From Actinomycetota bacterium (lineage in GTDB: Bacteria; Actinomycetota; Thermoleophilia; Gaiellales; Gaiellaceae), in NCBI GenBank assembly GCA_947507735.1, contig CANNRA010000003.1, positions 1-32,839 on the forward strand: a stretch of 32,839 nt of DNA, given 5' to 3'. This document shows positions 1-32,839 of this stretch, piece by piece. A program made the position numbers and the translations under genes. Under the pieces are notes generated by a model. The model was not told the DNA's origin. It searched no databases and saw nothing but the letters and a program-made list of their open reading frames with translations. Within the stretch, counting starts at the first letter, position 1. Each line of letters starts with the position of its first letter.

Positions 1-1
1 C

Positions 2-238
2 GGCCTCGTCGTCTTCCGGGTGAGCGGCTGCGCCGGCTGCCACACCCTCGCCGCGGCCGGGGCGATAGGCAGCGACGGGCCGAACCTCGACGGCCGCAAG
101 CCGGGCCAGGCGCGCATCTCGGCAGCCGTCAGTGGCGGCGCCTACGGCGGCAGCGGCATCGTGATGCCTGCCTTCACGCTCAGCCCGACCGACCTCGCGA
201 ACATCGCGGCGTTCGTCTACTCGGCAACCCACAGCTAG
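2..238 (+). CDS. Cytochrome c (class I) C-terminal part, truncated by left window edge
   Basis: Open frame from base 2: GLVVFRVSGCAGCHTLA...; CxxCH haem motif, later MPAF (axial Met) and ...LANIAAFVYSATHS typical cytochrome c C-terminus. Confidence 0.85.
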   Translation, partial: GLVVFRVSGCAGCHTLAAAGAIGSDGPNLDGRKPGQARISAAVSGGAYGGSGIVMPAFTLSPTDLANIAAFVYSATHS

Positions 239-441
239 CGGGAGAGCCCGCCCCAGCATCGAGCTCGCTCCTTGCCACGCTCGCCGGGCCGGCGCTGGCG
301 CGGTCGGTGGCACGCACCGGGCGGCCCTTTGCGTGCCCGGCGGCCCTCCCCGCCCGGCGTTCGGGTTCTAGACTCCGCAGAGGAGCCCGTACGAACCGTG
401 CGAAGAACGCCCTCACGGCGAACTTTCCAGAGAGGAACACC

Positions 442-1200
442 ATGAGCAGAGACCTTCATCTCACCAGCCCTTGCCTGAGCGGCCCCGACGTGCTGACGGT
501 GCAGCAGCGCCTGCTCGCGCTCGGCTTCCGCCCCGGCGACCGCGACGGCGAGTTCGGCCCGGCCACTGCAGGCGCGGTGGCGGCATTCCAGCGGGCGCAG
601 GGCCTGAAGGCGGACGGCTGGGTCGGCCAGGTGACGCGCGGTGCGCTGGAGTCCAGCGATGCGCAGCCCGCGACGCGCCGCGTCAAGCGCAAGGTGCTGC
701 CCGACGGCACGGTCACCGAGGAAGGCACCCCCGGCGAGCGCGCGCTTGCCGAGGCGCTCAGGCACCTCGGCGCGACCGAGCAGCCCGCAGGCTCGGGCAG
801 CCAGACGTTCGGCGCGTGGTTCGGCGTCGAGGGCGTGCCGTGGTCGGCGATCTTCGTCAGCTACTGCTTCGGCGTCGGGGCCCGGCTGACGCTCGGCAAG
901 AGCTACAAGGGCGCTGGCGCCTATCTCAACGGCTTCACCTACGTCCCGGCCGTCGAGGCGTGGCTGAACGCCTCGGGCTTCTGGTTCGGCCTCGCCGAGC
1001 CCCAGGCCGGCGACATCGTGATCTTCGCGAACGCAGGCGGGCTCCCCGAGCACATCGGCATCGTCGAGGCAGTCGCCGCCGACGGCAGCTTCACCGCGAT
1101 CGAGGGCGACACGCCCACCGACGGCACGGGCGCGCAGGGAGTGCAGCGCCGCAAGCGCACCATGGCGGAGGCCGTCGGCTTCGGCCGCGTCGAGGAGTAG
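442..1200 (+). CDS. Peptidoglycan-binding domain protein with C-terminal CHAP-like amidase domain
   Basis: ATG at 442 after AGAGAGG; N-term VLTVQQRLLALGFRPGDRDGEFGPATAGAVAAFQRAQGL (PG_binding_1); C-term PEHIGIVEAV... (CHAP-like). Confidence 0.8.
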   Translation: MSRDLHLTSPCLSGPDVLTVQQRLLALGFRPGDRDGEFGPATAGAVAAFQRAQGLKADGWVGQVTRGALESSDAQPATRRVKRKVLPDGTVTEEGTPGERALAEALRHLGATEQPAGSGSQTFGAWFGVEGVPWSAIFVSYCFGVGARLTLGKSYKGAGAYLNGFTYVPAVEAWLNASGFWFGLAEPQAGDIVIFANAGGLPEHIGIVEAVAADGSFTAIEGDTPTDGTGAQGVQRRKRTMAEAVGFGRVEE

Positions 1201-1323
1201 GCGCCGAAGCGGCAGCCCGAGCGTCCGTAGCCGCGCGCAATCCGCCATCCGCGGTGGCACGGATGCCCGACCTCCAGCGAGGGCCGACACTCTGACCAAA
1301 ACCTCATCGAGGAGGGAAGGGTC

Positions 1324-1806
1324 ATGGGCACCGGTCGACGGATTGCACGCATGGGAAGCGCTGGGCTTGCCGCGCTGGCGCTCGCGGCGCCGGCAACGGC
1401 AACGGCAGCGCGGACGACGGCGAGAGCCGACGACTTCCGGGCACGCGCCACCGCCGTCTGCAGCGTGGAGATGGGCGCCGTCAACCGGCAGATCGCCGCG
1501 GCGAATGCGGCGAAGACGGCGGCGCAGCAGTCGAAGCAGCTGGTGGGCCTCGCCAGGGCGCTGCGCCGGCTCTCGACCGGGCTGAGCGCGCTGGCAGCAC
1601 CGCCCCAGGTGACAACCGCGAACGAGTGGCGCGACCTGACCGGCCTGACGCGCGTCGCAGCCGACGACTACGAGGTCGTCGCCGCCGACATCAAGCGCGG
1701 TGCGAACGCGGTCGGTATCAGGGCCTACCTCGCGCGGGCGAAGGGCGAGGTCGCCCTGGCGAAGATCGCAGCGAAGAAGCTCGGCCTGACCGCCTGCAGC
1801 AGGTAG
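1324..1806 (+). CDS. Small secreted protein of unknown function
   Basis: ORF with N-terminal signal-like hydrophobic stretch (GSAGLAALALAAPATATAA) and two Cys; GGAGGGAAGG upstream of ATG. Confidence 0.65.
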   Translation: MGTGRRIARMGSAGLAALALAAPATATAARTTARADDFRARATAVCSVEMGAVNRQIAAANAAKTAAQQSKQLVGLARALRRLSTGLSALAAPPQVTTANEWRDLTGLTRVAADDYEVVAADIKRGANAVGIRAYLARAKGEVALAKIAAKKLGLTACSR

Positions 1807-1842
1807 AGCGGCCGAGCCAGGACGGCTCACCCGACCTGTCGC

Positions 1843-1884
1843 ATGCCCCCGGCAAGAATCGAACTTGCGCTCACGGTTTAGGAA
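1843..1884 (-). repeat. attL: duplicated 3' fragment of tRNA-Arg(CCU)
   Basis: atgcccccggcaagaatcgaacttgcgctcacggtttaggaa identical to 17290-17331; no 5' half of tRNA follows. Confidence 0.95.
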
Positions 1885-1946
1885 GCGCGCTGGAGTCTTG
1901 GGCTTCTCCCTGTAAACGGCCACTTCGCGACCGAAGGGTTGGATGA

Positions 1947-1967
1947 TGCGCCAGTGATTGCGCCAGC
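1947..1967 (+). promoter_or_regulatory. Putative integrase arm-type site pair (attL side)
   Basis: TGCGCCAGT-gat-TGCGCCAGC; matching pairs near attR and between int and xis. Confidence 0.6.
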
Positions 1968-2056
1968 TGGACTTCAGAAAGGGAGCCCGACGAAGTAGCC
2001 GCGGCACAGCGTGACCACGAGGCGCTCGATCGATGGTCCTCATCGCTGACCCGAGA

Positions 2057-2656
2057 CTACGTAGGCAGCGAGACTCGCGACTGGAACCCGTAGAAGCGAT
2101 GAATCACGTCGTGCCGCCACGGCGCGGGGACACGGGCGACACGCCGCACGCCTCCAACCCGAAGACCTTCGTAGAGCTGAGCCGTCGGGACGGCGATTGG
2201 CTTCTTGAAGTCGAAGAAGATCTGAGGCATCGCGTCATCCGGGCCTTCGTCCCCGATGCCTGCGGTGTCGAATACGTGGTACCGCGCATTGTCATTTCGG
2301 ATGACAATCTTCCACGCCTTCGTTTCAGGGACGTGCTGCTTTACGTGTGCTTCGTCATAGACGTCGCACACGAGAACGTGGGGCACTGCCTTGGCCTTCG
2401 AATCGGCGTCGGCGGCCTGTGGGGTCAGGGCATTCTTGGAGTCGTCATCAGGGAACCGCTCGTTGAAGTCCCATACGAGATCGCAGTCGGGAGTCATGAC
2501 GATGACGAGCGCGTGCAAGAAAGATGTGATCGAGACTTCCAGGTCTGCCGGATGCTCGGTGGGCGGAATGCCTGGGCGGTGTTCCCATATCGGTCCGAGG
2601 ATCTCGCCCTGCTTGACAGGGCCGACAGCGGGCGACGCCTCGTAGCGAAAGCCCAC
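2057..2656 (-). CDS. Uncharacterised protein with QGEIL...VMTPDCDL motif, third gene of TIGR04255 cassette
   Basis: GTG start, GGAG upstream; VKQGEILGPI and ALVIVMTPDCDL motifs; 16 bp after preceding gene. Confidence 0.75.
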   Translation of the reverse strand: MGFRYEASPAVGPVKQGEILGPIWEHRPGIPPTEHPADLEVSITSFLHALVIVMTPDCDLVWDFNERFPDDDSKNALTPQAADADSKAKAVPHVLVCDVYDEAHVKQHVPETKAWKIVIRNDNARYHVFDTAGIGDEGPDDAMPQIFFDFKKPIAVPTAQLYEGLRVGGVRRVARVPAPWRHDVIHRFYGFQSRVSLPT

Positions 2657-2672
2657 CCGTCGCTCCAGCGCT

Positions 2673-2993
2673 TCAGTCAGCGACCACGAAGTGGGTGCGC
2701 TCGGCTAGCGCGGTGATCTTCGCCTTGCGCTCAATCACACGCTGTTGGACAGGTGCTGCGAGCAGCATCATCCGGTCGCGATGAAACTCCAGCATCTCAC
2801 CGAGCGACTCGACAGCCTCGTCGAGACCGTTCGGCGGCATCATGAAGAGAAGGGCATGGGCCATCATCCGCTTCGTCACCTCTTCTTGGCCGACGCCGCC
2901 AGTGGTGAACGCAAGGTCATACCCACCCGCGCAGAGCGTCCCGCTCAGGTCGTCGAACTCGACGGAGTGTCCCTCGGCCCTGCTAATCGTCAC
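2673..2993 (-). CDS. Small uncharacterised protein, middle gene of TIGR04255 cassette
   Basis: GTG at 2993 preceded by GGGGGAGC and overlapping TAG of upstream gene; VTISRAEGHSVEFDDLSGTLCAGGYDL... Confidence 0.65.
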   Translation of the reverse strand: MTISRAEGHSVEFDDLSGTLCAGGYDLAFTTGGVGQEEVTKRMMAHALLFMMPPNGLDEAVESLGEMLEFHRDRMMLLAAPVQQRVIERKAKITALAERTHFVVAD

Positions 2994-3765
2994 GCTCCCC
3001 CAGGGCAGCCCCCAAGCGAGGCTCGATGGCCCATCGGAATAGGTCGCCTGCCTGTCGGTTGAACTTGTCAAGCGTGACAAAAACTGCATCAGTGGCACTC
3101 CTCTCGTTGAGGAACCAGTCGGCATCGACGGTGAAGTGATCGCGGCTCGCGCCGTCTAGCAAGCCATGAACCAAGCGGACAGAGGCCCCCTGCGGGTCGT
3201 CCAGCGCGATGAACGTTTCGCCTCGGAGCGAGCGTACTCCTCCTCTGAGCGAAGGCTGATCAGCAAGCACGCCGAGCACGGCAGGAGACAGCAACTCGAC
3301 CCAGGGAACATCGGCGAGCCCAAGCCTCTCGCGATCGATCACGTCCCGGTAGCGAAGCCCGACCCTGCTGTAGAAGGCCGGCCGGTACACGTCCTCCAGC
3401 GCCTGCTTGGCGTGTTCGACCGCTTGCCGGAAGACCTCCCATCGCGAGTAGTTGTTGACGGAGATCGCCAAGAACTCGCTGGAGAGTGTCAGGCTTGCCG
3501 ATTCGTCCTCCGAGCTGAATCGGTGAGGGAAGGCCTCCTGGGAGACAGCGACGGGGAGCTCGGCAAGGAGCTTCGCCAGCCCTGCTGGCATGTTCAGCAC
3601 GGGCTCGACCCGAGAGTAGATCGGGTACACATCGCGGACGCGCTCCTGAAACGGTGCAGGTAGCTCAGCCGCGATCGCGAGGATGCTAGGGAAGGTGAGC
3701 TGGCAGATGACCTCGACGAGCGGGTTCTCGCGAAACACCAATCGGCGGGATTCGGGGAAGGACAT
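2983..3765 (-). CDS. TIGR04255 family protein
   Basis: RRLVFRENPLVEVICQLTFPSIL N-terminus, LTLSSEFLAISVNNYSRWEVF and YSRVGLRYRDVI typical of TIGR04255. Confidence 0.8.
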   Translation of the reverse strand: MSFPESRRLVFRENPLVEVICQLTFPSILAIAAELPAPFQERVRDVYPIYSRVEPVLNMPAGLAKLLAELPVAVSQEAFPHRFSSEDESASLTLSSEFLAISVNNYSRWEVFRQAVEHAKQALEDVYRPAFYSRVGLRYRDVIDRERLGLADVPWVELLSPAVLGVLADQPSLRGGVRSLRGETFIALDDPQGASVRLVHGLLDGASRDHFTVDADWFLNERSATDAVFVTLDKFNRQAGDLFRWAIEPRLGAALGERDD

Positions 3766-3994
3766 CAGCTTCTGTCCATGCGCACGAGCGTGGACACCCA
3801 CGCGCGTCTCATCCGAGCCATCATCGAATAGACCCTAGCGTTCCAAGCAGACACAGCAAAACGTGAACGTCAAAAATGCGCCATGAGCAGGAAGATCACG
3901 GTGGGGCACCCCTCGTCTCGCTGCCGCCCACCAAGACGGCAGCTCCGGCGGAGAGCGATTGCCCTCGGCCGGAGCCCACTTCGCGCAGGTGCCG

Positions 3995-5158
3995 CTAGGA
4001 AGCGGCCAGGTCATCCTCGAAGTACGTGTCGAGGCGGTCGGCCGCAGCAGCCTCACTGCCCCGCAGCAGGTGCCCGTAGCGATCCAACGTGGTCGCGACG
4101 CTCGCGTGCCCGATGTACGTGGAGATCTCCTTGACGTTCAGCCCGGTGTCGATCAGGAACGAGACAGCCGCGTGCCGAGCCACGTGAATCGACGTGACGG
4201 GAAGACCGGCCTCCTCCCATGCGTTCTTCGCCCGCCGGCTGACCGTCGAACCCACGAACGGCTTCACGCCGTCAGCGCCGAACACCAGCCCCGTCGACCG
4301 GCCCGTGCGGAGCCGGTGCTCGGCCAGCAGCGTCCGCAGCCGCTGCGTGAGAGGCACGACCCGCGTGCCCGCCTTGCTCTTCGGGACGATGAACTCCCGG
4401 GCCACACCGTCCCACCCGCGCTCCACCTTGACCGTCTTCGCATCCAGGTCAACGGCCGACCAGTCAAGCGCCTGGATCTCGCCGAGACGCAGCCCACCGT
4501 AGAACGCCGTCGCCCACAGGGCCCTGTCGCCGTCCGGCAGCGCCGCGAGGAGCTTCACCACATCGTCCTTCGTCACATCTGACCTCCTTGTGAGTTCGAC
4601 GGCAGGCATCTCGAGCCCGGCCGTCGGGTTGACAACAACATCGCCGCGCTTGCAGGCACGCCTGAAGATGGGCCGCAGCGGCATCAAGGTGTTCCGCACC
4701 GTGCTCGGACTCGCACCCCTGGCCAGCAGGCCGTCGGAGAAGTCTTGAAGATCAAGGCGGCTGAGGCTCGACAAACGGACGCTGCCGAACTCGGGCAGCA
4801 CCTCCGTCTCCATCGCCGCGCGATACCCGCGCAACGTGCTCGGCTTGAACTCGGCACCCTTCCGGGCACGGATCAGGCCGGAGCACGCCCCCGCGTACCA
4901 CTCATCCCAGGCCACCCGGACGGTCACCGGCGTCGGGGGCGCAAGCCGGCCCTTCCGCACGTCGACGACGGCGTCAGCGCGCCACGCCTTCGCAGCGGCC
5001 TTCGTCGGGAACGTCCGACGGATCTTCCGGCCGTGGCGGGCGTGATACGCCCATGCCTCCCAGCTGGGCGAGCACTTGCAGTCACCGCCGGCCTTCACCG
5101 GGCAGCCGCTGCGGTGACGGGGGCGCAGCCCCACCGGGTTATCCTTCGTCCGCGTCAC
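3995..5158 (-). CDS. int: Tyrosine recombinase / phage-type integrase
   Basis: Catalytic-domain motifs GGLRLGEIQALDW, SIHVARHAAVSFLIDTGLNVKEISTYIGHASVATTLDRYGHLL (R...HxxR...Y); N-terminal arm-binding-like region. Confidence 0.93.
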   Translation of the reverse strand: MTRTKDNPVGLRPRHRSGCPVKAGGDCKCSPSWEAWAYHARHGRKIRRTFPTKAAAKAWRADAVVDVRKGRLAPPTPVTVRVAWDEWYAGACSGLIRARKGAEFKPSTLRGYRAAMETEVLPEFGSVRLSSLSRLDLQDFSDGLLARGASPSTVRNTLMPLRPIFRRACKRGDVVVNPTAGLEMPAVELTRRSDVTKDDVVKLLAALPDGDRALWATAFYGGLRLGEIQALDWSAVDLDAKTVKVERGWDGVAREFIVPKSKAGTRVVPLTQRLRTLLAEHRLRTGRSTGLVFGADGVKPFVGSTVSRRAKNAWEEAGLPVTSIHVARHAAVSFLIDTGLNVKEISTYIGHASVATTLDRYGHLLRGSEAAAADRLDTYFEDDLAAS

Positions 5159-5250
5159 GATGCACCTCGTGTCGTCAGGGCGGGGCCGTTAGCGCGGTGC
5201 CCGCCCGTTGTCTCTTCCGGCATCAAGCTAACTCTGTGTGCCTGAACCAT

Positions 5251-5274
5251 CCAGTGCCCGCCGTCCGGCACTGG
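5251..5274. promoter_or_regulatory. 8-bp perfect inverted repeat in int-xis intergenic region
   Basis: CCAGTGCC-cgccgtcc-GGCACTGG. Confidence 0.5.
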
Positions 5275-5289
5275 CGCATTACTGGCGCA
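5270..5289 (-). promoter_or_regulatory. Putative integrase arm-type site pair in int-xis intergenic region
   Basis: Plus strand ACTGGCGCA-tt-ACTGGCGCA = minus strand TGCGCCAGT-aa-TGCGCCAGT. Confidence 0.55.
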
Positions 5290-5351
5290 CGCCTTCGCAA
5301 CCGCCCACAGCAAGCGGCCTCCCGGAACGCACACGGTTACGGAGGCCGCGT

Positions 5352-5624
5352 TCACAGGCCCTCCCGGAGCGTCCGCTCGGCGTGCGTGGCGACCCACTTC
5401 TGCAACTCGGCGACAGGCACGAGCACCAAGCGACCCCGCCGGATCAGCTTCAGCTCGGGCCGGACGTGCGTCGCGAAGAACTCCTCCGAGACACCGAGCG
5501 CCGCGATCGCTTCCTCCAAGCGATACGTGAGGCGCGGCACCGGCGGCACCTGCCGCGCGACCACCCCGCCGACAATCGCCTCCACGAGCAGCTCCAACAT
5601 CACCGGCGACGGCTGGGCGCTCAA
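5352..5624 (-). CDS. Excisionase-like helix-turn-helix protein
   Basis: RLTYRLEEAIAALGVSEEFFATHVRPELKLIRRGRLVLVPVAELQKWVATHA: MerR/Xis-type HTH; position upstream of int. Confidence 0.75.
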   Translation of the reverse strand: MSAQPSPVMLELLVEAIVGGVVARQVPPVPRLTYRLEEAIAALGVSEEFFATHVRPELKLIRRGRLVLVPVAELQKWVATHAERTLREGL

Positions 5625-5724
5625 CTCGACCGTCCCCGCATCAGAATCAGGAAGAGGCTGTAGTACCAGTACCTAAGGTTCTTGTTCTTGTTCTTCCTTA
5701 CGAGACAACATCTGTGATCTAGGG

Positions 5725-5925
5725 CAACTCCGATGCTGGTGGGGCGGGCGGCGGCCTTTTGCCCGTGGTTGGGCGGAATCCGGGGGGCGACGAACTCCGA
5801 TGACTTCTCCTCGATCTCCGAGCTGTGTCCGAAACGGCTAGACGGGTGAACTCCGAACGTCCGCTCGGTCACGGCCCCGCAGGCCGCGTGGTTGCGCCCA
5901 GCCTGGTGATCGCGGATCTCCGATG
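5725..5925. repeat. Iteron-like cluster, 5 copies of ~11-bp GAWCTCCGAWS
   Basis: CAACTCCGATG 5725-5735, GAACTCCGATG 5792-5802, GATCTCCGAGC 5813-5823, GAACTCCGAAC 5848-5858, GATCTCCGATG 5915-5925. Confidence 0.55.
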
Positions 5926-5940
5926 CGGTGGTGTGCGCGT

Positions 5941-6405
5941 TCACCGCGGCATATCCGATCCTTGACACGCTGCGAGACGCAGCTCGATGCGGTAGGCGGC
6001 GGTCTTGCCGCGGCCGGGAGGGTCGAACTCGATGTAGCCGCGGTCTCGGAGGTTCTTAAGGTCGTTCGCGATGCTGTCTCGGGACTTCTCGGGGAGGCCG
6101 AGAACGTCGAGCAGTTCGCGGATCTGCACAGTGACGGAGCCTGGCTGCGTGAAGTGATTCGCGGCCTGGTGCACGTTTAGGTGGACGAGGATCAGGTACT
6201 CGCGTTGGCTGATGAGGCCCGCGTTGCGCTCCCTGTACAGCCGTGTAGGAACCGGTGCGAACTGCTCGACACGCTTCCTCTGGCGGTCGTGCGTCCGGGC
6301 CGTCCGGGCAGCCTGCCCGAACTCATCGGAAGCGTCGCCAACCTTGAACTCCGGCATGTCGTCGTCAGAACCCGGCGCGTCGGGCAGGACGTAGTCGTCG
6401 CTCAC
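5941..6405 (-). CDS. Winged-helix DNA-binding protein, replication/regulation module
   Basis: LISQREYLILVHLNVHQAANHFTQPGSVTVQIRELLDVLGLPEKSRDSIANDLKNLRDRGYIEFDPPGRGKTAAYRIEL. Confidence 0.65.
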   Translation of the reverse strand: MSDDYVLPDAPGSDDDMPEFKVGDASDEFGQAARTARTHDRQRKRVEQFAPVPTRLYRERNAGLISQREYLILVHLNVHQAANHFTQPGSVTVQIRELLDVLGLPEKSRDSIANDLKNLRDRGYIEFDPPGRGKTAAYRIELRLAACQGSDMPR

Positions 6406-7181
6406 AGGAACTGCTCCCAGGGCGGCTGTGGGCGCGGGGAGAGGCGGGCGCGGCGGCGGCGAGCGTCGTCTTCGGCCCGCTTCAAGTGGCGGTCGAGTGC
6501 GTCCCTGCCGCCGTGAAGGTAGATGCTGCGGGCGTCGCGACCGTCGGGGAGCCTGACTGGGATCGCGTCCGGAACGTCGCGCACGACCTTCTGGTTCATC
6601 GCGCGGCCGGGACGGTCACCGTCTCCGAGCACGAAGACGCGGCCGAATGGGGAGACGTGCTTGGCCCACTCGGGCTTCCAGATCGTCGCGGATGGAAGGC
6701 CGATCACCGCGACTCCGTGGAATCGCGAGCCGTCGGGGACGCCGCGGTAGGCGCTGCGGCAGGCAAGGGTGTCGCTGTCGCCCTCGGCGACCAGCAGCAC
6801 CCAGCAGTGCCGCTCCTCGACGGGAGGAAGCGTCTCCAGGCCGAGCGGGATGATGGCCGCTTCCTTCGGCTCGCCCCACCACGGATTCCGACCGGGGGTA
6901 CGCCAAATCAGCTTCTCGCGGCAGAGCGACGCGTCCGGGTTCAGGTAGGGGATGCGAATCAGGCCACGCCTCTCGGTGACGAGAGCGGCACCCAGGACGT
7001 CGGGGTCGATGCCCTTCCAGTCAACGACCCACCTCCAGCCCTCGTTGAGCGGCGGAAGCCCAGGGGTCGACTTGTCAGCACCGTCCCCGGACGTGCCGAC
7101 CAGCGGCCCTGCAAGGTAGGAGATCGTGCCGGAGTGCAACTGGCCGTCTGCGGTGTGGCCGTTGGAGTCGCGTTTCGTCAC
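6402..7181 (-). CDS. Toprim-domain primase-like protein
   Basis: VLLVAEGDSDTLA and RVFVLGDGDRPGRAMNQKV (Toprim E and DxD motifs); GTG start overlapping TGA of methyltransferase (GTGA). Confidence 0.75.
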   Translation of the reverse strand: MTKRDSNGHTADGQLHSGTISYLAGPLVGTSGDGADKSTPGLPPLNEGWRWVVDWKGIDPDVLGAALVTERRGLIRIPYLNPDASLCREKLIWRTPGRNPWWGEPKEAAIIPLGLETLPPVEERHCWVLLVAEGDSDTLACRSAYRGVPDGSRFHGVAVIGLPSATIWKPEWAKHVSPFGRVFVLGDGDRPGRAMNQKVVRDVPDAIPVRLPDGRDARSIYLHGGRDALDRHLKRAEDDARRRRARLSPRPQPPWEQFL

Positions 7182-7996
7182 GCTTCCACCTGCTCGAACG
7201 GCACGGGAACGAGACGTAACCGGCGTGCCGCGAATGACGGATCCAGGTCGCAGAGGAGCGCCTTCCGGTCGCTCTCGCGGGCGGCGCGTCCGACGTTCCC
7301 GGAGCCGCAGAAGGGGTCGATCACGGTGTCGCCGGGAGCACTCCAATGGCGGATCAGCAGCGACAGCAAGTCGACCGGCTTCTCTGTCGGATAGGCGTCA
7401 CGGCCACGGACTCCCGGGTACCGCTGAACCGACCTGACGTTGCGGAAGTTCCCCTCCCTCCGGCCCTTCTCCAGGTCAAGGATGAACTCGTGCTGCGCCC
7501 TGACATCGGTGCCCATCCCGAGCTTGCACTTGTCCCAGACGATGCACCGCTTCACTTCGAACCCGACGGCCTTCGCAGCGGATTCGAAGATCGGGCGGTA
7601 CCACTCGTCGCAGAAGACGAGGCAGTGAGCGTTGGCTGCAAGCACCCTGTACAGCTCGCCGAAGACGGTCGGCCACACGTCGTCCGACGCGGTGTGCTCG
7701 AACCACTTCTTGAAGCTGCTGCCGCGCCGGTCGAAGAAGTAGGGCGGATCCGTGACGGCGAGGTCGACACTCTCCGATGGGAGAGACGCGAGCCAGTGTG
7801 TCGCGTCGCCTTCGACCAGGGTTACAAGGTCATCGCGTCGGGCGTCACGGCCTCGCCCGCGGTACGCCTTCTGCTTGCAAGCCGGGGTGCAGAAGCGCCG
7901 CTTCCGGCCGGTCTCCGGCTGCCAGAGCGGCGCTGAGCAGACCGGGCAGCGATCCGCCAGGGGTGGGCGCGAAGCCACAGCGAGCTTCGCGCTCAC
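7178..7996 (-). CDS. DNA (adenine-N6 or cytosine-N4) methyltransferase with N-terminal Cys motif
   Basis: DLAVTDPPYFFDR (motif IV), DPFCGSGNVGRAARES (motif I); N-term CPVC...CTPACK. Confidence 0.9.
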   Translation of the reverse strand: MSAKLAVASRPPLADRCPVCSAPLWQPETGRKRRFCTPACKQKAYRGRGRDARRDDLVTLVEGDATHWLASLPSESVDLAVTDPPYFFDRRGSSFKKWFEHTASDDVWPTVFGELYRVLAANAHCLVFCDEWYRPIFESAAKAVGFEVKRCIVWDKCKLGMGTDVRAQHEFILDLEKGRREGNFRNVRSVQRYPGVRGRDAYPTEKPVDLLSLLIRHWSAPGDTVIDPFCGSGNVGRAARESDRKALLCDLDPSFAARRLRLVPVPFEQVEA

Positions 7997-8601
7997 CAGC
8001 TGCCCTCCCCCGGGCGCAGCCCGGGAGCAGGGTCTTCGTCGCTACCGCCTCCTCGGGAGGGGTCGCCCGGCGACCGGGCGGTGCTCGAACGGCGGCGCGA
8101 ACGCGACGCGCGGGCGCGCGGGGCGCGCCGGATCATCGAGTCGTGCGGACGGCGGACGGGCTGCGGCGCACGTGACATAGGAACGGGCCGCGGCCGATAC
8201 GACCGCGCGATCTCCTCACGGCGCTCGTCGAACTTGCGATCCACCCTGTCCTCCGCAACGCCCTCCAGGTAGCCAGGGAGTTCGTCGTCAACGACAGACT
8301 CCAGCTCCCACAGCTCGGCCCTCACGGCGTCCTCGTAGTCCCAAGAAGTGAACTCGTTCAGCTGGCGAATGCGCCCGGCGAGTTCGGGATCGTGGGCGCA
8401 GATCTCACACCAGCGTTCCATGTACGCCGGGTGGAACGTCGTGCGGCCCTTCGCGCACTCCTGGAGGATCTGGATGTCTTCGGCGCTGAGGTCGGGGCCG
8501 AGGACGAAGTCCGGGTCAAAGTCGCACGCGCCTTCGGCGCGCAGGTCTTCCATCAGCTGGCGGCTAATCGCAGCGGCCTTCTCGGTGTCCTTCGTATTCA
8601 A
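7993..8601 (-). CDS. Hypothetical protein upstream of methyltransferase
   Basis: Long ORF overlapping methyltransferase start by 4 nt; acidic N-terminal half, Arg/Ser-rich tail; exact start uncertain (TTG or downstream ATG). Confidence 0.6.
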   Translation of the reverse strand: MNTKDTEKAAAISRQLMEDLRAEGACDFDPDFVLGPDLSAEDIQILQECAKGRTTFHPAYMERWCEICAHDPELAGRIRQLNEFTSWDYEDAVRAELWELESVVDDELPGYLEGVAEDRVDRKFDERREEIARSYRPRPVPMSRAPQPVRRPHDSMIRRAPRARASRSRRRSSTARSPGDPSRGGGSDEDPAPGLRPGEGSW

Positions 8602-8803
8602 GGCGACTGCATGGTAGGGCCAAGTACCGTCTGCTGCAACCGCAGTTTCTACTGCCTAACGCTCCCACTGCAGGCGCTGTGTTGGCCGGACGTGCAACAT
8701 GCTGGCTCGGCGGCGGCGGCAGCGGTACGAACGACGCGCTGCGTGGAACTCATGTGCCGCGTATCACGCCGATCGTGGCTCAGATGCAGCAGCGGGCGAT
8801 TCC

Positions 8804-10168
8804 CTAGAACGTCTTGGTCATCGCCTTTGGCTTAGTCATAGAAGATGGCTTGACGACGATCGTGCGGGTGAGTCGGGTGAGGTTCCCGAGCTTGTCACGG
8901 GCGACGATCGTGACCGTGTGTTTGCCGGGCTTCCACCCGGAGGCAGGCTTGAACGAGAGCGTCGTTGCTGGCCCGTAGGAACGAAGTGGCTTCCCATCGA
9001 CGGTGACTTGGACGGTGGCGATCTTGCTGCCGGTGGCGACGATGGCGACGGTGACGGACTGGTCGGGTGTGATGATCGCCGGGGGCAGGTTGATCGCCGG
9101 GCCGGTCGCGTCGATCTGAACTGTCGCGCTCCCGGTCGCGTGGTTGGCGTCGCTGTCCTTGACATCGAGGGCGAGCGTGTAGGTGCCTGCGGGCACGGGG
9201 CTACCGCTGGCGTCAAGACCATCCCAGGTGAGGCTGTGGTCTCCGGCCTTCACCAGAAGGTCAGTCGCGAGCGATCGCAGCGTCGAGCCGTCCGGGCTGG
9301 TGAGGGTGGCGTTCACGGTGGCATTGCGGCTGATCGAGTAGTCGGCGGTCAGCGGGTTGCCGGGACTACCGACCGGAGTGTCGAACGTGGGGCCGGTCAG
9401 CGACACGGGGCCGATGCCGATCTTGATCTGCCACTTTGCGGGCGGGCCGTCTTTCGCCTCGACCGTCAGTGGGTAGTAGTAGTTGGTGCGGAGGGTGCCG
9501 AAATCAAGATGGCCCGCTGAGGCAATCGTCTTCGTGGTGTTTCCGAAGCTGATCGTCACGGCCCCCTGGGTGACGCTGACATCGGCGACGTAATGGCCGC
9601 TCTCCAGCGCCGTGAAGGCGAGGGTGGAAGTTCCGGGAGGGGGGTATCCGGTACCGGGATTCGAGTCGACGCCCGCGAACACCACCGGCGTGGAAGGCGC
9701 ATCGTAGAACTCGAAGGTGAACGAACTCCCTGGGGAGCACGCGTACACATGGGTGCCGACCTTATCCCCGTTTCGAACGTCGAAGTTGCTCGTGTGCCGG
9801 AGCCGAGTCCAAGTCGCGGACTGCGCGGGAAGCGTGATTCCTTCAGTGCCGAAGAGACTGACGGCAACATCAGCGGTGTCCTGGCTAATCGCGCGAACGA
9901 GCACGACCTCGTGATTACCCGACGCCGTGGCGTCATCAGTCGCGAGCATGTAGGTCGATCCGGTCGCGTACTCGATCGGATCACTCTGTCGCGAACACGC
10001 AGCGTTCAACGTCAGGAACGGCTTGACCGTTGCCGCGCTCGCAACGGGGGCGGCGATCCATACGACCGCCAGGAGGATCGCAGCCGCCACCAGAAGACCG
10101 CGGGAAGCGATCACCTGACGCCCTGAGTCCATCGAGACGACCCGCCATCGACGCGTCACTCCACTCAT
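8804..10168 (-). CDS. Secreted protein with FlgD-type Ig-like domain
   Basis: Signal peptide LLVAAAILLAVVWIAAPVASAA; NATVNATLTSPDGSTLRSL...GDHSLTWDGLDASGSPVPAGTYTLALDVKDS (FlgD Ig-like). Confidence 0.8.
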   Translation of the reverse strand: MSGVTRRWRVVSMDSGRQVIASRGLLVAAAILLAVVWIAAPVASAATVKPFLTLNAACSRQSDPIEYATGSTYMLATDDATASGNHEVVLVRAISQDTADVAVSLFGTEGITLPAQSATWTRLRHTSNFDVRNGDKVGTHVYACSPGSSFTFEFYDAPSTPVVFAGVDSNPGTGYPPPGTSTLAFTALESGHYVADVSVTQGAVTISFGNTTKTIASAGHLDFGTLRTNYYYPLTVEAKDGPPAKWQIKIGIGPVSLTGPTFDTPVGSPGNPLTADYSISRNATVNATLTSPDGSTLRSLATDLLVKAGDHSLTWDGLDASGSPVPAGTYTLALDVKDSDANHATGSATVQIDATGPAINLPPAIITPDQSVTVAIVATGSKIATVQVTVDGKPLRSYGPATTLSFKPASGWKPGKHTVTIVARDKLGNLTRLTRTIVVKPSSMTKPKAMTKTF

Positions 10169-10291
10169 CGAAACGTCACCCCCTCTTCGGTTACACCGCT
10201 CCGAGCCACCGGCAGCGACATCACACGCGGCTTATGCAATCACATGCGAATGCGGTGGCCTTAGACGGAGCTTACGACGACCCTGGGCTGC

Positions 10292-10549
10292 GTGGAGTTC
10301 TCGCCCCGCCACCGCGCTCTCGGAGATGCCATCCGCGCAGCTCGCAAGAGCCGCGGCGTCAGCCAGGAGCAGCTCGGCTTCGCGTCCGGGCTGCACCGAA
10401 ACCACGTTGGTGGCGTCGAGCGTGGCGACCTGAACCCCGCTATTGGCACGCTTTGGCGGCTCGCCGATGGCCTCGGGGTTCCCCTGTCCGAACTCCTTGC
10501 CGACGCCGAGCGCCTGGACGCCGCGCGTCATGCGGGACACTCCGGCTGA
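10292..10549 (+). CDS. XRE-family HTH transcriptional regulator
   Basis: LGDAIRAARKSRGVSQEQLGFASGLHRNHVGGVERGDLNPAIGTLWRLADGLGVPLSELL. Confidence 0.9.
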   Translation: MEFSPRHRALGDAIRAARKSRGVSQEQLGFASGLHRNHVGGVERGDLNPAIGTLWRLADGLGVPLSELLADAERLDAARHAGHSG

Positions 10550-10749
10550 TCGTCGGTCGGCAGGTCGCCGCGAAACAGCGCGCGCCCCATCGACCAAACC
10601 TCGCCACTCGTTGCCTCGTCCCCGAGAAGCTGCCCGGCGACCACGAGCGCCAGGTCGAAGCGCGCGCGGAGGGCGTCGGTGGTCGCATCCGCGGGGTACG
10701 CGAGTCCACGCCCGGGCGCGGTAGGCGGAGGTTGTTCGACGTCGCTCAC
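10528..10749 (-). CDS. Small hypothetical protein convergent with XRE regulator
   Basis: GTG at 10749; VSDVEQPPPTAPGRGLAYPADATTDALRARFDLALVVAGQLL...; 3' end overlaps XRE 3' end by 22 bp. Confidence 0.45.
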   Translation of the reverse strand: MSDVEQPPPTAPGRGLAYPADATTDALRARFDLALVVAGQLLGDEATSGEVWSMGRALFRGDLPTDDQPECPA

Positions 10750-10966
10750 GGCACACAGAGGTAGCTCTGTTGTGCCCTCGCAGCAAGTCGTTGGGGCGGA
10801 AACCGGGGTTGCCCGTATACGGATCAATCTGTTCCGCCCTGCTTCTGCTTTGCAGCCCGAATGTCCCGATGAACTGAGCGCTTTCGCACTGGATGCGACG
10901 GAGGTCGTTGAGCTACTGTCGGCGCGCCTCGGACGAGGCAGAAGCCGAATGCGAACGGAGGATCAA

Positions 10967-11167
10967 ATGGCTCGGAGAAGCGTCACGGTGAGCGACCTGT
11001 CGGGCGTCGAGATCCCAGAGGGGTCGGGTGCGACCGTCGTCATCAGGTTCGCCGACGAACGGCGGGGGGCGATCACGATGGACGTCACGGTGGAGGAGGC
11101 GCTCGAACTCGGGAAGAGCGGCCGCAAGCAGGCCCGGCGCGGCCGAAAGCCGACCGGCAAGGAGTAG
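10967..11167 (+). CDS. Small basic-tailed protein, possibly Lsr2 N-terminal-like
   Basis: GGAGG 5 nt before ATG; MARRSVTVSDLSGVEIPEGSGATVVIRFADERRGAITMDVTVEEALELGKSGRKQARRGRKPTGKE. Confidence 0.65.
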   Translation: MARRSVTVSDLSGVEIPEGSGATVVIRFADERRGAITMDVTVEEALELGKSGRKQARRGRKPTGKE

Positions 11168-11254
11168 CTGGCAAGAGCACGACCCGGAGCGCGGCGGACT
11201 GCCTCCGAGCAGGTCTCTCCCAGGGGAGGTGCGGCGGCGTGGGGCCGGTGGCGC

Positions 11255-12040
11255 TTAGCGCCGTTGTCGCGCCGCTCGCAGTTCGCTTTCGAGTGCGACG
11301 ACCGAGGATCGGAGCGCCTCGACCTGGCGCAGGATGAGTTCGTCGTGTTCTTCGAGCGTCTCGACTTCCTCCTCGATCACGCGTGCCTCGGACGCGAGGA
11401 AAGCCTGGGCTATGGCACCGGTGACGAGGGCGAACATGCTGATCCCGGCGACCATGACGACGACCGCAGTCACGCGGCCCACGACCGTGACCGGGTAGAG
11501 GTCACCGTAACCGACGGTGGCGCTTGTGACGACCGCCCACCAGATGGCGGTACCAAACGTCTTGTGTTCGGAGTGGGCGAAGACGGCTGCGCCGCTGACG
11601 ATGATGAGCGACGCGAACATCGCGGCGTGTTTGAGTCCACCCGGGGTCAGAAGCTGCCGTAATCGAGAGAAGGCTGGCAAGAGCCGAAGCAGGCGGAGCA
11701 GGCGAAGAAGCCGCGAGAGGCGAGCAAGCCGGAGCACGCCGAGTCCCGCTGGCAAGACCGGGAACGTCACGATGGTGATGGCGACCATGAACCACTGCGA
11801 GCGCAGCCAGGTGCGCCGGGCGGGGTCGAACGCGATCCGCGCGCTTAGCTCGGCCGCGAAGACAGACCAGGACACCCAGTCGAGCACGGTGGCGGCGTGC
11901 CGCAATCCACGGTCGCTGGAGTCCCCGAGGACAAGTGCCGGGATGACGATGATCGCTGCCGCGATGACCGCGATGTCGAAGGCGATCCACACCGGCACGG
12001 CGCGCCCGCGGATGACAAGATCCTGATCGGCCGTTGACAC
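11255..12040 (-). CDS. Voltage-gated K+ channel (6TM-type) with C-terminal coiled coil
   Basis: S4-like LRLARLSRLLRLLRLLRLLPAFSRLRQLL; selectivity filter TSATVGYGDLYPVT; C-term coiled-coil-like EEEVETLEEHDELILRQVEALRSSV. Confidence 0.93.
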   Translation of the reverse strand: MSTADQDLVIRGRAVPVWIAFDIAVIAAAIIVIPALVLGDSSDRGLRHAATVLDWVSWSVFAAELSARIAFDPARRTWLRSQWFMVAITIVTFPVLPAGLGVLRLARLSRLLRLLRLLRLLPAFSRLRQLLTPGGLKHAAMFASLIIVSGAAVFAHSEHKTFGTAIWWAVVTSATVGYGDLYPVTVVGRVTAVVVMVAGISMFALVTGAIAQAFLASEARVIEEEVETLEEHDELILRQVEALRSSVVALESELRAARQRR

Positions 12041-12070
12041 ACTGGGAACCTACGGCAAAGCTGCTTCGGC

Positions 12071-13111
12071 ATGGCGGACAGACGGGGAGGCATCGCACTC
12101 GTCGCAGCAGTGGCACTAGCCCTGATGCTGTCGGTCAGCGCCGCTGCTGACACGCCGCCTGCCGGTGCGACGGCGCAGTGCACGGACGGCACCTACAGCT
12201 TCTCGCAGACGCGCTCCGGAACGTGTTCGCATCACGGCGGCGTTGCCACCTGGCTGACGGCTTCGTCGGCTCCTGCCACGACGGCGGCCACAACAACCGC
12301 TCCGGCCCCGCCACCCCCGGTCACGACGGCCCCGGCCACCACCACCACGGCTGCGCCGACTACGACCGCTCCCGTACCCGCGGTCACGACTAGCGCAACA
12401 ACGACAGCGGCGGCTCCCGCCGCGACCACGACGACTCCAGCGGTGGTCGCGGTGGCTCCGGTAGGTGCGACGGCGCGCTGCCGTGACGGCTCGTTCAGCT
12501 TCTCGCAGACCCGGTCGGGAACCTGCTCTCGACACGGTGGCGTGCAGACCTGGCTCGCGGCCACTGGTGGCGCGACCGGTACAGCGGCGACCACGACCGC
12601 CCCGGCACCGTCCACGGCTGCTCCGTCGTCATCGGCCGCTGATTCGCCCGGCGTCGGGGTGACGGTGCTTCTTGCGCCCAGATCGAAGTCCACGGGCTGC
12701 AAGCGCGGCCCGAACCCCGACCGAGCCTGCTCCCCGGGCGCGTACTACACCGGCCTCACCGCGAGCGTGCTCTGCTCGTCAGGCTTCCACACCAGCACCA
12801 TCCGGAACGTGCCCGACTCCGAGAAGCACGCCGTCGAAGCCGAGTATGGGATGCCGCCAGGTGCGTACGGGAGCACCATCGAGATCGACCACATCGTCTC
12901 GCTCGAACTCGGCGGCTCCAACGACATCGCGAACCTCTTCCCTGAACCCGGCAGTGGCCCGGCGAGCTACCACGCGAAGGACAAGCTGGAGAACAAGCTA
13001 CACGCGCTCGTCTGCACTGGCGCTATGGCCCTACGTGCCGCCCAGCGCGGGATCGCCGCGAACTGGCAGGGCCTCTACCGGCAGGTCTTCGGCGTCGCCC
13101 CGACCAGCTGA
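12071..13111 (+). CDS. Secreted HNH endonuclease-like protein with two DUF3761 modules
   Basis: Signal peptide; GATAQCTDGTYSFSQTRSGTCSHHGGVATWL and GATARCRDGSFSFSQTRSGTCSRHGGVQTWL; Ala/Thr/Pro linkers; IEIDHIVSLELGGSNDIANLFPE. Confidence 0.85.
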   Translation: MADRRGGIALVAAVALALMLSVSAAADTPPAGATAQCTDGTYSFSQTRSGTCSHHGGVATWLTASSAPATTAATTTAPAPPPPVTTAPATTTTAAPTTTAPVPAVTTSATTTAAAPAATTTTPAVVAVAPVGATARCRDGSFSFSQTRSGTCSRHGGVQTWLAATGGATGTAATTTAPAPSTAAPSSSAADSPGVGVTVLLAPRSKSTGCKRGPNPDRACSPGAYYTGLTASVLCSSGFHTSTIRNVPDSEKHAVEAEYGMPPGAYGSTIEIDHIVSLELGGSNDIANLFPEPGSGPASYHAKDKLENKLHALVCTGAMALRAAQRGIAANWQGLYRQVFGVAPTS

Positions 13112-13119
13112 CCTGACCG

Positions 13120-13305
13120 ATGATCGTCTACGGCCTCGCGTCCGATCTGAGCCACGACGCCGAGCTGTTCGTCCGCCGAGAGGACGCCGAGCGGGAACTC
13201 GCTGACGCCCTCAACGACATGCCGGAATGGCGGGACGTGGTCTACATCGTCGCGATCGACCTCGGCGGGGGTGAGCCGACGGTGGCGCGGCTTCCGACTC
13301 CTTAG
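13120..13305 (+). CDS. Small hypothetical protein downstream of secreted HNH gene
   Basis: MIVYGLASDLSHDAELFVRREDAERELADALNDMPEWRDVVYIVAIDLGG...; 8 bp after preceding stop. Confidence 0.6.
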   Translation: MIVYGLASDLSHDAELFVRREDAERELADALNDMPEWRDVVYIVAIDLGGGEPTVARLPTP

Positions 13306-13709
13306 CTCGGCCGTCGTGGGGTGTTCGGCACCCGGTAGCGGCGGCATAGGTCGAGCAACGCCGGGAGTGCGTCGTGCCGGTGCGCGTCGAGGAGAACGAG
13401 CGCGAGTCTGGAGTCCGGGAGCGTGAGTCCCGAGACTGTGAGCGCGAACCGCGCGTGCCAGCGGACGGCTGCCCGCTCGAACCGGTCGGGCTGATGGACG
13501 CGGATGAGTTCGAGCAGCCGGAGCGCGTCACCGAGCGGGAGCGGTGCGAGGTCGCGAGCGAGCGCATCGGCCTGCAGGAAGTTGCCTCGGTCGAGCGCGC
13601 GTTGGAGCTGTCCGTGGAGGGATCCCTGCGAAGTCAAGACGAACAGATGTTCCCACACGGCCGCCGATGCTTGGACGGCGACTCCCCGCGCGCTCGACCT
13701 CGTCTCCAC
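13302..13709 (-). CDS. Hypothetical protein
   Basis: ORF with coherent amphipathic helices (LHGQLQRALDRGNFLQADALARDLAPLPLGDALRLLELIRVHQPDRFERAAVRWHARF...). Confidence 0.6.
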   Translation of the reverse strand: METRSSARGVAVQASAAVWEHLFVLTSQGSLHGQLQRALDRGNFLQADALARDLAPLPLGDALRLLELIRVHQPDRFERAAVRWHARFALTVSGLTLPDSRLALVLLDAHRHDALPALLDLCRRYRVPNTPRRPS

Positions 13710-13721
13710 GGCCGCGCGCTC

Positions 13722-14255
13722 TCACCGATAGCTGCTGTCGTCCCAGCCTTCCCGAACTCTCCTGGCCCGAAGGAGCCTCTCGTTCTCCACAGCCTGCTCG
13801 CGAGAGTCGTACTCGACCACATCGAGCACCACCTCGCCCCCTCGTCCCGCCCGAAGGAGGTCATAGAGCCAGGGGATCGAGTCAGGCTCCGAGAGACGGC
13901 CCTTGCACGTCGCGACCCATCGGCTTCTGAGACGGCTGTACAGGTGCGTCGCCATCCCGGACTGAGCGCACTTCCCCTCCGGCCATGACAAGTCGTACGT
14001 CCAGGCGGCAACTGCCTCCGACGTCTCGCGATCGCGGGCGCTGACGAGCCAGTCGGGTTCGCCGCCAACATCGAGCGGGCCACCCTCAAAGAAGCACTCG
14101 GAGCACCGCCGCCGCTCCCGCTTGGCGTTCGTTACCCGCCTCACCTTGAACGAAGCTTGTTCCCGCTCACACAAGATTCGACAGTGACGGCTGAGGTGCT
14201 TCAGCTCCGGGCCACCGTCGCCTTCGGCATAGCCCGAGTTGATGTAGACAGCCAC
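13722..14255 (-). CDS. Putative zinc-binding protein with possible divergent GIY-YIG-like region
   Basis: N-term HLSRHCRILC...RRCSECFF; central TYDLSWPEGKCAQSGMATHLYSRLRSRW; C-term VVEYDSREQAVENERLLRA. Confidence 0.6.
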   Translation of the reverse strand: MAVYINSGYAEGDGGPELKHLSRHCRILCEREQASFKVRRVTNAKRERRRCSECFFEGGPLDVGGEPDWLVSARDRETSEAVAAWTYDLSWPEGKCAQSGMATHLYSRLRSRWVATCKGRLSEPDSIPWLYDLLRAGRGGEVVLDVVEYDSREQAVENERLLRARRVREGWDDSSYR

Positions 14256-14435
14256 GGCTGAACGCTACGTCAGACCCACGCCCAGGTCGAATCCGGGCGG
14301 GCGAACGAGAGCCGGATCCCTTGTCTCGTCCAAGCCAACGCTGGGTGCGACTGGGGGTCTCGCCCGCGAGCACGACCTGCCGCTCAGCGGTGCCCGAATT
14401 GGCGATTCCACCTCGGCGGGAGCAATGATCGCGGC

Positions 14436-15113
14436 ATGAGCGATCCGACCGACCGAGCCGACCGCTTCACGTGGAAGGCGGGCGAAATCGTCTGGACGAA
14501 ACCGCCCGCGGGACACAACTTCCCAGCGGGTGACCCTGGCGAGCCGCCCCTGACGCCGCACGAAGGCTCGTGTGACGACGACCACCGCCAGGCCGACACC
14601 ACGCCCGCCGCACGCCCCTTCCGGCACCTAACCCCGGAGAACTGGCGACTCCCCGACCCCACGTCCGCGCAGTTCGTCAGGGACGCCGACAAGTGGGCGG
14701 CGCTGATCCTGGAGATCGACCTCGACGCTGACGTGCCCGCGCCCGTTCGGGACAACTTCGAGATCGCCCGTGGCCTCGCCGCCTACGCCCACTTCTTCTA
14801 CCCGTTCCACATGCTCGCCATCGAGCACCTCGGCCGGGTCGCCGAAGTCGCGGCACGAATCCGGTGCGAGCAGCTCGGCCGCCGCAAGCTCGCGTCCTTC
14901 AAGGGGAACATCGCCTGGCTGGCCGCAGAGGGGTACATCAGCACGGATCAACGCGGGTGGTGGGACACCGCGCTCCACTTCCGCAACACCGGGTCGCACC
15001 TCGCCGACTACCGCGCCATTCCACCAGCGGTCGTACACAACGTGGTCGAGTCGGGAGCCGCAGCTATCAACGACCTCGTCCGCGATTCGTCGGCCACTCA
15101 CCCGCGTGAGTAG
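14436..15113 (+). CDS. HEPN-like helical protein (candidate RNase/Abi-like)
   Basis: WWDTALHFRNTGSHLADYRAIPP contains RNxxxH (Rx4H) HEPN-type motif in a helical C-terminal domain. Confidence 0.55.
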   Translation: MSDPTDRADRFTWKAGEIVWTKPPAGHNFPAGDPGEPPLTPHEGSCDDDHRQADTTPAARPFRHLTPENWRLPDPTSAQFVRDADKWAALILEIDLDADVPAPVRDNFEIARGLAAYAHFFYPFHMLAIEHLGRVAEVAARIRCEQLGRRKLASFKGNIAWLAAEGYISTDQRGWWDTALHFRNTGSHLADYRAIPPAVVHNVVESGAAAINDLVRDSSATHPRE

Positions 15114-15159
15114 CGACTCCGATCAGATGACCGCGTAGCGGTCTCGCCAGCACACGCGG

Positions 15160-15984
15160 CTAGACGTCGCTGCTGACTTCGGCGTGCCTCTTCAAGAAGG
15201 TAATCCAACTTCGAGCGGGCACCCCAGCGAGCGGTTGGTCGAGCATCCGCTCGACGTACTCGTCCATCACTCCGACCCGTGCGATCCGTCCGAAGTTGCC
15301 GCCGGAGTCGGTGATCGCCCTGTCGCTGATCTTCTCCTTCTTCATCGGGTACGGCGGCAGATCACCAACACCAGAAGGACGGACGATGCTGCGGTCATCC
15401 TCAGCTCTCTGCCACTGCTTCTCGTGCTCCCACCAGTGGTTTCGCTTCTCCGCCGCCCACCGCGCTCTCTCGATGAAGGGCTGAAGCACAACTGGACGAC
15501 CAGAGAGGACGTTCGTCAGGTACCAAGGAACAACGACTAGAAGATCCCACTGGGAGCAAGCGTCAGGATCGACCTTGTAGCGGAAGCTAGGCTCTGCCTC
15601 CTTCGAGAGCAGGTACCAGCCCTTCAACTCGATCCCGAACTTGACTTCTCGATTGCCGTTCGGAAGTCCGAGCTCGAACCGCACATCAGGGAACACCTGC
15701 TCGTAGCGGCGAAACCCGTACAGCTTCACCTCGTCGGTTTCCCACACTTCGCGAATGAGATTCAGTGTCCGGACGACCTGAACTTCGATGGACGCACCCA
15801 GCGTCGAACTCAGGGTGAAGAGATCAGTCGCGCCAACACCTTCGATGTTCGTCTCTGAACGGAAGTAGTTTGGAAGAGCGATCAGGGCTTCCTGCACGCG
15901 CTGCCAGACTTCGACGAGTCCTGGGTCACCCACGGGCGGAGCATCGGGACGCTCCGGTGGTGGAGGAGGCGCGGCGGCAGCCAT
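15160..15984 (-). CDS. Putative Type II restriction endonuclease, PD-(D/E)XK-like
   Basis: QVFPDVRFELGLPNGNREVKFGIELKGWYLLSKEAEPSFRYKV (PD...ExK); adjacent to methyltransferase. Confidence 0.65.
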   Translation of the reverse strand: MAAAAPPPPPERPDAPPVGDPGLVEVWQRVQEALIALPNYFRSETNIEGVGATDLFTLSSTLGASIEVQVVRTLNLIREVWETDEVKLYGFRRYEQVFPDVRFELGLPNGNREVKFGIELKGWYLLSKEAEPSFRYKVDPDACSQWDLLVVVPWYLTNVLSGRPVVLQPFIERARWAAEKRNHWWEHEKQWQRAEDDRSIVRPSGVGDLPPYPMKKEKISDRAITDSGGNFGRIARVGVMDEYVERMLDQPLAGVPARSWITFLKRHAEVSSDV

Positions 15985-16016
15985 CCTCGGATCGTATGCC
16001 GGAGGGCAGACGGCGC

Positions 16017-17042
16017 TTAGAGTTCAGCGTGCGTGCTTCTTAGACGCTCGACTGCGACTCGGTAGAAGACTTCGTTTAGTTCCGCGCCGTACCCCTCGCG
16101 ATTGCTGAGCGCAGCTGCAACAAGCGCCGTGGCCGTTCCAGCGAACGGCTCCCAGACCACGGCCCCTTCGTCGGAAGTCCAACGGATCGTGTCACGAACG
16201 AGCGACAGCGGCTTCTGGTTCATGTGGACGCTTCGCCCATTCAGTTTGATCCGTTCAGCGCCGCGAACGGCGGGATGGTGCCAGACGTTGTGCCTGTCAG
16301 GCGGACAGTGAAACGTCGGCCGTAGGGCATCCCACTCTTCGGCGCTGACCGGTGCCTCTCCGTCCAGTGAGAAGTACGGAGTGTCGCTAGGTTCACCGTG
16401 TTCGTTCGCGTATTCGGCCAACTTCGCTAGCGCCTCACCGGGCGGCGCGTACCACAGGTGACATGCTGTGAACCACTTGCGCGTCGCAGCATTCTTGACG
16501 CCTGCAGCCTGATTCGTCAGCGACATCGGTAGCCGTGTTCGCTGCCATTCGGCGCGCAGCCAATCCTTCATCGGCACCTGCTTGCCGTCTTCGCCGCGTG
16601 GAAGCAAGACCTTCCGCACGTACTGGACACACAGCTCCGTGACCGCGGGAAGCTGACGAAGGGTCTTTGAGTTGGCGTTACCCGCAACGTGACCTGCACC
16701 CTTGTCCCAGACACACGCACGGACGTATGACCATCCCGCCGAGTCCAGAAGCGGATGAACGGTGGCCCAGCCGATCTCGGAACACCAGAACCACAGTGTT
16801 GTAGATGGCTTGGCCCGTTTCGACCATGCGAGGACGTGCGGCTCGTAGACCTTCGCGAGCGAGTTGACCGTGGGTGGGTCGCCCGGAAACGATCGAAGGC
16901 CGTAAGGGCCGTCTGAGACAACTACGTCGGGAGCAGGCCAACTGTCGTAGCAAGACAAGGCGTCAGCAAGCGACAGATGCGTTCCACCCTGGGTGAACAT
17001 CTTCCGAGCCTTAGCGCGAGCGGGAGCGGCCACGACCCTCAC
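16017..17042 (-). CDS. DNA methyltransferase (N4/N6 amino type), R-M partner
   Basis: VVVSDGPYGLRSFPGDP (motif IV variant), HMNQKPLSLVRDTIRWTSDEGAVVWEPFAGTATALVAA (motif I); GTG start, alternative ATG at 17000. Confidence 0.85.
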   Translation of the reverse strand: MRVVAAPARAKARKMFTQGGTHLSLADALSCYDSWPAPDVVVSDGPYGLRSFPGDPPTVNSLAKVYEPHVLAWSKRAKPSTTLWFWCSEIGWATVHPLLDSAGWSYVRACVWDKGAGHVAGNANSKTLRQLPAVTELCVQYVRKVLLPRGEDGKQVPMKDWLRAEWQRTRLPMSLTNQAAGVKNAATRKWFTACHLWYAPPGEALAKLAEYANEHGEPSDTPYFSLDGEAPVSAEEWDALRPTFHCPPDRHNVWHHPAVRGAERIKLNGRSVHMNQKPLSLVRDTIRWTSDEGAVVWEPFAGTATALVAAALSNREGYGAELNEVFYRVAVERLRSTHAEL

Positions 17043-17161
17043 GGTAGAGATTCTCCCGGACGCGCCGCGGCTCGCTACGTAACGACGGCGTTAGCGAGTC
17101 GCCGCTGGTACCCGAGGCCCAAGCAGAGCGCTACGGGCAGTCGCGGCCGAATCCACGGCGT

Positions 17162-17182
17162 TGCGCCAGTGAATGCGCCAGT
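17162..17182 (+). promoter_or_regulatory. Putative integrase arm-type site pair (attR side)
   Basis: TGCGCCAGT-gaa-TGCGCCAGT, same orientation and 12-bp period as the pair at 1947-1967. Confidence 0.6.
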
Positions 17183-17190
17183 CGTCGCCC

Positions 17191-17220
17191 GGTTCCAGCG
17201 GGTTCAGGCGGATTCCAGCG
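17191..17220 (+). repeat. Three 10-bp phased imperfect repeats adjacent to attR
   Basis: GGTTCCAGCG GGTTCAGGCG GATTCCAGCG. Confidence 0.6.
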
Positions 17221-17289
17221 GAACTCGGTGCGTCGGCCAGGCCGCGGTGAAACTGCTGCACGTTGGCGTCTTCCGCTCAACCATGCGGT

Positions 17290-17331
17290 ATGCCCCCGGC
17301 AAGAATCGAACTTGCGCTCACGGTTTAGGAA
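17290..17331 (-). repeat. attR core (3' part of tRNA-Arg)
   Basis: 42-bp identical to 1843-1884. Confidence 0.95.
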
Positions 17332-17362
17332 ACCGATGCTCTATCCACTGAGCTACGGGGGC
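17291..17362 (-). tRNA. tRNA-Arg (anticodon CCU)
   Basis: GCCCCCGUAGCUCAGUGGAUAGAGCAUCGGUUUCCUAAACCGUGAGCGCAAGUUCGAUUCUUGCCGGGGGCA; 7-bp acceptor stem and T stem pair, loop UUCCUAA. Confidence 0.95.
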
Positions 17363-17366
17363 TCGT

Positions 17367-17405
17367 GCCCGGCGTGCCGGGCGACGCGAGGATCGTACCG
17401 CCGCG
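17367..17405 (+). repeat. 39-bp dispersed palindromic repeat, copy 1
   Basis: GCCCGGCGTGCCGGGCgACGCGAGGATCGTACCGCCGCG; one mismatch to 19118-19156. Confidence 0.85.
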
Positions 17406-17553
17406 CACCGGCTCGCCCCCGGGAAGCGGTGAAGCAGGGGCGGCGGCACTCAGCTCAGCCAATCCTCAGGAGAGAGCGGTAGCCTGCCTCTCGCCGGGCG
17501 ACGGTCAGCGCCGCTCCGCGCCCGCCATCTGACCCCGGAAGGAAGCCTGACGA

Positions 17554-19041
17554 ATGTACTTCTCGCAGAGCCGAAAGGCGCTCGTCGCGTTCGCCGGCGC
17601 GCTTGCCATCGCAGCGGGAGCGCTCGCCTCCAACGGGTCTGCCGCCGCCGCCCCAAGCTGCCCCTCCTACGGCAGCGCGAGCGCGAGCCAGCTCTGGATC
17701 CCGCCGCGTGTCACCGGTACCGACGTCAAGCTCACGCTGGCGCCGTCGTCTCGGCAGTTCTTCGCGGGCGCCTTGACGCCGACGATCGGCTACGGCGGCT
17801 GCCAGCTCTGGGGTCCGACGATCGTCATGCAGCAGGGCACAACGGTGCACATGCACGTCACCAATGCGCTCGGCGAGCCGACGACGACCCACTGGCACGG
17901 CATCCACCTCCCGGCCGCCGCCGACGGCGGCCCGATGCAGGTGATCAAGGCGGGCGCGACCTGGTCGCCCTCGTTCAAGGTGCTGAACCACGCCGCGACC
18001 TACTGGTACCACCCGCACCTCGACGAGAAGACCAACGAGCAGCTGATGCGCGGCGCCGGTGGCTTCATCATCGTCAACGACCCGCAGGAGTCGGCCCTGA
18101 GGCTGCCGCGCACGTACGGCGTCGACGACATCCCGCTCTTCCTCTCCAGCCGCCGCTTCACCGCCGCGAAAGCGATCGACACCGATGTCTCGGTCACGCC
18201 CTACGGCGACTTCATGCTGACCAACGGCGTGATGAACGCCCAGGTCAGCCTGCCGAAGCAGCTCGTCCGGCTACGCCTGCTCAACGTCGAGACCGAGCGC
18301 GCCTACAACCTCGGCTTCGCCGACAACCGCACCTTCCAGGTGATCGGCACCGACGGCGGCCTGCTCAACAAGCCGGTGCCGGTGACACGCCTGCCGCTCT
18401 ACCCCGGCGAGCGCTACGAGGTGCTGGTCGATCTCTCGAACGATCGGGTCGGCGGGTCGTTGAAGCTGCAGGCCTTCAACGTGCAGCCCTTCGGCTTCCC
18501 CGGCGCCGAGCCCGCCAGCTCGGGCACGTTCGGCAGTCTCCTCAACAACCGCACCTTCAACGTCCTCTCGATCACCGTCAAGGCGGCGACCGCCGGCGCC
18601 GTGACGAAGGTTCCGGCGACCCTCGCCCACTTCACCTTCCCCACGCTCGCCCAGGCGTCCGTCCGGCGGACGATCTCCATCACCGACCAGGGCCCCGGCA
18701 CGCCGTTCACCTTCGACGGCAAGGGCTACGGCATGAGCCGGATCGACCAGCGCGTCAAGCTGGGCGCGACCGAGGCCTGGACGATCAAGAACAACCAGAC
18801 GTTCAGCCACTCGTTCCACATCCACGACGTGCAGTTCTTCCTCGTCGGGTCGACTGACGGGCCGGTGCCCGCCTACCGGCAGGGCTGGAAGGACACCTTC
18901 CCGATCGCGCAGAACGTCTCGACGACCTTCGTGGCCACATTCCTGGACTTCGCCAGCCCGACCGACGCGTACATGTACCACTGTCACATGGCGAACCACG
19001 AGGACGAGGGCTTGATGAGCCAGTTCCTCGTCGTCAAGTAG
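17554..19041 (+). CDS. Secreted multicopper oxidase
   Basis: HWHGIHLP, YWYHPHLDE, HSFHIHDVQFF, YMYHCHMANHEDEGLMSQF copper-ligand motifs; signal peptide. Confidence 0.95.
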   Translation: MYFSQSRKALVAFAGALAIAAGALASNGSAAAAPSCPSYGSASASQLWIPPRVTGTDVKLTLAPSSRQFFAGALTPTIGYGGCQLWGPTIVMQQGTTVHMHVTNALGEPTTTHWHGIHLPAAADGGPMQVIKAGATWSPSFKVLNHAATYWYHPHLDEKTNEQLMRGAGGFIIVNDPQESALRLPRTYGVDDIPLFLSSRRFTAAKAIDTDVSVTPYGDFMLTNGVMNAQVSLPKQLVRLRLLNVETERAYNLGFADNRTFQVIGTDGGLLNKPVPVTRLPLYPGERYEVLVDLSNDRVGGSLKLQAFNVQPFGFPGAEPASSGTFGSLLNNRTFNVLSITVKAATAGAVTKVPATLAHFTFPTLAQASVRRTISITDQGPGTPFTFDGKGYGMSRIDQRVKLGATEAWTIKNNQTFSHSFHIHDVQFFLVGSTDGPVPAYRQGWKDTFPIAQNVSTTFVATFLDFASPTDAYMYHCHMANHEDEGLMSQFLVVK

Positions 19042-19113
19042 GGAGACTCTCCCCGGGCGGCCTGCCGTCATGAAAACGCTGCACGACCCTGGTTTCCGCC
19101 TCTCCCGGCGCTA

Positions 19114-19137
19114 CGTGGCCCGGCGTGCCGGGCCACG
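19114..19137. terminator. Strong hairpin in convergent intergenic region
   Basis: CGTGGCCCGGC-gt-GCCGGGCCACG, 11-bp perfect arms between convergent gene ends 19041 and 19182; no U-tract. Confidence 0.5.
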
Positions 19138-19156
19138 CGAGGATCGTACCGCCGCG
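19118..19156 (+). repeat. 39-bp dispersed palindromic repeat, copy 2
   Basis: GCCCGGCGTGCCGGGCcACGCGAGGATCGTACCGCCGCG. Confidence 0.85.
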
Positions 19157-19181
19157 AACCCGACCGCTCCCGCGCCGTCCG

Positions 19182-19649
19182 TTAGCGCGTCGCGCTGACC
19201 GTGAGGCCGGCGACCTCGGCAAAGCCAAGCCGCGGCGACGCGGTGGAGCAGCGAGCGGCACCGGCGCTGATGCTGCAGGGGTACCAGGCACCGCCGTCCG
19301 CGAACTGCACCTTGACCGTCCGCGCGGTAGGAGGCTCGAGCGTGAAGGTGACCGCTACGACCGAGCCCGAGTCGGCCGGGTCGGTGACGTAGGCGATCCA
19401 GCGCACCCCGTAGCCGGAGACGGTGGCGCCCGCCACGCTGGCGGTCGGGCTCCACTGCGTGTCGGGCGCCGTCAATGCCGACGACTGGCTCGCCCAGCTG
19501 ACCGCCGCCGCGAAGGCGACCGCCAGGACGACGGAGAGCCCGACCTTGCCGGCGAACCCCGTGGGACCTGCCGAGCGGTGATTGCGGTGCTGGAGCTGGT
19601 GCTGGTGCTGGGCAAGGGTTCTGTGGGGCAAGGGGGTCATCGCACTCAC
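19182..19649 (-). CDS. Membrane-anchored/secreted hypothetical protein with His/Gln-rich N-terminus
   Basis: HRTLAQHQHQLQHRNHRSAG then TM segment VGLSVVLAVAFAAAVSWA and extracytoplasmic domain. Confidence 0.65.
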   Translation of the reverse strand: MSAMTPLPHRTLAQHQHQLQHRNHRSAGPTGFAGKVGLSVVLAVAFAAAVSWASQSSALTAPDTQWSPTASVAGATVSGYGVRWIAYVTDPADSGSVVAVTFTLEPPTARTVKVQFADGGAWYPCSISAGAARCSTASPRLGFAEVAGLTVSATR

Positions 19650-19835
19650 AGGATCGGCCGGGGGACCCGCGCGCGCAATGGCCCGTGACGCCGGTTGGCC
19701 GTCGCACGAACGTGCGATTCGAGCGACGCTGCCTGCGGGTGCCGACCCCCGCCACCGCTATCGTCGGCAGGGGCGCCGCCTCGCCGGGTCACCCGGCCAC
19801 CCGGGCGCCGCGCCCCCCGCACTCCCTCGCAGCTC

Positions 19836-21488
19836 ATGACCCGCACCGTCCGTCTCCGCCCCTGGCAGAAGGCCGCCCTCGACCAGTTCATCGAGGCCGC
19901 CAAGCCCGACTTCCTGGCCGTGGCCACCCCCGGCGCCGGCAAGACGACGTTCGCCCTCACCGCCGCGCGCCACCAGCTCTCCGTGAGCCCCGGCCGCCTG
20001 GTGGTCGTCGCGCCGACCGCGCACCTGAAGCTCCAGTGGGCGCGGGCCGCGGCCGCCTTCTCGCTGCACCTCGACCCGGCGTGGTCGGCCGCGGACGGGC
20101 GCCTGCCGGCGGACATGCACGGCATCGTCACCTCGTACCAGCAGGTCGCCTCGTGCGCCGCCGTGCTGGCGCGCCTGTCGGAGGGCGCCTTCGTCGTCTT
20201 TGACGAGCTGCACCACGCTGCCGAGGATCGCGCCTGGGGCGCCGCCATCTCGGAGGCGTTCGCCAACTCGGGCCGCCGCCTCGCTCTCTCGGGCACGCCG
20301 TTCCGCAGCGACACGCGTGCGATCCCCTTCGTCAACTACAAGGGCGACGAGGCGGTGCCCGACTACGAGTACAGCTACGGCGATGCGCTTGCCGACCGCC
20401 GCGTCGTGCGGCCCGTCTACTTCCCGCGCACCAACGGCAACATGGAGTGGTCGGCCCCGGACGGGTCGATGCACGCCGCCAGCTTCGACGACCCGCTCGA
20501 CGCGGTGCGCGCCAGCCAGCGCCTGCGCACCGCCCTCTCGCTGGAAGGCGACTGGCTGCCGACGGTGCTGCGCGCCGCCAACAACCGGCTGATCGAGGTG
20601 CGCCGCGAGCAGCCGAACGCCGGCGGCCTCGTCATCGCCACCGACCAGGAGCACGCGCGCGGCATCGCCGACCTGCTGCAGCGGCGCTTCGGCACGCAGG
20701 CGCGCGTCGTCACCTCGGACGACCCGGACGCCTCGGCCGGGATCGCCACCTTCGCCGCCGGCACGGAGCCGTGGCTCGTGGCGGTGCGGATGGTGTCGGA
20801 GGGCGTCGACATCCCGCGGCTGCGCGTGGGCGTCTACGCGACGACGACCTCCACCGAGCTCTTCTTCCGCCAGGCCGTCGGGCGCCTCGTGCGCTGGACG
20901 CGCGGCGTGCCGAGGCAGCGCGCCTGGCTGTTCATCCCTGACGACCCGCGCCTGCGCATCCTCGCCTCGCGGATCGCCGAGCAGCGCCGCCACTCGCTGC
21001 GCAAGGACGACCGTGCCGTGCCGTTCGAGCGGCAGGAGGACCCGGACGCGCTCGACCCGCAGCCGGGCGACGACGAGCAGATATCGCTGTTCGCCGTCAT
21101 CTCGGCCGTCGCCACGGGTGCCGAGGAGCCCGCGGCCGACCCGTTCCCCTACGACGACACGGACGGCGACGATGACGAGGGGGTGAGCGGCAGCGACTTC
21201 GAGCTGCTGCTGGCGCCGCCGCCGCCGCTCGCCGGCGACGGCGCACGAGGCGAATCGGGAGGTGAGGCGGGCGGCGTCGGCGTGCTGACGCGCCGCGAGG
21301 AGAAGATGCAGCTGCGCGACGCCAACGCGGCGATCGCCCGCGAGCTGGTGCGCCGCACCGGCCAGACGCACGCGCAGGTGAACGCCGAGCTGAACCGGAT
21401 CAGCGGCGTGCGCAAGGTGAGCGAGGCGACGATCGACCAGCTGTCGCGCCGCCAGCGTGGCGGCGAGAAGTGGCTGGCGAAGAGCTGA
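19836..21488 (+). CDS. Superfamily II DEAD/DEAH-box helicase (SSL2-like)
   Basis: RPWQKAALDQF (Q-motif), VATPGAGKTTFALTAA (Walker A), VVFDELHH (DExH), LSGTPFRSD, VSEGVDIPRLRVGVYATTT...QAVGRLVRW. Confidence 0.92.
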   Translation: MTRTVRLRPWQKAALDQFIEAAKPDFLAVATPGAGKTTFALTAARHQLSVSPGRLVVVAPTAHLKLQWARAAAAFSLHLDPAWSAADGRLPADMHGIVTSYQQVASCAAVLARLSEGAFVVFDELHHAAEDRAWGAAISEAFANSGRRLALSGTPFRSDTRAIPFVNYKGDEAVPDYEYSYGDALADRRVVRPVYFPRTNGNMEWSAPDGSMHAASFDDPLDAVRASQRLRTALSLEGDWLPTVLRAANNRLIEVRREQPNAGGLVIATDQEHARGIADLLQRRFGTQARVVTSDDPDASAGIATFAAGTEPWLVAVRMVSEGVDIPRLRVGVYATTTSTELFFRQAVGRLVRWTRGVPRQRAWLFIPDDPRLRILASRIAEQRRHSLRKDDRAVPFERQEDPDALDPQPGDDEQISLFAVISAVATGAEEPAADPFPYDDTDGDDDEGVSGSDFELLLAPPPPLAGDGARGESGGEAGGVGVLTRREEKMQLRDANAAIARELVRRTGQTHAQVNAELNRISGVRKVSEATIDQLSRRQRGGEKWLAKS

Positions 21489-21498
21489 GGCGCCGCGG

Positions 21499-21543
21499 CC
21501 CGGGCGGGCGCGGCTCCCCGGGCGGGCGCGGCTCCCCGGGCGG
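21499..21543 (+). repeat. 18-bp GC-rich tandem repeat, ~2.5 copies
   Basis: (CCCGGGCGGGCGCGGCTC)x2 + CCCGGGCGG between convergent genes. Confidence 0.85.
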
Positions 21544-21545
21544 CC

Positions 21546-21824
21546 CTACTTCGCCTGCGCCACCTCGAACCTGACCTCATCGATGAAGCACCACAGCCAG
21601 CGCTCGCCCTTCTCGGCCGAACGCAGCACCGGATGGCCCGTCTCCTGGAAGTGCGCCGTCGCGTGACGGTGCGGCGAGCTGTCGCAGCAGCCGATCGTGC
21701 CGCAGCCGGTGCACATGCGCAGATGCACCCACTCGCCGCCGATCTTCAGGCATTCCTCGCAGCCGGCGATGCGGCTCGGGACGTCGATGATCCGGATCGT
21801 GTCGAGGTGCGCGCACGTAGCCAT
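21546..21824 (-). CDS. UBP-type zinc-finger domain protein
   Basis: CAHLD...GCEECLKIGGEWVHLRMCTGCGTIGCCDSSPHRHATAHFQETGHPV. Confidence 0.92.
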   Translation of the reverse strand: MATCAHLDTIRIIDVPSRIAGCEECLKIGGEWVHLRMCTGCGTIGCCDSSPHRHATAHFQETGHPVLRSAEKGERWLWCFIDEVRFEVAQAK

Positions 21825-21886
21825 GGCGGCAGGGTAGAGGTGCCGGGCGACGGTGCCGCCCCGCCCACCAGCGCGCAGCTGCGACC

Positions 21887-23098
21887 ATGCGCAGCGTGAC
21901 CGACGACTCTCGCCTCCCGCTCGCCGGCGTCCGCGTGCTCGACATCGCGACGCTCGGCGCCGGCCCCTGGATGGCGACGCGCCTCGCCGACTTCGGCGCC
22001 GACGTGCTCAAGCTCGAGCATCCCGCCAGCGGCGACCCGATGCGCACGCTCGGCACGATGGCCGACGGCGTCTCGCTGTGGTGGAAGATCGACCAGCGCA
22101 ACAAGTCGAGCATGTCGCTGAACCTGAAGACCGAGGAGGGCCAGCACATCCTCAAGCAGCTGGTCGCCGACGCCGACGTGCTGGTCGAGAACTTCCGCCC
22201 CGGCACGCTGGAGCGCTGGAACCTGGGCTGGGAGGAGCTCTCGGCGATCAACCCGCGCCTCGTCATGCTGCGCGTCACCGGCTGGGGCCAGGACGGGCCC
22301 TACAGGGATCAGGCGGGCTTCGGCACGCTGGCCGAGGCGTTCTCCGGCTGGGCGCACCTCAACGGCTTCCCCGACCAGCCGCCGCTGCTGCCCCCGATGG
22401 GCCTCGGCGACACCGTCGCATCGGTGCTCGGCGCCTTCGCGGTGATGGTGGCGCTGTACGACCGCGACGCCCGCGGCGGCAGCGGCCAGTTCATCGACCT
22501 CGCCATCTGGGAGTCGCTGTTCTCGCTGATCGGCCAGCAGGTCGCCATCTACGACCGCACCGGCACGATCCCCCAGCGCGAGGGCAACGCGATCTCGCTG
22601 ATCGCCCCGCGCGGCGTCTTCCGCACGAGCGACGACCGCTGGGTCGCCCTCGCCGCCGCCACGCCCGCCATCTTCGCCCGGGTCGCCACCGCCATCGAGC
22701 AGCCCGGCCTGGTGGACGACCCGCGCTTCCACGACAACACCGCACGCAGCGCCAACCGCCACGAGCTGGAGGCGATCATCCAGGGCTGGATCGGCGAGCG
22801 CACCCAGGACGAGGTGCTCGCCGCCTTCGGCCGCGCCGACGCCGCGATCGCGCCCGTCATGGACGCCGAGCAGCTGACCCGCGACCCGCACGTTGCCGCC
22901 CGCAACGCCATCGTCGAGATCGACGACCCGCAGCTCGGCCCGACCCGCCTTGCCAACGTCTTCCCCAGGCTGTCGGCGACGCCGGGGCGCATCCGCCACC
23001 TCGGCCCGCTGCCCGGCACCCACACCGACTCGACGCTGGCGAAGCTCGGCTACACGCCCGAGCAGGTCGCCGCGCTGCGCGAGCAGGGAGTCGTATGA
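21887..23098 (+). CDS. CaiB/BaiF family CoA-transferase (family III)
   Basis: LPLAGVRVLDIATLGAGPWMATRLADFGADVLKLEHPASGDPMR; NKSSMSLNLKTEEG; VENFRPGTLERWNLG. Confidence 0.95.
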   Translation: MRSVTDDSRLPLAGVRVLDIATLGAGPWMATRLADFGADVLKLEHPASGDPMRTLGTMADGVSLWWKIDQRNKSSMSLNLKTEEGQHILKQLVADADVLVENFRPGTLERWNLGWEELSAINPRLVMLRVTGWGQDGPYRDQAGFGTLAEAFSGWAHLNGFPDQPPLLPPMGLGDTVASVLGAFAVMVALYDRDARGGSGQFIDLAIWESLFSLIGQQVAIYDRTGTIPQREGNAISLIAPRGVFRTSDDRWVALAAATPAIFARVATAIEQPGLVDDPRFHDNTARSANRHELEAIIQGWIGERTQDEVLAAFGRADAAIAPVMDAEQLTRDPHVAARNAIVEIDDPQLGPTRLANVFPRLSATPGRIRHLGPLPGTHTDSTLAKLGYTPEQVAALREQGVV

Positions 23099-24066
23099 CA
23101 GCCAGCCCGGGGCAGCCGCCCCTGCCCGCCCGCGTCGAGCTGCTCGAGGTCGGGCCGCGCGACGGCCTGCAGAGCCTCGAGCGCGTCTACCCGCTGGCGA
23201 CGAAGCTGCGCCTCATCGAGCTGCTCGTCGCCGCGGGCCTGCAGCGCATCGAGGTGACGAGCTTCATCAAGCCGTCGGTGATCCCCCAGCTCGCCGACGC
23301 GACCGAGCTGCTGGCCGCTTTGCCCCGCCACCCGGGCGTCAGCTACCGCGCCCTGGCCCCGAACCTGCGCGGCGTGCAGCGCGCCATCGCAGCGGGCGTG
23401 GATGAGATCGTCGGCCTGATCACCTCGAGCGAGAGCTACAACAAGAAGAACTCGAACATGACGATCGCCGAGAACCTCGTGCAGGTCGAGGCGATGGCCG
23501 AGGAGGCGCGGGCCGCCGGGGTGCCGCTGACGATGGCGCTCTCGGTGTCGACCTTCTGCCCGTACGAGGGCGAGATCCCCCAGGCGAAGGTGCTCGGCCT
23601 GGTCGAGCAGATGCACGCCTGGGGCATCAGCGACTACTCGCTGGCGACCTCGGTGGGCGTGGACGGGCCGTTGCGGATCCAGCGCCTGGTGACCGCGCTG
23701 CGCGAGCGCTTCGCCGACCTCAGCGTGTCGCTGCACCTGCACAACACCAACGGCATGGCGCTCGCCAACGCGCTCGCCGGCGCCCAGGTCGGCGTGACGA
23801 CCTTCGAGGGGTCGATCTGCGGCATCGGCGGCGGCATCCGCATGCCGCACGGGATGGCCCACTTCGGCAACGTCGCCACCGAGGACCTCGCGCAGCTGTT
23901 CGCCGAGCTGGAGATCGACACGGGTGTCGAGCCGCGCCGGCTGATCGAGGCGGCCCGCGCCGCCCGCGCGCTGCTCGAGCTCGACCAGGCGTTCAGCGCC
24001 GCCGCCAACGGTGGCACGCGCGAGGACGTGCTCGAGCGCGGTCGGGTCGCGCCAAAGAGCGCCTGA
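23095..24066 (+). CDS. Hydroxymethylglutaryl-CoA lyase-like
   Basis: VELLEVGPRDGLQSLE; RIEVTSFIKPSVIPQLADA; LHLHNTNGMALANA; GSICGIGGGIRMPHG; ATG overlaps TGA of CoA-transferase. Confidence 0.93.
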   Translation: MTASPGQPPLPARVELLEVGPRDGLQSLERVYPLATKLRLIELLVAAGLQRIEVTSFIKPSVIPQLADATELLAALPRHPGVSYRALAPNLRGVQRAIAAGVDEIVGLITSSESYNKKNSNMTIAENLVQVEAMAEEARAAGVPLTMALSVSTFCPYEGEIPQAKVLGLVEQMHAWGISDYSLATSVGVDGPLRIQRLVTALRERFADLSVSLHLHNTNGMALANALAGAQVGVTTFEGSICGIGGGIRMPHGMAHFGNVATEDLAQLFAELEIDTGVEPRRLIEAARAARALLELDQAFSAAANGGTREDVLERGRVAPKSA

Positions 24067-24117
24067 CCTCCGGCTCCAGCCCTGTCACTCGAGCCTCCCG
24101 GCCCGGACCAGAGAAGT

Positions 24118-24156
24118 GCCGCGTCCGCAGGGCTGCGGCCCCCCGACAGACGCGGC
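24118..24156. terminator. Nested hairpin structure, terminator candidate
   Basis: GCCGCGTC...GACGCGGC outer arms with CCGCAG-gg-CTGCGG inner hairpin, 51 bp after HMGL stop. Confidence 0.4.
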
Positions 24157-24222
24157 GCCCAAAATGTAACCAGAAGGTCGCGGAGATTTCCAGCCCAAGC
24201 CTGGCCGCTACCCTCTGTCTCG

Positions 24223-24666
24223 ATGCGCATCGAAGGCCAGCACACGTTCACGGCACCGCCAGCGGAGGTGTTCGCAGCCCTCGTTGACCCGCAGCTCGTC
24301 GCCACCACCGTTCCCGGCCTGAGCGAGTTCCGGATCGAGTCGCCGACGCGCTGGCACGGCGTCCTCCGCCTGCCCGTCGGCCCGAAGGTGACGCTCGACT
24401 TCGAGCTGGTCGAGCTGGTCGAGCCGACGCGGGCACGCCTCGTCGCCCGCGGCAAGACCTTCGGCGGCACGGTGCGCATCGAGACGGCGTTCGACCTGGA
24501 GCCGTCGGGCGAGGGCGCGACCCTGATGCGCTACGCAGCCGTGGTGGAGCTGGGCGGGCTGCTCGGCGTGCTCGGCGAGAGCGCGCTGAAGCCGGTCAGC
24601 GAGGCGCAGGTGAGCGGCGTCATGCGCGCAATCGAGCGGCGCCTCGCGGCACGCTCGGCCGGGTAG
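24223..24666 (+). CDS. SRPBCC / CoxG-like protein
   Basis: MRIEGQHTFTAPPAEVFAALVDPQLVATTVPGLSEFRI (CoxG/SRPBCC). Confidence 0.88.
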   Translation: MRIEGQHTFTAPPAEVFAALVDPQLVATTVPGLSEFRIESPTRWHGVLRLPVGPKVTLDFELVELVEPTRARLVARGKTFGGTVRIETAFDLEPSGEGATLMRYAAVVELGGLLGVLGESALKPVSEAQVSGVMRAIERRLAARSAG

Positions 24667-24675
24667 CCTTCCGGC

Positions 24676-26064
24676 ATGGCCGACCTCGACCTGCGCGCGC
24701 TCCTCGACTCCCACGCAGGCGGCAGCTTCGACCTCCACGCGAAGACCGTGAACCCGCAGTTCGTGCGGCTGCTGCGCACGATCGGCTTCGACCGCAGCTG
24801 GGCGCGCGCCGAGGGCGCCTACTTCTTCGACGACCGCGGCGAGCGCTACCTGGACATGCTCGGCGCGTTCGGGATGTACAACGTCGGCCGCAACAACCCG
24901 ACGGTGCGCCGCGCCCTCGAGCAGGCGCTCGAGCTCGACCTGCCCGGCCGCGTCCAGCTCGGCATCACGGCGCTGCCGTCCATCCTCGCCGAGCGGCTGC
25001 TCGCCGTCGCCCCGCCCTCCGTGCAGAAGGTGCTCTTCACCTCCTCCGGCACCGAGAGCGTCGAGGCTGCGATCAAGCTCGGGCGCGCCGCCACCGGTCG
25101 CACCCGCGTCGTCACGGCCGACCACGCCTTCCACGGGCTGACGCTGGGCTCGCTGTCGGCGACCGCCGCGGGCGAGTTCGCCGGCCGCTTCCAGCCGCTG
25201 GTGCCCGGCTTCACCCGCGTCCCCTGGGGCGACCTCGACGCGATCGAGACGGAGCTGCGCAGCGGTGACGTCGCGCTGGTCATGCTCGAGCCGATCCAGG
25301 GCAAGGGCCTCAACCTGCCGCCCGCCGGCTACCTGGAAGGCGTGCAGGCCGCCTGCCGCCGCCACGGCACCCTCTTCTGCGTGGACGAGGTGCAGACCGG
25401 CTTCGGGCGCACCGGGAAGCTGTTCGCGCTGGAGCACTGGGGGCTCGAGCCCGATCTGATCCCGGTCGCCAAATCGCTGTCGGGCGGCTACGTGCCGTCG
25501 GGTGCGCTGCTGCTCTCCGACCGCGTCTTCGACAAGGTGTTCGACTCGCTGGAGAACGCGCTCGCGCACGGCTCCACGTTCGCCCCGACCGACCTCGCCA
25601 TGGCGGCCGGGCTCGCCACGCTGCACGAGCTGGCCGAGCGCGACCTCGTCGCCCACACCGCCCGCCTGGGCGAGCTGCTGCTGGAACGCACCCGCCCGCT
25701 CATCGACCGCTTCGAGGTGGTCAAGGACGTGCGCGGCCAGGGCCTGCTGTGGGCCATCGAGTTCGGCGAGCCGGAGAGCGGCAAGCGCAGCTGGAACCTG
25801 GTCGAGAAGGCGCAGAAGGGCCTCTTCTCGCAGCTCGTGGTCGGGCCGCTCTTCCAGAAGCACCGGATCATGACCCAGGTGGCCGGGCACAACCTGAACG
25901 TGATCAAGGTGCTGCCGCCGCTCGTCTTCTCCGAGGCCGACCTCGACTGGTTCGTCGGGGCGCTCGAGGCGACGCTGGAGGACGCGCAGAAGCTCGGCCG
26001 CAGCGCCGTCAGCTTCGCGTTGAAGCTGGCGACGGCCGGCGCCGCCGCCTCGCTGCGCCGTTAG
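24676..26064 (+). CDS. Class III PLP-dependent aminotransferase
   Basis: LFTSSGTESVEAAIKLGRAATGRTRVV; LFCVDEVQTGFGRTGKLFALEHWGLEPDLIPVAKSLSGGYVPSGALL. Confidence 0.93.
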   Translation: MADLDLRALLDSHAGGSFDLHAKTVNPQFVRLLRTIGFDRSWARAEGAYFFDDRGERYLDMLGAFGMYNVGRNNPTVRRALEQALELDLPGRVQLGITALPSILAERLLAVAPPSVQKVLFTSSGTESVEAAIKLGRAATGRTRVVTADHAFHGLTLGSLSATAAGEFAGRFQPLVPGFTRVPWGDLDAIETELRSGDVALVMLEPIQGKGLNLPPAGYLEGVQAACRRHGTLFCVDEVQTGFGRTGKLFALEHWGLEPDLIPVAKSLSGGYVPSGALLLSDRVFDKVFDSLENALAHGSTFAPTDLAMAAGLATLHELAERDLVAHTARLGELLLERTRPLIDRFEVVKDVRGQGLLWAIEFGEPESGKRSWNLVEKAQKGLFSQLVVGPLFQKHRIMTQVAGHNLNVIKVLPPLVFSEADLDWFVGALEATLEDAQKLGRSAVSFALKLATAGAAASLRR

Positions 26065-26105
26065 CCGATTTGACCGCGGGCGCCGTTCCAGGCATCGTCG
26101 GCGGC

Positions 26106-26711
26106 ATGAGCTGGCAGATCGAAGCCGAGTACCTGGAGAACTGCAACTGCGAGATCCTCTGCCCGTGCGTGACATCGCCGGTCATGAAGGGCTCGTACGA
26201 CCGCTGCCTCGTGCCGCTCGTCGTGCGCATCGCGCGCGGCCAGAAGGACGGCGTCAGCCTGGACGGGCTCGGCTTCGTCTGGCTGGTCGACGCGCCCGGC
26301 ACGATGTCGGAGGGCGGCTGGCGCGTTGGCATCTACCTCGATGAACAGGCGACGCCCGAGCAGGCGGCTGCGCTCGAGGAGATCGTCACGGGTCGCGCCG
26401 GCGGCGTTCCCGGCATCATCGGCAGCCTCACCGGCGAGCTCGTCGGCATCAAGCACGTGCCCTTCGAGTTCACGCCGGGCGGCAACGTCTGGAGCGTCCG
26501 CGTGCCGGGCCTGCTCGACGTCGAGGTCGAGGGCATCATCCTGCCCGGCCAGACCGAGCCGACGACGATCACCAACGTCGCGCACCCGATGAGCTCGAGC
26601 CTGCCCATCGCCAGGGGCCTGAAGGGCGTCGTCAGCGACGCCGACTTCGGCTTCGAGTGGGACAACGCCGGTAAGAACGGCCACTTCGCCCGCTTCCAGT
26701 GGGAGGGGTAG
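26106..26711 (+). CDS. DUF1326 domain protein
   Basis: MSWQIEAEYLENCNCEILCPCVTSPVMKGSYDRCLV; typical DUF1326 Cys cluster. Confidence 0.9.
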   Translation: MSWQIEAEYLENCNCEILCPCVTSPVMKGSYDRCLVPLVVRIARGQKDGVSLDGLGFVWLVDAPGTMSEGGWRVGIYLDEQATPEQAAALEEIVTGRAGGVPGIIGSLTGELVGIKHVPFEFTPGGNVWSVRVPGLLDVEVEGIILPGQTEPTTITNVAHPMSSSLPIARGLKGVVSDADFGFEWDNAGKNGHFARFQWEG

Positions 26712-27532
26712 GCGAGGCCGGCGCAGGCCGGCGGCTCGACACGGCAACGGTTGCCACGGTGGTGCTGGGCGCCGCCGTCGTCACCTGGATCCTCACCATT
26801 CGCGAGATGGACGGCATGGACGCGGGCCCGGGCACCGATCTGGGCGGCCTCGCCTGGTACGTCGGCGTCTGGGTGACGATGATGGCGGCGATGATGCTGC
26901 CCTCGGCCCTGCCGATGGTGCTCGTCTTCAGCAAGGTCTCGCGCGACCGCGAGCGGCACCGCGGCGTCTACGCGCCCACCTGGGTGTTCGTGGCCGGCTA
27001 CCTGGTGGCGTGGACGCTGTACGGCCTCGCCGCGTACGGCCTGTACCGGCTGGTCGCGTGGGGCGACCCGGGCTTCCTGCGCTGGAACCGGCAGGGGCCG
27101 ATCGCCGTCGGCGTGGCCGTGGCGCTCGCGGGCGTGTACGAGCTGACCCCGCTCAAGACGGCCTGTCTCAAGCACTGCCGCGGCCCGCTGCACTTCGTCA
27201 TGCACGGCTTCCGCAAGGGGGTCGGCGGCGGGCTCGTGATGGGCGTCGAGCACGGCCTGTGGTGCGTCGGCTGCTGCTGGGGCCTGATGCTCGTGCTGTT
27301 CGCCCTGGGCGTGATGAGCGTGCTCTGGATGGCGATCGTGGCGGCGATCGTCTTCGTCGAAAAGATCCTGCCGCGCGGCATCTGGCTGTCGCGGGCAACC
27401 GCGATCGCGCTGATCGCGCTCGGCTGCTGGGTGGCAGTGGCGCCGGGCAGCGTCCCGGGACTCACGCAGCCCGGCACCCATGCGCAGGGTGGCATGGCCG
27501 ACATGCCGGGGATGGACGGCATGGACAAGTAG
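26699..27532 (+). CDS. DUF2182 integral membrane protein
   Basis: YVGVWVTMMAAMMLPSALPMVLVF; GLVMGVEHGLWCVGCCWGLMLVLFALGVMSVLWM; Met-rich tail. Confidence 0.9.
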   Translation: MGGVGEAGAGRRLDTATVATVVLGAAVVTWILTIREMDGMDAGPGTDLGGLAWYVGVWVTMMAAMMLPSALPMVLVFSKVSRDRERHRGVYAPTWVFVAGYLVAWTLYGLAAYGLYRLVAWGDPGFLRWNRQGPIAVGVAVALAGVYELTPLKTACLKHCRGPLHFVMHGFRKGVGGGLVMGVEHGLWCVGCCWGLMLVLFALGVMSVLWMAIVAAIVFVEKILPRGIWLSRATAIALIALGCWVAVAPGSVPGLTQPGTHAQGGMADMPGMDGMDK

Positions 27533-27560
27533 CAGCCGCCAGCGGGCCGGCCGGGCACCG

Positions 27561-28322
27561 CTAGTTCGAGCGTGGCTCCCAGCGGAACCAGCGCACACCG
27601 GCAAGGGCGCCGAACAGGCCCCACGCCAGCACGACGCAGAGCGCGCCGGGATGCGCCCAGAAGGCGTCGCCCGAGATGATCGTGCCCTTGACGATCTTCA
27701 GCAGGTAGGTGAGCGGCAGCACGTCCGCGATCACCTGCAGGAAGTGCGGGTAGCTGCGCGTCGGCCCGAACGAGCCGCTGAGGAACGCCATCGGCAGCAG
27801 GATCACGTTGAGCACGCCCGAGGAGCCCTCCGCCGAGCGGATCAGCGCGGTGATGCCAATGCCGAGCGCGGCGAACGCCAGGATGCCGAAGATGACCTCG
27901 AAGATCAGCGAGCCGATCGCGCCGGGCACGCCGACATGGAAGGCGAGCTTCGCGAGCACCACCATCACGACCGCCTCCAGCGCGAAGACGAGCAGCATCG
28001 AGCTGAGCAGCGCCACGACGTAGGTGGCGGCCGGCAGCGGCGTGGCGCGGACGCGCTTCAGCACGCCGTTCTCGCGGCGCACGACCAGCGTGATTGCCAG
28101 ACCGGCGAACGCTGTATTGGCGAGGCCGTAGCCGAGCATGCCCGCGAGCAGCTCGCGGCCGGCCGGGTGCCCGTTGATGGTGCCCTTGTAGACCGCCCCG
28201 ACCAGCACGAAGAGCATGATCGGGAAGGCGAAGGTGAAGATCGCCGCCTCGCGGGTGCGCCAGTAGAGCAGCTGCTCGCCGCGCACCTGGTGGAGGAACA
28301 GCCTGACGTCGCGGCCGCTCAC
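27561..28322 (-). CDS. ABC-2 type transporter permease
   Basis: Multi-TM ORF with GVLKRVRATPLPAATYVVALL and PMAFLSGSFGP; GTG overlaps TGA of ATPase gene. Confidence 0.9.
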   Translation of the reverse strand: MSGRDVRLFLHQVRGEQLLYWRTREAAIFTFAFPIMLFVLVGAVYKGTINGHPAGRELLAGMLGYGLANTAFAGLAITLVVRRENGVLKRVRATPLPAATYVVALLSSMLLVFALEAVVMVVLAKLAFHVGVPGAIGSLIFEVIFGILAFAALGIGITALIRSAEGSSGVLNVILLPMAFLSGSFGPTRSYPHFLQVIADVLPLTYLLKIVKGTIISGDAFWAHPGALCVVLAWGLFGALAGVRWFRWEPRSN

Positions 28323-29182
28323 GCGTGCTCCACATCCTCGTCGCCGGTGAGCGAGAGATAGACGTCCTCGAGCGTGGGCCGACGCACCTCGAGGCCGTCC
28401 AGCTCGTGCCCTGCAGCGACCGCGGCGGCGGTCAGCTCGGCGAGGACGCGGGTCGGCTCGGACGTGTGCACGACGACCAGCTCGCCGTCGCGGCGGTAGC
28501 GGATCTCGGCCTCGGCGGCGGCGCCGGTGAGCTGGGCCGGCGTTCCCTCCGAGACGATCAGCCCGTCCCGCAGCACGGCGAGGCGGTCGCAGAGCTGCTG
28601 CGCCTCCTCCATGTAGTGCGTCGTCAGCAGGATCGTCTTGCCGAGCGTGCGCAGGCCGCGGATCATCTCCCACGCCTGGCGGCGCGCCTGCGGGTCGAAG
28701 CCGGTGGTCGGCTCGTCCAGGAACACGAGGTCGGGGTCGCCGACGAGGGCGAGGCCGAGGTCGACGCGGCGCTTCTGCCCGCCTGAGAGGGTGCGGATGC
28801 GCGCGTCACGCTTGTCCTCGAGGCCGACGAGCGCGATCACCTCGTCCACGTCGCGGGACTGCTGGTAGTAGCCGGCGAAGAGGCGCAGGATCTCGCCGAC
28901 GCGAAGGTTGGCGTACAGCGACGAGCTCTGCAGCACGACGCCGATCTGCTCGCGCCAGGCGCGGCTTGCCTGCTGCGGATCCTCGCCCAGGACGAGCACC
29001 TCGCCGGCGTCACGCTGGCGGTAGCCCTCGAGAATCTCGACGGTGGTCGTCTTGCCGGCGCCGTTCGGGCCGAGCAGGCCGAGCACCTCGCCCGTGCGGA
29101 TCTGCAGGTCGATGCCGCGCAGGGCCTCGTGCGAGCCGTACGCCTTGCGCAGGCCGGTGACGCTGACCGCGATGTCGGTCAA
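28319..29182 (-). CDS. ABC transporter ATP-binding protein
   Basis: LGLLGPNGAGKTTTVEIL, RTLSGGQKRRVDLGLALVGDPDLVFLDEPTTGFDP; TTG start likely. Confidence 0.93.
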   Translation of the reverse strand: MTDIAVSVTGLRKAYGSHEALRGIDLQIRTGEVLGLLGPNGAGKTTTVEILEGYRQRDAGEVLVLGEDPQQASRAWREQIGVVLQSSSLYANLRVGEILRLFAGYYQQSRDVDEVIALVGLEDKRDARIRTLSGGQKRRVDLGLALVGDPDLVFLDEPTTGFDPQARRQAWEMIRGLRTLGKTILLTTHYMEEAQQLCDRLAVLRDGLIVSEGTPAQLTGAAAEAEIRYRRDGELVVVHTSEPTRVLAELTAAAVAAGHELDGLEVRRPTLEDVYLSLTGDEDVEHA

Positions 29183-29550
29183 ACCGCGAGCTCGATCTCG
29201 TGGACGTCGCCAGGGGCGAAGGCGATCTCGGCGCCGGTGAGGGCACGGACGATCACTGTCAGGTCGGGCATGTGGCCGACAGCGGCAACGCGCTGGCCCC
29301 GGCCGGCGACGGCGCTGACGAGCGCCTCGGCCGTGGCGCCGGGCGCGAGCTCGACGGCGACCGCGGGCGTCTCGACCCCGGTCTCGCAGGCGCGCAGCAG
29401 CGGGCTGGTGACGACGGCGTCGAGCGCGCCGGCGGCGGCAATGCGGCTGCCCAGCTCCCGGGCCGCGCGCTTTCCGGCCTCGGTCAGAGGGCGGAGCTCG
29501 TCGGGGTTCCCGGGTGCTGCCTCCGCGTGACGGACGAGGTACAGGAGCAC
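29179..29550 (-). CDS. SixA-type histidine phosphatase
   Basis: VLLYLVRHAEAAPGNPDELRPLTEAGKRAARELG; VVTSPLLRACETG; VGHMPDL. Confidence 0.92.
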   Translation of the reverse strand: MLLYLVRHAEAAPGNPDELRPLTEAGKRAARELGSRIAAAGALDAVVTSPLLRACETGVETPAVAVELAPGATAEALVSAVAGRGQRVAAVGHMPDLTVIVRALTGAEIAFAPGDVHEIELAV

Positions 29551-29590
29551 TGCACGCAAGGATAGAGGTGCGAGGTCTAGAGTCGGCGAC

Positions 29591-30367
29591 ATGACCGGAC
29601 GCATGCAGGGCAAGACGGCTTTCGTGACGGGTGGCGGCAGCGGCATCGGGCGCGCAACGGCGCTGCTGCTGGCCGCCGAGGGAGCGCGCGTGGCGCTCGC
29701 AGACATCGATGTCGACACGGCCGAGGCGGCCGCCGCGCTGGTGCGCGCGGCGGGTGGTGAGGCGCTTGCGATCGGCTGCGACGTGACGCGCAGCAGCGAC
29801 GTGGCCGCAGCAGTCGCGCAGACCGTCGCCACCTTTGGCCGGCTGGACGCAGCGGTCAACAACGCGGGCATCGAGGGCGCGATCACGCCGATCACCGAGC
29901 TGGACGAGAGCGCCTGGGCGCGGACGATCGGCATCAACCTGACCGGCGTCTTCCTCTGCCTCAAGCACGAGCTGCTGGCGCTGCGCGCGCAGGGCACCGC
30001 CCCGGGGAGCGGCTCGATCGTCAACGTGTCGTCGGTGCTCGGCCTGGTGGCGTTCCCGGCCTCGGCCGACTACACCTCGGCGAAGCACGGCGTGATCGGC
30101 CTGACCAAGGTGGCGGCGCTCGAGGCCGCCGCGCAGGGCGTGCGCGTCAACGCGGTGCTGCCCGGCTTCGCCGAGACGCCGATGGCCGAGCGCGGCCGCG
30201 CCAACGTCGGGCCCGAGGTCTATGCCGCCGTCGAGCAGATGCACGCGCTGAAGCGGCTCGGCACCGCCGAGGAGATCGCCGAGGCGATCCTCTGGCTGCT
30301 CTCCGACGCCTCCTCGTTCGTGACCGGCTCCTCGCTGCTGGCCGACGGCGGCTTCACGGCCCAGTAG
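29591..30367 (+). CDS. Short-chain dehydrogenase/reductase
   Basis: KTAFVTGGGSGIGRATALLLAAEGARVALADID; VNNAGIEG; SADYTSAKHGVIGLTK. Confidence 0.96.
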   Translation: MTGRMQGKTAFVTGGGSGIGRATALLLAAEGARVALADIDVDTAEAAAALVRAAGGEALAIGCDVTRSSDVAAAVAQTVATFGRLDAAVNNAGIEGAITPITELDESAWARTIGINLTGVFLCLKHELLALRAQGTAPGSGSIVNVSSVLGLVAFPASADYTSAKHGVIGLTKVAALEAAAQGVRVNAVLPGFAETPMAERGRANVGPEVYAAVEQMHALKRLGTAEEIAEAILWLLSDASSFVTGSSLLADGGFTAQ

Positions 30368-30377
30368 GCTGACCGGC

Positions 30378-31235
30378 GTGAAACGCTTCCGCTACGTCCT
30401 CGCCGACGTCTTCACCGACAGGGCGCTCGAAGGGAACCCGCTCGCCGTCTTCACCAACGCCACGGGCCTGCCCGAGGCGATGCTGCAGAAGATCGCCCGC
30501 GAGCTGAACCTGTCGGAGACGGTGTTCGTCTATCCGCCCACCACCCGCGGCGAGGCGCACGTCAAGATCCGCATCTTCACGCCCGAGGCGGAGCTGCCGT
30601 TCGCCGGCCACCCGGTGCTGGGCACCGCTTTCGTGCTGGGCATCCCGCTGCAGGCCGTCGAGGTGCTGCTGGAGACGGGCATGGGCATCGTGCCGGTCGT
30701 GCTCGAGCGCGATGGCGCGCGGATCATCTTCGGCTGGATGCGGCAGCCCCTGCCGACGGTCGAGCCGCTCGGCGAGGCGGAGACGACGGAGCTGCTCGCA
30801 GCGCTCGGCGTCGAGCGCTCGCTGCTGCCGGTCGAGCTGTACGACAACGGCGTGCGCCATATCTACGTGGCGCTCGAGTCGGAGGCTGCTGTCGCCGCGC
30901 TCGAGCCCGACGTCAACCGGCTGCGTGCGATCGGCGCGCTCGGCATCAACTGCTTCGCCGGCGAGGGCCTCGCCTGGAAGACGCGGATGTTCGCGCCGGG
31001 CAAGGGCGTCGTCGAGGATCCGGCCACCGGCTCGGCGGCGGGGCCGCTCGCGCTGCACCTGGCCCGCCACGGCCGCATCGCCTTCGGCGACGAGATCGTC
31101 ATCTCGCAGGGCGCCGAGCTGCTGCGCCCCTCCACGCTGTACGCCCGGGCCGAGGGCTCGGCCGACGAGCTGCTCGCGATCCAGGTCGGCGGGTCGGCCG
31201 TCGTGGTCGCCCGCGGCGAGTTCCAGCTGACCTAG
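30378..31235 (+). CDS. PhzF family epimerase-like protein
   Basis: FRYVLADVFTDRALEGNPLAVFTNATGL; ELNLSETVFVYPP; RIFTPEAELPFAGHPVLGTA; EDPATGSAAGPLALHL. Confidence 0.96.
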   Translation: MKRFRYVLADVFTDRALEGNPLAVFTNATGLPEAMLQKIARELNLSETVFVYPPTTRGEAHVKIRIFTPEAELPFAGHPVLGTAFVLGIPLQAVEVLLETGMGIVPVVLERDGARIIFGWMRQPLPTVEPLGEAETTELLAALGVERSLLPVELYDNGVRHIYVALESEAAVAALEPDVNRLRAIGALGINCFAGEGLAWKTRMFAPGKGVVEDPATGSAAGPLALHLARHGRIAFGDEIVISQGAELLRPSTLYARAEGSADELLAIQVGGSAVVVARGEFQLT

Positions 31236-31241
31236 CCGCGG

Positions 31242-31643
31242 CTACTCCGGGGCGACGAAGCCGAGCTCAGCGATCTCCGGCAGCTCCGGCGCGAGCGAGC
31301 GCCAGAAGCGACCGCCGTCCTCCGACAGCCAGAGGCGGGTTGCCGTCGCGTAGAGCACCGTGTCAGGGCTCTCCGGCGCGATCGCGATGTGCTGGCCCTT
31401 CGGCAGGCCATGGCCGGCGCCGCGCCAGGTGCGCCCCGCATCGTGCGAGACGAGCAGCGGCGGCTTCGCGTCGACGAGTGCGATCACCGTCGACCCGACG
31501 ACCGCTGCGTCGACGACGCGCGGCAGGCCCGTCTCGGGCACCAGTGAGGCGACCCAGTTCCCGGGGTGGTCAAGCAGCGTCGCCTGCTCGGCCGCCAGGT
31601 CGATCTCGACGTCGCCGAGCTCGGTGCGGCACCAGGCGATCAC
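31242..31643 (-). CDS. BNR/sialidase-like beta-propeller repeat protein
   Basis: LLVSHDAGRTWRGAGHGLPKGQHIAIAPESPDTVLYATATRLWLSEDGGRFWRSL (Asp-box repeats). Confidence 0.75.
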   Translation of the reverse strand: MIAWCRTELGDVEIDLAAEQATLLDHPGNWVASLVPETGLPRVVDAAVVGSTVIALVDAKPPLLVSHDAGRTWRGAGHGLPKGQHIAIAPESPDTVLYATATRLWLSEDGGRFWRSLAPELPEIAELGFVAPE

Positions 31644-32464
31644 CCCTGGCGTGCCCTGCCGGCGAGGATGCCTGCGACCACCGCCGAGGCGCGCCGCGCC
31701 GCCGCGGCAGGCGACTGGCCTGCGCTGCGCGCCACCAGGTACGAGATCGCGAACGCGTCACCGGCGCCGGTCGGGTCAAGCTCGCCCCGGATCGGCGTCG
31801 CCGGAATTCGCTCGGCCTGCCCGTCGGCCACGACCAGCGACCCCCGCGAGCCGAGCGTCACGACCACCTCGCCCACGCCGAGCTCCATCAGCGCCGACGG
31901 CTCCAGCTCATCGCCAACGAGCACCTTCGCCTCCTCCTCGGAGAGCTTGAGCATCGAGATGAAGCGCAGCAGGTCGGGATCGAACTTGTCGTCGAGCTGC
32001 AGCGGCCCGAGCTCCGACACGCGCACGAGGCCCTGCCCGTCGTAGAGCAGGCGCCTGCCGCGCGCGAGACGCTCCAGCGTCTCCACCGGAAAGTCGCTGC
32101 GCAGGAGCGGCGCCACGTGCACCCACTCGACGCGGTCGAGCGCGCGGGCAACCCAGCCGCCGGCCTCATCCAGCGTGAAGGGGTCGCCAATCGCAACGAC
32201 CTCCAGGCTGCGCTCCTCGCCGTGGTACTCGAAGCCGAACGAGGTGGTGGTGCGCCCCGCGATCAGACGCAGCGGCAGGTCGAGCGCGGCGAGGTGCAAC
32301 AGCAGCTCGGGCCGGTCGGCGGCGCCGCACTTGCAGGCGAGCGTGCCGGGACGGCCGAGCGCACGCAGGGCCTGCGCGGCGTAGACCGGGCCTCCACCGG
32401 GACGCGGAGCGGCGCCCGGGAAGAGATCGAGGGCGAGGCTGCCGACTACGCCAACAGGCTTCAC
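31640..32464 (-). CDS. PfkB family carbohydrate kinase
   Basis: GVVGSLALDLFPGAAPRPGGGPVYAAQALRALG; GELDPTGAGDAFAISYLVARSAG. Confidence 0.92.
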   Translation of the reverse strand: MKPVGVVGSLALDLFPGAAPRPGGGPVYAAQALRALGRPGTLACKCGAADRPELLLHLAALDLPLRLIAGRTTTSFGFEYHGEERSLEVVAIGDPFTLDEAGGWVARALDRVEWVHVAPLLRSDFPVETLERLARGRRLLYDGQGLVRVSELGPLQLDDKFDPDLLRFISMLKLSEEEAKVLVGDELEPSALMELGVGEVVVTLGSRGSLVVADGQAERIPATPIRGELDPTGAGDAFAISYLVARSAGQSPAAAARRASAVVAGILAGRARQG

Positions 32465-32521
32465 AAAAGCATTCTGCGGGTCGCGGGGTCAGCGCGGGAG
32501 GTGGAGCAGCAGGGCGTGACG

Positions 32522-32839
32522 CTACGCCACGCCGATGCGGGCCGCGAGCTCATGCTCGATGGCACGCTCGACGCCCCCGCACGAGAGCGTCAGCAGCACG
32601 TCGGCGCCGCCCGCGGAGACGAGTTCGATCTCGGTGCCGGGCAGCAGTGCGAGCTCGCGCAGCGTGCGCAGGGCCTCCACGTCGTCGGGCACGCGGCGGA
32701 TCACGGCACGCTCGCCCGGGGCGAGCGCAGCGAGCGCACGCAGCGGCGGCTGCACCAGCCGCAGCTCGGCGTCGGGGATCGGGTCGCCGTGCGGGTCGTG
32801 CGTGGGGAAGCCGAGCGCGGCGTCGATGCGCGCCTCCAG
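32522..32839 (-). CDS. DtxR-family metalloregulator C-terminal part, truncated by right edge
   Basis: Open to edge: LEARIDAALGFPTHDPHGDPIPDAEL... followed by FeoA/SH3-like domain. Confidence 0.88.
   Translation of the reverse strand: MEARIDAALGFPTHDPHGDPIPDAELRLVQPPLRALAALAPGERAVIRRVPDDVEALRTLRELALLPGTEIELVSAGGADVLLTLSCGGVERAIEHELAARIGVA

What the first reader, a model, noticed from the sequence alone, without database searches (positions are those of the whole stretch)
1843..17331. Defence-loaded island without conjugation or virion genes: possible satellite-like element in a poorly studied lineage
Integrase, Xis-like, Toprim, winged-helix and methyltransferase genes form a replication/integration core. 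I see no FtsK/TraB translocase (so not a classic AICE), no relaxase and no capsid or terminase genes. Cargo is rich in nuclease/defence-like genes at both ends. This resembles phage-satellite or hitchhiking-island architecture, but satellite status is inference.
Basis: inference. Interest (0 to 1): 0.7.

Follow-up and report, generated by a model that had tools for sequence, protein, structure and literature searches.

The report
tRNA-nested genomic island carrying restriction-modification
A 15.4-kb mobile island sits in an arginine tRNA gene of an uncultured actinobacterium (order Gaiellales); it has its own insertion machinery and one DNA-cutting defence pair but nothing that shows how it moves between cells, so calling it a phage satellite is not justified, although it belongs to a recognisable set of sister islands.

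Summary
The island is real. An exact 42-bp repeat (1843-1884, 17290-17331), the 3' half of tRNA-Arg(CCT), bounds 15.4 kb. The Int, Xis-like, winged-helix, Toprim and methyltransferase genes are there; Pfam and PHROGs find no relaxase, FtsK/TraB, capsid, portal or terminase. Cargo is only partly defence: the right-end type II R-M pair is well supported; the left-end genes (TIGR04255 family plus an unknown) have no shown defence role. The satellite reading has no positive support: no packaging gene, and no terminase or HK97-capsid hit in the MAG. New: the integrase recurs (44-51% identity) in 12 other genomes of the family, and the seven islands I could bound (4-19 kb, five tRNA types) share one attachment anatomy: paired ACTG[G/T]CGC repeats 100-111 bp inside the core on the tRNA side and usually 35-63 bp on the other. 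Their contents vary widely (R-M, a DUF499/SNF2 locus, Fic, one broken MobF relaxase). Best reading: an integrative, probably helper-dependent genomic island with phage-type integrase and arm sites and perhaps its own primase/initiator; the transfer route is unknown. New member of a known kind.

The parts
1843..1884 (.). attachment core, distal copy (42 nt)
   Evidence: 100% identical to 17290-17331
17290..17331 (.). attachment core inside the 3' half of tRNA-Arg(CCT)
17291..17362 (-). tRNA-Arg(CCT), integration target, left intact
   Evidence: ARAGORN and Rfam RF00005 69.1 bits
1947..1966 (+). paired direct repeat, putative integrase arm-type site, far end, 62 bp from core
   Evidence: 0 expected by shuffling; conserved geometry in 7 of 7 bounded islands
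17162..17181 (+). paired direct repeat, putative integrase arm-type site, tRNA side, 109 bp from core
   Evidence: also in same-genus G311 next to its tRNA-Arg(CCT) (L050:207-226)
5271..5289 (-). third paired repeat, inverted, between xis and int: putative autoregulatory site
   Evidence: an inverted third pair also in the G079 island (L091:9456)
3995..5158 (-). tyrosine integrase (387 aa) with Cys-rich N-terminal segment
   Evidence: Pfam PF00589 1.2e-19, PHROG_1 5.8e-63; relatives in 12 other genomes of the family
5352..5624 (-). Xis-like HTH protein (90 aa)
   Evidence: weak HMM (PHROG_66 0.0084); homologues near the integrase in most relatives
5725..5923 (+). five copies of (C/G)A(A/T)CTCCGA beside an AT-richer stretch: candidate iteron origin
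   Evidence: reached in 1 of 300 shuffles; weak
5941..6405 (-). winged-helix protein, putative replication initiator
   Evidence: weak LexA/HTH_36/DnaD-like hits; the Xis-neighbour gene of sister island L094 is an O-like replication initiator (PHROG_270 5.2e-6)
6402..7184 (-). Toprim primase fragment, start set at GTG 7184
   Evidence: PHROG_849 4.2e-11; 44-46% identical gene in a 7.3-kb tRNA-Val island of G079
7178..7996 (-). N6/N4 DNA methyltransferase of the core operon
   Evidence: Pfam PF01555 2e-30
7993..8601 (-). 202-aa protein of unknown function, first gene of the core operon
   Evidence: overlaps the next gene by 4 bases; no family hit below E 0.05
15160..15984 (-). type II restriction endonuclease
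   Evidence: PADLOC REase_II 4e-9; 50.6% identical gene beside a methyltransferase on plasmid pRWAY04
16017..17042 (-). partner DNA methyltransferase
   Evidence: Pfam PF01555 9e-15; 47% identical to the pRWAY04 partner
2983..3801 (-). TIGR04255-family protein, function unknown
   Evidence: NCBIfam 4.6e-36
2057..2656 (-). unknown cargo protein (199 aa)
   Evidence: coding-like GC3; no hit in Pfam, NCBIfam, PHROGs, PADLOC
8804..10168 (-). secreted Ig-like (FlgD_ig, Big_13) protein
10292..10549 (+). XRE-type regulator
   Evidence: HTH_3 5.6e-14
11255..12040 (-). ion channel protein
   Evidence: Ion_trans 7.3e-17
12071..13111 (+). secreted protein with two DUF3761 repeats and an HNH-like end
   Evidence: DUF3761 1.4e-33, HNH 0.014

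Best explanation
A site-specific integrative genomic island. Shown from sequence: it is inserted in the 3' half of tRNA-Arg(CCT), leaves the tRNA intact, and has an integrase, an Xis-like gene and repeats with the anatomy of integrase arm-type sites at both ends. Inferred: the integrase recombines the two 42-bp cores with the arm pairs as its second DNA contact, the Xis-like protein turns the reaction towards excision, and the inverted pair upstream of int lets the integrase regulate itself. After excision the circle is thought to be copied by the island's winged-helix initiator and Toprim primase with the host's DnaB helicase, perhaps from the repeat cluster at 5725-5923. The R-M pair (and possibly the core methyltransferase) would help it persist and block other elements. 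It has no recognised transfer genes, so movement between cells would need a helper (conjugative element or phage) or occur passively; which one is not determined.
For: Exact 42-bp repeat with tRNA anatomy. Three paired repeats against 0 expected in shuffles. The same geometry, orientation and unit type (ACTG[G/T]CGC) in seven of seven bounded islands using this integrase family, at tRNA-Arg, SeC, Trp, Cys and Ser genes. Published precedent: cluster J mycobacteriophages have paired direct-repeat arm-type sites flanking the core and a further inverted set at the int start (PMC3706429). Toprim related to split actinophage primases. O-like replication initiator next to Xis in sister island L094. 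R-M pair with its two genes side by side on plasmids. Lower GC (61-69%) than the flanking chromosome (70-74%).
Against: No excised circle or empty site for this exact island was observed; the replication role of wH and Toprim and the iteron cluster rest on weak hits; no helicase gene is present; the wH, Toprim and MTase module is unique among the genomes searched, so its coherence as a replication module is not tested by comparison.
Confidence: 0.75

Rival explanations
1. A phage satellite: it replicates with its own primase and is packaged in the particles of a helper phage, while its R-M and methyltransferase protect the host.
For: Size (15.4 kb), phage-type integrase and arm sites, primase and MTase of phage affinity; small actinobacterial elements under 15 kb have been suggested to include satellites (PMC10023795).
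Against: No capsid, terminase, packaging or capsid-redirecting gene; no TerL or HK97-capsid hit in the MAG; no related Toprim, wH or Int found in IMG/VR; a sister island has MobF relaxase pieces.
Confidence: 0.1
2. A mobilizable island (IME-like) moved by a conjugative helper, carrying an oriT but no relaxase.
For: A sister island in tRNA-Ser of G229 with the same Int family and arm sites carries TrwC-type relaxase pieces (L096:6795-9690; Pfam TrwC 1.8e-23).
Against: No relaxase in this island; no oriT was sought with a model for this lineage; the only sister relaxase is split by frame breaks.
Confidence: 0.15
3. A decayed prophage that lost its virion genes.
For: Integrase, primase and methyltransferase have phage relatives.
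Against: Exact attachment repeats and intact overlapping core genes; seven islands with this integrase family and arm anatomy, at different tRNAs and 4-19 kb, with no virion family among the hits listed, so this looks like a stable kind of island rather than one decayed phage.
Confidence: 0.1

Closest known systems
tRNA-nested genomic islands / 'hitcher' elements of unknown mobility (review PMC11389934)
   Same: own tyrosine integrase, tRNA site, cargo, no transfer genes
   Different: carries its own primase-like gene and putative initiator; arm-site signature shared within its bacterial family
Integration cassette of cluster J mycobacteriophages (PMC3706429)
   Same: tyrosine integrase, 44-bp core in a tRNA gene, paired direct-repeat arm-type sites on both sides and a further inverted set at int
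   Different: unit sequence (ACTG[G/T]CGC against TGCATAC...); the best phage integrases are only about 30% identical and their matches do not cover the N-terminal segment
AICE (actinomycete integrative and conjugative element)
   Same: Int, Xis and replication genes in a tRNA site (general knowledge)
   Different: no FtsK/TraB-type translocase and no recognised AICE replication initiator
Phage satellites (PICI, cfPICI, P4-like, PLE)
   Same: integrase, primase, defence cargo, size
   Different: no redirecting, packaging or capsid gene and no known helper
7.3-kb tRNA-Val island in Gaiella sp. MAG JAOSJZ010000001 (G079)
   Same: closest Toprim (44-46%)
   Different: distant integrase (26% identity); helicase-like partner gene instead of wH and MTase

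Membership tests
Integrative genomic island with tyrosine integrase | direct repeats bounding the element, one inside a tRNA | tested here: met
Integrative genomic island with tyrosine integrase | integrase of the phage family within the element | tested here: met
Integrative genomic island with tyrosine integrase | excision to a circle | not testable with these tools
   no reads available
AICE | FtsK/TraB-like DNA translocase | tested here: not met
   no hit
Phage satellite | capsid, terminase or packaging/redirecting gene | tested here: not met
   no hit
Phage satellite | helper phage in the same genome | tested here: inconclusive
   no PF03354 or PF05065 match in G000, but the MAG is 94% complete, other terminase and capsid families were not searched, and helpers need not be resident
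Phage satellite | induced and packaged by a helper | not testable with these tools
   needs culture or virome data
IME | relaxase gene | tested here: not met
   present but broken in one sister island
IME | oriT recognised by a helper | not tested
   no oriT model for this lineage
Type II restriction-modification system (15160-17042) | adjacent cognate REase and MTase, pair conserved elsewhere | tested here: met

The most novel reading that the evidence does not exclude
A family-wide set of small Gaiellales hitchhiker elements, recognisable by their ACTG[G/T]CGC arm-site pairs, that exchange replication and defence modules around a common integrase and travel by a route not yet described, this island being a replication-competent member (wH + Toprim, host DnaB).
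Probability: 0.2. Interest if true: 0.55.

Novelty: new member of a known kind. Interest (0 to 1): 0.33.

Why it matters
Gaiellales are widespread but hardly cultured, and my literature searches turned up nothing on their mobile islands. The arm-site signature gives a way to delimit such islands in MAGs even when the tRNA repeat is displaced by an insertion sequence, and shows one integrase family serving at least five tRNA types with very different cargo, including defence systems.

Tried and rejected
Clustering by the wH, Toprim and MTase core: no second copy. Relatives of the core in IMG/VR: none for Toprim, wH and Int; MTase hits were only generic methylases at 31-39% identity. An operon shared between the TIGR04255 gene and its Rhizobium neighbours: the two flanking genes are not homologous by BLASTP. 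Structure of the winged-helix protein from one sequence: pLDDT 62, too poor to search. Empty site: the same-genus genome G345 has its own 1.75-kb tRNA-Arg insertion, and G311's contig stops inside the right end of what looks like a sister island, so neither gives an empty site. L104 (weak wH hit in G221): neighbours are transport genes, not an island. The G345 insertion does not have the ACTG[G/T]CGC pair, so it probably belongs to another integrase.

Full report
Boundaries. The window is one whole contig (G000:C3, 32,839 bases) of a 2.16-Mb, 94%-complete MAG. A 42-nt sequence occurs at 1843-1884 and 17290-17331 with no mismatch. The second copy is the 3' half of tRNA-Arg(CCT), 17291-17362 on the minus strand, from the anticodon to the 3' end. 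The island is therefore 15,447 bp from core to core, and its GC (mostly 61-69%) is below that of the flanking chromosome (70-74%).

Genes. One minus-strand block holds a 202-aa unknown, an N6/N4 methyltransferase, a Toprim protein, a winged-helix protein, an Xis-like protein and the integrase (8601 to 3995). The first four overlap by a few bases; a gap of about 320 bp sets off xis and one of about 190 bp sets off int. The integrase and methyltransferase are certain. The Toprim protein matches PHROG_849 DNA primase (4.2e-11) and by tblastn the C-terminal half of primases that are split into two genes in Streptomyces phages; no zinc-binding primase half was recognised. The winged-helix and Xis-like proteins have only weak matches of their own. 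Cargo: a TIGR04255-family protein (4.6e-36) and an unknown at the left end; a secreted Ig-like protein, an XRE regulator, an ion channel and a secreted DUF3761/HNH protein in the middle; several unknowns; and at the right end a restriction endonuclease and methyltransferase pair. That pair has relatives lying side by side on plasmids of Rhodococcus and Cupriavidus (47% for the methyltransferase), so it is a real type II R-M unit. No relaxase, FtsK/TraB, capsid, portal or terminase was found. 'Defence-loaded at both ends' is thus half right.

Attachment sites. A tandem pair of TGCGCCAG units lies 62 bp inside the left core and 109 bp inside the right core, and a third, inverted pair lies between xis and int; shuffled sequence gives none. 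I then fetched relatives of the integrase: 12 other genomes of the family have one, the better ones at 44-51% identity over most of the protein. Six of these could be bounded by direct repeats at a tRNA: tRNA-SeC in G079 (10.5 kb), Trp in G285 (9.6 kb), Arg(CCT) in G259 (4.0 kb), Cys in G243 (13.7 kb), and Ser (13.7 kb) and Arg(CCT) (18.7 kb) in G229. All six, and the window, have a pair of ACTG[G/T]CGC-type units 100-111 bp inside the core on the tRNA side and another pair near the far core, in the same orientation relative to the core. The far pair is 35-63 bp from the core in six; in G229-Arg it is 1,315 bp away, with IS3-type transposase genes lying in between. The unit varies between islands but is nearly constant within one. 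The period is 12 bp at the far end and 11 bp at the tRNA end, the window being the exception (12 at both). Randomly placed segment pairs meet the criterion in 0.04-0.3% of draws; six of seven islands meet it, the seventh being the one with the displaced far pair. I set that criterion after seeing the first islands; the G243 and G229-Ser cases came out afterwards. A third, inverted pair was found in the window and in G079 only. The closest published match is the cluster J mycobacteriophage cassette: paired direct-repeat arm-type sites on both sides of a tRNA core and further inverted units at the start of int, for which the authors raise autoregulation (PMC3706429). I infer that these are integrase arm sites; binding is not shown. 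The integrases share a conserved Cys-rich N-terminal segment (RHxxxC...CxC), the part that phage integrase matches do not cover.

Same site, same genus. G311 has, next to its tRNA-Arg(CCT), the same pair in about 130 bp of sequence alike to the window's right end, and its contig then stops: probably a sister island, though the integrase was not found in that incomplete genome. tRNA-Arg(CCT) is used by at least three islands of this integrase family (window, G229, G259) and by another insertion in G345.

What the sister islands carry. R-M of the Eco29kI kind in G079; a DUF499, SNF2 helicase and methylase locus of defence type in G229-Arg; Fic in G259; XRE plus a nucleotidyltransferase-like gene in several; and TrwC/MobF relaxase pieces in G229-Ser. 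In G285 the gene next to the Xis-like one is an O-like replication initiator (5.2e-6), which is the best support for reading the window's winged-helix gene, also next to Xis, as an initiator. Direct comparison of the proteins is weak (E 0.008 with G079, nothing with G285). The summary scans of these islands list only the 25 commonest families, so a single virion gene could be hidden there.

Replication. Between xis and the winged-helix gene are five copies of a CTCCGA-centred 9-mer over 200 bp beside an AT-richer stretch. One of 300 shuffles does as well, but 7 of 200 other window segments also reach five or more of some 9-mer, so this is only a candidate origin. There is no helicase gene; use of host DnaB is inference.

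Satellite or not. No capsid, packaging or redirecting gene; no TerL or HK97-capsid hit in the MAG, while the same searches find such genes in a few other genomes of the order; no relative of Toprim, wH or Int in IMG/VR. One sister has relaxase pieces. None of this excludes a satellite, since helpers need not be resident and some helper-dependent elements lack genes or motifs recognisable as shared with a helper (PMC11389934), but nothing supports it. I file the island as an integrative genomic island of undetermined transfer route.

Noticed in passing
L006:16061-20000 and L007:1-3400 (G079, Gaiella sp. MAG JAOSJZ010000001): A 7.3-kb island in tRNA-Val(GAC) (25-nt repeat) with a distant integrase, a helicase-like gene (DUF3631-like by eye) and the closest relative of the window's Toprim.
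   Followed up: partly
L096:6795-9690 (G229): MobF/TrwC relaxase-helicase in two reading frames (frame break or assembly error) inside a tRNA-Ser island with the same integrase family.
   Followed up: partly
L085:17904-19886 and L108:1-9798 (G229): Large SNF2 helicase, DUF499 ATPase, methylase-like and AAA ATPase locus in the tRNA-Arg(CCT) island; IS3-type transposase genes lie just before its far core.
   Followed up: partly
L048:10253-12070 (G345, same genus): 1.75-kb insertion in the same tRNA-Arg(CCT) with an att copy 1 mismatch from the window's, and a different tRNA 3' half; its end repeats are not of the ACTG[G/T]CGC type.
   Followed up: no
window 17554-24066: Multicopper-oxidase-like gene and following genes lie between the tRNA and the block (from 24223) that is syntenic in G311 and G345, so the window has extra DNA on the other side of the tRNA too.
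   Followed up: no
L009 (G002): Contig with a CHC2-Toprim/ATPase gene, terminase-like genes and an integrase near tRNA-Thr: probably a prophage or phage-like element.
   Followed up: no
window 12071-13111: Secreted protein with two DUF3761 repeats, Thr/Ala/Pro-rich linkers and an HNH-like end.
   Followed up: no

Follow-up and report, generated by a model that had tools for sequence, protein, structure and literature searches.

Directly repeated pairs as probable arm-type integrase sites in a tRNA-inserted mobile element of a Gaiellaceae bacterium

The window, that is, the whole stretch of 32,839 nucleotides analyzed here, contains a 15-kb mobile element that is inserted in a tRNA gene and carries a pair of short direct repeats just inside each of its ends. 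The question raised by this locus is which protein, if any, reads these pairs. We conclude that the TGCGCCAGT pairs very probably serve as arm-type sites for the heterobivalent (lambda-class) tyrosine integrase that the element itself encodes, a reading that takes in bridging of arm and core by the integrase, an array for the RDF and regulation through a third pair. The features at the two ends are as follows:

1843..1884, plus strand: distal att core copy (attL), an exact 42-bp repeat with the sequence of the tRNA-Arg 3′ part
1947..1967, plus strand: P′-arm pair, candidate arm-type sites, TGCGCCAGT-GAT-TGCGCCAGC, period 12, 62 bp inside the core
17162..17182, plus strand: P-arm pair, candidate arm-type sites, TGCGCCAGT-GAA-TGCGCCAGT, period 12, beginning 109 bp past the tRNA 3′ end
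17290..17331, no strand assigned: tRNA-side att core copy (attR), within the tRNA gene, exact 42-bp repeat
17291..17362, minus strand: tRNA-Arg(CCT), the intact integration target, found by ARAGORN

Read directly from the sequence, both arm pairs lie on the same strand with a 12-bp period, and the gaps between core and pair are 62 bp (1885-1946) and 107 bp (17183-17289). The coordinates, sequences, orientation and period given for the two pairs in a preliminary description were exact, and its two distances were reproduced from the exact coordinates of the 42-bp core. An empty attachment site, sought via the flanking gene in a search without positive control, was not found. The right end of the element is occupied by a type II restriction-modification pair (15160-17042), with a REase-like gene at 15160-15984 and a methyltransferase at 16017-17042, and the cargo also includes a second DNA methyltransferase (7178-7996), a primase-like protein (6402-7346; PHROG 849, E 4e-11) and an ion-channel protein (11255-12040).

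The pattern TGCGCCAGN{2,4}TGCGCCAG has exactly three matches in the 2.16-Mb assembly, 3/3 of them inside the element, and an 8-mer pair recurring at more than one place was seen in 0 of 200 dinucleotide shuffles of the element, vs three places observed. The preliminary description had called for a count of the motif in the host genome and for a search in elements with related integrases. The paired pattern proved to be as rare as just stated, and the search revealed that such elements have corresponding pairs in each arm, with distances that are conserved. Its proposal that the pairs are candidate attP arm-type sites is supported by this rarity, by the geometry in relatives, and by covariation of the motif with the N-terminal domain of the integrase and not with the RDF; the arrangement it envisaged, with pairs flanking the core on both sides in the circular form as in lambda/L5-type systems, is borne out by pairs in both arms here and in relatives.

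The integrase is encoded within the element:

3995..5158, minus strand: tyrosine integrase, 387 aa, Pfam Phage_integrase (PF00589) E 1.2e-19, PHROG integrase E 5.8e-63
4949..5158, minus strand: predicted N-terminal arm-binding domain of the integrase, residues 1-70, carrying the covarying R12, E34, K45 and R47

Its AlphaFold2 model (pLDDT 92) matches the fold of full-length lambda Int (1z1b/1z1g) over 370-390 columns. The N-terminal domain is modeled with high pLDDT as three strands (residues 11-14, 32-39, and 44-50) and a helix (53-68), with residues 12, 34, 45, and 47 placed on the three strands at alternating positions. Across 51 relatives the catalytic-type columns R224, K260, R328, H351, and Y361 are invariant and H325 is kept in at least 90%; we take these columns to be the R-K-H-R-H-Y catalytic set. 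With a catalytic domain, a separate N-terminal domain composed of a three-stranded sheet and a helix, and candidate sites on both sides of the core, the protein has the attributes of a lambda-class integrase. Phage and plasmid collections contained distant integrases only (~24-34% identity among the matches listed, mostly aligned outside the N-terminal domain), and no close relative was found in the phage collection, where the best matches have ~30% identity. A scan of genome contigs with the integrase gave one weak match; the named match is a distant Thermoleophilaceae MAG. No 16S gene turned up when the assembly was searched for one.

Related integrases, 31-51% identical, are spread across the host's class, and a phylum-wide draw at 1e-60 yielded no related integrase outside that class. 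In the relatives, the tRNA-side pair consists of direct repeats of period 11 (sometimes 12) starting 100-115 bp past the tRNA 3′ end, about 107 bp, and occurs at this distance beside tRNAs for Arg, Ser, SeC, Cys, and Trp. A second pair, of period 12, lies ~60 bp inside the distal core where a core copy is findable, a distance that ranges over 30-92 bp in elements whose shared core differs in length. One unit is common to both arms in 14 elements, while the unit itself varies from element to element: it is ACTGGCGCA in the window, TGTCGCG in G073, ACTGGGGC in G097 and G088, ACTGGCGAACG in G034_190, and ACTGACGCGAG in G237b, with GTGGGGACA as a further example, and further off the units are unrelated words such as TGGGAAAG in the more distant G325. 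G241 is an exception with differing units in its two arms. This element (L078) has CTGTGCCAC and CTGGCGCAA as arm units and an in-frame TGA in its integrase frame, and is possibly composite or decaying. A clear arm pair was not found in some relatives (G038, G058, G134a).

A second geometry is seen in elements at tRNA-Glu(CTC) (L039, L083, L086, L118), in which the arms are swapped relative to the tRNA. These have a short core of 21-25 bp that covers tRNA positions of about 54-74. Their period-12 pair is found 46-49 bp away from the tRNA end, and 94-141 bp separate their period-11 pair from the distal core. Whichever the orientation of the element, period 12 therefore marks one arm.

The bases of the unit were numbered A1 C2 T3 G4 G5 C6 G7 C8 A9, and all integrase columns were scanned over 29 elements, which were chosen for having a pair and whose unit registers were set by eye. 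For base 5 the best columns are residues 45 (z 12.2), 34 (7.4), and 12 (6.9), and the next column scores 3.8. Base 7 varies with residue 34 (z 8.5). Residue 45 and base 5 combine as K/G in 15 elements, K/T in 1, R/T in 10, and R/A in 1, for which a Fisher value of 2e-6 is obtained from the K/R by G/T cells only and ignoring relatedness. On a tree built from integrase residues 90-387, base 5 changed at least 10 times, and among seven independent G/T contrasts residue 45 switches between K and R in five and residue 34 changes in six. R47 is replaced by Y in two elements in which C6 becomes G, where two other columns score equally.

These sequences may reflect a code in which residue 45 (K/R) would specify base 5 (G/T), residue 34 (E/Q or R/V) base 7 (G or C), and residue 47 (R/Y) base 6 (C/G). 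If read on the complementary strand, E would go with C and Q with A, in line with contact preferences that are common. There are exceptions, namely K45 with T5 (G192), R45 with A5 (G237b), and E34 with T5 (G304). In a held-out test drawn from a lower-threshold search, the one callable case with a pair (G791) was correct and G340 was consistent; most loci from the pattern-only search lack a full integrase, apparently owing to contig ends or to decay of the element.

The preliminary description was correct on the two arm pairs and missed two further features, a third pair beside the RDF gene and a 10-bp array in the tRNA-side arm:

5270..5289, minus strand: third pair, internal to the element, TGCGCCAGT-AA-TGCGCCAGT at period 11, opposite in orientation to both arms
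5352..5624, minus strand: RDF/Xis-like small HTH gene, 90 aa, weak PHROG excisionase match (E 0.008), with homologues in most related elements
17197..17221, minus strand: array of three 10-bp direct repeats (CCGCT-N5) between the core and the P-arm pair, 14/15 match to CCGCT x3

The RDF-like gene is upstream of the integrase gene, and the third pair sits between them, with 62 bp separating it from the RDF stop and 111 bp from the int start. Scores of 12-15/15 for the CCGCT array were found in 13/20 elements examined, at an offset of 62-77, where at most 1.4% of background windows score so. The array resembles a cooperative Xis array and is a candidate set of Xis/RDF binding sites.

Could the repeats be mere chance, a repeat of the host genome, or targets for some unrelated regulator, and play no part in recombination? 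A pattern-only search with GCGCCAGTN{3,4}GCGCCAGT in 399 genomes of the class bears on this. Exact GCGCCAGT pairs gave 63 matches in 45/399 genomes, ~0.16 per genome, and the reversed pattern used as control gave ~65, as chance occurrence would have it. As the paired pattern is no commoner than its reversal, raw genome counts were rejected as evidence and position was used instead; a lone pair without position means little. Of 30 loci read, 10 have the pair in the predicted orientation at 91-116 bp past the 3′ end of a tRNA, and one more fits the second geometry with its pair 50 bp past a tRNA-Glu; the ten tRNA-spaced loci correspond to a rough binomial P of 5e-25, a value that depends on a roughly assumed tRNA density. 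Eight loci (L172, L177, L179, L189, L193, L196, L197, L198) have an arm pair at the expected tRNA distance and no integrase in the stretch read; such integrase-less arm pairs may be old att scars, contig breaks or cases of distant int genes. A chance or host-repeat origin is largely refuted by the conserved geometry. Across relatives the distance to the tRNA is fixed and the two arms match. All three matches in the host's own genome lie within the element, and the motif covaries with the N-terminal domain of the integrase, which leaves this explanation scarcely credible.

RDFs of known systems bind direct repeats in att arms, and the third pair adjoins the RDF gene in the window and in five relatives (G011, G045, G088, G134b, G137), near the 3′ end of that gene. 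The pairs might then belong to the Xis/RDF protein instead of the integrase, with a part in excision and in regulating the RDF-int region. We consider this very unlikely and set RDF binding of the pairs aside: no RDF column is associated with the motif bases (best z 2.3 and 2.8), vs 9-12 for N-domain columns of the integrase in the same elements, the pairs are found in both arms as integrase sites are, and the CCGCT array, confined to one arm, is the better candidate for the RDF. For the third pair alone, a serious contender, to which we give somewhat less than an even chance, is that it is not regulatory but either left over from an older attP arrangement or an accessory site for recombination. 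The third pair is on the strand opposite to the arms in four resolved elements, and it keeps its place by the RDF gene also in G088 and G134b, whose int lies elsewhere; both would suit a relic or an accessory site. Against this, it carries each element's own unit and has thus kept pace with the integrase, and there is a precedent in KplE1 intS for control by arm-type sites. Since int follows the third pair in the window and in G011, integrase autoregulation of int is plausible.

Taking the pairs as arm-type sites of the integrase, we infer the following arrangement. In the excised circle, the P-arm pair would lie on the tRNA side and the P′-arm pair on the other, around the tRNA-derived core. 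The N-terminal domain, with its three-stranded sheet and helix, would bind TGCGCCAGTNNNTGCGCCAG and read each unit, and the C-terminal domain would act on the core, so that a single integrase could bridge arm and core to build the intasome. The Xis-like RDF probably occupies the 10-bp array between the core and the P-arm pair during excision, and integrase bound at the third pair, upstream of int, probably regulates that gene. A bolder proposal is that the N-terminal domain reads its site by a simple evolvable code, that co-resident elements are insulated by switching of this code and that the conserved RDF-linked third pair couples integrase occupancy to gene control; we hold this proposal tentatively, as only just short of an even chance.

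Arm-type sites are usually spotted by eye, in single phages in turn. The present integrases form an apparently undescribed family and provide a natural experiment, in which at least 10 arm-site changes are tracked by a few residues of one N-domain sheet. With such covariation, arm specificity becomes predictable and can be put directly to the test by exchange of two or three residues. The geometry also gives a rule for locating attP arms in raw sequence, with one pair ~107 bp from the tRNA 3′ end at period 11 or 12 and the other ~60 bp on the other side at period 12, and the third pair points out an integrase-linked site beside the RDF gene.

Paired arm-type sites as such are already known from L5, Giles and the cluster K phages; the covariation of residues and bases over multiple lineages and the excisionase-linked third pair are new. 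In mycobacteriophages of cluster K (CrimD, Angelica, Anaya, Adephagia, Pixie), a core derived from a tRNA or tmRNA lies between pairs of putative arm-type sites of 11 bp, and variants of the site that have either T or G at one of its positions accompany substitutions at N-domain positions 17 and 19 (PMC3203893). Both features, the paired sites around such a core and the T/G variants with N-domain changes, recur in the present elements. However, in K1 the sites P3/P4 run opposite to P1/P2 (PMC3203893), whereas the arm pairs here share one orientation; the cluster K covariation comes from four closely related integrases, compared here with 29 that are divergent and with base changes numbering at least 10; and the link of a third pair to the RDF gene is a feature of the present elements that sets them apart from cluster K. 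In the attP sites of L5 and Giles, arm-type sites are paired in direct orientation to either side of the core, and L5 has additional ones (PMC3203893). The directly repeated pairs described here likewise keep the same orientation on both sides, with another integrase and another site sequence. Lambda Int (PDB 1z1b, 1z1g, 5j0n) appears from the model to share the full-length fold, including the N-terminal arm-binding domain, and the heterobivalent arm/core architecture, but it has only 18-20% identity in the structural alignment and other arm sites. Finally, in the KplE1 prophage (IntS/TorI), the int promoter is governed by arm-type sites together with RDF sites (PMC2951348), and the extra arm-type pair here possibly controls int in a like manner; the promoter overlaps attL in KplE1, whereas the extra pair of the present element is next to the RDF gene, at a distance from either att site.
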